From Pseudomonadota bacterium (GTDB lineage Bacteria > Pseudomonadota > Gammaproteobacteria > Burkholderiales > Rhodocyclaceae): DNA of 64,000 bases. Numbering within the stretch: the stretch's first letter is position 1; each line of letters begins with the position of its first letter. Location of the stretch: assembly GCA_018262235.1 (NCBI GenBank), contig JAGTRY010000002.1, positions 1 to 64,000 on the forward strand, read 5' to 3'. Below are positions 1-64,000 of this stretch, one piece after another. The notes under the pieces are model-generated. The model was given only the letters and a program-made list of their open reading frames with translations. It was not told the origin of the DNA and ran no database searches. The position numbers and the translations under genes are program-made.

Positions 1-550
1 CACGGGCGGCGTCTTGAATAGTCATCCCCATGTACTGAAACGGACGATGGAACGGGCGTGAGAGCACTGGCAACGCCTTGCTCCACACCTTATCCAGAGC
101 CTGGGCGAGATTCGTGGCATTGGCCGGTGGAGCATACGCGTTCTTGTTAAAAACCACACCGAGGCTTCGGACAAGATCCTCAAAAGCGGTGAGGTAGCGG
201 CCGTCTTCGGTAAAGTCTGCATAGCGTTTCCCAAGGAGGAATCCTGGCAGATCGCACGTTCGGTACATCAATGGCAAGACTTTTACACGACGCCCCATGA
301 TTTCCTGATTCATGGCGACGTCGACTTCACGTTGAACCCATGGTGAGGCGACGGAATTCGGTGAGAGTACGACGGCAACGAAGTCTACTTTGTCGATTCC
401 TGCGCGAATTTTTTCAATCAGTGACTCGCCGATCTTGATCTCGGCTTCGTCTAGCCAGTAAGGAATGCCTTGGTTGTCCAAGTCAGCAGCGAGGCGCCGA
501 ACAAAAGGCTTATCTGAATAGTTATGGCTTAAAAAGACGCTGGGAAGCAT
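1..550 (-). CDS. TIR-domain protein (C-terminus truncated by window edge)
   Basis: Not in ORF track because it is open at the edge. My reverse-strand translation from the ATG at 550: MLPSVFLSHNYSDKPFVRRLAADLDNQGIPYWLDEAEIKIGESLIEKIRAGIDKVDFVAVVLSPNSVASPWVQREVDVAMNQEIMGRRVKVLPLMY..., with typical TIR features (VFLSHNYSDK, YWLDEAEIKIGESL, VLSPNSVASPWVQRE). Confidence 0.85.
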   Translation of the reverse strand, partial: MLPSVFLSHNYSDKPFVRRLAADLDNQGIPYWLDEAEIKIGESLIEKIRAGIDKVDFVAVVLSPNSVASPWVQREVDVAMNQEIMGRRVKVLPLMYRTCDLPGFLLGKRYADFTEDGRYLTAFEDLVRSLGVVFNKNAYAPPANATNLAQALDKVWSKALPVLSRPFHRPFQYMGMTIQDAAR

Positions 551-784
551 GGAATGATGGTTTCGTGTTAAGGGGACCAAGTACGGTGCAGCATGCTGCC
601 AATATCATAGAGCAATGAAATAGACTGGTGATAGTTCAACGTTCTACGTCATTCACCACTTCCTGTTCTGGTATACGCGATGGCGTGGAGCGCCGAATTC
701 TGACGTTTCCAGGCAGAGCGTAGGAACGACCAATTTATGAATGTCTGCTCCTGACCGTTTGACTCACTCACCACCCCACATACT

Positions 785-905
785 CGTACCACGTCCGGCG
801 TAATCAGCGTAGGGCATCAATCGCCCGCAGGGGATTGCGCTGGATTATTCCTTTGCCACCGCCATACGGCGCAATGCGCTTCGCTTCGATTGCACCACCC
901 TACAC
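785..905. repeat. Degenerate intergenic repeat (GCGCATTGCGCC...GGCGATT...CCCTACGC type)
   Basis: Non-coding segment between the TIR gene and pncC; its reverse complement aligns by eye with 22385-22496. Confidence 0.4.
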
Positions 906-914
906 CGGCACGCC

Positions 915-1406
915 TCAGCCGCGCTGCGCGAGCGCCAGCACGCCTTCGAGTGCGATCCGGGTGGATGCCGCGCGGACGGCGGAGCGATCGCCGGGCAGGA
1001 GCAGGGTGCGGCATTCCGGGCTGGCGCCGCGCCGTTGCCAGCCGAAGCAGACGGTGCCCACCGGCTTGTCTGGCGTGCCGCCACCTGGCCCGGCAATGCC
1101 GGAGATGGCGACGGCAACATGTGCCACGGATTTCGCCAGCGCGCCGGCCAGCATTTCATGCACGGTCTGTTCGGAAACCGCGCCATGCGTGTGCAGAGTG
1201 AGCGGCGAAACGCCGAGCATCTCGACTTTGGCTTCGTTGGAATAGGTGATGAAGGCGCGGTCGAACCAGGCGCTTGATCCGGCGATGTCGGTCACGGCGG
1301 CGCTGACCAGCCCGCCCGTGCAGGATTCGGCCGTAGCCAGTTGCCATTGATGCGCCAGCAAGGCGCGGCCGAGTTGTTCAACCAGCGAGTGAAGTTCCGG
1401 TGTCAT
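915..1406 (-). CDS. pncC: CinA C-terminal domain / nicotinamide-nucleotide amidase
   Basis: MTPELHSLVEQLGRALLAHQWQLATAESCTGGLVSAAVTDIAGSSAWFDRAFITYSNEAK...GIAGPGGGTPDKPVGTVCFGW; classic CinA-C motifs. Start reset to internal ATG at 1406. Confidence 0.93.
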   Translation of the reverse strand: MTPELHSLVEQLGRALLAHQWQLATAESCTGGLVSAAVTDIAGSSAWFDRAFITYSNEAKVEMLGVSPLTLHTHGAVSEQTVHEMLAGALAKSVAHVAVAISGIAGPGGGTPDKPVGTVCFGWQRRGASPECRTLLLPGDRSAVRAASTRIALEGVLALAQRG

Positions 1407-1970
1407 AGCGTGCTCCTGCAAAATGATCTTCGATCCGGGGTAGGACGATCTGCCAGATGCGTGGCAAGACCTCGCCGATGAAGCTGACACGGGCAAGGAC
1501 TTTTTCGCGTGGAACCTTGTGCTCGCGCCAGCTCAAACCGTCGTGACTGAGATTATGCAAAAGCGGCATCAGCCGGTCCAGTGCATTGGCATATTTCGCT
1601 TCAGGCGTCTGGTTGGCGGTGAATTCTTCCCACAGCTCACGCAGATTGGCAGCATTCTGCGCAGGCAAAGTTACAAGCAATTGTTCGAGCGCGGCGACTT
1701 CGCGTTGCGCGGCATCGCTGCGTGCGTCGGCATAGACGAAGGTGTCGCCGCAGCCGATCTCGGGCACATCGTGCATCAGGAACAGCAAGGCCGCATGGCG
1801 CGCATCGACCGGAAAGGCACATTCGCCTTCGAGCAGCAGCGCGCACATGGCTCCGTGCCAGCTGTGTTCGGCACTGTTTTCACGTCGCGACAGCCCGGCC
1901 GGCATGGTCTGGCGCTCGACGGCCTTGAGCCCATCCAGGGTCAGGATGAAGTCCAGCAAGGCTGCGGCGC

Positions 1971-1974
<4 letters not shown>
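1378..1974 (-). CDS. HD-domain (YfbR-like 5'-deoxynucleotidase family) hydrolase
   Basis: MSAAALLDFILTLDGLKAVERQTMPAGLSRRENSAEHSWHGAMCALLL...LFLMHDVPEIGCGDTF: H...HD motif; start reset from the over-extended ORF. Confidence 0.8.
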
Positions 1975-2461
<487 letters not shown>

Positions 2462-2462
<1 letters not shown>

Positions 2463-3022
2463 CAGAAGGGCATCCCGCAGTCACAGAATACTTGCGTGGT
2501 GCCCGCTTCACTTTTCAGCAGACCCATGCTGTAGAGATCGAAATAGCGCCCGTTCTTTTTGACCGCCTGACGCCGTATGTCTTCATGCACGAAACCACAG
2601 TTTTCATACAAGCGGATCGCGATGGCGTTGTTGCTCATCACCTCCAGCTCGATCCGTTCGATCACGGGAGAAGCCGCCAGCCATGCCAGCGCCTCATGCA
2701 TCAGTGCGGTCGCGATGCCACATTCACGCGCAGCGCTTTTCACGCTCAAACCCAGACGGGCCACATGCTCAAGCCCCGGACGCGTTCCCCCGCTCAAGCT
2801 GAGCGCTCCGAGCAGCTCGCCTTCCTGTTCAGCCAGGAAGATGACCGCGTTGTCTTGGCCCGGCGCAAGCAGGTGGGCACGCAGCTGTTCGGCACTGCCT
2901 GCATGCGCAGGCGGGCAAACCGTGTCGAGATGCTCGGCAAAAATCCCGGCCAGAAAGCTTGCATAGCATTCGGCATCCGCAGCAGAGGCCGTACGGATAG
3001 AGATCGATTCAGGCATGTTCAT
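2462..3022 (-). CDS. GNAT family N-acetyltransferase
   Basis: MPESISIRTASAADAECYASFLAGIF...LGLSVKSAARECGIATALMHEALAWL...IRLYENCGFVHEDIRR; GNAT fold motifs. Confidence 0.85.
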
Positions 3023-3048
3023 GTCCAGAAAATTGCACTTCACACGCT

Positions 3049-4017
3049 TCACCCGCCCGTCCGGGAGAAGTGATCAAACCCGTGTGCAGCGACGGCTTCG
3101 CAGACACCGTCACCACGTTGCAGCCACAACCCGGTCTTGTCGAGGATGCGGCCGATCCGGTGCAGCGGCAATTCGAGATGGCGCCCCAGCGCTTCAACCT
3201 GACCGCGCTTCTCGCGGGGCGCGCAAAACAATAGCTCGTAATCATCCCCGCCACGCAGCAGGGCATCCATGGCGCGCTCGGTCCGCTTGCAAGCGGCCAG
3301 CAGCGTCGCCAGTGGCAGTGCGGATTCCTCGATCATCGCGCCGACTTGCGAGCGTTCAAGGATGTGGTTGAGATCGCCCAGCAAACCGTCAGACACATCC
3401 AGCATGGCACTGGCGATCCCCCGCAAGCCGATTCCCAGCGCGACGCGTGGCACCGGCCGCTGCAGGCGTTCCACACAGGGTTCGACCCAGGCACTGACCA
3501 GTTGCAGTTCCTGAACGAGTTGCGCCAGCCCGAGGGCGGCCATGCCGGGCCAGCCGGACACCCAGATGTCATCCCCGTGAAGCGCGCCGTCGCGACGCAC
3601 GGCGGCATCCGCCGGCACCTCACCAAAGATGGTGGGACACAGGTTGAGCGGTCCGCGCGTGGTGTCACCACCAATCCAGTCTACGCAATACGCTTCACAG
3701 CAATCGCGAAAGCCGCGCGCCAGCGCACTGATCCACGCTTCGTCAGCATGCGGCAAGGCCAGCGCCAGGGTGATCCAGCGCGGTTCTGCGGCCATCGCGG
3801 CCATGTCCGAAATATTGACGGCGGCCGTCTTCCAGCCCAGCAGAAAAGGATCCACGTCCGGCAGGAAATGCGTGCCGGCAACCAGCATGTCGGTCGACAC
3901 CACCAATTGCATGCCGGGGCGTGCCCGCAGCAGCGCGCCATCGTCCCCCACACCCAGATCCGTATGGCTGGTGGGGTAATGGAAGAAACGGCGGATCAGG
4001 TCGAATTCGCCGGGCAT
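3049..4017 (-). CDS. thiL: Thiamine-monophosphate kinase
   Basis: MPGEFDLIRRFF...DLGVGDDGALL...VSTDMLVAGTHFLPD...GGDTTRGPL...LDVSDGLLGDLNHIL. Confidence 0.94.
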   Translation of the reverse strand: MPGEFDLIRRFFHYPTSHTDLGVGDDGALLRARPGMQLVVSTDMLVAGTHFLPDVDPFLLGWKTAAVNISDMAAMAAEPRWITLALALPHADEAWISALARGFRDCCEAYCVDWIGGDTTRGPLNLCPTIFGEVPADAAVRRDGALHGDDIWVSGWPGMAALGLAQLVQELQLVSAWVEPCVERLQRPVPRVALGIGLRGIASAMLDVSDGLLGDLNHILERSQVGAMIEESALPLATLLAACKRTERAMDALLRGGDDYELLFCAPREKRGQVEALGRHLELPLHRIGRILDKTGLWLQRGDGVCEAVAAHGFDHFSRTGG

Positions 4018-4117
4018 GGCGAATTTGAGGACTGCGTGCAGAGTGCCAAGTGCTGAGTAAATGATTCCTGCAGGCCTCGCCTGCGCTGATTTCTACTCAG
4101 TCCTCAGTCCTCGGCAC

Positions 4118-4606
4118 TCAGTCCTTTCTCCTCTGCTTGGCTGCATGTTCGACTTCGGCCGCACGCAGCTTGGGGGCGAGCTTGTCGAGCACGCCGTTGA
4201 TGTAGCGATGACCATCGGTGCCACCGAAGGACTTGGCCAGCTCGATGGCTTCGTTGATGACGACGCGATACGGTGTCTCGATGCGGTGGGTCAGCTCATA
4301 GGCGCCAAGCAGCAGGATGGCGCGTTCAATGGGCGAAACCTCTGTCAGGGGGCGGTCGATGCAGGCCACGATTCCGGCTTCCAGCGCGTCGGCATTGCTG
4401 GCCGCGCCACGCAGCAGAACGAGCGCCAGCGGCTTGTCGGCACGCGCCCACTCTGCGCTTTCCTGCTCCAGATGATCTTCGATGACAGGCAGGGAGTTGC
4501 CGGTCATCCGCCATTGGTAAAGGCCCTGCATGGCGATCTCGCGTGCCAGGCGACGCGGGGTCTTTTTCGGGGTTTCTTGCGGGATCAGTACTTTATCGTC
4601 GCTCAT
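4118..4606 (-). CDS. nusB: Transcription antitermination factor NusB
   Basis: [19 protein letters not shown]...[14 protein letters not shown]...[33 protein letters not shown]. Start ATG at 4606. Confidence 0.95.
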
Positions 4607-5076
4607 GCGCGGATCGTCCTCAACAGGTTGGCCATCTCGATGGCGGCTTGGGCACACTCGCGCCCCTTAACATCCATGCGCACTTCGGCTTGCTCATCCG
4701 TATTGGTGGTCAACACGCCATTGGCAATCGGAATGCCGGTATCCAGCTGCACGCGTGTGATCCCCGCGGACATTTCATTGGAAACCACCTCGAAGTGGTA
4801 GGTATCCCCACGAATCACCGCACCCAGCGCGACCAGCGCATCGTAGCGTCCGGTCCGGGCCAGGGTCTGCAGCGTCAGCGGCATTTCCAGGGCACCGGGC
4901 ACCTTGGTGATGAGGATCTGTTCGGCTACCACACCGCGGGCCAGCAGCTCAGCCACACAGCTGCCCAGCAAGCCTTCGCCGATATTGGCATTGAAGCGCC
5001 CGGCCACGATGGCCACGCGCAGCCCCTTGCCATCCAGGCTCTGGGCAATTTCGGGAACATTTTCAAAACGGGACAT
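4603..5076 (-). CDS. ribH: 6,7-dimethyl-8-ribityllumazine synthase
   Basis: [18 protein letters not shown]...[15 protein letters not shown]...[22 protein letters not shown]. Confidence 0.96.
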
Positions 5077-5091
5077 GAATGTTTTTCCTTT

Positions 5092-6207
5092 TCAGGCCTT
5101 GGGTTCTTCGTAACCGGTCACTTCGAGCCCGAAACCGGTCATGCTCGGGATGCGTCGGGCCGTAGCCATCACCCGCATCTTGCCCACATTGAGGTCACGC
5201 AGGATCTGGGCGCCGATGCCGAACAGGCGCGGATCCCACTTGGCTGCAGGCTTCTGGGTTTCTTCCTTGACGCCCAGCGCGGTCAGCATCTCATCGCTGG
5301 TCTCGGGGCGACGCAACAGGATCAGCACGCCATGACCATGGGCAGCAATCCGCGCCAGCGCTTCGTCCACCGTGAAGCTGTGATGGCTGCTCGCCGTATC
5401 GAGAAAATCGAGTACCGAAACAGGTTCATGCACCCGCACCAGGGTTTCGACTTCCGGCGTGATGTCGCCCTTGTACATGGCCAGATGCAGTTCGCCGGAA
5501 GCCCGGTCCGTGAATGCGGCCAGCCGGAATTCGCCATGTGCGGTCGGCACGGGTTTGTCCGCCACGCGTTCGACCAGCTTTTCGACCGCCGAGCGGTAGT
5601 GGATCAAATCGCGGATCGCTCCGATCTTCAGCCCGTGCTGCTGGGCAAACGGAACCAGATCGGGCAGGCGCGCCATGCTGCCATCGTCATTCATGATTTC
5701 GCAGATCACCGCCGCCGGTTCCAGCCCGGCCAGCGCAGCCAGATCGCATCCGGCTTCGGTATGCCCGGCGCGCACCAGCACCCCGCCCGGCTTGGCCATG
5801 ATCGGGAAGACATGACCGGGCTGCACGATGTCGCCCGGCTTGGCATTGCGCGCCACCGCCGCCTGCACGGTGCGCGCACGGTCTGCAGCGGAGATTCCGG
5901 TGGTCACCCCGGTGGCCGCTTCGATCGACACGGTGAAGGCGGTCGAGAACTGGCTGCGGTTGTCACGCGCCATCTGGTTGATGCCGAGCTGGCGGCAACG
6001 CTCTTCGGTGAGCGTCAGACACACCAGGCCACGGGCGTATTTCGCCATGAAGTTGATCGCTTCCGGCGTGATGTGCTGGGCGGCAATCACGATATCACCC
6101 TCGTTTTCGCGGTCTTCATCATCAATCAGGATCACCATGCGGCCTGCACGGATATCTTCGATGATGTCGCGAACCGGGGAAAGAACACTGGCGCTGCTGA
6201 GAGTCAT
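5092..6207 (-). CDS. ribBA: 3,4-dihydroxy-2-butanone-4-phosphate synthase fused to a GTP cyclohydrolase II-like domain
   Basis: VRDIIEDIRAGRMVILIDDEDRENEGDIVIAAQHITPEAINFMAKYARGLVCLTLTEERC...GHTEAGCDLAALAGL; C-terminal RibA-like half. Confidence 0.93.
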   Translation of the reverse strand: MTLSSASVLSPVRDIIEDIRAGRMVILIDDEDRENEGDIVIAAQHITPEAINFMAKYARGLVCLTLTEERCRQLGINQMARDNRSQFSTAFTVSIEAATGVTTGISAADRARTVQAAVARNAKPGDIVQPGHVFPIMAKPGGVLVRAGHTEAGCDLAALAGLEPAAVICEIMNDDGSMARLPDLVPFAQQHGLKIGAIRDLIHYRSAVEKLVERVADKPVPTAHGEFRLAAFTDRASGELHLAMYKGDITPEVETLVRVHEPVSVLDFLDTASSHHSFTVDEALARIAAHGHGVLILLRRPETSDEMLTALGVKEETQKPAAKWDPRLFGIGAQILRDLNVGKMRVMATARRIPSMTGFGLEVTGYEEPKA

Positions 6208-6522
6208 GGTATCGGGTCCTGCAGAACGGGAACGCTGGGCGCCACCGTATCCGGTTTCTCTGGTCAGGGCACACATCCGGCCGGGCATGTACCGCTGCTT
6301 GCTTGAAATATCACGTTCCGTCCCCAGTTAAGTACGCAGCCGCTGCGGACACTGGGTCCAGCAGGCTGTTCCACCCGGGGCAAAAAACGGATTCCGCTTG
6401 TCTGGACCCGGATTTTACGCGATTCACCGCGCCCTCGCCCGGGAAAGACTGCGGTCAGCCGATTGGAGTACCATCGCCTGCCCGGCAAGCCCCCACAAAC
6501 CCTTCACGAAAAGAGGCTGTTC

Positions 6523-7815
6523 ATGGTGCCGCATCTGACCACCGCCCTCTCCGGCCCGCTGCTCGCGCTTGAGCAAGGTCTGCTCGACAACGCCTGCCGG
6601 ATCGAACAATGGTTCCGCAGCCAGTGGATGGAACACACCCCGCCCTTCTATGGTTCGGTCGATCTACGCAACAGCGGCTTCAAGCTCGCCCCGGTCGACA
6701 TGAATCTGTTCCCGGGCGGCTTCAACAACCTGAATCCGGATTTTCTGCCGCTGTGCGTGCAGGCAGCGCATGCCGCCGTCGAGCGCTTGTGCCCGAACGC
6801 CAGCAACCTGCTGCTGATCCCTGAAAACCACACGCGCAACCTGTTCTATCTGCAGAACGTGGCCCGGATCGCCAACATCCTCAGCCTGACCGGTCTGAAC
6901 GTACGCATCGGCTCACTGCTGCCGGAGATTACTGTGCCCACCCCGGTCGACTTGCCGGATGGCCAGCAACTGCTGCTGGAACCGCTGGTCCGCCAGGGCA
7001 ACCGGCTCGGCCTGGCGGACTTCGATCCCTGTGCGATCCTGCTCAACAACGATCTCTCCGCCGGCGCTCCGGCCATCCTGCAAGGGCTGGACGAGCAATG
7101 GCTGCTGCCGCCGATCCACGCTGGCTGGGCCACGCGCCGCAAATCGCTGCACTTTGCCGCCTACGATCAGGTGGTGGCCCGCTTCGCACGTCTGCTTGAA
7201 ATCGATCCCTGGCTGCTGAACCCGTATTTCGGTCGTTGCGGGCAGATCAACTTCCATGAACGTACCGGCGAAGACTGTCTGGCCACCCAGGTGGACTCGC
7301 TGCTGACGATGATCCGGCAGAAGTACGCGGAGTACGACGTCAAGGAAACCCCTTTCGTCGTCGTCAAGGCCGATGCCGGCACTTACGGCATGGGCGTGAT
7401 GACGGTACGCGATGCCAGCGAAGTGATCGGCCTGAATCGCCGCCAGCGCAACAAGATGAGCGTGATCAAGGAAGGCCAGCAGGTCTCCGAAGTCATCATC
7501 CAGGAAGGCGTGCATACACTGGAAACGGTGAATGGCGGCGTTGCGGAACCGGTTGTCTACATGATGGATCATTACGTGGTGGGCGGTTTCTATCGCGTCC
7601 ATGGCGAGCGTGGCCGCGACGAAAACCTCAACGCGCCGGGCATGCACTTCGAACCGCTGGCGTTCGAAACTTGTTGCAACGTACCGGACTGCAAGCAGGC
7701 ACCCGACGCTGCGCCCAACCGCTTCTATGCCTATGGCGTGGTTGCGCGTCTGGCCTTGCTGGCGGCCTCCGTAGAGCTGGAGCAAACCGCTCCGGCAGAA
7801 GTGGCCCTGGCATGA
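6523..7815 (+). CDS. gshA: Glutamate-cysteine ligase (proteobacterial GshA type)
   Basis: YGSVDLRNSGFKLAPVDMNLFPGGFNNLN...; adjacent to gshB; start reset to MVPHLTTAL. Confidence 0.9.
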   Translation: MVPHLTTALSGPLLALEQGLLDNACRIEQWFRSQWMEHTPPFYGSVDLRNSGFKLAPVDMNLFPGGFNNLNPDFLPLCVQAAHAAVERLCPNASNLLLIPENHTRNLFYLQNVARIANILSLTGLNVRIGSLLPEITVPTPVDLPDGQQLLLEPLVRQGNRLGLADFDPCAILLNNDLSAGAPAILQGLDEQWLLPPIHAGWATRRKSLHFAAYDQVVARFARLLEIDPWLLNPYFGRCGQINFHERTGEDCLATQVDSLLTMIRQKYAEYDVKETPFVVVKADAGTYGMGVMTVRDASEVIGLNRRQRNKMSVIKEGQQVSEVIIQEGVHTLETVNGGVAEPVVYMMDHYVVGGFYRVHGERGRDENLNAPGMHFEPLAFETCCNVPDCKQAPDAAPNRFYAYGVVARLALLAASVELEQTAPAEVALA

Positions 7816-8747
7816 AGATCGCGTTCATCATCGACCCGCTGGAAGGGCTGAAAGCCTACAAGGATTCCAGCATTGCCATGATGCGCGCCGCCCAGGCGCG
7901 TGGCCATCAAGTGTTTGCGCTGCAGCGGGAAGACCTGCTGGTGCGGGATGGCGTGGTACACGCCCGGCCCCGGGCGCTGGACGTCACCTCCGACAATACC
8001 CGCTGGTACACCGCTGCAGCCCCGGTCACCCAGCCGCTGACGGCTTTTGACGCCGTGCTGATGCGACAAGACCCGCCTTTCGATGCCGAGTACGTGGCCG
8101 CTACCTGGATCCTGGAGCGTGCGGTCGCGCAAGGCGCGAAAGTCTTCAATGACCCGCGCGCCATTCGTGACCACTCCGAGAAGCTTTCGATCACGGAGTT
8201 CCCGCAGTTCACGCCCAACACGCTGGTGGCGCGGGATCCGGCCATCGTCCAGGCATTCATCGAGGAATTCGGCGACGTGATCCTCAAACCGCTCGACGGC
8301 ATGGGCGGTACCGGCATCTTCCGGGTCCGCCAGGACGACCCGAACCGCAACGCCATCCTCGAAACGCTGACGGACATGGGCCGGCGCAGCATCATGGCAC
8401 AGCGCTATCTGCCGCAGATCAGTGAAGGGGACAAGCGCGTGCTGCTGATAGCTGGCCAAGTCATGCCGTATTGCCTCGCCCGCATTCCGATGGCTGGTGA
8501 AACCCGCGGCAATCTGGCAGCCGGAGGCCGGGGCGTAGCCATGCCGCTCACGACCCGCGAACGCGAGATCGCGGAAGCCCTGGCGCCCGTCCTGTGGAAA
8601 CGCGGCCTGCTCATCGTCGGACTAGACATGATCGGCGGACATCTCACCGAAATCAATGTCACCAGCCCGACCTGCATGGTCGAGATTGCGCAGCAATCCG
8701 GCTACGACATCGCCCGTCAACTCATCGAGGCGCTTGAGACTTTGTAA
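7812..8747 (+). CDS. gshB: Glutathione synthase
   Basis: MKIAFIIDPLEGLKAYKDSSIAMMRAAQARGH...GGTGIFRV...LAAGGRGVAMPLT...INVTSPT; ATP-grasp GshB motifs. Confidence 0.95.
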   Translation: MKIAFIIDPLEGLKAYKDSSIAMMRAAQARGHQVFALQREDLLVRDGVVHARPRALDVTSDNTRWYTAAAPVTQPLTAFDAVLMRQDPPFDAEYVAATWILERAVAQGAKVFNDPRAIRDHSEKLSITEFPQFTPNTLVARDPAIVQAFIEEFGDVILKPLDGMGGTGIFRVRQDDPNRNAILETLTDMGRRSIMAQRYLPQISEGDKRVLLIAGQVMPYCLARIPMAGETRGNLAAGGRGVAMPLTTREREIAEALAPVLWKRGLLIVGLDMIGGHLTEINVTSPTCMVEIAQQSGYDIARQLIEALETL

Positions 8748-8885
8748 GTCATGCGGCGGTCGCGCTGTCAGCCTGGGTTGTACAGCCCGATCGGCCTTAC
8801 AGACCTACGGGCGCTTCGCCGATCTGGCGCGCGTTGCTCTTCATAATTCAGGGCATTCGCAACCCTTTCCCCCACCCAAAAAAAT

Positions 8886-9776
8886 ATGCGTACGTCCTGC
8901 CAAGAATTGCAGCGCGGCCGGCTCGATGCAATGCTCCTCCCGCTTCTACGTGGCCTGCGCAGGAAGGCCTCGGCAAACCCGCATCCAGCCGCCGCCTCCC
9001 TGCTTGAAACCGGTCAGACCCTTGAAGAACAAGGCTGGATCCACCGCAATCGCGTCAACATCCTGCTGGTAACCCTTGCCTGTGCCGCCGCATTGACGGC
9101 CAGCATTCATCTGATGACCCCCGGTCTGGCCGAGACTCTGGCCGACAGCCTGCCGGGCAGCTGGGTCCGGGCCAGTTCGGAACAAGTGCTGAGCACGCTG
9201 GAAAACAATCTACTCTCCGAATCCAGAACTTCACTGGCAGAACAGGATGCGTTGCGCGACCGCTTTGCTACGATGATCCCTGCACCGGAAGGCGCACCAC
9301 CCTACCGCCTGCTGTTCCGGCACAGCAACACACCGGGCGTCATGCTGATGAACCTGCCGGGCGGCGAAATCATCGTGACCGATCAGTTCCTGAAAACGGT
9401 TCCGGACCAGTCCGAGCAACTCGCCCTGCTCTGCCACGAACTGGGTCATCTCTATTACCGTCATGCGCTACGCAACGCCATCGAGCACAATCTTTACTGG
9501 CTGGCGTCAGCGGCACTCATGGGCAGCAGCGAGAACAGCATCCACGCACTGGCACGCGGCCTGCAGCCTGCCGACTATACGCGCGAGCACGTCCTGGAAG
9601 CAGATCGCTATGCCGTATCCATGCTGCTCGCCAACGGGCTCTCACCTCGTTTGATGCTTGACGCCATCGAACACAGTCAGCCCCCCGTCAGCACTTCCCC
9701 CAGCACCACGCAGGCTCCGCTTTCGCACAGCCAATACTTCAAGGACCGGATTCGCACCTTGCAGAATTTGCTGTGA
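8886..9776 (+). CDS. M48-family metallopeptidase, membrane-anchored
   Basis: Single TM segment (NILLVTLACAAALTASIHLM), zinc motif HELGHLYYRH and downstream EADRYAVSML. Confidence 0.85.
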   Translation: MRTSCQELQRGRLDAMLLPLLRGLRRKASANPHPAAASLLETGQTLEEQGWIHRNRVNILLVTLACAAALTASIHLMTPGLAETLADSLPGSWVRASSEQVLSTLENNLLSESRTSLAEQDALRDRFATMIPAPEGAPPYRLLFRHSNTPGVMLMNLPGGEIIVTDQFLKTVPDQSEQLALLCHELGHLYYRHALRNAIEHNLYWLASAALMGSSENSIHALARGLQPADYTREHVLEADRYAVSMLLANGLSPRLMLDAIEHSQPPVSTSPSTTQAPLSHSQYFKDRIRTLQNLL

Positions 9777-9807
9777 TCCTTCGCACGGCCTGCTTTATCA
9801 TGCAGTA

Positions 9808-10875
9808 ATGTCGTCCTGTTGCGCCTTCCATCCGTTTCGCCGCGCCTTGCGCAGCCTGCTTCTCATCTGTCTGAGCGCTCTTCTCGTCGCCTGTGGTGAC
9901 GGGCCGCTGGTCCGCCAGGAATCCTTTGTCTTCGGTACCCGTGTTGAAGTCGTCACCCAGGGGGCGCCGGAGGCGCAGGCACAGGCGGCCATCGCGGCAG
10001 TCTTGCGCGAATTTGATCGCCTGCACAACACCTACCATGCCTGGCAGCCCTCGGAGCTGACAACCCTGAACCAGGGGCTGGCGCATGGCGACACCGTAAG
10101 CGTACAACCCGAAATGCTCGGGCTGATCCGCTCGGCACAGCACTATGCCGAACTGGGAGACCATCTGTTTGATCCAGCCATTGGCCAGTTGATCCAGCTC
10201 TGGGGCTTCCACACCGATACCTTCGTTGCGCGCCTGCCGGATCCGGCGGCCCTGCGCAAACTCATCGCCGCCAAACCCCGCATCAGCGATCTGCAGATCG
10301 ACGGTAACCGGATCCGCAGCAACAACCCGGCCGTAGAACTGGACTTCGGCGGCATCGCCAAAGGTTGGGCACTCGACAAGGCTGCGACCATCCTGCGGGC
10401 TCACGGCATCCACAATGCGCTGATCAACATCGGGGGCAATGTCATGGCACTGGGGGCCAAGGGCAAACAGCCGTGGACCGTCGGCATCCAGCACCCGCGC
10501 GCCTCCGGCCCCCTCGCAACCCTGGCGCTATACGACGGCGAAGCCATCGGAACTTCCGGCGATTACCAGCGATTCTTCGATCTGGGTGGCCGACGCTACA
10601 GCCATTTGCTGGACCCGCGCACCGGAGAACCCGCCCGCCATACCGAGGCCGTGACCGTGCTGATCACGCCACGCCCGGAGGCGGGCATGCTTTCGGATGT
10701 GGCCAGCAAACCCATCTTTCTGGCGGGCACGGACGGCTGGCGCGAGATGGCCCGCCGCTTCAAGGTCAACCATGTGCTCAGGGTGGATGACACAGGCAAG
10801 ATTTTCGTCAGCACGGACATGCGGGCACGTCTTCGCTGGGCACAAGGTGTCGAACCGGGTGAGGTGGTAGAGTGA
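9808..10875 (+). CDS. apbE: FAD:protein FMN transferase (ApbE), lipoprotein
   Basis: Lipobox LLVAC; FGTRVEVVTQG...ELDFGGIAKGWALDKAATILRAHGIHNALINIGGNVMALG...GTSGDYQRFF...YSHLLDPRTGEPA. Confidence 0.93.
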   Translation: MSSCCAFHPFRRALRSLLLICLSALLVACGDGPLVRQESFVFGTRVEVVTQGAPEAQAQAAIAAVLREFDRLHNTYHAWQPSELTTLNQGLAHGDTVSVQPEMLGLIRSAQHYAELGDHLFDPAIGQLIQLWGFHTDTFVARLPDPAALRKLIAAKPRISDLQIDGNRIRSNNPAVELDFGGIAKGWALDKAATILRAHGIHNALINIGGNVMALGAKGKQPWTVGIQHPRASGPLATLALYDGEAIGTSGDYQRFFDLGGRRYSHLLDPRTGEPARHTEAVTVLITPRPEAGMLSDVASKPIFLAGTDGWREMARRFKVNHVLRVDDTGKIFVSTDMRARLRWAQGVEPGEVVE

Positions 10876-10906
10876 GGCTTGCCCCGCCAACGCATCTCTT
10901 CCGCAC

Positions 10907-11302
10907 ATGATCGGCATCCTCATCATCACCCATGGCACGCTTGGTGAATCCCTGATTCAATGTATCTGCCACGTGGTCAACAAACGCCCGCCGCACATTG
11001 CCCAGCTGGGAATTGCCGAGCGTGATGATCCCAGTGAAGCACTTACCGAGGCGCGCCGCCTGCTTGCCAGTGTCGATAGTGGCGAAGGCGTTCTCGTGCT
11101 GACTGACATTTATGGCGCCACGCCTGCCAACATTGCCATGAAACTTCTTGTCCCCGGGCGCGTCGAAGCAGTCGCTGGCGTAAATGTGCCAATGCTGCTG
11201 CGCATCTTGACCTACCGGGAAAAGAGCGATATTCAAACCGTAATCAACAAAGCCATCTCAGGCGGATGCGATGGCGTGCTGCACATCAAAGGAGGTTCCT
11301 GA
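10907..11302 (+). CDS. PTS EIIA component, mannose/fructose family (ManX-like)
   Basis: MIGILIITHGTLGESLIQ...VLVLTDIYGATPANIAMKLL; H9-type active site ITHGTLGE. Confidence 0.9.
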   Translation: MIGILIITHGTLGESLIQCICHVVNKRPPHIAQLGIAERDDPSEALTEARRLLASVDSGEGVLVLTDIYGATPANIAMKLLVPGRVEAVAGVNVPMLLRILTYREKSDIQTVINKAISGGCDGVLHIKGGS

Positions 11303-11572
11303 ATGCCCCGTGCAATGACCGAAATAGCCAACCGGCTGGGCCTGCATGCCCGGCCCTCTGCCAAGCTCACCCAGCTGGCCACCCAGTTTCGCAGTGATGT
11401 CTGGCTGGAACGCGATGGTCGCCGCGTCAACGCCAAGAGCATCATGGGCGTCATGATGCTGGCAGCATCCCAGGGGACCAAGTTGACGATCGAGACCGAA
11501 GGCGAAGATGCCGAGGCCGCCCTGCAAGCCATTGTCGAACTGATAGCCAGCCGTTTCGGCGAACGCGAATAA
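11303..11572 (+). CDS. ptsH: HPr phosphocarrier protein
   Basis: ANRLGLHARPSAKLTQLA (LHARP active site)...VNAKSIMGVMMLAASQGT. Confidence 0.95.
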   Translation: MPRAMTEIANRLGLHARPSAKLTQLATQFRSDVWLERDGRRVNAKSIMGVMMLAASQGTKLTIETEGEDAEAALQAIVELIASRFGERE

Positions 11573-11596
11573 CTTTTCCGGAAGCCACACCGACCC

Positions 11597-13321
11597 ATGC
11601 CATTTGTTGTCCATGGCCTCCCCGTCTCACAAGGCATCGCCATCGGGCGAGCCCATCTGGTGTCCCACGCATTGCTGGAGGTCGATCACCTGCTGATCGC
11701 TCCGCGTCACGTAGACGCCGAAGTCATCCGGCTTGAGGATGCTGCCGCCAAAGTCCGTTTCGAACTGCGCGCCCTGCGGGAAACCTCAGCCAGTGCCCAA
11801 TCCGAAGTCTCGGCCTTCGTCGATCTGCACACCATGCTGCTCGGCGACCCGATGCTTGTCGAAACGGCCTGCAAACTGATCCGCGAGCGCCGCTGCAACG
11901 CAGAGTGGGCTTTGGTTCAGCAGATGGAAGCCATCGTCGATGTGTTCGACAACATCGACGACCCCTACCTGCGCGAACGCAAGGCCGATGTCGTTCAGGT
12001 GGTGGAGCGTGTGCTCAAGGCACTGCTTGGCCACCCTGGTCACGTCACCTCCAAACGTGGCAAGGATGACGGGCTGGACACCATCGTGGTCGCCCACGAC
12101 CTCTCGCCTGCCGACACCATCCATTTCAAGGACAGCCAGGTCTCCGGTTTTGTCACGGATGTCGGGGGTGCTACGTCACACACCGCGATTGTCGCGCGCA
12201 GCCTCGGCATCCCTGCCGTGGTCGGTCTGCGCCACATCCGCCACATTGCTCGCGATGACGACATCATCATCATCGACGGCGCACGCGGCGTTGCAATCAT
12301 CGATCCCGATGAACGTGTCCTCGAAGAGTATCGCCTGCGCCGCAGCGCCATCGAACTCGAACGCACCAAGCTCAAGCGCCTCAAAGCCAACCGTGCCGCC
12401 ACGCTGGACGGACTGGAAATCTCCCTCCAGGCCAATATCGAACTGCCGCGTGACGTCCCGGGGGTCAAGGATGTCTATGCCGACGGAATCGGGCTGTTCC
12501 GTACCGAATTCCTGTTCATGAATCGTGACACCCTGCCCAACGAAGAGGAGCAGTTCGAAGCCTACAAGACCGTGGCCAAAGCCATGGGCGGCAAACCGGT
12601 CACCATCCGGACCCTGGATATCGGTGCAGACAAGAATCTGTCCTCGGGCGGACCACGCCCGGAGACCAATCCAGCACTCGGCCTGCGCGCCATCCGTTAC
12701 TGCCTGGCAGAGCCACAGATGTTCCTGACCCAGTTGCGGGCGCTGCTGCGCGCCTCGCTGCATGGCAAGATCAAGATCCTGATCCCGATGCTGGCTCATG
12801 CCCACGAAATCGATGCATCCCTGATCGCCATCGAGCAGGCCAAGGCCCAGTTGCGCGCAGAAAAGATCAAGTTCGACGAAGCCATCCCGGTCGGCGGTAT
12901 GATCGAAATCCCTGCAGCGGCCCTTGCTCTGGGAATTTTCGTCAGGCGACTGGACTTCCTCTCCATCGGGACCAACGATCTGATCCAGTACACCCTGGCC
13001 ATCGACCGGACCGATGAGGCCGTCGCCCATCTGTATGACCCGCTCCACCCTGCCATCCTGCGCCTGATTGCACAGACCATCCAGGTTGGCAGCAAAGCCG
13101 GAGTGCCCGTTTCGGTGTGTGGCGAAATGGCGGGCGACAAGACGTTCACACGCCTGTTGCTGGGCATGGGCTTGCAACAATTCTCCATGCACCCGACGCA
13201 GATCCTGGAGGTCAAGCAGGAAATCCTGCGCTCGGACAGCACCGATCTGGCCATCAAGGTCGGCAAACTGCTCAGGCTGGATGAGCCGGACAAGATCCGC
13301 GAAGCGGTCGAAAAGCTTTGA
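11597..13321 (+). CDS. ptsI: Phosphoenolpyruvate-protein phosphotransferase (Enzyme I)
   Basis: GGATSHTAIVARSLGIPAVVG; GIGLFRTEFLFMNR; FLSIGTNDLIQYTLAIDR; VCGEMAGD. Confidence 0.96.
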   Translation: MPFVVHGLPVSQGIAIGRAHLVSHALLEVDHLLIAPRHVDAEVIRLEDAAAKVRFELRALRETSASAQSEVSAFVDLHTMLLGDPMLVETACKLIRERRCNAEWALVQQMEAIVDVFDNIDDPYLRERKADVVQVVERVLKALLGHPGHVTSKRGKDDGLDTIVVAHDLSPADTIHFKDSQVSGFVTDVGGATSHTAIVARSLGIPAVVGLRHIRHIARDDDIIIIDGARGVAIIDPDERVLEEYRLRRSAIELERTKLKRLKANRAATLDGLEISLQANIELPRDVPGVKDVYADGIGLFRTEFLFMNRDTLPNEEEQFEAYKTVAKAMGGKPVTIRTLDIGADKNLSSGGPRPETNPALGLRAIRYCLAEPQMFLTQLRALLRASLHGKIKILIPMLAHAHEIDASLIAIEQAKAQLRAEKIKFDEAIPVGGMIEIPAAALALGIFVRRLDFLSIGTNDLIQYTLAIDRTDEAVAHLYDPLHPAILRLIAQTIQVGSKAGVPVSVCGEMAGDKTFTRLLLGMGLQQFSMHPTQILEVKQEILRSDSTDLAIKVGKLLRLDEPDKIREAVEKL

Positions 13322-13367
13322 ACCACCGGTTTGACTTTCGCCGCGCCAGCGGGTAATTTTCTTCCAT

Positions 13368-13420
13368 TGCGCCGATTTGATTCAGCTTGCGGGCGCGTAA
13401 CAAATACGGCTAAAGCGGAT
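13368..13420 (+). promoter_or_regulatory. SAM-II (SAM-alpha) riboswitch aptamer upstream of metX
   Basis: TGCGCCGATTTGATTCAGCTTGCGGGCGCGTAACAAATACGGCTAAAGCGG: P1 GCGCC(13369-13373)/GGCGC(13392-13396); pseudoknot ATTTG(13375-13379)/CAAAT(about 13401-13405); conserved GCTAAA; located directly 5' of metX. Confidence 0.85.
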
Positions 13421-13431
13421 GGGCACCTTCA

Positions 13432-13464
13432 AACCCGATCACGCTTTGGCTGATCGGGTTTTTT
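13432..13464 (+). terminator. Intrinsic terminator in metX leader, 3' of the SAM-II aptamer
   Basis: AACCCGATCA-CGCTTTGGC-TGATCGGGTT followed by TTTT; perfect 10-bp stem. Confidence 0.85.
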
Positions 13465-13473
13465 GCTTTCATC

Positions 13474-14607
13474 ATGACGACAACTTCAGAAGGCAGTGTC
13501 GGCGCGGTCGCGCCACAATGTGCACATTTCTCCGAACCTCTGGCTTTGCGCAGCGGCAGTGTGCTGCCGGCTTACGATCTGGTCTATGAAACCTATGGCA
13601 CGCTCAATGCCGCAAAGTCCAATGCGGTGCTGGTCTGTCATGCTCTTTCGGGTTCGCACCACATTGCCGGCCATTACGCAGACAAGCCCAAGAGCACCGG
13701 CTGGTGGGACAATCTGGTCGGTCCCGGCAAGCCGCTGGACACGGATAAATTCTTTGTCGTCGGCGTCAATAATCTGGGCGGCTGTTTTGGCACGACCGGA
13801 CCGGCCAGCACCAATCCGGCCACCGGCAAGCCTTGGGGCGCCAGTTTCCCGTTCGTCACCGTCGAAGACTGGGTCGACTCGCAGGCACGCCTGGCTGATC
13901 AACTCGGCATCGATGCCTGGGCCGCCGTGATCGGCGGCAGCCTGGGCGGCATGCAAGCCCTGGCCTGGACCCTGCGCTATCCGGAACGGGTACGCCACGG
14001 CATGGTCATCGCCGCAGCCCCGAAACTCTCGACCGAGAACATCGCCTTCAACGAAGTCGCACGCCAGGCCATCCTGACAGATCCGGAATTTCACGGCGGT
14101 GACTTCTACCAATACGGCGTCGTCCCCACGCGTGGTTTGCGCCTGGCACGCATGATCGGCCACATCACTTATTTGTCGGACGATGCGATGGCCCAGAAAT
14201 TCGGTCGCAAGCTCCGTCACGGTGAGCAAAAATATCATTACGACGTCGAATTCGAGATCGAGTCCTACCTGAATTACCAAGGCGACAAATTCGCCGGCTT
14301 CTTCGACGCCAATACGTATCTTCTCACCACCAAGGCGCTGGATTACTTCGACCCGGCCTATGAATACGGTGGCGACCTGAAAGCCGCACTGGCGCGCGCC
14401 CAGGCCAAATTCTTCCTGGCCTCTTTTACGACCGACTGGCGCTTCTCGCCCGCACGCTCGCGCGAACTGGTTTTCGCCCTGCTCCACAACCAGCGGGACG
14501 TGAGCTACGCCGAGATCGCCAGCAGCGCCGGACACGACTCCTTCCTGCTGGCCGACCCGCATTACCACGCCGCGATGCGCGCGTATTTCCAGAATATCGA
14601 GGTATGA
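13474..14607 (+). CDS. metX: Homoserine O-acyltransferase MetX family
   Basis: [17 protein letters not shown]...[19 protein letters not shown]...[34 protein letters not shown]; followed by metW. Confidence 0.95.
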
Positions 14608-14608
14608 G

Positions 14609-15214
14609 ATGGTAAAAACCGGACAACAAGACCGCCACGACTACGACGTGATCGCTGGCTGGGTAGGAGAAGGCAGCCGAGTGCTTGATCTGGGTTGTGG
14701 CGATGGCGGACTCCTGCAGCATCTGGCCGCCACCCGGCACACGCTGGGCTATGGCGTGGAACGTGACTCGAACCACGTGACCGCCTGCATCCGCAATCAC
14801 ATCAACGTCTTGCAGATCGACCTTGAGCAAGGTCTGGCCGGCTTTGAAGACGGCCAGTTCGACTACGTGATCATGAGTCTCTCGCTCCAGGCCGTGCACA
14901 ACACCGAAGGCATCCTCAGCGAGATGCTGCGGGTCGGTCATGAAGCCGTCGTCAGCTTCCCGAACTTCGGCTACTGGCGCCACCGCATGGCCATCAACGA
15001 GGGTCACATGCCTGTTTCCGACAGCCTGCCGCACCAGTGGTACAACACCCCGAACGTCCGTTTCTTCACCATGGCGGACTTCGAGCAACTGTGCGAGAAC
15101 CGTGACATCCAGGTTCTGGAGCGCGCAGCCTTCGACGAAGAGCGCCGCATCGACATCGACCCGAACAACTATGCAAGCGTTGCGCTCTATCGGCTTGGGC
15201 GAGTGAGCCGCTGA
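14609..15214 (+). CDS. metW: Methionine biosynthesis protein MetW
   Basis: DYDVIAGWVGEGSRVLDLGCGDGGLLQHL...YVIMSLSLQAVHNTEGILSEMLRVGHEAVVSFPNFGYWRHR. Confidence 0.95.
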   Translation: MVKTGQQDRHDYDVIAGWVGEGSRVLDLGCGDGGLLQHLAATRHTLGYGVERDSNHVTACIRNHINVLQIDLEQGLAGFEDGQFDYVIMSLSLQAVHNTEGILSEMLRVGHEAVVSFPNFGYWRHRMAINEGHMPVSDSLPHQWYNTPNVRFFTMADFEQLCENRDIQVLERAAFDEERRIDIDPNNYASVALYRLGRVSR

Positions 15215-15433
15215 CGGCTGGTTTGTGAACAAAAGCAAACGTCACGCAAAAGACACACCGACCCGTAAGAAAAACGCCCGAGCGTTTGTCGGAATAACAC
15301 CACACAAGGGAAACCCCCTAAATAAATACCCTTGCTGAGGGTTTGGGCCTGAGTTAATTTAGCCCGCTAATTAAGTACGCTGCGACCATGTCATCAGGTC
15401 AGCATCGGTCATTCACATCCAGAGGAACACGTC

Positions 15434-18400
15434 ATGAAATTTTCAGCTTACCGTGCTTGGGGCACGGCATGTCTTGGCTCCGCCTTGCTCGCACTGCTAG
15501 CAAGTTGCGGGGGAAGTGGCAGCGCGGAGGAGAAGAGCACCACGACCGCGAGTAGTTCAACAGCCTTGAGCGTCAGTTCGACCGCCACCGGCTGGGCTTC
15601 TCAAGGATCGGGTACGACCGGCGGTGCCAGTGCCCCCGCCAGCAACATTTACGTGGTGCATAACCGTGCCGAGTTGAATGCTGCCCTGCTCAATACAAAC
15701 AGCGCGACCTACGCCACCGACGCCGCAGCAGCGGCCAAAGAAGCCAAGATCATTTACGTGGTCGGCTCCATCTACGGGACTGATCTCGGTAACGGCAAGT
15801 TTGCTGACGAGGCCTACTACAAAACACTCAACACCACAGCGGCAAAGTGGGATTGGGATTTGTACATCAAATACGTGGATCTCTCATACACGCCCACTGC
15901 GGATGAAACCACGGCCATGAGCAAGCTCTCATCAGCCCGCACCACGTTGCAAGGCCTTCAGAAAGCGCAAATTCAGTTCACCATCCCGTCCAACACCACG
16001 ATCATGGGTGTCGGAGCGGATGCAAAAATCATCGATGGCTACTTCAACATCAATGCCACCAGCAACATCGTCATTCGCAACCTGGAATTCCAGGCACCTC
16101 AAGATCTGGCACCGGCCTATACGAATACAGTCGGCAGTGAAGAGTGGAATGCCAAGTTCAAGGCCATCTCGGTCGTAACCGGCAAACAACTGTGGATCGA
16201 CCACTGCACCCTCAGCGACGGTTCCCACATCGACTCCTCCGAAATCCTGACGCTCGGTGGCGTCACCAAGGAAGTCATGCGCCACGATGGTCTGCTCGAC
16301 ATCGAGGATAGCTCGGACTACATCACGATTTCCTACACGATCTTCAAGAACCACGACAAGACCAACATGGTCGGCGGTTCCGGTGATGGCAACCACAACA
16401 AGGAATACGCATACAACCACATCACCTTCTCCAACAATATCTGGCAGGATTCCGTACAGCGCGCACCGCGCGCACGCTTCGGCCAATTCCACGTCTACAA
16501 CAACTACTACACCGGGGATACCGACAAGACGAGTTACGCCACCAGCTATTACATCGGCATGGGCGCGGAATCCAGAATCCTGTCCGAAGGGAATGTTTTC
16601 GACCTGACAGGTTCGAAAGCCACTGTGGCCAAAGTGATCTCGAACCTCAACGGCTATCAGTTCAAGGATGTCGGCTCCTGGTTCAACGGGGTTGCCGCTT
16701 CCAGCGATCTGGAAGCGGCAGCCAAGGCTGCACTGGATGCCCGCTACACCAGCGCACAGGCAGCAGCAACCAAGAGTGGATTCACGGTTGACGCCTACAC
16801 CAACGAGCTGGGCTGGACACCGCCTTACAGCTACACACGTGGAACTTCCGCAGCGCAAATCCGCGAACACAACCTCGCCAATGCCGGTGCCGGCAAACTG
16901 CCCGTCACGGCAGCCAGCGCCACGCGTCCGATGCTTGACGACACAACGGCCAGTTCCACCTACACCGTTGCCAAGGCGCTCGCCGGTAGCGACGCATGGG
17001 AGCCGCAGAGCGTAAACGCGGGTCAGCCGAACGTCGGCCGCCTCTACCCGGCCGGATTCACCGCTGACTACGTGGTCGCCAAGGATGGATCAGGTACCTA
17101 TACGACGATCCAGGCCGCTCTGAACGCAGCCTCGACGAGCACCGCAAGCCGTGTTTACATCCAGGTCAAGGCTGGTGACTACAACGAGCAACTGATCGTC
17201 AGTTCATCGACCACGACCGCGATCACGCTTTACAGTGCCGAAAGTGATGCTTCCAAGGTGCGCATCTACAACGCCCTCGCCAAAGGCAGCCCACTCACGT
17301 CCTATACCGCTTTCGTTGGCACACCCTATGCCAGTTCGGTCTACGCGGGCAACACTGAAGCCAAGACCTATTACAACCTGTGCACCGCCTCAGGCAAGAC
17401 CAATGCCATCGGTACCGAATGTTCGGCAACGATCCGGGTGCGCAACAGCGGCTTCCAGCTCGTGAACATCACCGTGGAAAACGCCTGGGTCGAAACGGGT
17501 AGCAATGACCAGGCCAACGCGATCATGATCGACAAGGCCGACAAGGTCGTGCTTGATGGTGTCCGCCTGATCAGCAACCAGGACACCCTGTACCTGGCCA
17601 ACAGCGGCAAGCGTGTCTATGTGACCGGCAGCGTGATCAGTGGTGACGTTGACTTCATCTATGGTGCCGGTATCGGCGTATTCGAGGGTTGCACGATCCG
17701 CACGCTCGGCAGCCGCAAACCGTCCGGGACTTCGATCACGGCACCGTCTACCACCGCCAGTACGCAAATCTACGGTCTGTTCTTCAACAACAGCGTATTC
17801 CTCGGCGATGACGCAACGACCCAAGACAGCATCTACCTTGCTCGCCAATGGGATGACAGCACCACCGATGCCCCGGGCAAGACGCTGGTTCGCAACTCGG
17901 TGCTCGGCAAACACGTTGCACTGACTTCTGGCCCGTGGAGCCCGACCGTCATCGGTGGTAGCGCCACTAATTACACCTATTTGACCGAATACCGTAACTG
18001 GGATGAAGTCCAGAAGGTTGTAGACTCCGGCAGCTCGTCGAGTTCGAGCAGCTCCTCCAGCTCGAGCAGTTCAAGCAGCAGCTCTTCGAGTTCAAGCAGC
18101 TCCTCTTCGAGTTCTTCGTCGAGTTCTGGTGGCAGCAGCACAGACACGGTGATTACAGGCTCTGGCACCTTTGCCAATGCCTATGCCTCGGGTGGCCTGC
18201 CCAGTACGGTGAGCACCACGTACGACAGCACCAACGGCATCTTCACGATGGTGTCGGCAGGGAGCATCGGAACCACGACAGTGCTCTATGACAGCCTGCA
18301 GTATGCCTACAAGCAGATCACTGGTAACTTCACGATGATTGCACGGCTGACCTCACTGGAACTGCCCACTGGCCTGTCTACCGCCAACGTACGTGCCGGT

Positions 18401-18784
18401 CTGATGCTGCGTAACAGCCTCGCCGACAACAGCCGCTTCTTCGGCGTCATGGTGCGTGGCGTACCCCGCGTGCAGTGGGAACAGCGCTTGGCCGACGGCG
18501 GGACAGAAAGTTCGGCCAGCTTAGTGAGTCTCGCCAACCAACCTTCCAGTACTAACCCTGTCTGGTTGAAGTTGCAGCGGGTTGGCCAGATCATTTACGT
18601 GACATATTCGATTGACGGCGGAGTCACCTATCTGCCATCGGGTGGCAAGTCTCAGGACTTCTCGACGGCCACCGGAGCTACCCAACTCAGCGATACGGTC
18701 TATATCGGCCTGGCGGGAGTTTCGGGAAGTACCACCGTCACCTCGACCAGCACCTTCGACAACGTCAGCCTCACAGCTAACTAA
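15434..18784 (+). CDS. Secreted lipoprotein: pectate lyase (PL1-like) - pectin methylesterase (CE8-like) - poly-Ser linker - C-terminal beta-sandwich domain
   Basis: Lipobox LLALLASC; PL1 features (LWIDHCTLSDGSHIDS, DGLLDIEDSSDYITISYTIFKNHDKTNMVGGSGD, RAPRARFGQFHVYNNYYTG); CE8 features (VVAKDGSGTYTTIQAALNAA, DFIYGAGIGVFEGCTI, LARQWDD); Ser tract; C-terminal module with ANVRAGLMLRNSLADNSRFFGV...VWLKLQRVGQIIYVTYSIDGGV. Confidence 0.9.
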   Translation: MKFSAYRAWGTACLGSALLALLASCGGSGSAEEKSTTTASSSTALSVSSTATGWASQGSGTTGGASAPASNIYVVHNRAELNAALLNTNSATYATDAAAAAKEAKIIYVVGSIYGTDLGNGKFADEAYYKTLNTTAAKWDWDLYIKYVDLSYTPTADETTAMSKLSSARTTLQGLQKAQIQFTIPSNTTIMGVGADAKIIDGYFNINATSNIVIRNLEFQAPQDLAPAYTNTVGSEEWNAKFKAISVVTGKQLWIDHCTLSDGSHIDSSEILTLGGVTKEVMRHDGLLDIEDSSDYITISYTIFKNHDKTNMVGGSGDGNHNKEYAYNHITFSNNIWQDSVQRAPRARFGQFHVYNNYYTGDTDKTSYATSYYIGMGAESRILSEGNVFDLTGSKATVAKVISNLNGYQFKDVGSWFNGVAASSDLEAAAKAALDARYTSAQAAATKSGFTVDAYTNELGWTPPYSYTRGTSAAQIREHNLANAGAGKLPVTAASATRPMLDDTTASSTYTVAKALAGSDAWEPQSVNAGQPNVGRLYPAGFTADYVVAKDGSGTYTTIQAALNAASTSTASRVYIQVKAGDYNEQLIVSSSTTTAITLYSAESDASKVRIYNALAKGSPLTSYTAFVGTPYASSVYAGNTEAKTYYNLCTASGKTNAIGTECSATIRVRNSGFQLVNITVENAWVETGSNDQANAIMIDKADKVVLDGVRLISNQDTLYLANSGKRVYVTGSVISGDVDFIYGAGIGVFEGCTIRTLGSRKPSGTSITAPSTTASTQIYGLFFNNSVFLGDDATTQDSIYLARQWDDSTTDAPGKTLVRNSVLGKHVALTSGPWSPTVIGGSATNYTYLTEYRNWDEVQKVVDSGSSSSSSSSSSSSSSSSSSSSSSSSSSSSSSSSGGSSTDTVITGSGTFANAYASGGLPSTVSTTYDSTNGIFTMVSAGSIGTTTVLYDSLQYAYKQITGNFTMIARLTSLELPTGLSTANVRAGLMLRNSLADNSRFFGVMVRGVPRVQWEQRLADGGTESSASLVSLANQPSSTNPVWLKLQRVGQIIYVTYSIDGGVTYLPSGGKSQDFSTATGATQLSDTVYIGLAGVSGSTTVTSTSTFDNVSLTAN
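18032..18127 (+). repeat. Poly-serine linker (32 consecutive Ser codons; mixed TCN/AGY codons)
   Basis: In-frame AGC/TCG/TCC/AGT/TCA/TCT run counted from 18032 to 18127. Confidence 0.9.
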
Positions 18785-18806
18785 GCACGCATTTACTTGC
18801 ATATTC

Positions 18807-18833
18807 AAGCCCGCCACCCGGCGGGCTTTTTTT
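18807..18833 (+). terminator. Intrinsic terminator after the pectin-degrading gene
   Basis: AAGCCCGCC-ACCC-GGCGGGCTT-TTTTT. Confidence 0.85.
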
Positions 18834-18899
18834 CGCTTCAACACTGGATATTGCTCATGTTATGGTAAGGCTGGCGTCGATATTTGCTTTCTTGCTGCC

Positions 18900-19643
18900 T
18901 TGAATAGCCCATACCCCATCCCTGAAATCCCCTGGACCTCCCGCATCCTGCTGGGCGGTTTCGAACCGCGTTCCACCGTCAACTGGCCCGGCCGGATTGT
19001 CGCCACGATCTACTTGCGCGGCTGCCCCTGGCGCTGTGCCTATTGTCATAACCCGCATCTGCAGAAACGCGGCTGCGCGCCCTCCTTATCCTGGGAACGC
19101 ATCGCGGCACAGCTCGAAGCACAGCGTGCGGACTTGCAAGGCGTGGTGTTTTCAGGCGGCGAGCCAACAGCCGAGAGCACGCTGCCGGAGGCGATTGCAG
19201 CAGTCCGCGCGATGGGCCTGCCGGTCGGCCTGCAGACCAGCGGCGCTTATCCGGAGCGCCTGGCCGCCGTACTGCCCTTGCTGGACTGGGTCGGCTTCGA
19301 TCTCAAAACCGATTACGCCGGCTACGATCAGCTCACCGGCGCCCCCGGCAGCGCGGCACGGGTCACCCACAGTGCACGCGTGATCATTGCCAGCGGCATC
19401 CCGCACGAATTCCGCCTGACCTGGCATCACGAAGTGCTGAGCGAAGAGGCCGCCCTGCTCGCCGCGCATTTTGCCCGGCACCTGGGCGCGCAGCGTTTCG
19501 TACTGCAGTTGTATCGCCAGGAAGGCGTGGAAATTACCGAACTCGCGCCCGACTCCGTTCCCAGCCCTGCGCTGGTCGAACAGATCCGTGCGCTGTTTGC
19601 CGATTTCGAATTGCGCAGCGAAATCTGCGGGCTCGCCGATTAA
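18900..19643 (+). CDS. Radical SAM activating enzyme, anaerobic ribonucleotide reductase activase (NrdG)-like
   Basis: WPGRIVATIYLRGCPWRCAYCHNPHLQ (CxxxCxxC), VVFSGGEPT; likely TTG start at 18900, upstream ORF extension overlaps the preceding gene. Confidence 0.8.
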   Translation: MNSPYPIPEIPWTSRILLGGFEPRSTVNWPGRIVATIYLRGCPWRCAYCHNPHLQKRGCAPSLSWERIAAQLEAQRADLQGVVFSGGEPTAESTLPEAIAAVRAMGLPVGLQTSGAYPERLAAVLPLLDWVGFDLKTDYAGYDQLTGAPGSAARVTHSARVIIASGIPHEFRLTWHHEVLSEEAALLAAHFARHLGAQRFVLQLYRQEGVEITELAPDSVPSPALVEQIRALFADFELRSEICGLAD

Positions 19644-19700
19644 GGGCAATTCACAGTAGCCACGCTGGATCGGGGATAATCGCGCAAACCTTTCCGGATT

Positions 19701-21047
19701 GTGCCTGTGCCCTCCGTTTCTTCCCGCCCTGCCTGGCTAGACGCCCTGCTCAATCGCCGGATGCTGATCTGCATCCTCACCGGTTTTTCCTCCGGCCTGC
19801 CGCTGTTCCTGTTGCTTAATCTGGTGCCAGCCTGGCTCAAGACCGAAGGCCTGAGCCTCAAGCTGATCGGCGCCTTCGCACTGGTCCAGTTTCCCTATAC
19901 CGCGAAGTTCCTGTGGTCACCGCTGCTGGACCGTTATGCGCTGCCCGTACTGGGCCGCCGACGGAGCTGGATGCTTGCCACCCAGATCCTGCTGGTCGCC
20001 GCGATTGCCGCCCTCGGCCAGATTTCGGTGAGCAATCTCGCCCAAGCCGCTCCGCCTGCCGCGGAACTACCGGACTGGCTGGCTAACACCGTCCGCTACG
20101 CGCCGCTGTTCGCGCTGACCGGGCTGATCGCGTTCCTCTCCGCCACCCAGGACATCGTGCTCGACGCCTTCCGCCGCGAACTGCTGCCGGAAATCGAACT
20201 CGGTCTGGGTAACGCCATCCACGTGAACGCCTACAAGATCGCCGGTCTGGTCCCCGGCTCGATCTCGCTGATCCTGGCCGACCTCCTGCCCTGGAGCACG
20301 GTATTCCTGGTCACCGCCTTGTTCATGCTGCCCGGCGCAGTGATGAGCCTGATGGTGACCGAACCCGGCGCCGCCCGCATTGCACCACGCACCTTGCGCA
20401 TTGCCGTAATCGAACCTTTCCATGAATTCTTCAGCCGCCACGGCGTACGTTCGGCGCTGCTGGTACTGGTCTTCATCCTGCTCTACAAACTCGGCGACTC
20501 GCTGTGCACCTCGCTGGCCACCCCGTTCTATCTGGCCATGGGCTTCACCAAAACCCAGATCGGGCTGATAGCCAAGAATGCCGGCCTGTGGCCTGGCGTG
20601 ATCGGCGGGCTCCTCGGTGGCGTGTGGATGGTCAAGCTCGGCATCAACCGCGCCCTGTGGATTTTCGGTGTGCTGCAATGGATCGCCATTCTCGGTTTTG
20701 CCTGGCTGGCCTGGCTCGGCCCGGCTGAAGCCGATGCGGCACGGCTCGCGGTACTCGCCGCGGTGATCGGTGTCGAAGCCGCAGGCGTCGGGCTGGGTAC
20801 GACCGCCTTCGTGGCATGGATGGCACGCACCACTCACCCGGCCTACACCGCCACCCAACTGGCATTATTCACAAGTCTGATGGCCGTACCGCGTACCTTC
20901 ATCAACGCCTCGGCCGGCTGGCTGGTCGAAGCCCTCGGCTGGTTCGATTTCTTCATGCTGTGCGCGGTGCTGGCCATCCCCGGCATGCTGCTGCTGTTCA
21001 AAGTCGCCCCCTGGAATCATCCGGATCACCCCAAGGAAGCCTCATGA
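19701..21047 (+). CDS. AmpG-like MFS permease
   Basis: MLICILTGFSSGLPLFLLLNLVPAWLKTEGLSLKLIGAFALVQFPYTAKFLWSPLLDRYALP..RRRSWML...TQDIVLDAFRRELL. Confidence 0.88.
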   Translation: MPVPSVSSRPAWLDALLNRRMLICILTGFSSGLPLFLLLNLVPAWLKTEGLSLKLIGAFALVQFPYTAKFLWSPLLDRYALPVLGRRRSWMLATQILLVAAIAALGQISVSNLAQAAPPAAELPDWLANTVRYAPLFALTGLIAFLSATQDIVLDAFRRELLPEIELGLGNAIHVNAYKIAGLVPGSISLILADLLPWSTVFLVTALFMLPGAVMSLMVTEPGAARIAPRTLRIAVIEPFHEFFSRHGVRSALLVLVFILLYKLGDSLCTSLATPFYLAMGFTKTQIGLIAKNAGLWPGVIGGLLGGVWMVKLGINRALWIFGVLQWIAILGFAWLAWLGPAEADAARLAVLAAVIGVEAAGVGLGTTAFVAWMARTTHPAYTATQLALFTSLMAVPRTFINASAGWLVEALGWFDFFMLCAVLAIPGMLLLFKVAPWNHPDHPKEAS

Positions 21048-21760
21048 GTGCCCAAGCCCTGATCACCCTCGCCCGCGAACTCTCCGCCGCAGTCACCCCG
21101 ATGCGCTTTGCCGCACCGATCACGCATACCTACAACCCGCTGGACTACGCCTGGGCGCCGCATGAGGAATACCTGCGCAAGTTCGGTGAGGGCCAGAAAC
21201 GCGTGATCTTTGTTGGCATGAATCCCGGCCCTTTCGGCATGGTGCAGATCGGCGTGCCCTTCGGCGAGATCGCCGCTGCGCGCGACTGGATGGGCATTTC
21301 CGCGCCCGTTTCCAAGCCCGCCGAGGAAACCCCGGCGCGCCCGATTGAGGGCTGGGCCTGCCCACGCTCCGAAGTTTCCGGCCGACGCCTGTGGAGCCTG
21401 TTTGCCGAGCGCTTCGGCACAGCGGAAAACTTCTTCGCCGAGCACTTCGTCGCCAACTACTGCCCGCTGGCGTTCTTTGAAGACAAGCGCAACGTCACCC
21501 CGGACAAGCTCCCTGCCGCCGAACAAGCCCCGCTGCTCGCCGCCTGTGACGCGCATCTGCGCACGCTGGTCGAAACGACTCAGGCGGAATGGGTCATCGG
21601 CATCGGCGCCTGGAGCGAAGTACGCGCGCGTGAAGCCTGCGCCGGCATGCCATTGCAATTCGGCCGGGTCCTCCACCCCAGCCCGGCCAGCCCGGCCGCG
21701 AACCGGGGCTGGTCCGAAGCCGCGTCCAAGCAACTCGCCGCACTCGGGATCTGGGCGTAA
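21044..21760 (+). CDS. SMUG1-like single-strand-selective uracil-DNA glycosylase
   Basis: VIFVGMNPGPFGMVQIGVPFGEIAAARDWMGI and HPSPASPAANRGWSEAASKQL match the two SMUG1 catalytic motifs; ATG at 21044 overlaps the ampG-like stop. Confidence 0.85.
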   Translation: MSAQALITLARELSAAVTPMRFAAPITHTYNPLDYAWAPHEEYLRKFGEGQKRVIFVGMNPGPFGMVQIGVPFGEIAAARDWMGISAPVSKPAEETPARPIEGWACPRSEVSGRRLWSLFAERFGTAENFFAEHFVANYCPLAFFEDKRNVTPDKLPAAEQAPLLAACDAHLRTLVETTQAEWVIGIGAWSEVRAREACAGMPLQFGRVLHPSPASPAANRGWSEAASKQLAALGIWA

Positions 21761-21877
21761 AGGCGGCTCGCCCCACCGCCGCATCTTCCGCGAACTTGCC
21801 GCGCTGCGCGCTGTCTGCCATGAAGGAACAGCGCCACAGTGCCCCGCGCCCGAAGTCTTCCAGAAAAGGAACCCCGC

Positions 21878-22345
21878 ATGTCCCGTTTCCACCCTGCCCT
21901 GCTTGCCCTCTCCCTTGGTCTGGTCCTGCATACACTGCCCGCCGCCGCGGGCCCGCAAGCCGACGCGCTCGGCCAATGCTTCGTGAATTCGACCACACCG
22001 GAAGAGAAGGCCACCATCTCGCGCTGGCTCTTCATCGTGCTGGCGCAACAGCCTGAGGTGCGCGACCTCGCCACGATTCCGGATGCCAGCCAGCAAGAGA
22101 CGGACCGTGCCATGGCCAGGCTCGTCGAGCGCATGGTCACCGACGCCTGCCGCAGCCCCGCCCAGCAAGCCCTCGCCCAGGAAGGCCCCAACGCCATCAA
22201 GCAAAGCGTCACGATTTTCGCCCAGGCCTCGGCACGCAAAACCTTCGCCGACCCGGCCGTGGCCAGCGCCGTCAATGGCTTCACGCGCTATCTCGACATG
22301 GGCCGCATCATCCAGAGCTTTCTCACGATCCAGCTTGGGCGCTAG
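21878..22345 (+). CDS. Hypothetical secreted protein
   Basis: Signal peptide MSRFHPALLALSLGLVLHTLPAAAG and alpha-helical body; no family recognised. Confidence 0.6.
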   Translation: MSRFHPALLALSLGLVLHTLPAAAGPQADALGQCFVNSTTPEEKATISRWLFIVLAQQPEVRDLATIPDASQQETDRAMARLVERMVTDACRSPAQQALAQEGPNAIKQSVTIFAQASARKTFADPAVASAVNGFTRYLDMGRIIQSFLTIQLGR

Positions 22346-22384
22346 ACCTGCGGCACAGGTGCGCGCGTCATGCCTTCGCAATGC

Positions 22385-22496
22385 GCGGGGGACATCGAAG
22401 CGCCGCGAATGCGCATTATGCCGGATGGGGATTTATTGCGGAGTGGCATGCGGCGCAATGCCCAGCCGGCGATTACCGTCCCACGCACTACGCCAA
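22385..22496. repeat. Second copy of the degenerate intergenic repeat
   Basis: ATCGAAGCG...GCGCATTATGCCGGATGG...GCGGCGCAATGCCC...CGGCGATTACCGTCCCACGCACTACGCC resembles the reverse complement of 785-905. Confidence 0.35.
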
Positions 22497-22609
22497 ACCA
22501 TACAACACGTACACACCAAAATTTATCGTCATACGCATAAATCCTCTTAGCCTATTGATGAACGCGCTACACTAAAAGCCCATTTTGTGTCGCCTCAAGA
22601 GGAGGAAAT

Positions 22610-23692
22610 ATGGAAGTCATCGATAAGCTAAACAGCCTGTCTACAAAAATCCGGCAACAAGCAGCCGCTATCAAGACAGAAGAAGCGACAAAAAATGCTT
22701 TCGTTATGCCTTTCATAAGTAACATTCTCGGCTACGACGTTTTCGATCCTTCCGAAGTCATGCCGGAATACGTCTGTGATGTTGGAACAAAGAAAGGTGA
22801 GAAAATTGACTACGCCATTTTCAAAGATGGCGAAATACAGATTCTTGTCGAATGCAAAAAAATTGGTGAGTCGCTCAACATCAACCATGCATCTCAACTT
22901 TTCCGATATTTCCATGTAACAAACGCCCGGATCTCAATCCTCACGAACGGACAGGTTTACAAATTCTTTACCGATCTTGATGCTCCTAACAAGATGGACG
23001 AAAAACCTTTCTTGGAGCTTGATTTACTTGATATCGATGAGAATGTTGTTCCAGAACTAATCAAACTTACGAAGTCTGCTTTCGACCTTGATTCCATCAT
23101 CAGTGCTGCTGGAGAACTGAAGTTTGTTAGCCAAATCAAAAAGGTTATTGCAAGCCAGCTCAACGCTCCTGAGGACGAATTCATCCGCCTGATTGCGAGT
23201 CGAGTGTACGAAGGAGTCATTACTCAAAAAGTTCGCGAGCAATTTAGTCTTCTTACAAAAAAAGCAGCCGCTCAGTTTTTAAATGATCAAATCAACGAAC
23301 GCCTCAAGTCTGCCATCAGCGGGGGAGCTTTAGTTTCTTCAAGTACGCTACCAAGCATTCAGCCCACCACCCCGACACCAGAGCAGAATCAAGAACAAGA
23401 CGATGTAATTACGACAATGGAAGAAATTGAAGGGTTTCATATCGTGAAGGCCATCATCCGCTCCTCTATAGATGTCAAACGAATAACAATGCGAGACACA
23501 AAGAGTTATTGCGGAATACTGATTGATGACAACAATCGGAAACCTGTTTGCCGACTGCACTTCAATCGAGGGCAAAAATACATCGGTTTATTTGATGGGG
23601 ATAAGAATGAAACACGCCACCCGATAAACTCCGTAGATGACATCTACAGCTTCGCAGAAACACTTCAATCTGCAGCAAAGGTCTACGCCTAG
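22610..23692 (+). CDS. Stand-alone type I restriction HsdR_N-type nuclease-domain protein
   Basis: EEATKNAFVMPFISNILGYDVFDPSEVMPEYVCDVGTKKGEKIDYAIFKDGEIQILVECKKIGESLNINHASQLFRYFHVTNARISILTNGQVYKFFTDLD: PD-(D/E)xK motif (D-x(n)-ECKK); visibly lower GC than neighbours. Confidence 0.85.
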   Translation: MEVIDKLNSLSTKIRQQAAAIKTEEATKNAFVMPFISNILGYDVFDPSEVMPEYVCDVGTKKGEKIDYAIFKDGEIQILVECKKIGESLNINHASQLFRYFHVTNARISILTNGQVYKFFTDLDAPNKMDEKPFLELDLLDIDENVVPELIKLTKSAFDLDSIISAAGELKFVSQIKKVIASQLNAPEDEFIRLIASRVYEGVITQKVREQFSLLTKKAAAQFLNDQINERLKSAISGGALVSSSTLPSIQPTTPTPEQNQEQDDVITTMEEIEGFHIVKAIIRSSIDVKRITMRDTKSYCGILIDDNNRKPVCRLHFNRGQKYIGLFDGDKNETRHPINSVDDIYSFAETLQSAAKVYA

Positions 23693-23822
23693 AAGCACAG
23701 ACTTGCCTTGAAAATAAACGAGTCACACGTACCATTAAGGCGAACTAAACCGCCACAAACCCGAATGCATCACGGAGGACGAAATTTGCACTCCGTTCTA
23801 AACAGGAATCCTCCACTCAAAA

Positions 23823-23848
23823 AAAGAGCCCGCATCAGCGGGCTCTTT
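23823..23848 (-). terminator. Intrinsic terminator (probably bidirectional)
   Basis: AAAGAGCCCGC-ATCA-GCGGGCTCTTT flanked by A/T runs. Confidence 0.8.
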
Positions 23849-23871
23849 CGTGTTCAGGCTCTTAGCAACAA

Positions 23872-25188
23872 TCAGCCGTGCAACTTGGCCAACTGCCTGG
23901 CGATGACGTCGTGATTGAGCCACAGCACCGGGCCGGCCGGGGCGGCGGCTTCGTTGAACATCAGCGGGCCGGTGGCTTCGATCACCAGCGCACTGAGGAG
24001 GTCGGTGATGAGTGCCGTGCGTTCCTTGTGCATCGCGGTGATCGCGTCCGCCGTACCGATCATGCGTTCGGCAAGTTCCGGGGTGTTGTCCATCGGCCAG
24101 GCGTCGAAATTGCGGAAGCTCACCATCACCGGATCCTGATTGTAGGTGTCGAGCTGCGCCAGAATGGCGGCCAGCGAATGGCCTTCCTGCAACAGGGCTT
24201 CGCAGGCGGCCCACTGGGCTTCGCCCCAGGCACCACAGCCTTCACGCTTGAACGCGTTGAGCAGCGGCACCAGCGAAAGTTCGACGCCGACAAAAATGTC
24301 GGATGAATTGGTGCGGATTTCCGGGCAGTTGAAGACAGTCGCTTTGACGCCCTTCTCCCACGCCGCGCGAGCAATGCTTTCGAGGCGCTTCTTGGCGTAG
24401 CCCTGGGTGTAGTTGGTGTAGGTCTGCCAGTGGTATTCGTCGCCGATCAGGATTTCGGTGCCATGGTAGCCGTAGGCGGTATAGCGGACTTGCTGACCGG
24501 CCGCCTCGACGCGGGCACGGATCGCGGCGGAGCCTTCGATGAGGTGGCCGAAGGTGTTGGCGGTGACTTCATCGAAGTTCATCAGGTTGAGCTTGCCGAG
24601 ATCACTCTCGATCAGCGCCTGCGAGGACATGAAGCGCTCGCCCCGGCCCTTGTAGATGCGGTTGGCTATCGCCAGGAAGACCTTGGCCTTGACCAGGCCG
24701 CCAGCCATGGTGTGGGCGAAGAATACATTGGCGCCGGCCGGGATCATGCCATCGAGCTGGGCCATGGCTTCCGCCACGGCGGCCTTGAAGCGCGCCACGC
24801 CGACTTCTCGGCAGGCTTCCACATGGGTCCAGTCGAGCTTGTCCTCCTGCCAGGTCTTGAGCCCCATCTCGTTGACGAGACTGGTCACGGTGGGCGTGCC
24901 TGCCGGTGCATCCAGATCGAAGCCGGCCATCATCGGCACATTGATGATTTTGCCGCCGAGATTGGCTTCCGCCGCAGCGAGTTCTTCGTCGTTCAGGCGG
25001 CGCAAGGTGCCATCCGCATCGCGGCGGCCAACGGTCATGCCGATCAGGGTCATGCCGGCGGCACGGGCTTCGTTTACCAGCCCGTTGGCGTAGCCGCGCC
25101 CGAACAGTTCGCCGAAGAGGACAAAGATGTCGCCTGGGCGAAACAGCGTCTGGGTGGAAATGTCACGGAGTGGAGTGGGTGCGTTCAC
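23872..25188 (-). CDS. Conserved protein with N-terminal Rossmann-like Gly-rich loop; tentative FabMG-type enoyl-ACP reductase family
   Basis: RPGDIFVLFGELFGRGYANGLVNEARAAGMTLIGMTVGRRD; the FabMG suggestion is from memory of the family and unverified. Confidence 0.45.
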   Translation of the reverse strand: MNAPTPLRDISTQTLFRPGDIFVLFGELFGRGYANGLVNEARAAGMTLIGMTVGRRDADGTLRRLNDEELAAAEANLGGKIINVPMMAGFDLDAPAGTPTVTSLVNEMGLKTWQEDKLDWTHVEACREVGVARFKAAVAEAMAQLDGMIPAGANVFFAHTMAGGLVKAKVFLAIANRIYKGRGERFMSSQALIESDLGKLNLMNFDEVTANTFGHLIEGSAAIRARVEAAGQQVRYTAYGYHGTEILIGDEYHWQTYTNYTQGYAKKRLESIARAAWEKGVKATVFNCPEIRTNSSDIFVGVELSLVPLLNAFKREGCGAWGEAQWAACEALLQEGHSLAAILAQLDTYNQDPVMVSFRNFDAWPMDNTPELAERMIGTADAITAMHKERTALITDLLSALVIEATGPLMFNEAAAPAGPVLWLNHDVIARQLAKLHG

Positions 25189-25282
25189 GGGCCTGACCTC
25201 GGATTCGATGAAATGGGGTGGACGCGGATTCTAACCCAAGGCCAAGTTCGTCCCGCACTTGGCACGGGCGTCCGGCCGCCGA

Positions 25283-25849
25283 CTAGTGCCCCTTGAGCGC
25301 GTAGATCCCCGGCGCGTTGCGCCAGTAGCCCTTGTAGTCCATGCCGCAGCCGAACAGGAAACGGTCCGCCACATCCAGTCCGGTGAAATCGGCGCGCATG
25401 CCGGGATAGGCCTTGCGCTGGTGATCCTTGTGAATCAGCACGGCGGAGCGCACATCCGCCGCACCCTCGCTCTTGAAGTATTCGAGGATGGCCTGCAGGG
25501 TCCAGCCTTCATCGAGGATATCGTCGAGGATCAGGACCGTACGGTCGCGCAGGTCCTGGGTCGGGCGCACACGCCAGTCCAGCAAAGTGCCGTTGAGGGC
25601 ATGGCCGTAGCGGGAGGCGTGCAGATACGCGACTTCGAGCGGGAAGTTCAGCTTGGGCAGCAGACGCCCGGCCAGTACCAGCCCCCCGTTCATGACTACA
25701 TAGACCAGCGGGTTGCTGTCGGCCAGTTGCGCCGTGATGGCGGCGGCCAGCGCATCCAGCGCGGCCTCGACCTGGGCGTTGTCGACCAGGCAATCTGCCT
25801 CCGCCATGGCTTGTTTGGCGTCCTGCAGATTTTCGTTTTGCTTGTCCAT
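25283..25849 (-). CDS. Hypoxanthine-guanine phosphoribosyltransferase-like
   Basis: LVYVVMNGGLVLAGRLLPKLNFPLEVAYLHASRYG...DRTVLILDDILDEGWTLQAILEYFK (PRPP-binding motif). Confidence 0.88.
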   Translation of the reverse strand: MDKQNENLQDAKQAMAEADCLVDNAQVEAALDALAAAITAQLADSNPLVYVVMNGGLVLAGRLLPKLNFPLEVAYLHASRYGHALNGTLLDWRVRPTQDLRDRTVLILDDILDEGWTLQAILEYFKSEGAADVRSAVLIHKDHQRKAYPGMRADFTGLDVADRFLFGCGMDYKGYWRNAPGIYALKGH

Positions 25850-26013
25850 GAGAGTCTCCGCCTGGAGAGGAAAGCGGCCGATTCTAGCGGTTTAGACGGC
25901 TCAATGACTGATCTGCCGCAGCAAATCCGGGATACGCGCCGGGATCCCGGGCGCCAAACCCCGCGAAATCGATGAAAACCGCAGTGAATCAAACGGCTAG
26001 GGCCTTGATTCGC

Positions 26014-26019
26014 TATAAT
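26014..26019 (+). promoter_or_regulatory. Candidate -10 box (TATAAT) for the polyene operon
   Basis: TTGATTCGCTATAATCCC 35 bp upstream of the ACP ATG at 26054; -35 not clear. Confidence 0.35.
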
Positions 26020-26053
26020 CCCGACGCTCTGTTCAACCCGAATTCGCCCAAGC

Positions 26054-26347
26054 ATGAGTCAAGAACAATCCTCGGCCGCCGCACCCGACACCGCGCTTGA
26101 GCGCGAAGTTGCCGCAATGATCGTCAGCGCCCTGAATCTGGACAACAACCCGGACGAGATCAAGGCCGAAGATGCCTTGTACGGCGACGAAGGCCTCGGG
26201 CTGGATTCGATCGACATCCTGGAAGTGGCACTGGTCATTTCCAAGCGCTTCGGCTTCCAGCTCAAAGCCGACAGTGAAGACAATTTCCGCATCTTCGGTT
26301 CACTGCGCAGCCTGACCGACTACATCGCGGCTCACCGGACCAAGTGA
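26054..26347 (+). CDS. Acyl carrier protein (aryl polyene-type)
   Basis: YGDEGLGLDSIDILEVALVISKRFGFQL: phosphopantetheine Ser in GLDSID. Confidence 0.92.
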   Translation: MSQEQSSAAAPDTALEREVAAMIVSALNLDNNPDEIKAEDALYGDEGLGLDSIDILEVALVISKRFGFQLKADSEDNFRIFGSLRSLTDYIAAHRTK

Positions 26348-26997
26348 TGTCCGGCAAGCAGGTGCTGCGCCTGGGACTGGCAGCTTTGTTCGGCGCGGCT
26401 TACCTGTGGTTGGGGCATCTGGCCTCGATCTCTGCCGACCCGCCGCTAGTAAGCATCATCATGGGGCTCGCCCCGCTGACGGCCAGCGCGGTGGTGCTCG
26501 TCTGGCACTCCCGTTCGGTCGGGCTGCAACTGCTGTGTGCGGCATGCCTGATCGGCATGGTGCTGGAAATCGACTTCCTGCGCAGCAACACCGCCTGGGT
26601 CTATCTCATCCAGCATGCCGGCATGCATATCATGCTCGGGGTGATGTTCGGGCGCACGCTCAGCCATGGTTACGCAGGCGCCCTGTGCTCGCGGATTTCG
26701 TGCTTCGTCTATCCGGAACCGCTCAACGATGCGTTTTTCCGCTATGCCTGGAAGGTCACGCTGGTGTGGACGATCTACTTTGCGGCGGCAGCCACGGTTT
26801 CGATCCTGCTGTTCTTCTTCGGACCACGGGAAGCCTGGTCGATCTTTGCCAATCTGCTGACTCCGGTACTGATCGGTGCGATTTTCGTCATCGAGTACCT
26901 CGTCCGCCTGCGCGCCCTGCCGCAACGCCAGCACATTTCCATCGCCCAGACCATCCGAGCCTACCGCGAGTATTCGCAACGCACCACGCCGCGCTGA
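26344..26997 (+). CDS. Integral membrane protein of aryl polyene clusters (COG4648-like)
   Basis: Multiple TM helices, overlaps the ACP stop, precedes the AMP ligase; family call partly by synteny. Confidence 0.65.
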   Translation: MMSGKQVLRLGLAALFGAAYLWLGHLASISADPPLVSIIMGLAPLTASAVVLVWHSRSVGLQLLCAACLIGMVLEIDFLRSNTAWVYLIQHAGMHIMLGVMFGRTLSHGYAGALCSRISCFVYPEPLNDAFFRYAWKVTLVWTIYFAAAATVSILLFFFGPREAWSIFANLLTPVLIGAIFVIEYLVRLRALPQRQHISIAQTIRAYREYSQRTTPR

Positions 26998-27004
26998 GCC
27001 TGCC

Positions 27005-28339
27005 ATGACGACCTTGCCGCTCCTGCCCGATCTACCGGCACACCAGATTGTCGCTTTCCGCCAGGGGCAAGCGATCAATCGCGCCGTGTTCCTGCACGAT
27101 GTGCTGGGCCTGGCTCAACGCCTGCCAGCCGACCGGCCGCTGCTGAATCTGTGCCAGGACCGCTACCTGTTTGCGCTCGGCCTGTTCGCGGGGATTGTCC
27201 GCGGCAACCTGAGCCTGCTGCCCAATTCGACCGCACCGGAAAGCCTGCATGCCCTGCAGGCGCAGCACCCCGATCTGCTGTGCCTGCATGATCACGCGGA
27301 CGTGCCGTCCGGCTTCGAGTTGCTGCGGGTCGAACCCCGCCCGCCCATGCCCAGCCCGACGCTCCCGCCGATGCCGCAGATCGCGGCGGATCAACCGGTC
27401 GCGCTCGTGTTCACCTCCGGGTCGACCGGGACCCCGCAGCCCCATATCAAGCGCTTCGGCCGGCTCGTCAACATCACGCGTGCCGGCGCTGCGCGCATCT
27501 GGGCGGAAACCGGCGGGCCTTGTGCGGTGCTCGGCACGGTACCTTTCCAGCACATGTACGGGCTGGAATCCAGCGTGCTGCTGCCGTTGCTGGGCGGCGG
27601 CATCCTGTGTGCCGAACGACCTTATTTCCCGGCCGACGTCGCGGCGGCACTGGAAGCACTGCCAACGCCCCGCTTTCTGGTGACCACGCCCTTCCATCTG
27701 CGCAACCTGCTCGAAGCCCAGATCCCCATCCCGCCCTTGGCCGCGCTGGTCTCGGCCACCGCGCCGCTCACGCGTGAGCTGGCCCTGCAAGCCGAGCGCC
27801 AGCTGGATGCGCCGGTCCTGGAGATCTACGGGTCGACCGAGACCGGCCAGATGGCAACCCGGATACCGACCCGGACCGAGCAATGGACGCTGTTCCCGGA
27901 AATTTCACTGATCCGCGAGGGCGAAACCACCATCGCCAGCGGCGCTTACACGGAGCAGGACATCGTCCTGGGCGATGTGCTGGAGCTGCTCGATGCGCAG
28001 CATTTCCATCTGCTCGGGCGTGGTGCCGACATGATCAACATCGCCGGCAAACGCAGTTCGCTGGCCTTCCTCAACAACGTGATCCTGCGTCTGCCGGGCG
28101 TGCGTGATGCCGCTTTCTGCCTGCCGCATGATGGCGAGGCCAGCCGGCTCGCCGCCTTCGTGGTGGCGCCCGGCGTCACCGCCCGCGAAATCCAGCAAGG
28201 CTTGCGTGCCTACGTGGACGCGGTCTTCCTGCCTCGTCCGATCATTTTCGTCGACAGCCTGCCGCGCAATGCCACCGGCAAGATTCCGGCCGCAGCACTG
28301 GCCGGGCTGATCGCCACCCATCTGGATGCCGGGGCCTGA
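27005..28339 (+). CDS. AMP-dependent acyl/aryl ligase
   Basis: VALVFTSGSTGTPQPHIKRFGRL; EIYGSTETGQMATR; NATGKIPAAAL; start reset to MTTLPLLPDL. Confidence 0.9.
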   Translation: MTTLPLLPDLPAHQIVAFRQGQAINRAVFLHDVLGLAQRLPADRPLLNLCQDRYLFALGLFAGIVRGNLSLLPNSTAPESLHALQAQHPDLLCLHDHADVPSGFELLRVEPRPPMPSPTLPPMPQIAADQPVALVFTSGSTGTPQPHIKRFGRLVNITRAGAARIWAETGGPCAVLGTVPFQHMYGLESSVLLPLLGGGILCAERPYFPADVAAALEALPTPRFLVTTPFHLRNLLEAQIPIPPLAALVSATAPLTRELALQAERQLDAPVLEIYGSTETGQMATRIPTRTEQWTLFPEISLIREGETTIASGAYTEQDIVLGDVLELLDAQHFHLLGRGADMINIAGKRSSLAFLNNVILRLPGVRDAAFCLPHDGEASRLAAFVVAPGVTAREIQQGLRAYVDAVFLPRPIIFVDSLPRNATGKIPAAALAGLIATHLDAGA

Positions 28340-28636
28340 ATGCATACCCTGCCCCTGTCCATCCCGGCCGATCATCCGGCTTTCGCGGGCCATTTCCCGG
28401 GGCGTCCCATCGTGCCCGGCGTGGTCCTGCTCGACCAGGCCCAGTTGCTGATCGAAGCGGCCACGCAACGCCGCATCCGCGGCATCGCCATGGCCAAGTT
28501 CCTCAGCCCGGTGAGCCCCGGCGAGGCTTTGTGGCTGGACTATGATCCCGCTGCATCCGGCGTGCGCGGCGAGATCCGTGCGGCAGACCGCAAGGTGGCC
28601 AGCCTGCGTTTCACCCTGATGGATCAGGCCGCATGA
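28340..28636 (+). CDS. Hotdog-fold 3-hydroxyacyl-ACP dehydratase-like
   Basis: HPAFAGHFPGRPIVPGVVLLDQAQLLIE. Confidence 0.85.
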   Translation: MHTLPLSIPADHPAFAGHFPGRPIVPGVVLLDQAQLLIEAATQRRIRGIAMAKFLSPVSPGEALWLDYDPAASGVRGEIRAADRKVASLRFTLMDQAA

Positions 28637-29577
28637 ACGCGCCCGCCGACCCGCCCCGCGCCGTGTCCGGAAAACCGGAGTGGATGCGCCGGGAAGAACG
28701 CGGCAGCCTGTTCTGGCTGCGCGTGATGAGCGGACTCTCCCTGCATCTCGGGCGTCCGCTGTCGCGACTGATCGTGTACGGGATCGCGCTGTACTTCCTG
28801 CTCACGGCACCGGCCGCGCGCTCGGCTTCGCGCCAGTACCTGAACCGGGCACTGGGCCGTCCGGCGAACTGGCTGGACCTGTACCGCCATATCCTGGTCT
28901 TTTCGAGCACGATCCACGACCGGCTGTTCCTGATCCGCGACCGCGAGGACGTTTTTGACATCCAGTGGCACGGCGACGAGGCGCTCTATGCCAAGCTTGC
29001 AGAGGCCGGCGGGCTGTTCCTGTTCGGCGCGCATCTCGGTAGTTTCGAAATCATGCGCACGCTGGCGCGCAGCAAGTCCCACCTCAAGATCTGCATGGCG
29101 ATGTATGCCGACAACGCGCGCCAGATCACCAGCACACTGGCCGCGATCAATCCGCAGGCCATGCAGGACATCATTGCTCTCGGGCAGCTCGATTCGATGC
29201 TGACGATCCACCACAAACTGGAAGAAGGCGCGATGGTCGGCATCCTCGCCGACCGTGCCACGGGGGCAGACCGTTACCAGTCCGTGTCCTTTCTGGGCGC
29301 GCCAGCGCATTTCCCGACCGGACCGTTCCGCATGGCCGCGATGCTGGGCCGTCCGGTTTTCTTCATGGTGGGTCTGTATCGCGGCGGCCGCTGTTACGCG
29401 GTACATTTCGAACAGATCGCCGACTTCAATGGCGTGACGTGCGAACAACGCCCGGCCGCTGTCCGCGCCGCGATGGAACGCTACGTGGCCGTGCTGGAGA
29501 AACACTGCCGCAACCAGCCTTACAACTGGTTCAATTTCTACGATTTCTGGGAATCCGGTCGTCATGATCAAGCCTGA
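28633..29577 (+). CDS. LPLAT-family (HtrB/LpxL-like) acyltransferase
   Basis: LFLFGAHLGSFEIMRTLAR...MVGILADRATG...FPTGPFRMAAMLGRPVFFMVGLYRGGR. Confidence 0.88.
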   Translation: MNAPADPPRAVSGKPEWMRREERGSLFWLRVMSGLSLHLGRPLSRLIVYGIALYFLLTAPAARSASRQYLNRALGRPANWLDLYRHILVFSSTIHDRLFLIRDREDVFDIQWHGDEALYAKLAEAGGLFLFGAHLGSFEIMRTLARSKSHLKICMAMYADNARQITSTLAAINPQAMQDIIALGQLDSMLTIHHKLEEGAMVGILADRATGADRYQSVSFLGAPAHFPTGPFRMAAMLGRPVFFMVGLYRGGRCYAVHFEQIADFNGVTCEQRPAAVRAAMERYVAVLEKHCRNQPYNWFNFYDFWESGRHDQA

Positions 29578-30151
29578 ATTCCGACACATCCTGGCCGCCC
29601 TGCTCACCGGCCTGCTCGCGGCCAACAGCCTGGCAGCCGACTGGCAGATCAACACGCTGATGCAGCAGCTGGCCCTGAGCAAGAGCGGGCACGCTTCCTT
29701 CGTCGAGAAGAAGTACATCGGCATCGTCGACAAACCAGTCGTCTCCTCCGGCGAGCTGTTCTTCACGGCCCCCGACAAGCTGGAGAAACGCACCCTCAAG
29801 CCGCGCGCCGAAAGCCTGGTTCTCGATGGCCAGCGCCTGACCATCGACCGCCCCGACAAGGCACGCCTGAGTCTGAATCTGCAGGATTATCCGGAAGCCG
29901 CCGCCTTCGTCGAAAGCATCCGGGGCACACTGGCCGGCGACAAATCGGCACTGGAAAAGGTCTACCGGCTCACCCTGAATGGCACACAGGAAAAGTGGCA
30001 ACTGATCCTGCTGCCAAAGTATTCGCGCATGAGCGATCTGGTCTCCCGCATCGTCGTCAATGGTACCCAGGGCGAAATCCGGCGCATCGACTTCGACCTG
30101 CCGGATGGTGACCGCTCCGAGATGCTCGTCACCAAGGTGGCTGCCCAGTAA
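29564..30151 (+). CDS. LolA-like outer-membrane lipoprotein carrier homologue
   Basis: Signal peptide; FVEKKYIGIVDKPVVSSGELFFTAPDKLEKRTLKPRAESLVLDGQRL...LTLNGTQEKWQLILLPK. Confidence 0.82.
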   Translation: MIKPEFRHILAALLTGLLAANSLAADWQINTLMQQLALSKSGHASFVEKKYIGIVDKPVVSSGELFFTAPDKLEKRTLKPRAESLVLDGQRLTIDRPDKARLSLNLQDYPEAAAFVESIRGTLAGDKSALEKVYRLTLNGTQEKWQLILLPKYSRMSDLVSRIVVNGTQGEIRRIDFDLPDGDRSEMLVTKVAAQ

Positions 30152-32493
30152 TGAACCGTCGTCTGCTACCGCTCGCCCTCTGGTTTCTCGCCCTCGCCGC
30201 CTGCATCGCGGTGATCGCGCAGACCCGCTTTGTGGCGGACCTGACGGCATTCATGCCGCGGGCGCCGAATGCCCGCCAGCAGATGCTCATCGAACAGCTG
30301 CGCGACGGCATCATCGCTCGTCTGATCATGGTCGGGATCGAAGGGGGCGACGCCGCCGAGCGGGCCCGCCTGTCCCGCGAACTGGCCGCGCGCCTGCGGA
30401 CCGATCCCGCCTTCATCGGCGTGCAGAACGGCGAAGCCGCCACCGAAGCACGCGACCGTGCGTACTTCTTCGACAACCGCTACCTCCTCAGCCCTGCCGT
30501 CACGGCGGAACGCTTCAGCGCCGAAGGCTTGCAGGGAGCCATCGAACGCTCGCTCGAAGCCCTCTCCGGCAATGCCGGTCTGATGCTGAAAAAGCTGCTG
30601 CCGCATGACCCGACCGGCGAGACCCTGAGCCTGCTGGAGCAATTCTCCGGCGACAATCATCCCCGCCAGCTGGAAGGCGCCTGGGCCTCGCGCGATGGCA
30701 CACGCGCCCTGCTGCTGATCCAGACTGGCGCCGAAGGCTCGGACACCGATGCCCAGGCCCGGGCCCTGGACAGCATCCGCAGCGCCTTCGCGCACATCCC
30801 CGGGCGTGCAGCGGACACCCGTCTGCTCATGAGCGGCACGAGCGTGATGTCGGTCGCCTCGCGCGAGCGCATCCAGGGCGACATCCATCGCCTTGCGCTG
30901 TTCAGCACGGTGCTGGTCATCGGCCTGCTGCTCACCATCTACCGTTCGCCACGCCTGCTGATCCTGGGCCTGCTGCCGGTGGCTTCGGGCGTCCTCGCCG
31001 GGGTGAGTGCCGTCAGCCTGAGCTTCGGCAACATCCACGGCCTGACCCTGGCCTTCGGCAGCACCCTGATCGGCGAATCGGTGGATTACTCGATCTACCT
31101 GTTCATCCAGCGCGCGGCCGGCATCGAAGCCCGCCGCTTCTGGCGCACCATGGGCCTCGGCGTATTGTGTTCGCTGGCCGGTTTCTCCGTCCTGCTGGTC
31201 TCCGGCTTCCCCGGTCTGGCGCAGCTGGGCGTGTACTCGATTGCCGGTCTGATCGCCGCGGCCCTGACTGCCCGCTATGTGTTGCCCGGCCTGATGCCGC
31301 AGCAACTCAAGCTGCGCGATCTCGCCGGCCCGGCCCGTCAGGTCGACCGCGCCTTCCGTTTCGCCCGCCACCTGCGCCCGCTGCTGCTGGTCGCCGTGGT
31401 CAGTGCCGGCGTCTGGGTTGCCTGGCAGGGCGATGCGATCTGGAATCGCCAGCTCAACGCCCTCAGCCCGGTCACGCCGGCAGAGCAGGCGCTGGATCTG
31501 TCGCTGCGCAACGAGATGGGCGCACCGGACATGCGCTACATCGCCGCGCTCGCCGCGCCGGATTCCGAAACCGCCCTGCAAGCTGCCGAAGCCCTGGGTG
31601 CGGTGCTGCAAGCCCAGGTCGCCGCGGGCAAGCTGGCCGGCTTCACCTCGCCCGCGCAATTCCTGCCGAGCCAGCAGGTCCAGGCCGCGCGCCGTGCCGC
31701 CCTGCCGGACGAAGCCACGCTGCGCGCCCGTCTCGCCAAGGCGCTGCGCGACCAGCCCATCCAGCCCGCACGCCTGGAAGGCTTCATCACCGATGTGCAG
31801 AACACCCGCCAGCACGCCTTGCTCACCCGCAAGGATCTCGCCGGCACATCTGCCGCGCTGGGCGTCGATTCGCTGCTGGTGCAACGCGCCCATGACGTGC
31901 TGGTGCTGGTCCCGCTGCGTGCGCCCGCCGGTCAGGAACTCATCGACATCCCGGCCCTGGATGCGGCCATCCACGCGGCCGGCCTCAAGGAGGTCACCGT
32001 GCTGGACATCCTCGAAGAATCGACCAGCCTGTTCTCCAGCTATCTCAACGAGGCCAAGCTGCTGGTCGGCGGCGGCATGCTCGTGATCTTCCTGCTCCTG
32101 CTGTTCGCCTTGCGTTCCCTGCCCCGCGCCTTGCGTGCCACCGCGCCACTGGCCTGCGCGGTGATCGGTGTGACGGCCGGCCTGCTCCTGTGCGGCATCA
32201 CGCTGACCATCCTGCATCTGATCGGGCTGTTGCTGGTGGTCGCCATCGGCCGCAACTACACGCTGTTCTTCGACGCGGGCAGCCACACCGGCAACCCGGC
32301 GCAGCAACGCCAGGTACAGATTTCCATCGTGGTGGCGAACCTCACGGCAGTGGGCAGCTTCGGCGTCCTCGCCCTGTCGGAAGTCCCCGTACTCTCGTAT
32401 CTGGGCAGCACCGTCGGCCCCGGCACTTTCCTCGCCCTCGTTTCCGCGGCAATCCTCGCCAGCAAGGCTCCGGCAGATGCGCACGCTGACTGA
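30151..32493 (+). CDS. MMPL/RND-family exporter
   Basis: 780 aa, two TM blocks; SFGNIHGLTLAFGSTLIGESVDYSIYLFIQ. Confidence 0.88.
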   Translation: MNRRLLPLALWFLALAACIAVIAQTRFVADLTAFMPRAPNARQQMLIEQLRDGIIARLIMVGIEGGDAAERARLSRELAARLRTDPAFIGVQNGEAATEARDRAYFFDNRYLLSPAVTAERFSAEGLQGAIERSLEALSGNAGLMLKKLLPHDPTGETLSLLEQFSGDNHPRQLEGAWASRDGTRALLLIQTGAEGSDTDAQARALDSIRSAFAHIPGRAADTRLLMSGTSVMSVASRERIQGDIHRLALFSTVLVIGLLLTIYRSPRLLILGLLPVASGVLAGVSAVSLSFGNIHGLTLAFGSTLIGESVDYSIYLFIQRAAGIEARRFWRTMGLGVLCSLAGFSVLLVSGFPGLAQLGVYSIAGLIAAALTARYVLPGLMPQQLKLRDLAGPARQVDRAFRFARHLRPLLLVAVVSAGVWVAWQGDAIWNRQLNALSPVTPAEQALDLSLRNEMGAPDMRYIAALAAPDSETALQAAEALGAVLQAQVAAGKLAGFTSPAQFLPSQQVQAARRAALPDEATLRARLAKALRDQPIQPARLEGFITDVQNTRQHALLTRKDLAGTSAALGVDSLLVQRAHDVLVLVPLRAPAGQELIDIPALDAAIHAAGLKEVTVLDILEESTSLFSSYLNEAKLLVGGGMLVIFLLLLFALRSLPRALRATAPLACAVIGVTAGLLLCGITLTILHLIGLLLVVAIGRNYTLFFDAGSHTGNPAQQRQVQISIVVANLTAVGSFGVLALSEVPVLSYLGSTVGPGTFLALVSAAILASKAPADAHAD

Positions 32494-33151
32494 TTGCCTC
32501 GCGTCGCGCCCGGACACGTTGCTGGTGCTGCTGCCCGGCGCCCACACCGAGCTGGAGGATTTCGCCCGCCATGGCTTCATCGAGGCCGTGCGCAGTCGCG
32601 ACATCGAAGCCGACATCCTGGTCGCCGACCTGAATTACACCCATGTCATGGCGCGGACGGTCGCCAGCACCCTGCATGAACGGGTGATCCTGCCGGCACG
32701 GCAGGCAGGCTATCGAGACATCTGGCTGGCCGGGATCTCGCTCGGCGGTCTGAATGCCTTGCTGTATGCCGCGGAACACGCCGCCGGCCTGGCCGGCATC
32801 CATCTGCTCGCGCCTTATCCCGGCACCGCCGACATCGTTGCCGAAATCCGCACGGCAGGTGGCCCGCACGCCTGGGCACAAACGCCGGCAGCCGAGCTCG
32901 GTGATGAACGCGTCATCTGGCGCTGGCTGGTCGCGCAGCAAGCGGCCGATTCGCCCCTGCCGGTGAGTTTTGGTTGCGGCAGCGAAGACCGTTTCATCCG
33001 CAACCAGCGTCTGCTCGCCGACTTGCTGCCAGCCGAGCGCGTGACGTATCAGCCCGGCGGCCATGACTGGCCGGTCTGGCGGACACTCTGGTCTGCCTGG
33101 CTGGAAGAGGCGCCGCTGCCTTGCCGCGCAGCCATCGGAGCGTGCGGATGA
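32477..33151 (+). CDS. Alpha/beta hydrolase-like protein
   Basis: DIWLAGISLGGLNALLYAAEH (GxSxGG elbow), VSFGCGSEDRFI, GGHDW. Confidence 0.78.
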   Translation: MRTLTDCLASRPDTLLVLLPGAHTELEDFARHGFIEAVRSRDIEADILVADLNYTHVMARTVASTLHERVILPARQAGYRDIWLAGISLGGLNALLYAAEHAAGLAGIHLLAPYPGTADIVAEIRTAGGPHAWAQTPAAELGDERVIWRWLVAQQAADSPLPVSFGCGSEDRFIRNQRLLADLLPAERVTYQPGGHDWPVWRTLWSAWLEEAPLPCRAAIGACG

Positions 33152-33954
33152 AGCCATCCCGGTCCTGGCGCCCGTCGCCCTTCCTCCTGCTCTCCGTGCT
33201 GATCCATGCCGGCGCGCTTGCGCTGTGGTACTTCCACCCGGCAACCTGGCCATGGGCACTCGGGATTTTGCTGACCAGCCACGCCAGTGTCGTGGCGGCG
33301 GGTCTGCTGCCACGCAGCCGTCTGCTCGGCCCCAACCTCACCCGTCTGCCAGCCGCCAGCAGGGCCCGCGGCGAAGTCGCCCTCACGATTGATGACGGGC
33401 CCGATCCCGAAGTGACGCCACGCGTGCTGGAAATCCTTGCCCGCCACGGCGCACGGGCCAGCTTCTTCTGCATTGGCGAACGTGCGGCGGCCCATCCCGA
33501 ACTCATCCGCGCCATCGTTGCGGGCGGACACCGCATCGAGAACCACGGCCAGCATCACCGCAAACACGCTTCGTTCTACGGCCCGGGCGCCTGGCTGCAC
33601 GAAGTCGGCGAAGCGCAAGCCACCCTGGCCCGCCTGAGCGGACAGCTGCCCTGCCATTTCCGGGCGCTGGCCGGCTTGCGCAATCCCTTTCTCGACCCGG
33701 TCCTGCGTCGTCTCGACATGCGTCTGGCAAGCTGGACACGCCGCGGTTACGACACCCGGAGCGGAGACGCCGACTGTGTCTTTGCACGCCTGACCCGGCA
33801 GCTTGCCGCTGGCGACATCCTGTTGCTGCACGATGGCAATGCAGCCCGCACGGCCACCGGCGAAGCGGTGATCCTGGCCGTGCTGCCACGCCTGCTTGAA
33901 CTGCTGGCCGCGCGCCAGCTGACTCCCGTTTCCTTGCCCGTCGATCCGTCATGA
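33148..33954 (+). CDS. Polysaccharide deacetylase (NodB-domain) family protein, membrane-anchored
   Basis: EVALTIDDGPDPEVTPRVLEILARHGARASFFCIGERAAAHPELIRAIVAGGHRIENHGQHH; N-terminal hydrophobic helices. Confidence 0.88.
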   Translation: MKPSRSWRPSPFLLLSVLIHAGALALWYFHPATWPWALGILLTSHASVVAAGLLPRSRLLGPNLTRLPAASRARGEVALTIDDGPDPEVTPRVLEILARHGARASFFCIGERAAAHPELIRAIVAGGHRIENHGQHHRKHASFYGPGAWLHEVGEAQATLARLSGQLPCHFRALAGLRNPFLDPVLRRLDMRLASWTRRGYDTRSGDADCVFARLTRQLAAGDILLLHDGNAARTATGEAVILAVLPRLLELLAARQLTPVSLPVDPS

Positions 33955-34715
33955 AGCGTTCCCTGAAAAAGCAGCTCATCCATCTCGCCACCCTGCCCTT
34001 CAAGTCCGTCGGCATCGTCCATTACTACTGGGGACACGGCAAACTCGGCGGGGACCCGATCTTTGCCGCACTGCTCGACGAGCAGATCTTCCCGTCGGAT
34101 GCGCGCATCATCGATCTGGGCTGCGGCCGGGGCTTGCTCGCAGCGTGGTTCCTCGCGGCCGAGAAGCTCTTCCTGGACGGCGGCTGGCCTGCGGATGCCG
34201 CACCGCCCCCGACCGGCCTGCGTTTTCGCGGGCTGGAATTGATGGGGCGCGAAGCCGAGGCCGGCAACCGGGCGCTGCAGCCTATCTATCCGGGCCGGGC
34301 GAGCCTCGCCCAGGGGGACTTGCGCCAAGCTGACCTGAGCCAGCTCGATGTGGTGGCAATTCTCGATGCCCTGCATTACGTGAACTACGCCGAACAGGAT
34401 GTGGTCCTCGACCAGATCCGTGCGGCCCTCGGCCCCGGCGGTCTGTTCCTGACCCGTGTCGGCGATGCCGGAGCCGGTTTGCGCTTCTTCCTGAGCCAGA
34501 TCGTCGACCGCAGCATCTCTTTCGTTCAGGGCCACCGCCTGCCACGCATGTGGTGCCGGCCGATCCAGGAATGGGTCCGGATCCTCGAAGCGCGCGGTTT
34601 TGAAGTCCGCACCCAGCCCATGAACGGCGCCAATCCGTTTGCCAACATCATGCTGGTGGCCAAATTGCCGGGACACCCGGGCGAGCACACGGGGAACCCG
34701 GCCCGCATCGGTTAA
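33951..34715 (+). CDS. SAM-dependent methyltransferase
   Basis: DARIIDLGCGRGLLAAWFLA...VAILDALHYVNYAEQDVVLDQIRAALGPGGLFLTRVGD. Confidence 0.85.
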   Translation: MKRSLKKQLIHLATLPFKSVGIVHYYWGHGKLGGDPIFAALLDEQIFPSDARIIDLGCGRGLLAAWFLAAEKLFLDGGWPADAAPPPTGLRFRGLELMGREAEAGNRALQPIYPGRASLAQGDLRQADLSQLDVVAILDALHYVNYAEQDVVLDQIRAALGPGGLFLTRVGDAGAGLRFFLSQIVDRSISFVQGHRLPRMWCRPIQEWVRILEARGFEVRTQPMNGANPFANIMLVAKLPGHPGEHTGNPARIG

Positions 34716-34746
34716 AATCCAGCCTGAATTTTCATCTGGAGTCCCT

Positions 34747-35940
34747 GTGCACGCCCTGCGACTTTCTTCCTACACCCTGATCAGCGCACTGGGTGCCGGT
34801 CTGGCGCCGACACTGGCTGCGCTGCGCGCACAACGCAGCGGGCTGGCGCGCACGCATTGGGAAACCGTCGATATCGACACCTGCATCGGCGAAGTGCCGG
34901 GCCTCGATGATTTCAGCGTGCGCAGCGATCTGGCGCAATTCGATTGCCGCAACAACCGCCTGGCCCAACGCGCCCTCGAAACCGATGGTTTCAGCCAGGC
35001 CGTGCAGGCGGCCATCGGCCGGTACGGTGCCCGCCGCGTCGGCATCTTTCTGGGGACCAGCACCTCGGGCATCCTCAGCAGCGAAGTGGCCTATCGCCAG
35101 CGCGACCCGGAAACCGGTGCACTCCCCGCCGACCACGATTATCACCACACGCAGAACAGCTACTCGATTGCCGATTTCGTGCGCCACTATTTCGCCCTGA
35201 GCGGCCCGGCCTTCGCGATCTCCACGGCCTGTTCGTCGAGCGCCAAGGTCTTCGGCAGTGCCCAGCGCATGATCGCCGCCGGGCTGATCGATGCGGCCAT
35301 CGTGGGCGGCGTCGATTCCCTGTGCCTGACCACGCTCTACGGCTTCAACTCGCTGCAACTGGTGTCGGCCAACGCCTGCAAGCCTTTCGATGCGCATCGC
35401 GATGGCATCTCGATCGGCGAAGCAGCCGCCTTCATCCTGCTCGAACGTGGCGAGCAGGCACAGCCCGGCGACATCGTCCTGAGCGGTGTCGGCGAATCGA
35501 GCGATGCACACCACATGTCCTCGCCCCATCCCGAGGGGCTCGGCGCCCGTCTGGCCATGCAAGCAGCACTCGACATGGCCGGCCTCGCGGCGACGGACAT
35601 CGACTACATCAACCTGCACGGCACCTCGACGCCGAGCAACGACGCCGCCGAAGACAAGGGCGTGAGCGCCGTGTTCGGCACGCAGACACCGTGCAGCTCG
35701 ACCAAGGGCCATACCGGTCACACCCTGGGCGCGGCCGGTGGCGCGGAAGCCATCATCTGTGCCCTGGCCCTGCAGCACGACTTCGCGCCGGGCGGCGTCG
35801 GCACCACCGAGCTTGATCCGCGTCTAGCCAGCCATTACCTGCTTGCCAATCTCGATGCGCCGATGCGCCACGTCCTGTCGAACTCCTTCGGCTTCGGCGG
35901 AAGCAACTGCAGCCTCATTCTCAGCAAGGTGACGGCATGA
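34747..35940 (+). CDS. Beta-ketoacyl-ACP synthase (KAS I/II)
   Basis: AISTACSSSAKVF (active Cys), INLHGTSTPSNDAAE, STKGHTGHTLGAAGGAEAI, NSFGFGGSNCSLI; probable GTG start. Confidence 0.92.
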   Translation: MHALRLSSYTLISALGAGLAPTLAALRAQRSGLARTHWETVDIDTCIGEVPGLDDFSVRSDLAQFDCRNNRLAQRALETDGFSQAVQAAIGRYGARRVGIFLGTSTSGILSSEVAYRQRDPETGALPADHDYHHTQNSYSIADFVRHYFALSGPAFAISTACSSSAKVFGSAQRMIAAGLIDAAIVGGVDSLCLTTLYGFNSLQLVSANACKPFDAHRDGISIGEAAAFILLERGEQAQPGDIVLSGVGESSDAHHMSSPHPEGLGARLAMQAALDMAGLAATDIDYINLHGTSTPSNDAAEDKGVSAVFGTQTPCSSTKGHTGHTLGAAGGAEAIICALALQHDFAPGGVGTTELDPRLASHYLLANLDAPMRHVLSNSFGFGGSNCSLILSKVTA

Positions 35941-36731
35941 GCGCCCTGAAACTCTATCTGGATGGCATCGGCCTGTGCGGCCCTGGCATGGCTGGCTGGG
36001 AAGCCAGTCGCGCCATTTTGGCGGGCAGTTCAGCGCTCGTTCTGGCCCCCACCGTGCTGCCAGCGGCCGAAGCCCTGCCGAGTGCCGAACGCCGGCGTGT
36101 CGGCGTGCCGATCAAACTCTCGATGGCCATCGGCTTCGAAGCGGTGCGCCATGCCGGCGCCGATGCCGCCACCCTGCCCGCGGTGTTTTCCTCCACGGAT
36201 GGCGACTGCGACAACTGCCACGCCATCCTCGAAACCCTCGCCTCGGAGGATCGCCAGATCTCGCCGACGCGTTTCCACAACTCGGTGCACAACGCCCCCT
36301 CTGGTTACTGGGGCATCGCCACCGGCTGCCACGCGCCCTCAACCAGCCTGTGCGCGCTGGATGCCACCTTCGGCGCCGGCCTGCTCGAAGCGGCAACACA
36401 GGCACTGGCCAGTCAGCAGCCCTGCCTGCTGCTGGCCTATGACACGCCCTTCCCGGAGCCACTGGCAAGCCTGCGCCCGATTCCTTACCCGCTGGGCATT
36501 GCATTGCTGCTACGGCCCGAACGCAGTGCCGCCAGCTTCGCCAGCCTGAGCATCGCACTCGGTGACGAAGCGCCCGATGTCTGCGCCGACGCGACGCTCG
36601 AAGGCCTGCGCCAGAGCATCCCCACCGCGCGCGCCCTGCCTCTGCTGCAACTGCTGGCACGTGGCGAAACCGGCCGGGTGGTGATCGACTACCTGCACGA
36701 CCTGAGCCTCGCCATCGAGGTTGGTGCGTGA
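35937..36731 (+). CDS. Beta-ketoacyl synthase-like chain-length-factor protein
   Basis: FHNSVHNAPSGYWGIATGCHAPSTSLCALDATFGAGLLEAA; short KAS homologue without the canonical TACSSS active site. Confidence 0.8.
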   Translation: MSALKLYLDGIGLCGPGMAGWEASRAILAGSSALVLAPTVLPAAEALPSAERRRVGVPIKLSMAIGFEAVRHAGADAATLPAVFSSTDGDCDNCHAILETLASEDRQISPTRFHNSVHNAPSGYWGIATGCHAPSTSLCALDATFGAGLLEAATQALASQQPCLLLAYDTPFPEPLASLRPIPYPLGIALLLRPERSAASFASLSIALGDEAPDVCADATLEGLRQSIPTARALPLLQLLARGETGRVVIDYLHDLSLAIEVGA

Positions 36732-37168
36732 GCCACGCGCTCAACCGTGCGGAGATCAGCGCGCGCATCCCGCATTCCGCTGACATGTGCCTGCTCGATG
36801 GCGTCGTGAGCTGGTCCGATACGGCCATCCATTGCGTCGCCAGCAGCCAGCAATTGGCGACGAATCCGCTGCGCGCAGGTAGCCGGCTTGGGATTGCCAA
36901 TGGCATCGAATACGCTGCCCAGGCGATGGCCGTGCATGGCGCACTGACCGCGAACAAAGACGAAGCCCCGGGCGCCGGCTTTCTGACCAGCGTGCGCGAA
37001 GTCGAATTCCACACCGACCGTCTCGACGGGCACGCAGCACTCGACATCCACGCCGAGCGTCTCTCGGGCGATGGCAATGCCATGCTCTACAGTTTCCGCC
37101 TGAGTACCGCCGGCACGCTACTGCTCGCCGGGCGCGCGAGTGTGATGCTGGATGCGGACAGATCGTAA
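36728..37168 (+). CDS. ApeP-like hotdog dehydratase
   Basis: ISARIPHSADMCLLDGVVSWSDTAIHC...LGIANGIEYAAQAMAVHGAL. Confidence 0.82.
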   Translation: MSHALNRAEISARIPHSADMCLLDGVVSWSDTAIHCVASSQQLATNPLRAGSRLGIANGIEYAAQAMAVHGALTANKDEAPGAGFLTSVREVEFHTDRLDGHAALDIHAERLSGDGNAMLYSFRLSTAGTLLLAGRASVMLDADRS

Positions 37169-37175
37169 TGAACAT

Positions 37176-37234
37176 TGTGGGAGCGACGTCCACGTCGCGA
37201 TACCTTCAATCGCGACGTGGACGTCGCTCCCACA
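37176..37234. repeat. Inverted REP pair / REPIN-like palindrome
   Basis: TGTGGGAGCGACGTCCACGTCGCGAT-ACCTTCA-ATCGCGACGTGGACGTCGCTCCCACA: perfect 26-bp arms, each with an internal GCGACGT-CC-ACGTCGC type palindrome. Confidence 0.9.
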
Positions 37235-37264
37235 GCGGCCCCTCGATAAGCCAGGAATCCAGAC

Positions 37265-37984
37265 ATGAAACGTGCCCTCATCACCGGCGGCAGTGGCGCC
37301 ATCGGCGCAGCCATCTCGCGCAAACTTGCCGAGGATGGTTTGCACGTCATCATCCACGCCAACAAGAACCTCGCTGCCGCTGAACATCTAGCAGCGGCAT
37401 TGCGCGCACAAGGGTTCTCTGCCGAAGCGCTGCAGTTCGATGTTTCCGATGGTGCGGCCGCCCAGGCCGCGCTCGAATCGGTTCTGGCGGCGGGACCGAT
37501 CCAGGTGCTGGTCAACAACGCCGGCATCCACGACGATGCGGTATTCCCCGGCATGCGCCGCGAGCAGTGGGACAGCGTCATCGACGTATCGCTCAACGGG
37601 TTCTTCAACGTCACCCAGCCGCTCACGATGCCGATGATCCGCTCGCGCTGGGGACGCATCATCACCATCTCGTCGATTGCCGGCCTTACCGGCAACCGCG
37701 GCCAGGTAAATTACGCGGCCGCCAAGGGCGCCTTGCATGCCGCTACGAAATCGCTCTCTCTGGAGCTGGCCAGCCGCAGCATCACCGTGAATGCCGTGGC
37801 CCCCGGCATCATCACCTCCGACATGACCAGGGACGTGTTCGACGAAACCGCGATCAAACAGCTCGTTCCCATGAAGCGTGCCGGCAAGCCGGAAGAAGTG
37901 GCCGGACTGGTCGCCTTCCTCGCCTCGGATGCCGCGGCCTACATCACCGGACAGATCATCTCCATCAACGGCGGCATGATCTGA
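37265..37984 (+). CDS. 3-oxoacyl-ACP reductase (FabG-like SDR)
   Basis: RALITGGSGAIGAAISRKLA; LVNNAGI; SSIAGLTGNRGQVNYAAAKGAL (YxxxK). Confidence 0.93.
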   Translation: MKRALITGGSGAIGAAISRKLAEDGLHVIIHANKNLAAAEHLAAALRAQGFSAEALQFDVSDGAAAQAALESVLAAGPIQVLVNNAGIHDDAVFPGMRREQWDSVIDVSLNGFFNVTQPLTMPMIRSRWGRIITISSIAGLTGNRGQVNYAAAKGALHAATKSLSLELASRSITVNAVAPGIITSDMTRDVFDETAIKQLVPMKRAGKPEEVAGLVAFLASDAAAYITGQIISINGGMI

Positions 37985-38106
37985 AAGCGACACTTCCGTT
38001 AATAATTTGAGAATCCGGCGCCGGAAGAAGCTTTGGCGCGCTTATCCCATTACAATATGCGCGAAAAACTGAAGTACCCATGCAACCTATCAAGGAGTCC
38101 GCATCG

Positions 38107-38733
38107 ATGAACATGAAATTTGTGCTGGCAGCAAGCCTGACCATCCTGAGTTCTGCCGCCTCGGCAGAAGTCTATCTGGGCGTTGGCGGTGGCATCACCC
38201 GCACCAATGCAGCCGAGCGTCTGACCCAGACCTTCGCGGACTACGCCACGGTCGACAAGAAAGACACCAGCAAAGGCACTTACATCCTGTTCGGCGGATA
38301 TGCCTTCAACAAGAATTTTGCACTCGAAGCCAGCTACATCGATTTCGGCAAATACAAGGCCTCGGGTCATGATGCATCGGGGACAAGCATCAGTGATTCC
38401 CTCGACGCCAAGGCTTTCTCCATCGGCGCGGTAGGCAGTTACCCATTGGGTGACAGCTTCAGCCTGGATGGCAAACTCGGCGTGGGCCTGGTTTCGCAGA
38501 AGTACAGCTGCCTGGATCTGGCCTGCTCGGTGCTGCCGGAGAAAACCACCAAGAAAGCCGTGATCATGGGCGCCATTGGCGCGCATTGGTACTTCAGCAA
38601 GCATGTTGCCTTGCGTGCGGCTTACGAGCATTTTGGCGGCGCCGACTATGAAATCGAACGCACCGACGGCACCAAGTTCAAGAAGACGGCGGACTACGGT
38701 CTGCTGTATGCCGGTGCTGAAGCCCGCTTCTGA
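38107..38733 (+). CDS. OmpA/OmpW-like outer membrane beta-barrel protein
   Basis: Signal peptide MNMKFVLAASLTILSSAASA; alternating beta strands (YLGVGGGITRTN, FALEASYIDFGKYKA), C-terminal AEARF. Confidence 0.82.
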   Translation: MNMKFVLAASLTILSSAASAEVYLGVGGGITRTNAAERLTQTFADYATVDKKDTSKGTYILFGGYAFNKNFALEASYIDFGKYKASGHDASGTSISDSLDAKAFSIGAVGSYPLGDSFSLDGKLGVGLVSQKYSCLDLACSVLPEKTTKKAVIMGAIGAHWYFSKHVALRAAYEHFGGADYEIERTDGTKFKKTADYGLLYAGAEARF

Positions 38734-38754
38734 TCGCCGCGCCTCGCGCACGTA

Positions 38755-38792
38755 AAAAAGCCCGCCGGATCATGCGATCCGGCGGGCTTTTT
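38755..38792. terminator. Bidirectional intrinsic terminator between convergent arms
   Basis: AAAAAGCCCGCCGGATC-ATGC-GATCCGGCGGGCTTTTT. Confidence 0.88.
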
Positions 38793-38809
38793 CCATCCTG
38801 CATGACGAT

Positions 38810-39583
38810 TTATTCGGGCTTGGTCGCCTGATATTCGGCGAGAATGGAAAGCCCCTTGTGCTCGATATGCCGGCGCACCGCGATGAAGCCGGCGGCTTCC
38901 AGGGTCGCGACCACCTGCTTGGGCGGCACGCAGGCCTCGATGGTGTCCCAGTAATAACGCCAGAGCTGGCGGGTGTTCTTCTGGCGGCCGACCAGCAAGG
39001 CAAGCAAGGGCACGAAGCCTTTCATGTAAACCTTGAGCAGGAACTTGCCCCAGGCACTTTCCGGACAGGTGATCTCCAGCAAGCAGAGCCGGGCCCCCGG
39101 TTTCATGACGCGATGGAATTCGGCGAAAGCGGCAGACAGGTCACTGATATGACGCAGCGCATAGCCCATGCTGAGGAAGTCGAAATGCGCGTCCGGGAAA
39201 GGAATCGCTTCGGCGCGTCCTTCAACCAGTCCCACTCCGGCCGGCACCTTGGCATTGGCCATCATGCCGGGACTGGGGTCAACGCCAGTAACCAGCGTTG
39301 CATCACCCACGATGCGTGCTGCGCCGCGCGCCACAAGTCCGGTGCCCACGCCCACATCAACAATGCGCATACCCGCTTTGAGGCCGGCACGTTCGAGCGC
39401 CTCGCTGCGATACTGAACCCCCGTCCCGAACCCCAGGATGTGTTCCATGCGGTCGTAGTCTTCGGCCGTGGTGTCGAACATCTTGCGGACGAATCCAGCG
39501 CGCTCCTGCTCGCTGGCGTAGTAATCGGTAAGCGGGACGTGGGGGGCCTGGGCTGCGGGCAGATTCCTGGAATCGGCGTTCAT
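38810..39583 (-). CDS. UbiE-like class I methyltransferase
   Basis: VRKMFDTTAEDYDRMEHILGFGTGVQYRSEALERAGLKAGMRIVDVGVGTGLVARGAAR; start reset to MNADSRN at 39583. Confidence 0.88.
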   Translation of the reverse strand: MNADSRNLPAAQAPHVPLTDYYASEQERAGFVRKMFDTTAEDYDRMEHILGFGTGVQYRSEALERAGLKAGMRIVDVGVGTGLVARGAARIVGDATLVTGVDPSPGMMANAKVPAGVGLVEGRAEAIPFPDAHFDFLSMGYALRHISDLSAAFAEFHRVMKPGARLCLLEITCPESAWGKFLLKVYMKGFVPLLALLVGRQKNTRQLWRYYWDTIEACVPPKQVVATLEAAGFIAVRRHIEHKGLSILAEYQATKPE

Positions 39584-40347
39584 GGGGTCGTACCGGTGAG
39601 TTTGCGAAAGAGGAGCTGGGGCAGCCGCAGGACAAAGCCCAGCATCAGCCGGATGTGCATCCAGGTGAGCAGGCGGTTGTCGCGCCAGTAATTGAAATGG
39701 GAGACGCCGCCTTCTGCGGGGCTCAGGTATTTGACGGGTGCCGCCAGATTGAGCGGCCGCACGCCACGCCAGCACAGGCGCACCACGGCTTCGGGATCGA
39801 AATCGAAGCGCCGCATCCAGCGCTGGCCACGCATGACCGCACGCAAGGGCTCGACCGGATAGACACGAAAACCGTACAGCGAATCGCCGATGCCGCTCCA
39901 CAGGGTTTCGAGGTTGGCCCACCAGTTTGAAATCTTGCGGCCCTTCACGCGCAGTGCCGGCGCACTGGCATCGAAGACCGGCACCCCCAGCACCATCGCA
40001 CCGGGCGCCTGCTGTGAAGCCGCCATGAACGCAGGAATCAGGTCAGCAGGGTGCTGGCCATCCGAATCCATGCACAAGACATGGGAGAAGCCCAGCCGCG
40101 CGGCTTCGTCCAGCCCATGCAGCACCGCCGCACCTTTGCCGCTGTTCTCGGCCAGGACCAGCACACGCAGCGCCGGATCTTCCACCGCCATCGCCAGCAG
40201 GGTCTGCGTGGTGCCGTCGGTACTCCCATCGACCACGACCCACACGGGCGCCCACTGCGCCCGCGCCGCGCGCACGGTCTCGAAGACCTTGGCGCCGGGG
40301 TTATAGCTGGGAATCAGGACGAGGTGGCTCGTGGACAGGGCGGACAT
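39580..40347 (-). CDS. Glycosyltransferase family 2
   Basis: LVLIPSYNPGAKVFETVRAARAQWAPVWVVVDGSTDGTTQTL...SHVLCMDSDGQHPADLIP. Confidence 0.88.
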   Translation of the reverse strand: MSALSTSHLVLIPSYNPGAKVFETVRAARAQWAPVWVVVDGSTDGTTQTLLAMAVEDPALRVLVLAENSGKGAAVLHGLDEAARLGFSHVLCMDSDGQHPADLIPAFMAASQQAPGAMVLGVPVFDASAPALRVKGRKISNWWANLETLWSGIGDSLYGFRVYPVEPLRAVMRGQRWMRRFDFDPEAVVRLCWRGVRPLNLAAPVKYLSPAEGGVSHFNYWRDNRLLTWMHIRLMLGFVLRLPQLLFRKLTGTTP

Positions 40348-40351
40348 CGGT

Positions 40352-41116
40352 TCAGACCTTGGAGGAGGACGCACACAATTCGCGTGCGAAATAATCCTGC
40401 AGGGTATGCGTAAACGCTTCGGGGTTGTCGGGCGGGTCGAAACGTTCGCCCAGCCGCACGCGGAAATGCATCGGCATCTCCGGACGTTTGAACAGGGGCC
40501 AGCCCTTGCCGAGGAAACGCGTGTCCTGCTCGATCAGCACGGTCTGGATCGGCACGCCAGCACGATGCGCAACATAGGCCACGCCAGCGCGGAAATTGTT
40601 GAGCCGCGGCGGCGCTTCGGTGCGCGTCCCCTCGGGGAACAGCAGCAACTGGCTGCCCTGATGCAGCTCCGCCACGGCCAGGTTGATCGAGCCGATGAAC
40701 CAATCGTTGCGAACGTAACCGGCCAGGCGCGAACCGGCGCCCCACAGGATGTTGTCGAGCAGGCTGGCCTTGAGCACACAAGCCACGTTCGGCAGGCGCG
40801 AGATGACCATCACGGCATCCAGCAAGCCCGGATGATTCGGGGCGATGATCAGCGGACCGGCATTGCGCAGGGCATCCAGTGCCTTGAGGTCGAAACGCCC
40901 GACGCAGATCACTTTCAGCCACCAGATATAGGCACGGAACCCCAGGCAGGCGACCCAGCGACCCAGCCAGATGCCGCGCCGGCCATGCAGGACCAGATTC
41001 AGCGGCAAGGTCGCCAGGGCCCAGAGCACACAGCCGATGGCCAGCGTGGCCAAGCCGACCCGCAGCGCAAGATAGGCATGCGCCCGGCGCAGTGAACGGT
41101 ACAAGCAAGCGAACAT
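40352..41116 (-). CDS. 1-acyl-sn-glycerol-3-phosphate acyltransferase-like (PlsC domain)
   Basis: PLIIAPNHPGLLDAVMVISRL (NHxxxxD variant); LLLFPEGTRTEAPPRL. Confidence 0.87.
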   Translation of the reverse strand: MFACLYRSLRRAHAYLALRVGLATLAIGCVLWALATLPLNLVLHGRRGIWLGRWVACLGFRAYIWWLKVICVGRFDLKALDALRNAGPLIIAPNHPGLLDAVMVISRLPNVACVLKASLLDNILWGAGSRLAGYVRNDWFIGSINLAVAELHQGSQLLLFPEGTRTEAPPRLNNFRAGVAYVAHRAGVPIQTVLIEQDTRFLGKGWPLFKRPEMPMHFRVRLGERFDPPDNPEAFTHTLQDYFARELCASSSKV

Positions 41117-41124
41117 GAAAACCT

Positions 41125-41970
41125 TCAGTCCTCGCCCACGTTAACCAGCTCGGAGGATTTGGCAAAGGTCCAGGTCAGGCCAAAGCCATACGTCACATAG
41201 GATGAGCGTTTGACCAGCGGGCTGTCTTCAAACACCGCGCCGCGCAAGCTATCCCACCGGGCATAAGCGCCCACCCAGAGATCCCCGTAACGGCGCGACA
41301 GCGACGCCAGGAACTGGCTTCCAGCATAACCCCCGCGTGCCTGGTAGGCGGGCCGGTCGGCGCGCGCGTACTGCTGATCCACCGAATAAAAATAGGCGTT
41401 CTGCTGGCGGTCGGCAAACATCGGGCCGGCAACCAGCCCGAGATTCCAGCCTTCCTTCGAGCCGGCAGGCTGACCGAGCCCCAGAAAATCGATGTTCAGC
41501 TTGGGTGTGAACACCCAGCCTGCTACGCGCGGATTGGTGCGCGCCTCAATGGCTCCACGCACCGGCAGAAGCAGTTTGAGTCGGGTGCTGCCGCCCTCGC
41601 TGCGCCAGAGGTTGAAGTCCAGCGACGGGCCCAGCTCGATCATCGGCTTGATGTCGGGCATGTCTTCGCGTGCCCGGTTGTTCTTGCTGCGGACCGGTGG
41701 CGTTGCCCCCAGACTCAGGTTCAGTTCGACCCGGTCCGAATCGAACAGGGTGGCACGCACCCCGTTACGGTCGGCCTTGAGCCATTCGAAACGGTAGGCC
41801 ACATAAGGGAAAGGCAGCAGGTAATTGTGCGTTTCATCCGAGCCCCGGTAGTCCGGCAGGCTCACGCCACCAACGCCCATGCCCAGTTCCCAACGCGGCA
41901 ATTGCTCGGCAAGACCAAGCGTGGGCGCCAGGGCCAGCCAGCCAAGGCAGCAGCAACGTCGCAGGTTCAT
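41125..41970 (-). CDS. MipA/OmpV-family outer membrane protein
   Basis: WELGMGVGGVSLPDYRGSDETHNYLLPFPYVAYRFEWLKADRNGVRATLFDSDRVELNLSLG; signal peptide. Confidence 0.87.
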   Translation of the reverse strand: MNLRRCCCLGWLALAPTLGLAEQLPRWELGMGVGGVSLPDYRGSDETHNYLLPFPYVAYRFEWLKADRNGVRATLFDSDRVELNLSLGATPPVRSKNNRAREDMPDIKPMIELGPSLDFNLWRSEGGSTRLKLLLPVRGAIEARTNPRVAGWVFTPKLNIDFLGLGQPAGSKEGWNLGLVAGPMFADRQQNAYFYSVDQQYARADRPAYQARGGYAGSQFLASLSRRYGDLWVGAYARWDSLRGAVFEDSPLVKRSSYVTYGFGLTWTFAKSSELVNVGED

Positions 41971-42989
41971 GGGTTTTCCTTCGGGGGCAATGCATCCCGG
42001 AAACCGAAGGCCTCGATTTCCACCAGGAGTTCCGCACGGCAGATGTCGGCTTGCAGGTAGATCGCCTCCAGCCCCTCGCCCAGACGTTCGGCCAGGATTC
42101 CCGCCACAACCGGCAGGTCCACAGCATGACGTACAAATACCTTCAGTATCAGGTCACGTGCCGAGAATCCACCGAGTGCAGACTTGAGATTGGCCTGCTC
42201 GACCACCACGTCGATATTGCGCAGGGTTTCCTCGGTCTGGGCCGCCACGTCGCCGGGATGCAGACTCTCGTGCCCGACAATGCTTGCCGTGCCGGAAATG
42301 AACAGCACTTCCTGACCGGGCAGGGTCAGCAGACTCGCGCGCGAGAAAGTCGGGCTGCGCGGGCCGTAGCGCTGCGGATACCGATAGGCACTGATCTGCC
42401 GCGGGTTCTCGATAGCCAAGGGCGCCACGCGCGAAGCCAGGAAATACAGTATGAAATCGCCTGAGGAAGAGCCCAGCGCACACGCCGAGGGCGAACCTGC
42501 CAGCCAGGCCTGACCTGCGGCGATGAAGGCATCCTGCCGGCCGATATTGAACTGGCGATAGCGCTCCAGGCCACCGCCATCCAGATTGATGCGCGGCAGG
42601 TAATTCCAGCAACGCGCCAGATACGCAAAACCCGTGGTCTGCAAAGCCGCAAAGACGGCCTCATAGGCCGCCTGGCTCAACTGCTGCAGCACACTGACAT
42701 TGCCCGCCGCGGAAAAATCCGCCTCGCGCAGGCAGATGCTGCCAAACAAGACATGTTCGTTGTGGCACCAGGACAATGCGCCCTGCTGCCCCTGCACAAA
42801 GGGGCCCGAGGAAAGCCAGGTCGTGTACGTGGCACCGCCGGCCGGCAGCACGGGCAAGGGCGCGTTGACCGCCGCCTGGTCCTGCGCCAGCGGCACGCCA
42901 TAGCAGACGGAACCGAGCAGATCGGTACCGGCCTTTGCCGGCGCGATATCCTGCAGGTCCAGCAAACGCGAAGGATGCAAGGTGCTCAC
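41967..42989 (-). CDS. FkbO/Hyg5/XanB2-family chorismatase (pteridine-dependent deoxygenase-like)
   Basis: ARCWNYLPRINLDGGGLERYRQFNIGRQDAF...PSACALGSSSGDFILYFLASRVAPLAIENPRQISAYRYPQRYGPRSPTFSRA...ISGTASIVGHESLHPGDVAAQTEETLRNID. Confidence 0.85.
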   Translation of the reverse strand: MSTLHPSRLLDLQDIAPAKAGTDLLGSVCYGVPLAQDQAAVNAPLPVLPAGGATYTTWLSSGPFVQGQQGALSWCHNEHVLFGSICLREADFSAAGNVSVLQQLSQAAYEAVFAALQTTGFAYLARCWNYLPRINLDGGGLERYRQFNIGRQDAFIAAGQAWLAGSPSACALGSSSGDFILYFLASRVAPLAIENPRQISAYRYPQRYGPRSPTFSRASLLTLPGQEVLFISGTASIVGHESLHPGDVAAQTEETLRNIDVVVEQANLKSALGGFSARDLILKVFVRHAVDLPVVAGILAERLGEGLEAIYLQADICRAELLVEIEAFGFRDALPPKENP

Positions 42990-44239
42990 GCCACAGCCTT
43001 GAATGCCAGCACGGCATTGCTGCCGCCAAACGCAAAGGAATTGCTCAGCGCCGCCCTCAGCGGTACGTCATGCAGGCCGGTGCCCATCACATGGTGCACA
43101 CCCTGACAATCAGCAGCGACCTCTTCCAGATGCGCCGTCGGCGGCACTTCGCCACGCGCCAGGGCCAGCACGGTGATCAGTGCTTCCATGGCGCCGGTCG
43201 CGCCAAGCAGATGGCCGTGCATCGATTTGGTCGCACTCACCAGCAGGCTTGCCGCGTGTGCGCCGAAGATCTGGCGCAAGGCTTCGATCTCGGTCGGATC
43301 GCCCTCGCGGGTGGCCGTACCATGCGCATTCACATAGCCGACCTCGGCCGGATCCAGCCCGGCTTCGCGCAGCGCCAGCTTCATGGCGCGGGTCTGACCA
43401 TAGGCATCCGGCTTGACCAGATGGGTGTGATCACAGCTCTGCCCGTAACCGGCCAACTCGCAATAGATGCGCGCTCCGCGCGCCACGGCGTGATCCCAGT
43501 CTTCCAGAATCAGTGCCGCGCCGCCTTCCCCCAGCACCAGCCCGGTCCGCCCGGCCTGGAACGGACGACACGCCCGATAGGCGGTTTCGGCATTACCCTG
43601 AGCGACCACGCGCATGGATTCCCACGCCCGCATCACCGAGAACGACAGCGGGGCTTCCGAGCCGCCGGCGACCACCAGCTGGGATTCGCCGGCCTGGATC
43701 CGGCGCATCGCTTCGCCAATGGCTACCGCGGAGGATGCGCAGGCAACGGAATAGGAAAGACAGGCGCTGCCCAATCCCAGCGAAATCGCCACGTGGGACG
43801 CCGCTGCGTTGTTCATCGCCAGCACCACGGAGAGCGGATGCGCGCGATCCTTGTTGTGTACGTAGAAGTCGGTGTAGCCCTTCTCGAAGGTCAGCGTGCC
43901 GCCCACGCCGGTCCCCCAGGAGACCCCGAACTCATCGGAACCGCCTCCCTGGCGCGGCAGGCCGGCATCGTCCCAGGCCGTGAACGCCGCCGCCACGCCA
44001 AGCTGGCTGTAGCGATCCGTCACGGCCGCCAGCGGGCGCCCGAGCACCACCTCGGCATCGAAGTATGGGCAGCTCACCGCCGGCTGGGCCAGGGGTGAGG
44101 GCGATGCGGGGTGATGGTAGAGGTTCACGGCAGATTCGCCACGCATCAGTCGCGCGAAGAAATCCTGCGTATCGCCCCCGAAGGGATTGACCAGCCCGAC
44201 CCCCGTCACCGCCACGCGGCGGCAGCTCGCTTCAGTCAT
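42986..44239 (-). CDS. Beta-ketoacyl-ACP synthase (KAS I/II)
   Basis: SYSVACASSAVAIGEAMRRIQAG (active Cys), VNAHGTATREGDPTEIEAL, SATKSMHGHLLGATGAMEAL, NSFAFGGSNAVL. Confidence 0.93.
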   Translation of the reverse strand: MTEASCRRVAVTGVGLVNPFGGDTQDFFARLMRGESAVNLYHHPASPSPLAQPAVSCPYFDAEVVLGRPLAAVTDRYSQLGVAAAFTAWDDAGLPRQGGGSDEFGVSWGTGVGGTLTFEKGYTDFYVHNKDRAHPLSVVLAMNNAAASHVAISLGLGSACLSYSVACASSAVAIGEAMRRIQAGESQLVVAGGSEAPLSFSVMRAWESMRVVAQGNAETAYRACRPFQAGRTGLVLGEGGAALILEDWDHAVARGARIYCELAGYGQSCDHTHLVKPDAYGQTRAMKLALREAGLDPAEVGYVNAHGTATREGDPTEIEALRQIFGAHAASLLVSATKSMHGHLLGATGAMEALITVLALARGEVPPTAHLEEVAADCQGVHHVMGTGLHDVPLRAALSNSFAFGGSNAVLAFKAVA

Positions 44240-44471
44240 TACTGGCCGGTTTGAGCTTTTCGAAAATCTCGATCAGTTCGGCCACGGTTTCCGGACGCGG
44301 CAGATCGTCGGGCATGCGCACGCCGAACTTGTCCTCCATGTCGAACATCAGGTCGAGCAGCGTCAGGGAGTCGACACCGATATCCTCCAGCCGGCTTTCC
44401 GGATTGACTTCCTCCGGCGGATTGGTGACGCGGCGTTTAATGAATTCGCGCAGTAGTTCAAGCGTGTCCAT
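44232..44471 (-). CDS. Acyl carrier protein
   Basis: MDTLELLREFIKRRV...LEDIGVDSLTLLDLMFDMEDKFGV. Confidence 0.92.
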   Translation of the reverse strand: MDTLELLREFIKRRVTNPPEEVNPESRLEDIGVDSLTLLDLMFDMEDKFGVRMPDDLPRPETVAELIEIFEKLKPASND

Positions 44472-44575
44472 GGCAAACCTGTTGGGCAAAGTTACATAAT
44501 TTTAATCTAGGCACGACCTGCCCGGTGGAACTCTTGTGCTATGGCACTGTCGCGCCTGTGGTTTTGTTGCGTGTC

Positions 44576-45367
44576 TCACACCTGGCAGAGGTAATCCACC
44601 GTCAGCGGGGCATGATCCGAGAAGCGCTGATCCTTGAATACGCCCACACTTGCCGCACGTGCGGCCATCCCCGGCGTGGCAAGCTGGTAATCCAGACGCC
44701 AACCGACATTCTTGGCCCAGGCCTGGCCGCGATTGCTCCACCAGGTGTAGCAGGCATCGGTAGCATCCGGTTCGAGCCGGCGATATACATCGACCCAGCC
44801 GGCCTCAAGCTGCGCGCCCAGCCATTCACGTTCCTCGGGCAGAAAGCCGGAATTCTTCTGGTTGCTTTTCCAGTTCTTCAGGTCCGCCGCACGGTGCGCG
44901 ATGTTCCAGTCGCCACAGATGATGACCTCCCTGCCACTCGCATGCAACGCTGCCATGCGCGGCGCAAACTCGGCCATGAAACGGAACTTGGCCTGCTGGC
45001 GCTCCTCCGAACTCGATCCCGAAGGCAGATACAGCGACACCACCGACAAGGGGCCATCGGGCAAATCGAAGTCGGCCTGGAGGTAACGCCCTTCCGCATC
45101 GAATTCGGCGACCCCGATTCCGCTTTGCACGCGCGCGGGCTTGAGACGCGAATAGATCCCAACGCCGCTGTACCCCTTTTTCTCGGCATAGTGAAAATGC
45201 CCATGCCAGCCTGGCGGATTCAGCGTTGCGGCGGAGAGATCGGCTTCCTGTGCCTTGATCTCCTGCAGGCAGACCACATCGGCATTCTGGGCAGCCAGCC
45301 AGTCGAAGAAACCTTTGGTCGCTGCAGACCGGATGCCGTTGAGGTTGAGGGTGATGACGCGTAACAT
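44576..45367 (-). CDS. xthA: Exodeoxyribonuclease III
   Basis: MLRVITLNLNGIRSAATKGFFDWLAAQNADVVCLQEIKAQ...GDWNIAHRAADLKNWKSN...FSDHAPLTVDY. Confidence 0.94.
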   Translation of the reverse strand: MLRVITLNLNGIRSAATKGFFDWLAAQNADVVCLQEIKAQEADLSAATLNPPGWHGHFHYAEKKGYSGVGIYSRLKPARVQSGIGVAEFDAEGRYLQADFDLPDGPLSVVSLYLPSGSSSEERQQAKFRFMAEFAPRMAALHASGREVIICGDWNIAHRAADLKNWKSNQKNSGFLPEEREWLGAQLEAGWVDVYRRLEPDATDACYTWWSNRGQAWAKNVGWRLDYQLATPGMAARAASVGVFKDQRFSDHAPLTVDYLCQV

Positions 45368-45398
45368 TCTTGGCGTTTCCTTGTTATCGGTAAGTACC

Positions 45399-46037
45399 GT
45401 GGATTTTAGTCGCAACTTTCTCGCGCTCGCCGAGCGCATGGGCGCATTGCGTTTTGGCGAATTCAAAACCAAGGCCGGCCGCCTGTCACCCTATTTCTTC
45501 AATACCGCCCAATTCGACGACGGAGCATCCTTCGGCGAGCTGTGCGGTTATTACGCACAAGCCATCCGCGCTTCCGGCATCGCCTTCGATACCCTGTTCG
45601 GCCCCGCCTACAAAGGCATTCCCCTGGCTGCCGGCACCGCCATCCAGCTGGCAGCGCAGGGCGCCAACACGCCTTTCTGCTTCAACCGCAAGGAAGCCAA
45701 GGATCACGGCGAGGGCGGCACGCTAGTCGGTGCGCCCCTCAAAGGCCGGGTAATCGTGATTGATGACGTGATCACGGCAGGCACCTCGGTGCGTGAATCG
45801 GTTGAAATCATTCGTGCCAGCAGCGCCGAGCTGGCTGGTGTGTTCATCGCCATTGACCGGATGGAACGCGGAACCGGCGAGAAAAGCGCCGCACAGGAAG
45901 TCCGCGATACGTTTGGCGTCCCGGTCATCGCCGTGGCCAATCTGGACGACCTGATGCAGTTCATTCGCGCCGATGCGCGTCTGGCCACGTTCCTGCCCGC
46001 AGTACAACAGTACCGGCAAACCTACGGAGTATGCTGA
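45399..46037 (+). CDS. pyrE: Orotate phosphoribosyltransferase
   Basis: GRLSPYFFNTAQFDDG...VIVIDDVITAGTSVRESVEII (PRPP motif); GTG start at 45399. Confidence 0.94.
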   Translation: MDFSRNFLALAERMGALRFGEFKTKAGRLSPYFFNTAQFDDGASFGELCGYYAQAIRASGIAFDTLFGPAYKGIPLAAGTAIQLAAQGANTPFCFNRKEAKDHGEGGTLVGAPLKGRVIVIDDVITAGTSVRESVEIIRASSAELAGVFIAIDRMERGTGEKSAAQEVRDTFGVPVIAVANLDDLMQFIRADARLATFLPAVQQYRQTYGVC

Positions 46038-46038
46038 C

Positions 46039-46653
46039 ATGAACCTGATGCGCGCGCCCTGGCTGCTTGGCTTCCTGCTCCTGCTGACGACCTCTGCGGC
46101 GCACGCTCAGACCCGTTCTTTCTGTTGCACCGATACCAATGGCCGCCGCTCCTGCGGCGACAGCCTGCCGCAAGTCTGCTACGACCGGGCTTATTCCGAA
46201 ATCACCGGGGGCCGCGTGGTCCGCGAGGTCGAAGCGCCTCTGACCCCCGAGCAGCGCGCCCGCAAGGATGCCGAACTGCGTGCCCAGCGCGAACGCCTCG
46301 CCAAGGAAGCCGAAGCGCGCCGCCGCGATCAGGTGTTGCTCGAATCCTATTCCAGCGTTGGCGAACTGGATCGTCGGCGCGACCGTGACATCGGCAATCT
46401 CGAAGGCGAACTGAGAGCCGCCCGGGCCCGCGAAGCGGACCTGCTGGTACAGCAGGCCAAGCTCGAAAAGAGCAAGCCTGCCAAAGGATCTTTCCCGAAA
46501 ATGCTTGCCGACAACATCGCCGTCAACACCTCCGAGCTGGAAGCCATCCGCACCGTCATCAGCAGCAAGCAACGTGACATCGAGCAGTTGCGCGTCCGCT
46601 TCGATGCCGACCGCGAACGCTACATCCAGTTGACCGGCAGCCCGGCGCGTTGA
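46039..46653 (+). CDS. Hypothetical periplasmic coiled-coil protein
   Basis: Signal peptide LLLLTTSAAHAQ, FCCTDTNGRRSCGDSLPQVC, then a long charged coiled coil. Confidence 0.7.
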   Translation: MNLMRAPWLLGFLLLLTTSAAHAQTRSFCCTDTNGRRSCGDSLPQVCYDRAYSEITGGRVVREVEAPLTPEQRARKDAELRAQRERLAKEAEARRRDQVLLESYSSVGELDRRRDRDIGNLEGELRAARAREADLLVQQAKLEKSKPAKGSFPKMLADNIAVNTSELEAIRTVISSKQRDIEQLRVRFDADRERYIQLTGSPAR

Positions 46654-46669
46654 GCCGGAATCCCGCGCC

Positions 46670-48766
46670 ATGAGCGTACCTGCTTCACGTCAAATCGTCC
46701 GTGCCGTCTGCCCGCACGATTGCCCCGACACCTGCGCCATGCAGATCAGCGTGGAAGACGGTCGCGCGATCCGGGTCCAGGGAGCGCCCGATGTACCGAT
46801 CACCCGCGGCACCTTGTGCAGCAAGGTCGCCCACTATCTGGAACGCACCTATTCGGACCAGCGTCTGCTGTACCCGATGCGACGCGTAGGCGCCAAGGGA
46901 GAAGGCCGCTTCGAGCGCATCAGCTGGGAACAGGCGCTGGACACCATCGCCGAGAGATTCCGCAGCATTGCCAGCACCGATCCGCGCAGCATCCTGCCGT
47001 ACAGCTACGCAGGCACCATGGGACTGGTGCAAGGCAGCTCCATGGACCGGCGTTTCTTTCACCGCCTTGGCGCCTCTTTTCTGGATCGCACGATCTGCGC
47101 CGAGGCCGGTGCGGTCGGCTACAAGGCGACCATCGGCACGACCCAGGGCATCGATCCGGAAGCTTTCGCCAGCGCGCGCTACATCCTGATCTGGGGCGCC
47201 AACCCGGTCGTCTCCAACCTGCATCTGTGGGCCCGCATCGTTGAAGCCAAACGGCATGGCACGCGCGTCGTGTGCATCGACCCGGTCCGCAGCCTAACCG
47301 CCGAAAAATCCGACTGGCATCTCGCCCCGCTGCCCGGCACCGATGCCGCACTGGCACTGGCGATCATGCATGTGCTGATCCGCGACGGCCTCTGCGACGA
47401 GGATTACATCGCGCGCTACACCACTGGTTTCGCCGCCCTGAAACGCCGTGTGGCGGAATGGACGCCCACGCGTGCCGCCGCCGAAACCGGCCTTGCCGCG
47501 GCCGACATCGAACAACTCGCCCATGAATACGGCCAGGAAGACCGCCCGGCGGCGATCCGCGTCAATTACGGCCTGAACCGCTGTGCCGGCGGCGGCGCGG
47601 CAATGCGCGCAATCGCCTGTCTGCCCGCACTGACCGGCCACTGGCGCTGGCCACACGGCGGCATCCTGCTATCGACCTCGGGCACCTACGGCACCGACAG
47701 CCACGCGCTGGAACGCCCGGACCTTTATCCGTATGACGAACGCTTCCCGCCGCGCCACATCAACATGAGCACCATCGGCGATGCCCTGCTCGAAGCGGAC
47801 GATCCGGCGATCCGCGCAATCATGGTGTACAACGCCAATCCGGTCGCCGTCGCACCGGACTCGAACCGGGTGCGCGCCGGTTTTGCACGCGAAGACCTGT
47901 TCTGCGTCGTACACGAATTGTTCCAGACCGACACCGCCGACTATGCCGACATCCTGTTGCCGGCCACCAGCCAGCTGGAACACTGGGACATCCACAAGTC
48001 CTACGGGCACTTGAACGTGATGGTCAACGAACCGGCCATCGCCCCGCTCGGCGAAGCCCGGCCGAATACCTGGGTGTTCCGCGAACTGGCGCAGCGCATG
48101 GGTTTCACCGAAGCCTGTTTCGCCGAGAGCGACGAAGCCATCGGCGCCCAGGCTTTCCGCCCGGACCATCCGAAGAGCGGCAACATCCGCATGGACACCT
48201 TGCGCCGCCAGGGCTGGCAACGCCTGAACGTGCCCACACCGTATGCGCCTTTTGCGGCGGGTGGTTTCCCGACCCCCTCCGGCAAATGCGAGTTCTATTC
48301 ACCCAGCCTGGCCCAGCAAGGACAGGACCCCTTGCCGCATTACGTCCCACCACACGAAGGGCCTCACTCGAATCCGGAACTGGCCGCAAAGTATCCGCTC
48401 GCCTTCGTCAGCCCGCCCTCGCGCCACTTCCTCAATTCCAGCTTCGCCAATCTGCCCCGCTTCGTCCAGGCCGAAGGCAAACCCTGGCTGGACATGCATC
48501 CGCAGGACGCCGCCACACGCGGCCTGCAGGATGGCGCACGGGTGCGCATCTTCAACGCCCGCGGCGCCTTTCATGCCTGGCTGCGCATCCATCCCGACAC
48601 GCCTGGCGTGCGCCAGGGCGTGGTCAGCGCACCATCGATCTGGTGGCAAAAACTCTCGGGCGATGGCTGCAATGCCAACGCCGTCACTTCGCAGGCGCTC
48701 GCCGACATGGGCGGTGGCGCAACCTTCTACGACTGCCTGGTTGAAGTTGTCGCTGCCGCGGAGTAA
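46670..48766 (+). CDS. Molybdopterin-dependent oxidoreductase with N-terminal 4Fe-4S site
   Basis: VRAVCPHDCPDTCAMQISVEDGRAIRVQGAPDVPITRGTLCSK...GANPVVSNLHLWARIVEAKR...LLPATSQLEHWDIHKSYGHL. Confidence 0.9.
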   Translation: MSVPASRQIVRAVCPHDCPDTCAMQISVEDGRAIRVQGAPDVPITRGTLCSKVAHYLERTYSDQRLLYPMRRVGAKGEGRFERISWEQALDTIAERFRSIASTDPRSILPYSYAGTMGLVQGSSMDRRFFHRLGASFLDRTICAEAGAVGYKATIGTTQGIDPEAFASARYILIWGANPVVSNLHLWARIVEAKRHGTRVVCIDPVRSLTAEKSDWHLAPLPGTDAALALAIMHVLIRDGLCDEDYIARYTTGFAALKRRVAEWTPTRAAAETGLAAADIEQLAHEYGQEDRPAAIRVNYGLNRCAGGGAAMRAIACLPALTGHWRWPHGGILLSTSGTYGTDSHALERPDLYPYDERFPPRHINMSTIGDALLEADDPAIRAIMVYNANPVAVAPDSNRVRAGFAREDLFCVVHELFQTDTADYADILLPATSQLEHWDIHKSYGHLNVMVNEPAIAPLGEARPNTWVFRELAQRMGFTEACFAESDEAIGAQAFRPDHPKSGNIRMDTLRRQGWQRLNVPTPYAPFAAGGFPTPSGKCEFYSPSLAQQGQDPLPHYVPPHEGPHSNPELAAKYPLAFVSPPSRHFLNSSFANLPRFVQAEGKPWLDMHPQDAATRGLQDGARVRIFNARGAFHAWLRIHPDTPGVRQGVVSAPSIWWQKLSGDGCNANAVTSQALADMGGGATFYDCLVEVVAAAE

Positions 48767-48786
48767 TTGCTCACGCCCCGCCCGCG

Positions 48787-49485
48787 CTAATCGCGCCGCA
48801 CGCTGATGCCTTCGCGCTGTTCAAGCTGATCGAAGAAATCCGTCAGGCGCCGGCCGGGCTGATCCGGGAACAGCTCATCCAGCGCATCCAGTTGCTGGAT
48901 GCGGTCGACGCGGAAATGGCGGAACTCACCGCGCAGCGTGCACCAGCCAATCAGGGTCCAGGCCCGTCCCCAGAAAAACAGGCCGAGCGGCCACAGGGTG
49001 CGCTGCGAAGGCGTACCGTCTTCACGCACATAGTCCATGCGCACGATGCGATGCTCACGCACGGCCACGCGCAACGGCTGCAGCCAAGGCAGACGCGCCT
49101 GTCCACCGGGCGGAATGAACAGCCGGGCGAGCTGGGCTTCGCGCTTGAGCGCTTCGGGCAGCACATTGTGGATCTTGGCCAGCGCCGCACTCGCTGCGGC
49201 CGCCAGCTCCGTGTCACCCCAGGCCTGCACCATGCGCGAACCGACCAGCAGCGCTTCCAGCTCTTCCGGGTTGAAAAGCAGCGGCGGCACGTCCAGCCGG
49301 TAGCGCAAGCGATAGCCGACGCCCGCTTCGCCCTCGATGGGCACTCCGGAAAGCGTCAGATCGTGGATATCGCGGTACAGTGTGCGCAATGACACTTGCA
49401 ACTGCTCGGCAAGCCACTGGCCCGTCGCATGACGACGGGCGCGGAGCAGTTCAACGAGACGGAAGAGACGGTCGGCGCGGCGCAT
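48787..49485 (-). CDS. YafY/WYL-domain HTH transcriptional regulator
   Basis: RADRLFRLVELLRARRHATGQWLAEQLQVSLRTLYRDIHDLTLSGVPIEGEAGVGYRL; WYL-like C-terminal region. Confidence 0.9.
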   Translation of the reverse strand: MRRADRLFRLVELLRARRHATGQWLAEQLQVSLRTLYRDIHDLTLSGVPIEGEAGVGYRLRYRLDVPPLLFNPEELEALLVGSRMVQAWGDTELAAAASAALAKIHNVLPEALKREAQLARLFIPPGGQARLPWLQPLRVAVREHRIVRMDYVREDGTPSQRTLWPLGLFFWGRAWTLIGWCTLRGEFRHFRVDRIQQLDALDELFPDQPGRRLTDFFDQLEQREGISVRRD

Positions 49486-49549
49486 GGTCTTTCTGTTCGG
49501 GCAGACATGAAACCTGCACCTTACCTCAGGTGCCCACGAGCATCACGAC

Positions 49550-49918
49550 TCAGCCCGGAGAATGCAACCCGACCATATTGCCCTCGGTATCCGCCAGGAT
49601 CGCGAAATAACCAATCTCGGGGCGGATCAGGGTCTTGGGCACGATGATCTGGCCACCGGCCGCTTCGACACGCGCCAGCACCCGGTTCAGATCTGCGCCC
49701 GCATCCAGATAGATGCGCACGCCATCCTGATGCGGACGCGCCTGCGCATTCTCGAAAATGCAGCCACCCACTTCCGTCATCCCATGCGGCCAAACGGCCA
49801 TGCGGCCAGACGGACCACAGCTCTCGGGCTTGAGCTGGATGGCAAGAATGGTTTCGTAAAAACGGCAGGCCCGTTCAAAGTTGGCTGCGGGAATTTCAAA
49901 CCAGGTCACGGCGTTCAT
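49550..49918 (-). CDS. VOC (glyoxalase/bleomycin-resistance) family protein
   Basis: AVTWFEIPAANFERACRFYETILAIQL...VARVEAAGGQIIVPKTLIRPEIGYFAILADTEGNMVGLHSP. Confidence 0.9.
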   Translation of the reverse strand: MNAVTWFEIPAANFERACRFYETILAIQLKPESCGPSGRMAVWPHGMTEVGGCIFENAQARPHQDGVRIYLDAGADLNRVLARVEAAGGQIIVPKTLIRPEIGYFAILADTEGNMVGLHSPG

Positions 49919-49998
49919 GACAGACTCCTTGTTGCGGTTGAGGAGTCGCCATGTTGCAGGCCCCCTGCTGACAGCGTGGTGTCAGCAGGCTGAGCAGC

Positions 49999-52353
49999 CT
50001 ACTTCTGCATGCTCACCTGTACCGGGCCTGCAGCGAGCCTCAGCGTCACAAGGCCATCGGGGGCCTGCTGCCAGCTTTGCGCTCCGGTCACGCGTGTCAC
50101 CACAAATCCCGGCATGATCTGCAAAGTCACGGCGTCCCCCGGCCGGGCCACAAGCGCCACTTCCTGAGGGGTGCGAATTCCTTCCAGGCTGATCGGAGCG
50201 CCCGACACCAGCGTGACGGGACCAGCCAGACGTGTCGCTTCGATCAGCGTGAAACGCAGCCCATCCGCATGCGTCACAAAGCTCGCCGCCATGCCATCGA
50301 GTTTCCAGCCTGCGGCGTCGACCTGCTTTTCAGATTCACGCGCCATGAGCACGATTTCATCACTTCCCTGCCCGGAAAGCCGCATGGCGTAACCCTTCTC
50401 AGCCGGGATGCTCACCGAGGCAGGCGCAGCACCGTTCTCCCCGGAGGCCTTCCACGGATACAGCAGGGTCAGGAAATCCTGTTGTTTCGAGCGTGCGTTC
50501 GTCTCGGCTGTCACATGCCATTCGTTCGGCATTTTGGTGCGATAGCTCTCGATCACTGGCGGCTCGAAAGCATCGGTCTGAGAGAAGACGAGCGCGCCCA
50601 CACCGGGTTGCAGGAAGCGTACGGTCAGGCGTGCATTCCCCTGTTGCTGGACGATCTCGTTGCGCTCCGGGCTGAGCGTCATCGGGCTGCGCGCGTGGAG
50701 TTGCCATTGGTATTTCACCGCTTCGGGTGCGGCATCTTCATCGAGGATCACGAAGTAACGCCGGTTCACGAAGAACACGTGGCGCAAGGCACGCTCGGCC
50801 CGCGCACCGTAGGCCCGCTGCGCATTCCCCGTGGCGAAGCTGTAACCGGCGCCATCGGCAAAACGCGTGATCGTGCCGGTGGCCGTTGCGTCCTTGATGC
50901 GCTGACCTTCGCCATCGAAGAGGACGGCGTTCTTGGCCTTGGTCTGGCGGCTCCAGCCGACTTGGTGCGGACTGTCGTAGAACTCGCGGTAGCCGGAGTT
51001 GATCGCCAGCGGCTGGCCAAAGGCGTTGAGCACGAAACTGTTCTGATCGGCGAAACCATGGCTGGCCGAACCCTGCGGGCTGGAGCGGAAGCCGAGCATG
51101 ATGTCGTTGGCCGCATCGCCGAGCGCAGAGTGCATCGCCACCACACCGATATCATCAAAGTACCGGCTCTGCGGCAACTCCGTGAGTTTCACTTCCGGCA
51201 GCTTCGCTTGTGCTGTGCGGAAGCGCTGCAGGAAGCTGTCTGCGCCATCGTAGGTGTAGTAATTGAAGCTGGCCGGGGGCTTCTGGCGCAACGCTTTGGC
51301 ATACGCCAGCGGATAGGGGTCGGCATTCAGCACGGCGAACTTTTCCATCATCAGGGCGATGCTGCCGCTGGGCCCCATGATGTTGGTGAGATCGCCAAAC
51401 GATGAGCCCGGATAGGGCATCAGGCTGTAAATGCCGAAATAGGGCGTGTTGCGCCAGAAGGGACGCGCCAGCGGCTCCTTGAAACCAAACAGCGCCATGC
51501 CTTCGAGGAAACGCTGATGCTGGCTGATGCCGGTGTTCCAGTAGTTGAGCCCCTCAGCCCAGCCACCGGCCGGGCCGCCCCACACCGGGAACTGGCGCAG
51601 GTAGTACTCGTAGCTCCAGGCCAGCCAGCCCGGCGCGCGCTTCGTCTCGTGAAACAGCGCCAGCCCGCCCTGCCCGAGCGTGGAGATGAAGCGCATCGGA
51701 TGGCTCAGCGAATTGTCCGGCGCGGTCGGGCGGGTCAGCGTGAACTTCGGCTGGATCTGGCTGGCGAGCACTTCCATGCGCGCAATCAGTGCCTTGCCAA
51801 CCGTGGCACGCTCCTCCGGCGTGAGCGCGGCATATGCCCAGTCGTAGGCAAAAATCATGGGGCGCAACGACTGGATGAAGAGCTCGTCGTTGGTGCGGTA
51901 AGTTTCGCGCGTGATATCCCAGCTCGCCAGATGCATCAGCCAGCGCGCCGCCTCGCGGCCATAGGCGGGGTCTTCGGTGAGCAGCCAGGCCAGCGCATAG
52001 CGCTGCGCCCAGGCGGCAGTCTCGTTCGCCGCCTTGTAACCGGCTTCCCACTGTTTCGTACCTTCCAGCGTGCCGTTCCGGGCCGGTTTCGGCTCGGGAA
52101 TCAGCGCGCGACTATCCAGCGGCGGCAGCGCCAGTTTCGCCAGCGCGGCACCATCCGGCTGGCTCGGCAGATCTTTAAGGAAGGCGCGCAACGCGGGCAG
52201 ATCGGCCGGGCGAATCAGCAGGCGCGGATGCTCGTTGGCGAGTGCCGCATTGAATTGCGCCACGCGCCCGGCGACCAGCTCGCCATCGCTTTGCGCCAGT
52301 GCAGGCGCCACCATGGACAGCGTGACCAGCCCCAGCAGGATGAGTTTTTTCAT
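49999..52353 (-). CDS. Heparinase II/III-like (DUF4962-type) polysaccharide lyase, secreted
   Basis: Signal peptide MKKLILLGLVTLSMVAPALA; HPRLLIRPADLPALRAFLKD; GYRSSPQGSASHGFADQNSFVLNAFGQPLAINSGYREFYDSPHQVGWSRQTKAKNAVLFDGEGQ region typical of the family (first residues read GFRSSPQGS). ORF track over-extends the N-terminus. Confidence 0.82.
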   Translation of the reverse strand: MKKLILLGLVTLSMVAPALAQSDGELVAGRVAQFNAALANEHPRLLIRPADLPALRAFLKDLPSQPDGAALAKLALPPLDSRALIPEPKPARNGTLEGTKQWEAGYKAANETAAWAQRYALAWLLTEDPAYGREAARWLMHLASWDITRETYRTNDELFIQSLRPMIFAYDWAYAALTPEERATVGKALIARMEVLASQIQPKFTLTRPTAPDNSLSHPMRFISTLGQGGLALFHETKRAPGWLAWSYEYYLRQFPVWGGPAGGWAEGLNYWNTGISQHQRFLEGMALFGFKEPLARPFWRNTPYFGIYSLMPYPGSSFGDLTNIMGPSGSIALMMEKFAVLNADPYPLAYAKALRQKPPASFNYYTYDGADSFLQRFRTAQAKLPEVKLTELPQSRYFDDIGVVAMHSALGDAANDIMLGFRSSPQGSASHGFADQNSFVLNAFGQPLAINSGYREFYDSPHQVGWSRQTKAKNAVLFDGEGQRIKDATATGTITRFADGAGYSFATGNAQRAYGARAERALRHVFFVNRRYFVILDEDAAPEAVKYQWQLHARSPMTLSPERNEIVQQQGNARLTVRFLQPGVGALVFSQTDAFEPPVIESYRTKMPNEWHVTAETNARSKQQDFLTLLYPWKASGENGAAPASVSIPAEKGYAMRLSGQGSDEIVLMARESEKQVDAAGWKLDGMAASFVTHADGLRFTLIEATRLAGPVTLVSGAPISLEGIRTPQEVALVARPGDAVTLQIMPGFVVTRVTGAQSWQQAPDGLVTLRLAAGPVQVSMQK

Positions 52354-52444
52354 GATTGGCGCGCCCGCGTTGATCGGCAATACGGCCCCGGACAGATCCG
52401 GGCAAGTTACCGGAACAGACTCTACGGGCGTAGCCGTGTGGAAA

Positions 52445-52655
52445 TCAAGCGACCCGGGCGCCGGCCAGCAACAGGAAGCCGGCCGCAACAAACCGTACGC
52501 CGGCAAACACCATCTGCCCGGCAACATCGGGGCGGGCAATATGAAACAAGACGTAGCCTGCTTGATGGCGGGATAAGCACTTCCCCAAAGCAGACCACAG
52601 AAGCTGGCGAGGATGAAGAAAACGACAGGATGGGCCAGAAAGTGTGTCTGCGGCA
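52445..52655 (-). pseudogene. EamA/DMT transporter N-terminal remnant, frameshifted and truncated
   Basis: Frame A: HPVVFFILASFCGLLWGSAYPAIKQ; frame B continues AGYVLFHIARPDVAGQMVFAGVRFVAAGFLLLAGARVA then stop. Together they read as the first two EamA TM segments. Confidence 0.65.
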
Positions 52656-52809
52656 GGGTGGTTCCAAAAAAAATGGGCGGGGGAGACACCCCACCCACGA
52701 GACACAGCAAGAACCAGAGCGATGCGTGAGCTCGTAGTCCTCTGCAACATTGTGGCTGGCGATTTTCATCCTATCAATTGCATTAGTATTGCAATATTGA
52801 TAAGTAAAA

Positions 52810-53727
52810 ATGAATCAATCTCCCATCATGGACTTTCGCCATTTCCGCTATTTCGTGACGGTTGCCGAGGAATTGCACGTTGCCCGGGCGGCGACACAGC
52901 TGGGAATGGCGCAACCGGCGCTGAGTCAGCACATCCGCGCCCTGGAAGATCGCCTGGGCGTAAAGCTGTTCCTGCGTGCCAACCGCCGGATCAGCCTGAC
53001 CGAGGCCGGTACGGCCTTTCTCGCCGAAGCGCGTGCGGCCCTGCATCATGCGGAACTGGCGACAAACGCCGCGCAGCGCGCAGCCCGTGGCGAGACAGGC
53101 AACGTGACCATCGGTTACGTCAGCAGTGCACTGGCCGAACCGGCTTTTCTCACCGCGCTGTCAGCCTTCCGCAGCAGCCACCCGGATGTGGTGATCGAGA
53201 TGCGCATGCGCCTGATGGCAGTCCACATCGAGGCCCTGCGCACCCAGGCCGTAGATATAGCGGTCACCCGTGGTCCCTTTCAGGACATTCCGGACGGCTA
53301 CGAATCGTTTGTGCTCGCACGTCAGCCCATGCTCGTGGCCGTGCCACAAAACCATCCGTTGAGCGCAGCGGAATCCATTGCCCTGCAAGACCTCAGCGAA
53401 GACACTTTCCTGCAACCGGAAGATCCGCCCGGCAAAGGCCTGGCCGATACCGTCAACCGGCTGTGCAGCGCCGCCCGTTTCACACCCCGGCGCAGCATGG
53501 TGGTCAACGAGATGGCCTCCGTCGTCGGTCTGGTCGCTGCGAGTCTTGGCGTGGCACTGCTACCCGCCTCGGCCACCACCATGCAGATGCCCGGCGTGGT
53601 CTATCGGCCATTGCGTGATGCCAGCGCGCTCTCCGAGATGCTGGTCGTGCATCGGCGCTTCGAGCGCTCGCCTGCGGTACGTGCCCTGCTGACGCGGCTG
53701 CGTGCCGATGCTATCGCGGTGGATTAG
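52810..53727 (+). CDS. LysR-family transcriptional regulator
   Basis: MDFRHFRYFVTVAEELHVARAATQLGMAQPALSQHIRALEDRLGVKLFLR. Confidence 0.95.
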   Translation: MNQSPIMDFRHFRYFVTVAEELHVARAATQLGMAQPALSQHIRALEDRLGVKLFLRANRRISLTEAGTAFLAEARAALHHAELATNAAQRAARGETGNVTIGYVSSALAEPAFLTALSAFRSSHPDVVIEMRMRLMAVHIEALRTQAVDIAVTRGPFQDIPDGYESFVLARQPMLVAVPQNHPLSAAESIALQDLSEDTFLQPEDPPGKGLADTVNRLCSAARFTPRRSMVVNEMASVVGLVAASLGVALLPASATTMQMPGVVYRPLRDASALSEMLVVHRRFERSPAVRALLTRLRADAIAVD

Positions 53728-53736
53728 CGCCCCCGT

Positions 53737-55167
53737 TCAGAAGGGCGGCGCTATCGCTTCAGCATAATCGTAGAGGGCGCCAAGAATCGCCTCGCCGCGC
53801 TCGTCAGCCGCCTCGGAAAGCGTATCGATCTGCTCGAAGAAGGCTGTCAGCGAGCGCGCACCGTTGGCCCCTTCATGCAGACACGCCACGCGATGGGCTT
53901 CCCAGCGGGCCTGCTCTGACGCATCCAGACTGGCCGGAAAATTACGGGCACGGTAGCGGAAAAAGATTTCTTCGAGGCGTGCATCCTGAAAACTCACGCG
54001 CGCCTCGCCCAGTTGCTCCGGCGTCAGCCCACGCAACTGGTTGAGCGTGCGCCGGTCGCCGTTGCCGACGAAGCCACCGTAGAGGTCTTCATCCACGTCC
54101 GTAGCCCCCTCTTCGGCCGGGCGCTGGAACACTGCCGCCCATTTGGCGGCAAGAGCCGGCAGGCGACGTGCCTGATCGGCATGAATCAATGCTTGCGGAA
54201 TATCGATCTGCCAGCGCGCAACAACTTCCGGGCTGAGGATCTTGAGGTTGGCAACGACAATCGGTGACTTGTTGATATGGATGGTCTTCACCGGCAGACG
54301 GCTCACACCTTCAGGCAGATCGGCCGCCTTGGTAAACATGCGTGTGCGGATTTCGTCAGCTGACAACTCCGCCAGCGCTTCCGGATCGCACGCCAGATCC
54401 CACACGATGATTTCGTTCTTGTTGGTCGGGTGCTGTGCCAGCGGCCAGACTATCGCCATGCAACCGCGTTCCGGACCGAACATGCCGGAGATGTGCAGCA
54501 ACGGCTTCGGGTTGAGCAGATCGATTTCCTTGAGCACCGCCTCCTTCTTGCGCAGTGCCAGACAGAAATCCCAGAGTTTGGGCTGTTTCGATTTGATCAG
54601 CCGGGCCAGTGCGATCGTGGCATGCACATCGGAGAGCGCATCGTGCGCCGCCTCGTGCAGCAGCCCATTGGCCTGGGTGAGATGTTCGAGCTTGAAGGAC
54701 GGACGGCCGTCTTCATGCTTCGGCCATTCGATGCCTTCGGGCCGCAGCGCCCAGGTGGTGCGCACCACATCGAGCAGATCCCAGCGCCCGCAATCGTTCT
54801 GCCATTCGCGCGCATACGGATCGATCAGGTTGCGCCAGAACATGAAACGCGTGACTTCGTCATCGAAGCGGAGGGTGTTGTAACCCACGCCAATCGTGCC
54901 GGTCTCGGCCAATTCACGCTCGATGACGGCGGCAAACTGGTGCTCGGGCATGCCCTGCTCCACACAGGTCTGCGGCAGGATTCCGGTGAGCAGGCAGGAC
55001 TCCGGGTCAGGCAGGTAATCCGGCGCCGGCTGACAGTAACACATCAGCGGCTCACCGATCTCGTTCAGGTCCGCATCGGTACGAATGCCCGCAAATTGCG
55101 CCGGGCGATCACGCCGCGGGGAAATACCGAAGGTTTCGTAATCGTGCCAGAAGAAGGTGTTGGGCAT
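53737..55167 (-). CDS. sbcB: Exodeoxyribonuclease I
   Basis: MPNTFFWHDYETFGISPRRDRPAQFAGIRTDADLNEIGEPLMCYCQPAPDYLPDPESCLLTGILPQ. Confidence 0.94.
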   Translation of the reverse strand: MPNTFFWHDYETFGISPRRDRPAQFAGIRTDADLNEIGEPLMCYCQPAPDYLPDPESCLLTGILPQTCVEQGMPEHQFAAVIERELAETGTIGVGYNTLRFDDEVTRFMFWRNLIDPYAREWQNDCGRWDLLDVVRTTWALRPEGIEWPKHEDGRPSFKLEHLTQANGLLHEAAHDALSDVHATIALARLIKSKQPKLWDFCLALRKKEAVLKEIDLLNPKPLLHISGMFGPERGCMAIVWPLAQHPTNKNEIIVWDLACDPEALAELSADEIRTRMFTKAADLPEGVSRLPVKTIHINKSPIVVANLKILSPEVVARWQIDIPQALIHADQARRLPALAAKWAAVFQRPAEEGATDVDEDLYGGFVGNGDRRTLNQLRGLTPEQLGEARVSFQDARLEEIFFRYRARNFPASLDASEQARWEAHRVACLHEGANGARSLTAFFEQIDTLSEAADERGEAILGALYDYAEAIAPPF

Positions 55168-55549
55168 GGTGGCCTGTGGTGCAGTCCGGAAAAGTACCGG
55201 CATTCTACGTGATGGCGAATTCGCGGGCATGACAACTCCGAATGCTGTGTTTAAGCTTGCACATTCAAGTCTTGTCACCCCCACGTGCCGATCCACTGCA
55301 ATATTTTCGGCCTGATTGGCCCGGTCTTTTTGGGACTTCTGCTCATCCTCACCGATGGGCAGCTAGGCTGTGGCCTTTATCTGACGGGAGTTTGCGGGGG
55401 ATCACTGGAAAAACCAGCATTCACCAAGCTTGCCTGAAAGACTGTCAGTCACTACCCTTACGGGCCTACCGGCGGAAGCGCTCCTGACCGATACTCTGCA
55501 ATGAAACAAGCGACTGATTTTTCCCCAACCATCGACAACGGAGCATAGC

Positions 55550-56653
55550 GTGGAAAGGCAATGGTTCCTGGAGTCGATCTCGACAGACGGGTCACGGGTC
55601 ACCCACACCATCACCCAGCTGCCTTTCCGGGTCGGTCGGGATCCGGAAAACGATCTGGTGGTGCCAACCCTCGGCCTCTCCCGCCACCACGCCCTGCTCA
55701 CGCCCGACATCTCGGGCCGCATCCGCCTGACCGATCTGAACAGTACCAACGGCAGTTTCGTGAATCGCCGCCGCATTGATGGATCCTGTCTGCTCGATGA
55801 GAACGACATCGTGCACTTCGGCACAGCCGAATTCCGCCTGCGTCTCCGCCAGAAAGATCAGGCGCACCTGCTGTCTGCCAGCGACATGCACACCATGCTG
55901 GTTCCCATCGGCATGGAGCTTTCCGAGCTGTTCGTCCCCAACGAGGCCGAGTTCCTCGATTTGCTCGATGGTCACGCCATTTCAGGCGCGGCCCAGCCCA
56001 TTGTCACCATGCAGGACCGCACGATCTTCGCCTACGAATTGCTGGGCCGAGCCAACCACCCTTTACTGCCCGCCGCGCCGATCCGTCTGTTCGAACTGGC
56101 CAGCATGCTGGATCGTGAAGAGGAATTGAGCATGGCTTTCCGCAAGTTCGGCCTCACAGTGATTGCCCCGCGTCTGAAGGGCTTTCCGCTGTTCGCCAAC
56201 ACCCATCCGAAGGAAACTTTCAGCGAAGCGTTTTTCACTTCGCTGGTCAGCCTGCGGCGTACTTTGCCAGACCTTGATCTGGTCATCGAGATCCATGAAA
56301 CAGCAGTCACCGAAACCCGGCGCCTGCTGGAACTGGTCGCCCGTTTGAATGACATCGGCGTGCGCTTTGCCTTCGACGATTTCGGCGCAGGTCAGGCACG
56401 CCTGAATGAACTGGGTGAAGCCCCGGCACACTTCGTGAAATTCGACATCGGCCTGATCCATGACATCCATCTGGCCAGTGCGCGCAAGCAGCGGGTAGTC
56501 CGCGATCTCGTCAAACTGGTGCTGGACCTTGGTTCGGTCCCCCTGGCCGAAGGCATCGAGATGGAAGCCGAAGCCCAGATCTGCCAGGACATGGGCTTCC
56601 AGCTCATCCAGGGTTTTCTCACCGGCAAACCGATTCCGGTGGAAAACATTTGA
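55550..56653 (+). CDS. FHA domain - EAL domain protein
   Basis: FRVGRDPENDLVVPTLGLSRHHALL...LTDLNSTNGSFVN (FHA); FAYELLGRA, ANTHP, EIHETAV, FDDFGAG, KFDIGLI, AEGIE, QGFLTGKP (EAL). GTG start. Confidence 0.9.
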   Translation: MERQWFLESISTDGSRVTHTITQLPFRVGRDPENDLVVPTLGLSRHHALLTPDISGRIRLTDLNSTNGSFVNRRRIDGSCLLDENDIVHFGTAEFRLRLRQKDQAHLLSASDMHTMLVPIGMELSELFVPNEAEFLDLLDGHAISGAAQPIVTMQDRTIFAYELLGRANHPLLPAAPIRLFELASMLDREEELSMAFRKFGLTVIAPRLKGFPLFANTHPKETFSEAFFTSLVSLRRTLPDLDLVIEIHETAVTETRRLLELVARLNDIGVRFAFDDFGAGQARLNELGEAPAHFVKFDIGLIHDIHLASARKQRVVRDLVKLVLDLGSVPLAEGIEMEAEAQICQDMGFQLIQGFLTGKPIPVENI

Positions 56654-56770
56654 GACGATCAGCGCCGAGCACCTGATCACTGTGGCGTAAAAGCGCCTGC
56701 AAACACGGATTTGTCATGCGAGGTTTCGCCTGTGCTTTTTCAGCAGCGCGTTCCCCCGTATCATCTCGCC

Positions 56771-57679
56771 ATGCAAAAGCTTCTTGCCCGTCTCGACAAT
56801 CCCTGGTTGTTGCTCGTTCTCACTGCCTTGTTCTGGTCGGGCAACTGGGTGGTCGGGCGCGGCTTTCGCGGTGACGTACCGCCCGTGGCACTGGCTTTCT
56901 GGCGCTGGCTGCTTGCGCTGGCCTGTGTCCTGCCGCTGGCCTGGCCCCATCGTGCCCAGGCCTGGCCAGCATTGCGCATCCACTGGCCAATCCTCACGCT
57001 GCTGGCTTTGCTTGGCATCACCGGCTACAACACGCTGGCTTATTTCGGCCTGCAATACACCACCGCGACCAATGGCGTGTTGCTCAATTCCTTCATCCCC
57101 ATCGTGATCATCGGCCTGAGCTGCGCTTTTCTGGGCAAGCGCCTGCGTGTCCTGGAAGGGATTGGCGTCAGCGTCTCGCTGGCCGGCGTCACCGTGATCG
57201 TGGCACATGGCGAGCTGGCCCGGCTGGCCAGTCTCACTTTCAATCCCGGCGATCTATGGATCATGGTTTCGGTGTTCGTGTGGGCCGGCTACACGCTGCT
57301 GCTGCAACGCCGCCCGGCTGGCCTGCATCCGATGCTGCTGCTGGCCCTGCTCACGGCCATCGGTACTCTCGGCCTGCTCCCCTTCTACCTCTGGGAGCTG
57401 GGCCACGGACGTTTCATCCACGCAACCTTGCCAGCCCTGGCCGGCATCGCCTATTGCGGGATCTTCCCCGCCTTTCTCGGCTATGTGTTCTGGAACCGTG
57501 CGGTCGCCCAGGTCGGTGGCGCCACGGCGGGACTCTTCATCCATCTGATGCCAGTCGCCACACCCATGCTTTCAGCATTATTCCTCGGTGAAGCGCCACA
57601 GCTCTACCACTTTGCCGGCATGGCGCTGATCATTGGCGGGATCTTCCTCTCCACCCGACCGGCTCAGCCTCGTCGCTGA
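56771..57679 (+). CDS. EamA/DMT family transporter
   Basis: LLVLTALFWSGNWVVGRGFRGDVPPVALAFWRWLLALACVLPLA; 10-TM pattern. Confidence 0.92.
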   Translation: MQKLLARLDNPWLLLVLTALFWSGNWVVGRGFRGDVPPVALAFWRWLLALACVLPLAWPHRAQAWPALRIHWPILTLLALLGITGYNTLAYFGLQYTTATNGVLLNSFIPIVIIGLSCAFLGKRLRVLEGIGVSVSLAGVTVIVAHGELARLASLTFNPGDLWIMVSVFVWAGYTLLLQRRPAGLHPMLLLALLTAIGTLGLLPFYLWELGHGRFIHATLPALAGIAYCGIFPAFLGYVFWNRAVAQVGGATAGLFIHLMPVATPMLSALFLGEAPQLYHFAGMALIIGGIFLSTRPAQPRR

Positions 57680-57751
57680 GCCACCATTGACCGCAGCCGG
57701 TCCAGCGCATCCCCGCGCCTCAAGCGACTGCGGTTCTTTACGCCGACAAGA

Positions 57752-59245
57752 TCAACCCGCCAAGCCTGCGGTCCCGGCGTAGTGGGCGATGCTGCCGCGT
57801 GCGCCCTGCCTGTCCAGACTCGTCAATGCCAGCATCAATTCGGCCCGGAAGCCGGCATGCGAAGCCAGCGCAGGCGGAAAGATGTCTTCCAGTCCGAGCA
57901 GGAAATTCGCAAGACACATATTGTCGCCCCCGCTCAGATTGGCCAGCTCCGTGAGCTTTGCAGCCATCGGATCATTGATCGCGTAACTCAGGCCCGCATC
58001 GGAACGCCCCAGCAGAAAACGCATCCAGGCCGCAACCGCCAGGGTCAGGCGGCGATATGACGCGCCCGCTGCAATACGCTCGGCAATGGTCCCAAGCAGG
58101 CGCGGCGGCAACTTGAGGCTTCCGTCAGAGGCAATCTGCATGGTCTTGTGCTTGAGGTTCGGATTGGCGTAGCGCATCAGCAACTGGTCGCGATACGCCG
58201 CCCGGTCAAAACTGTCCGGCACAGTCAGGGTGGGCGCAATTTCCTCGGTCATCATGGCATGGATCAGCTTGTACATATCCGGATCCGCGATGGCCTGGTC
58301 TACCGTCTCGAAACCACCCAGCACGCCCAGATAAGCCATGGTGGAATGCGTGCCGTTGAGCATGCGCAGTTTGGCGAGTTCATAAGGAATGACATCGTCA
58401 ACCAGCATGGCACCAACCTTCTCCCAGGCAGGTCGTCCGGCCGCGAAGTTGTCCTCGATCACCCACTGGCGGAAAGATTCGCCAGGTACCGGCCAGGCAT
58501 CACGGCAGCCGGTGATGCGCGCGACGATGTCACGAATCTCGTCCGTGGTGGCCGGCACGATACGGTCGACCATGGTGCAGGGGAAGCGCACCGACTCGGC
58601 GACCCACTTGCCCAGCTCGGGATCGATAGCGTGCGCATACTGAACCACCACGTTGCGGAGGATCTTGCCATTGTGTGCAAGGTTGTCACAGGAAAGCACG
58701 GTGAAAGGATTGTCGCGACGCGTGCGCAGCGCGGCGACGAGGTAGCCCGGCACACTCTTGGGCGTGTCGGGGTTCAGCAGGTCATGCTGTACGGCCGGGT
58801 GCTTGAAATCCAGACCATTGGTCTTGGCGTCGTAGCAGTAACCTTTCTCGGTCACCGTCAGTGACACGATGCGCACCCGCGGGTCACGCATCTGGGCCAG
58901 CACCTCGGCCTGTTGGCGCGGCGCCACCAGCACCTTGCGGATGGCCCGCACCACCTGCACCTGCTGACCATCGCGATCACTGGTCAGCACGCTATAGAGA
59001 TTGTCCTGCTCGGCCAGGGCTTGCTGCATGGCCGGTTCATCGAGCACCGTGACGCCACAAATCCCCCAATCACCCCCCGCGGCCAGCATGGCCTGTTCGG
59101 TGTAGACGGCCTGGTGGGCACGGTGAAAGTTACCCAGCCCAAGGTGGACAATGCCGATGGCCGGCTCGCCAAGCGCGCCTCCAAGCAGATGGGATTGCAA
59201 GGCGGGCAATTGCGCGGCGCCCAGGCGCGGTAGTGAAGTACTCAT
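57752..59245 (-). CDS. Mannitol dehydrogenase family / D-fructuronate reductase (UxuB-like)
   Basis: IGIVHLGLGNFHRAHQAVYTEQ...SCDNLAHNGKILRNVV...LRMLNGTHSTMAYLGVLGGFETVDQAI. Confidence 0.9.
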   Translation of the reverse strand: MSTSLPRLGAAQLPALQSHLLGGALGEPAIGIVHLGLGNFHRAHQAVYTEQAMLAAGGDWGICGVTVLDEPAMQQALAEQDNLYSVLTSDRDGQQVQVVRAIRKVLVAPRQQAEVLAQMRDPRVRIVSLTVTEKGYCYDAKTNGLDFKHPAVQHDLLNPDTPKSVPGYLVAALRTRRDNPFTVLSCDNLAHNGKILRNVVVQYAHAIDPELGKWVAESVRFPCTMVDRIVPATTDEIRDIVARITGCRDAWPVPGESFRQWVIEDNFAAGRPAWEKVGAMLVDDVIPYELAKLRMLNGTHSTMAYLGVLGGFETVDQAIADPDMYKLIHAMMTEEIAPTLTVPDSFDRAAYRDQLLMRYANPNLKHKTMQIASDGSLKLPPRLLGTIAERIAAGASYRRLTLAVAAWMRFLLGRSDAGLSYAINDPMAAKLTELANLSGGDNMCLANFLLGLEDIFPPALASHAGFRAELMLALTSLDRQGARGSIAHYAGTAGLAG

Positions 59246-59307
59246 ATAGCAGGCCTTTCCAGAAGATTGATCGGATTGTGTGCGTCTATTCAAAAACACG
59301 CTTGAAC

Positions 59308-59325
59308 ATACTAATATGTTAGTAT
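59308..59325. promoter_or_regulatory. Candidate GntR-type operator palindrome in divergent promoter region
   Basis: ATACTAA-TATG-TTAGTAT perfect 7-bp arms between divergent uxuB-like and manD. Confidence 0.5.
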
Positions 59326-59432
59326 AGTATCATTTCAATCACACATTTGCGAGCGCTCAGCTAAAAGGCGATAGCCCACGGGAACACCTCCCGGCACAGC
59401 GCTCCTCCTACTCACCGGATGAAAGGCCAACA

Positions 59433-60638
59433 ATGAAAATCACCCACGCCGAAGTCATCGTCACCTGCCCAGGCAGGAACTTCGTCACGCTCAAGATAAC
59501 CACCGATCAGGGCGTACATGGCCTGGGGGATGCCACCCTGAACGGCCGCGAACTCTCGGTTGCTTCCTATCTGCGTGACCACATCTGCCCGCTGCTGATC
59601 GGTCGCGACCCGCGCCGCATCGAAGACACCTGGCAATACCTCTACAAGGGCGCCTACTGGCGCCGCGGCCCGGTGACCATGTCGGCCATCGCTGCGGTGG
59701 ACATGGCCCTGTGGGACATCGCCGGCAAGATGGCCAACATGCCGGTGTATCAATTGCTGGGCGGCGCTTCGCGTGAGCACGTGATGGTCTACAGCCATGC
59801 CACCGGCCGTGACATTCCGGAAACCCTGGATGCCTTTGCCAAATATCAGGACAAGGGCTTCAAGGCGATCCGCGCCCAATGCGGCGTACCGGGCATGAAG
59901 TCGGTCTATGGCGTCTCCAAGGGCGGCGCCTACGAGCCGGCCACCAAGGGCTGGCCCGAAGAGCAATCCTGGTCGACCGAAAAATATCTCGATTTCGTAC
60001 CCAAGCTCTTTGCGGCGATCCGCGACAAATTCGGTTTCGACACCCATCTGCTGCACGACGTGCATCACCGCCTCACCCCCATCGAAGCAGCCCGTCTCGG
60101 CAAATCGATCGAAGACTACCGGCTGTTCTGGATGGAAGACCCGACGCCCGCGGAGAATCAGGAAGCCTTCCGCCTGATCCGCCAGCACACCGTCACCCCC
60201 ATTGCCGTCGGTGAAGTGTTCAACAGCATCTGGGATTGCAAGCAGCTCATCGAAGAGCAGCTGATCGACTACATCCGCACCACCATCACGCATGCAGGTG
60301 GCATCACGCACATGCGCCGGATTGCCGACTTCGCGGCGATGTATCAGGTCCGCACCGGTAGTCACGGCCCTTCGGACCTGTCCCCGGTCTGCATGGGTGC
60401 GGCCCTGCACGTTGATCTCTGGGCGCCGAACTTCGGCATGCAGGAATACATGGGCTACCACGCCGAAACCATGGAGGTTTTCCAGTGTGCCTGGTCGTTC
60501 AAGGATGGCTTCATGCATCCGGGCGACGCGCCGGGCCTGGGGGTGGAGATCGACGAGAAGCTCGCCGCGAAGTATCCCTATGAGCCAGCCTACCTGCCGG
60601 TAGCCCGGCTGGAAGACGGCACGCTGTGGAACTGGTAG
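59433..60638 (+). CDS. D-mannonate dehydratase family protein (enolase superfamily, ManD/RspA-like)
   Basis: [99 protein letters not shown]. Confidence 0.93.
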
Positions 60639-60807
60639 CCATGCAAACGCGATCTCTCATCAGCAAGGGGTCGAGCCGTATTTCGGGACATGACAAAACT
60701 TTTTAGAGCTTATCCGTGGTCACTGCCGGTGGTCTTGCCAGAAAGCACTCAATGACAATGACATCCGGTGTGTAGCCCATCTCACCACCATGAAAAGGAG
60801 ACTCACC

Positions 60808-61788
60808 ATGAGGCGTGCAATGCAAGGAATGGCCGTAGCCCTGTTAGCCCTGGGCTGCATGCAAGGCGCACTTGCGCAGCAGAAGATCGAGCTGCGTGCG
60901 GCAGATTACTGGGACGATGAATATCCGACAGTGCGTGGCATCAAGAAATTCGCTGAGCTGCTCAATCAGCGCACGAACGGCCGGATCACGATGAAGGTTT
61001 TTTCCAGCGGCGCACTGGGCACCGAAAAGGAAACCCTTGAGCAAGTGAAGGTTGGCGCCCTTGATCTGGTACGCGTCAATATTTCGCCGATGAACAACAT
61101 CTGCCAGGAAACGCTGGTGCCCACGCTGCCCTTCCTGTTCCGGTCTATCGACCATATGCACAAGGCACTGGACAGTGCGATTGGTGACGAGATTCTCGCC
61201 TCCTGTGATCCGCAAGGCTATGTCGGCTTGGCCTATTACGATAGCGGCGCGCGCTCCATCTATACGAAGAAGCCCATCCGCACGATTGCCGACATGAAGG
61301 GCATCAAGCTTCGCGTGCAGCAATCCGACCTGTGGGTTTCGCTGGCCGGCGCAATGGGTGCCAACGCCACCCCGATGCCGATGGGAGAAGTCTATACCGC
61401 CTTCAAGACAGGTCTGGTGGACGCTGCGGAAAACAACATCCCCTCCTATGAAAGCTCGAAGCATTTCGAAGTCGTGAAGTACTACTCGCAAACCGAGCAT
61501 TCGATGGCGCCCGAAGTGGTGATGTTCTCCAAACGGATCTGGGACAAATTGTCTCCGCAAGATCAGAAACTGATCCGTCAGGCTGCCAAGGATTCCGTCC
61601 CCTTCCAGCGCCAGTACTGGGCGGAGCGTGATGCGAAATCCCTCAAGATCGTTCTGGATGGTGGTGCCCATATCGTGTCGGATGTGGACAAGAAATCCTT
61701 TCAGGACGCAATGGGTCCGGTCTACGCAAAGTTCGTCACGACGCCGAAGCTGAAGGAATTGGTCAAGCGTATTCAAGACGTGAAGTAA
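60808..61788 (+). CDS. TRAP transporter substrate-binding protein (DctP family)
   Basis: Signal peptide; [75 protein letters not shown] supports the ATG at 60808. Confidence 0.92.
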
Positions 61789-61858
61789 GGAACGCTCTTG
61801 ATCACCCGTCCGGGCGGAAACGCCCGGACTCATCTGACGTGCCGCTGGAGAATCAACG

Positions 61859-62347
61859 ATGTACAGCAAACTCTGCGCCATGCTGGCAAAGACCAGCCTG
61901 AAATTTGCAGCAACAGGCCTGGTCGCAATCATCATCTGTGTCCTGTATCAAGTATTCGGACGGTATGTGTTGAACGACACGCCGACCTGGGCAGAGCAGC
62001 TTGCGCTACTGCTCGTTTCATACGTAACCATGCTCGGAACCGCTGCTGGCGTGCGGGATGCCGGGCATATCGGCCTGGAATCATTCCTGGTCCTGGCGCC
62101 CGAAGAAATCCGGCGAAAGCTCGAACTGGTCATTCATGCACTGGTGGGAGCCTTCGGCGTCAGCATGGTTTATTACGGAAGCATTCTGGCGGCAGATCAA
62201 TGGCAGGAGATGCTTCCTACCCTCGGTGTTCCTGACGGACTGCGCTATGTCTCGATTGCCATCTGCGGAGCACTGATCGTTCTCTTTTCCATCGAACACC
62301 TGATTGCAATCGTTAACAAAGAAGAGGTGGTCCCAGCATGGCACTAA
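61859..62347 (+). CDS. TRAP transporter small permease (DctQ)
   Basis: IICVLYQVFGRYVLNDTPTWAEQLALLLVSYVTMLGTAAGVRDAGHIGLE. Confidence 0.9.
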   Translation: MYSKLCAMLAKTSLKFAATGLVAIIICVLYQVFGRYVLNDTPTWAEQLALLLVSYVTMLGTAAGVRDAGHIGLESFLVLAPEEIRRKLELVIHALVGAFGVSMVYYGSILAADQWQEMLPTLGVPDGLRYVSIAICGALIVLFSIEHLIAIVNKEEVVPAWH

Positions 62348-63630
62348 CAGCAATGTCTTTGGCATTTGTACTTTTCCTGCTGCTCGGGGTCCCCGTTGTC
62401 TTCTCGATCGGCTTGTGCTCGCTTGTCACCGTGATGGTGGCCGGTCTGCCAGGGGAAGTGGTTTTCCAGAAAATGGCAGGCGGGATGCAGGTCTTCTCCT
62501 TCCTGGCCATTCCGTTCTTCATCTTTGCCGGCGAAATCATGTTGTACGGTGGCATCGCCGACAAGATCGTGGATTTCGCAAAAGCGGCAGTCGGGCACGT
62601 CCGGGGTGGCCTTGGCATGGCCAACGTGGTGGCATGCACCCTGTTCGGCGGGATTTCCGGCTCTGCCGGTGCCGATGTTTCGGCAATGGGTGCCGTGTTG
62701 ATTCCAGTCATGAAACGCGAGGGCTATCACGCCGACTACGCCGTCAATGTAACGACGCATGCCGCGCTGGTTGGCGTCCTGACCCCGACCAGTCTGAACA
62801 TCATCATCTTCACCCTGGCGGCCAGCGGCAAGGTCTCTGTTTTCGACATGATTCTTGCAGGGATCATCCCGGCGGTCTTGCTGACCGCATGCAACCTGGC
62901 TGCAGCCTACTGGGTTGCCCTCCAGCGCGGATATCCCAAAGGAGCATGGGCCGGCTGGAAACCCATCGGGCGTTCCTTTGCCGTGGCGCTACCGGGGCTG
63001 TTTGTGGTGGTCGTCATCCTTGCCGGCATTCTGTCGGGCATGTTCACGGCCACAGAATCCGCCTCCATCGCCGTGCTCTACGCATTGATCTTGACTGCAG
63101 TGGTGTATCGCACACTCAGCTGGGACCAGTTCGTGGCCGCTTGCGTCAAAACCGTCAAGACCACTGGCGTGGTGCTGGCCCTGATCGGGATCTCCGCAAC
63201 CTTCGGCTACTTCATGGCCTATTACTCGGTGCCCGACTTGTTCGGAACCTGGATGTCGACTGTCTCGACCTCGCCCTGGGTGGTCTTTCTCCTGGTGAAC
63301 ATCATCCTGTTCATACTGGGCACCTTTCTTGACATGGCGCCCACGATTCTGGTCTGCACCCCGATATTCCTGCCCATCTGCATGAAATTCGGCATGGACC
63401 CGATCCAGTTCGGGATTGTCATGCTGCTCAATTGCGCACTAGGTTTGAATACGCCCCCAGTCGGCACCACTCAGTTCATCGGATGTGCGATTGCCAAGAT
63501 ATCGGTCGGAGAAGTGATGAAATCCATCTGGCCTTTCTATGGTTCCCTGGTTATCACGATGCTTCTCATCACGTACATCCCGAGCTTGTCCCTGTGGCTA
63601 CCGCACATGGCACGAGCCATCGCTCATTGA
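62338..63630 (+). CDS. TRAP transporter large permease (DctM)
   Basis: 12-TM pattern; FIFAGEIMLYGGIADKIVDFAKAAVGHVRGGLGMANVVACTLFGGISGSAGADVSAMGAVLIPVMKREGY. Confidence 0.94.
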   Translation: MALTAMSLAFVLFLLLGVPVVFSIGLCSLVTVMVAGLPGEVVFQKMAGGMQVFSFLAIPFFIFAGEIMLYGGIADKIVDFAKAAVGHVRGGLGMANVVACTLFGGISGSAGADVSAMGAVLIPVMKREGYHADYAVNVTTHAALVGVLTPTSLNIIIFTLAASGKVSVFDMILAGIIPAVLLTACNLAAAYWVALQRGYPKGAWAGWKPIGRSFAVALPGLFVVVVILAGILSGMFTATESASIAVLYALILTAVVYRTLSWDQFVAACVKTVKTTGVVLALIGISATFGYFMAYYSVPDLFGTWMSTVSTSPWVVFLLVNIILFILGTFLDMAPTILVCTPIFLPICMKFGMDPIQFGIVMLLNCALGLNTPPVGTTQFIGCAIAKISVGEVMKSIWPFYGSLVITMLLITYIPSLSLWLPHMARAIAH

Positions 63631-63766
63631 TGTCTCGCAGATCGTGACCGCAGTACGTCATGCCTCGTGCCCCGGGGCATGACGCCGCCGGGGCAAAATA
63701 TGATCCAGCACCATTTCAAGGGATAATCCCGCCCTGACGTCTTCGCGCCCATCACCTACATACGCC

Positions 63767-64000
63767 ATGCTGCCACCAGAACTGCTCACGCTCAGCCCCA
63801 ACGAGTCCGTCAACTTGCAGATCTATCGCGCACTGCGGCAATCCATCGTCAACTGCACGCTGCTGCCGGGGACGCCTGTCTCCGACAAGGAAATCTCCGA
63901 GCTGTTCGGCGTTTCGCGCCAGCCCGTACGCGATGCCTTCATCAAGCTTGCCGGAGCCGGCTTGATCCAGGTTTTGCCGCAGCGCGGCACCTTCGTCAAG
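63767..64000 (+). CDS. GntR-family (FadR/FCD-like) regulator, truncated at window end
   Basis: Not in ORF track. My translation: [78 protein letters not shown]. Confidence 0.9.

Follow-up and report, generated by a model that had tools for sequence, protein, structure and literature searches.

Described systems

The closest described relative of the cluster analysed here is the arcuflavin system of Azoarcus sp. BH72, in which two unlinked arc loci, with genes tabulated as arcA-L and arcM-X, make the pigment (PMC3949708). The chorismatase ArcB makes 3-hydroxybenzoate (3-HBA) in vitro; 4-hydroxybenzoate (4-HBA) also appears, non-enzymatically in the purified assay (PMC3949708). The ligase ArcT is loosely specific in vitro, adenylates 3-HBA and does not accept 3-methoxybenzoate, and arcuflavin takes up a fluorinated analogue of 3-HBA and not one of 4-HBA (PMC3949708). 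A second relative is XanB2 of Xanthomonas, linked to xanthomonadin; our enzyme resembles it in its predicted role, that of a 3-/4-HBA chorismatase which supplies an aryl polyene, and the 4-HBA of XanB2 serves ubiquinone. Two further members of the family, Hyg5 (CH-II) and FkbO (CH-I) of Streptomyces, belong to type I PKS contexts.

The window, by which we mean the whole 64,000-nucleotide stretch analysed (contig JAGTRY010000002.1), contains a cluster that closely resembles that of arcuflavin. The idea of a chorismatase as starter source is consequently largely known already, and the variations found here are modest: fused loci, an acyl carrier protein-ketosynthase (ACP-KS) pair replacing the halogenase, and an extra UbiE-like methyltransferase. 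Relatives of its chorismatase point to a betaproteobacterial Uliginosibacterium/Dactylopiibacterium clade as the probable source of the window, a genus for which a limited search of the open-access literature found no aryl polyene reports.

Organisation of the cluster

Pfam scans were run on open reading frames picked by codon-position G+C, and a family genome with an Azoarcus-type arc layout (G026, loci L041 and L093) was used for comparison in place of BH72. The gene order of L041 (FecR-domain protein in the arcL position, KS, N-terminal KS-like protein, dehydratase, ketoreductase, Na/H exchanger, ArgC-like semialdehyde dehydrogenase, glycosyltransferase, acyltransferase, MipA, chorismatase, halogenase) agrees with arcL to arcA in Table 1 of PMC3949708, and L093 carries arcM to arcV in order. 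In the window the pigment genes form one block (26.05-44.5 kb) with two arms, a forward arm at 26.05-37.98 kb and a reverse arm running from 44.49 to 38.81 kb, as follows (percentages are to the comparison loci).

26054-26347, +: acyl carrier protein, ArcV orthologue (PF00550; 67% to L093)
26344-26997, +: ArcU-like protein, function unassigned (36% to L093, equivalent position)
26876-28339, +: AMP ligase and predicted 3-HBA activator, ArcT orthologue (PF00501; 50% to its counterpart at arcT in L093)
28340-28636, +: FabA-like dehydratase, ArcS orthologue (Pfam, L093)
28633-29577, +: lipid A-type acyltransferase, ArcR orthologue (Pfam, L093)
29564-30151, +: LolA-like carrier, ArcQ orthologue (Pfam, L093)
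30151-32493, +: MMPL exporter, ArcP orthologue (Pfam, L093)
32477-33151, +: alpha/beta-hydrolase-like protein, ArcO position (Pfam, L093)
33121-33954, +: polysaccharide deacetylase, ArcN orthologue (Pfam, L093)
33951-34715, +: methyltransferase, ArcM orthologue, candidate head-group O-methyltransferase (Pfam, L093)
34639-35940, +: ketosynthase, ArcK orthologue (Pfam, synteny)
35937-36731, +: N-terminal ketosynthase-like protein, ArcJ orthologue (PF13723, synteny)
36728-37168, +: dehydratase, taken as the ArcI orthologue from its position and similarity (58% to L041; no Pfam match)
37265-37984, +: ketoreductase, ArcH orthologue (Pfam, synteny)
38080-38733, +: OmpA-like gene after the ketoreductase
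38810-39529, -: UbiE-like methyltransferase, absent from the Azoarcus-type arc locus (PF01209, 1.3e-28; distribution)
39580-40374, -: family 2 glycosyltransferase, ArcE orthologue (PF00535; 76% to the L041 arc locus)
40352-41116, -: phospholipid/glycerol acyltransferase, ArcD orthologue (PF01553, synteny)
41125-41970, -: MipA-family outer-membrane protein, ArcC orthologue (PF06629, 2e-41; synteny)
41967-42989, -: chorismatase, ArcB orthologue, 340 aa, A171/G233/C317/E324 (TIGR04444, PF21168, PDB matches, tree)
42986-44239, -: FabF-like ketosynthase upstream of the chorismatase (TIGR03150, 2.2e-116)
44232-44489, -: acyl carrier protein (PF00550)

A reverse-strand frame at 30166-32616 was rejected as spurious, the overlapping forward MMPL gene being the real one. 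To the left the block is flanked by genes for a FabMG-type enoyl-ACP reductase and a phosphoribosyltransferase, and to the right by exodeoxyribonuclease III. In content it fits the arcuflavin/xanthomonadin type of polyene cluster, with chorismatase, AMP ligase, KS pair, ketoreductase, dehydratases, ACP, LolA, MMPL exporter, acyltransferases and glycosyltransferase.

Orthologues of arcB-E, arcH-K and arcM-V thus stand together, and the likeness to Azoarcus BH72, as judged through G026, extends to the divergence of chorismatase-MipA-acyltransferase-glycosyltransferase from ketoreductase-dehydratase-KS_N-KS and to the presence of an arcM to arcV block and a dar cluster within one genome. Unlike in Azoarcus, the two arc blocks are fused, the halogenase, Na/H exchanger and ArgC-like genes are missing from the block, and the additions are the UbiE-like methyltransferase and, upstream of the chorismatase, an ACP-KS pair. 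The pair (42986-44489, -) stands where the Azoarcus halogenase gene arcA would be, and the window's genome has no match to the halogenase family PF04820.

The compared congeners, two betaproteobacterial MAGs and G013 likewise have an ACP and a FabF-like KS directly upstream of the chorismatase (L002, L003 and L054 being among these loci), whereas Azoarcus-type loci have a halogenase gene there. The UbiE-like methyltransferase closes the reverse arm in this genus and in L002, L003 and L046 (45%), and not in the Azoarcus-type locus; it possibly serves ring C-methylation or a second methylation. All compared loci that bear the chorismatase gene keep the order chorismatase-acyltransferase-glycosyltransferase. 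AMP ligase and chorismatase share a contig in congeners G122 and G011, and lie on separate contigs in G074. The chorismatase pigment operon is also retained in L004 and L006, from Candidatus Dactylopiibacterium, a cochineal-associated symbiont lineage.

Arc-type neighbourhoods were absent around the plasmid chorismatase matches inspected (Caballeronia, Streptomyces, Pseudonocardia). One congener (G569, locus L105) encodes a divergent chorismatase-like protein that reaches 29 bits against PF21168; an ABC permease-like frame lies nearby, the 3 kb examined around it contains no arc genes, and the protein possibly represents another chorismatase subtype.

The chorismatase and its subtype

An FkbO/Hyg5/XanB2-like enzyme had been proposed at 41967-42989 (-), between a ketosynthase and an outer-membrane gene, and both identity and setting are confirmed: this is a true FkbO/Hyg5-family chorismatase, and Pfam and NCBIfam matches identify its neighbours as KS and MipA. 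The gene is an intact frame of 340 codons with a GTG start and the codon-position G+C pattern of a genuine gene. Its product matches TIGR04444 ('FkbO/Hyg5 family chorismatase') at 3.8e-69 and 233 bits, under the curated 325-bit cut-off, and PF21168, the N-terminal part of the FkbO/Hyg5/XanB2 architecture, at 5.6e-34, above cut-off; the YjgF/Rid-like C-terminal half gives a weak PF01042 match below cut-off. Structures of Hyg5 (PDB 5ag3, 2.7e-45) and FkbO (PDB 4bps, 1.7e-41) align over about 270 aa, up to residue 327. The best relative found is from Uliginosibacterium sp. 31-16 (76% identity), with others in U. aquaticum and Candidatus Dactylopiibacterium, and the ArcB orthologue in L041 is 44% identical. 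The gene shares 4 bp with each of its neighbours, the upstream ketosynthase gene and downstream mipA, which suggests a single translationally coupled operon.

Hyg5 positions 173, 240 and 327 have been named as CH-II determinants, and Glu 334 as catalytic (PMC7170507). With a nine-residue offset used to convert positions to Hyg5 numbering (173, 240, 327, 334), window residues A171/G233/C317/E324 align with Hyg5 G173/G240/C327/E334; the ArcB orthologue reads A/G/C/E at these positions, Hyg5 G/G/C/E and FkbO G/A/A/E. Across 65 distinct proteobacterial chorismatases, G, C and E are invariant at 240, 327 and 334, the catalytic Glu (E324 in the window) being kept in 65/65. Position 173 is Ala in 61/65, the ArcB orthologue included, and Gly in 5/5 outside sequences (Hyg5, FkbO, Streptomyces, Pseudonocardia and a Caballeronia plasmid). 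In a tree built by a quick method, the window enzyme and the ArcB orthologue fall within this 65-row proteobacterial clade (SH-aLRT 99), which leaves out Hyg5, FkbO and the actinobacterial and Caballeronia enzymes.

An enzyme of FkbO type, which the original prediction had named as the finding that would overturn it, would form a dihydroxycyclohexadienoate of no use to the pigment. FkbO shares family and catalytic Glu with the window enzyme, and overall identity barely separates it from Hyg5 (38% vs 36%). However, FkbO alone among the sequences aligned has Ala at both 240 and 327, where the window enzyme has Gly233 and Cys317, which excludes the FkbO type by active-site comparison; moreover, the gene is part of a pigment operon whose cluster includes an AMP ligase, and we find this reading hardly credible.

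A Hyg5-type enzyme, by contrast, would make 3-HBA alone, leaving the pigment reading unchanged and removing any 4-HBA or ubiquinone link. Hyg5 shares the catalytic Glu, G233 and C317 agree with two of the three CH-II residues (Gly/Gly/Cys), and the fact that 4-HBA arose in ArcB assays even without enzyme (PMC3949708) makes the 4-HBA output of the ArcB type less firm than its 3-HBA. Yet residue 171 is Ala where Hyg5 and the actinobacterial enzymes have Gly, and the tree groups the window enzyme with the ArcB orthologue and apart from Hyg5, so that we consider a Hyg5 type unlikely. The ArcB/XanB2 type (CH-III) is favoured by Ala171, common to 61/65 proteobacterial enzymes and absent from Hyg5, and by the clade shared with the ArcB orthologue, authentic Xanthomonas XanB2 lying outside the alignment. 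According to the authors of PMC3949708, chorismatase products are not accurately predictable by alignment alone; this, the limited identity to the ArcB orthologue (44%) and the TIGR04444 score under cut-off speak against the ArcB/XanB2 reading. The Ala/Gly difference at Hyg5 position 173 sets proteobacterial pigment-type chorismatases apart from Hyg5 and FkbO, and as a correlate of the proteobacterial group it is a candidate determinant that could be mutated.

Starter supply and head group

The question of the starter can be answered for this cluster through the published biochemistry of an orthologue. The chorismatase had been put forward as the probable starter source, and this is supported: by position and sequence it is the orthologue of ArcB, which makes 3-HBA (PMC3949708). 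The suggested head group, 3- or 4-HBA, stands in its first half; 3-HBA rather than 4-HBA is the expected starter, because the 4-HBA analogue was not incorporated in Azoarcus. Another benzoate would in principle be usable, given the loose specificity of ArcT in vitro.

As originally claimed, no aromatic ammonia-lyase lies in the window, and the genome-wide search that the prediction called for gave the same answer: PF00221 has no match in the whole genome (97% complete) or in 7 congeners, while 5 control genomes were positive. A Tyr/Phe ammonia-lyase belonging to that family is thereby removed as a source.

It has also to be considered that 4-HBA or coumarate might come from elsewhere as the starter, with the chorismatase working mainly for ubiquinone. 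The genome has UbiA and no UbiC, and the top NCBIfam match of the AMP ligase is a 4-coumarate-CoA ligase model, although far under cut-off. Such a source is nevertheless very unlikely, given the absence of PF00221 from the genus, the Azoarcus incorporation of a 3-HBA and not a 4-HBA analogue (PMC3949708), and the placement of the chorismatase gene in the compared loci, where it forms part of the pigment operon.

Starter supply by the chorismatase thus remains the preferred reading. The ArcB/XanB2-type enzyme would convert chorismate to 3-HBA and pyruvate, probably with some 4-HBA; the AMP ligase (26876-28339) would activate 3-HBA; and the KS, its KS-like partner, ketoreductase, dehydratases and ACPs would elongate it to an aryl polyene. 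Methylation of the ring by cluster methyltransferases, also foreseen originally, can be narrowed: O-methylation is better assigned, as a candidate role, to the ArcM-like enzyme (33951-34715), which would probably act after activation, because ArcT refuses 3-methoxybenzoate. The enzyme product, 3-HBA incorporation and AMP-ligase activity are Azoarcus results, and we infer equal chemistry in the window's organism.

The predicted pigment

Elsewhere in the genome, contig C148 carries a dar cluster with DarB and a protein in the DarA position. Its StlD/DarB ketosynthase scores 575 bits against a cut-off of 450, and 456 bits with a stricter DarB model, under that model's 550 cut-off; the DarA-position protein beside it is 51% identical to its counterpart in G026, and BtrH-like, ABC transporter, ACP and KS genes complete the locus, as in a dar locus. 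The presence of this cluster leads us to predict an arcuflavin-like polyene-dialkylresorcinol hybrid, in which the polyene acid would probably be esterified to a dialkylresorcinol from the separate dar cluster; the product class would be a methoxyphenyl polyene ester of dialkylresorcinol. We hold the pathway as a whole, from CH-III chorismatase through 3-HBA and methylated aryl polyene to a probable dialkylresorcinol ester, to be very probable.

A possible link to ubiquinone

According to a review, bacteria use either UbiC or XanB2 (PMC8854274). In the window's genome UbiA is present (334 bits) and UbiC (PF04345) was not found, nor was an obvious UbiC gene seen by eye in the 1.5 kb on each side of ubiA; all 6 sampled genomes of the genus, the window's included, have the chorismatase and lack UbiC. 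The presence of UbiA without UbiC means that the window chorismatase may feed ubiquinone too, as XanB2 does in Xanthomonas.

The general rule is not supported in 200 family genomes: by hand tally, a chorismatase occurs in 14/52 UbiC-negative and 32/148 UbiC-positive genomes (Fisher p 0.45), with both enzymes in 32/200 and neither in 38/200. Most genomes lacking both (e.g. G001, G006, G010) still carry UbiA, and a third source of 4-HBA or a divergent UbiC is therefore likely in them. A ubiquinone role for the window enzyme is consequently plausible, the family-wide data lending it no independent support. We tentatively suggest, as somewhat short of an even chance, that in the Uliginosibacterium/Dactylopiibacterium genus UbiC has been lost and the pigment-operon chorismatase is the sole 4-HBA source for ubiquinone. 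If this is true, pigment and respiration depend on one shared chorismatase.

Other genes in the window

A gene at 22610-23692 (+), coding for an HSDR_N (type I restriction) domain, has a third-position G+C of 45%, versus about 75%, and is possibly a recent acquisition. The pigment cluster has polysaccharide-degradation genes, apparently unrelated to it, on both sides: one (15434-18784, +) for a protein that combines pectate lyase and pectinesterase domains, the other (49999-52710, -) for a heparinase II/III-like protein.
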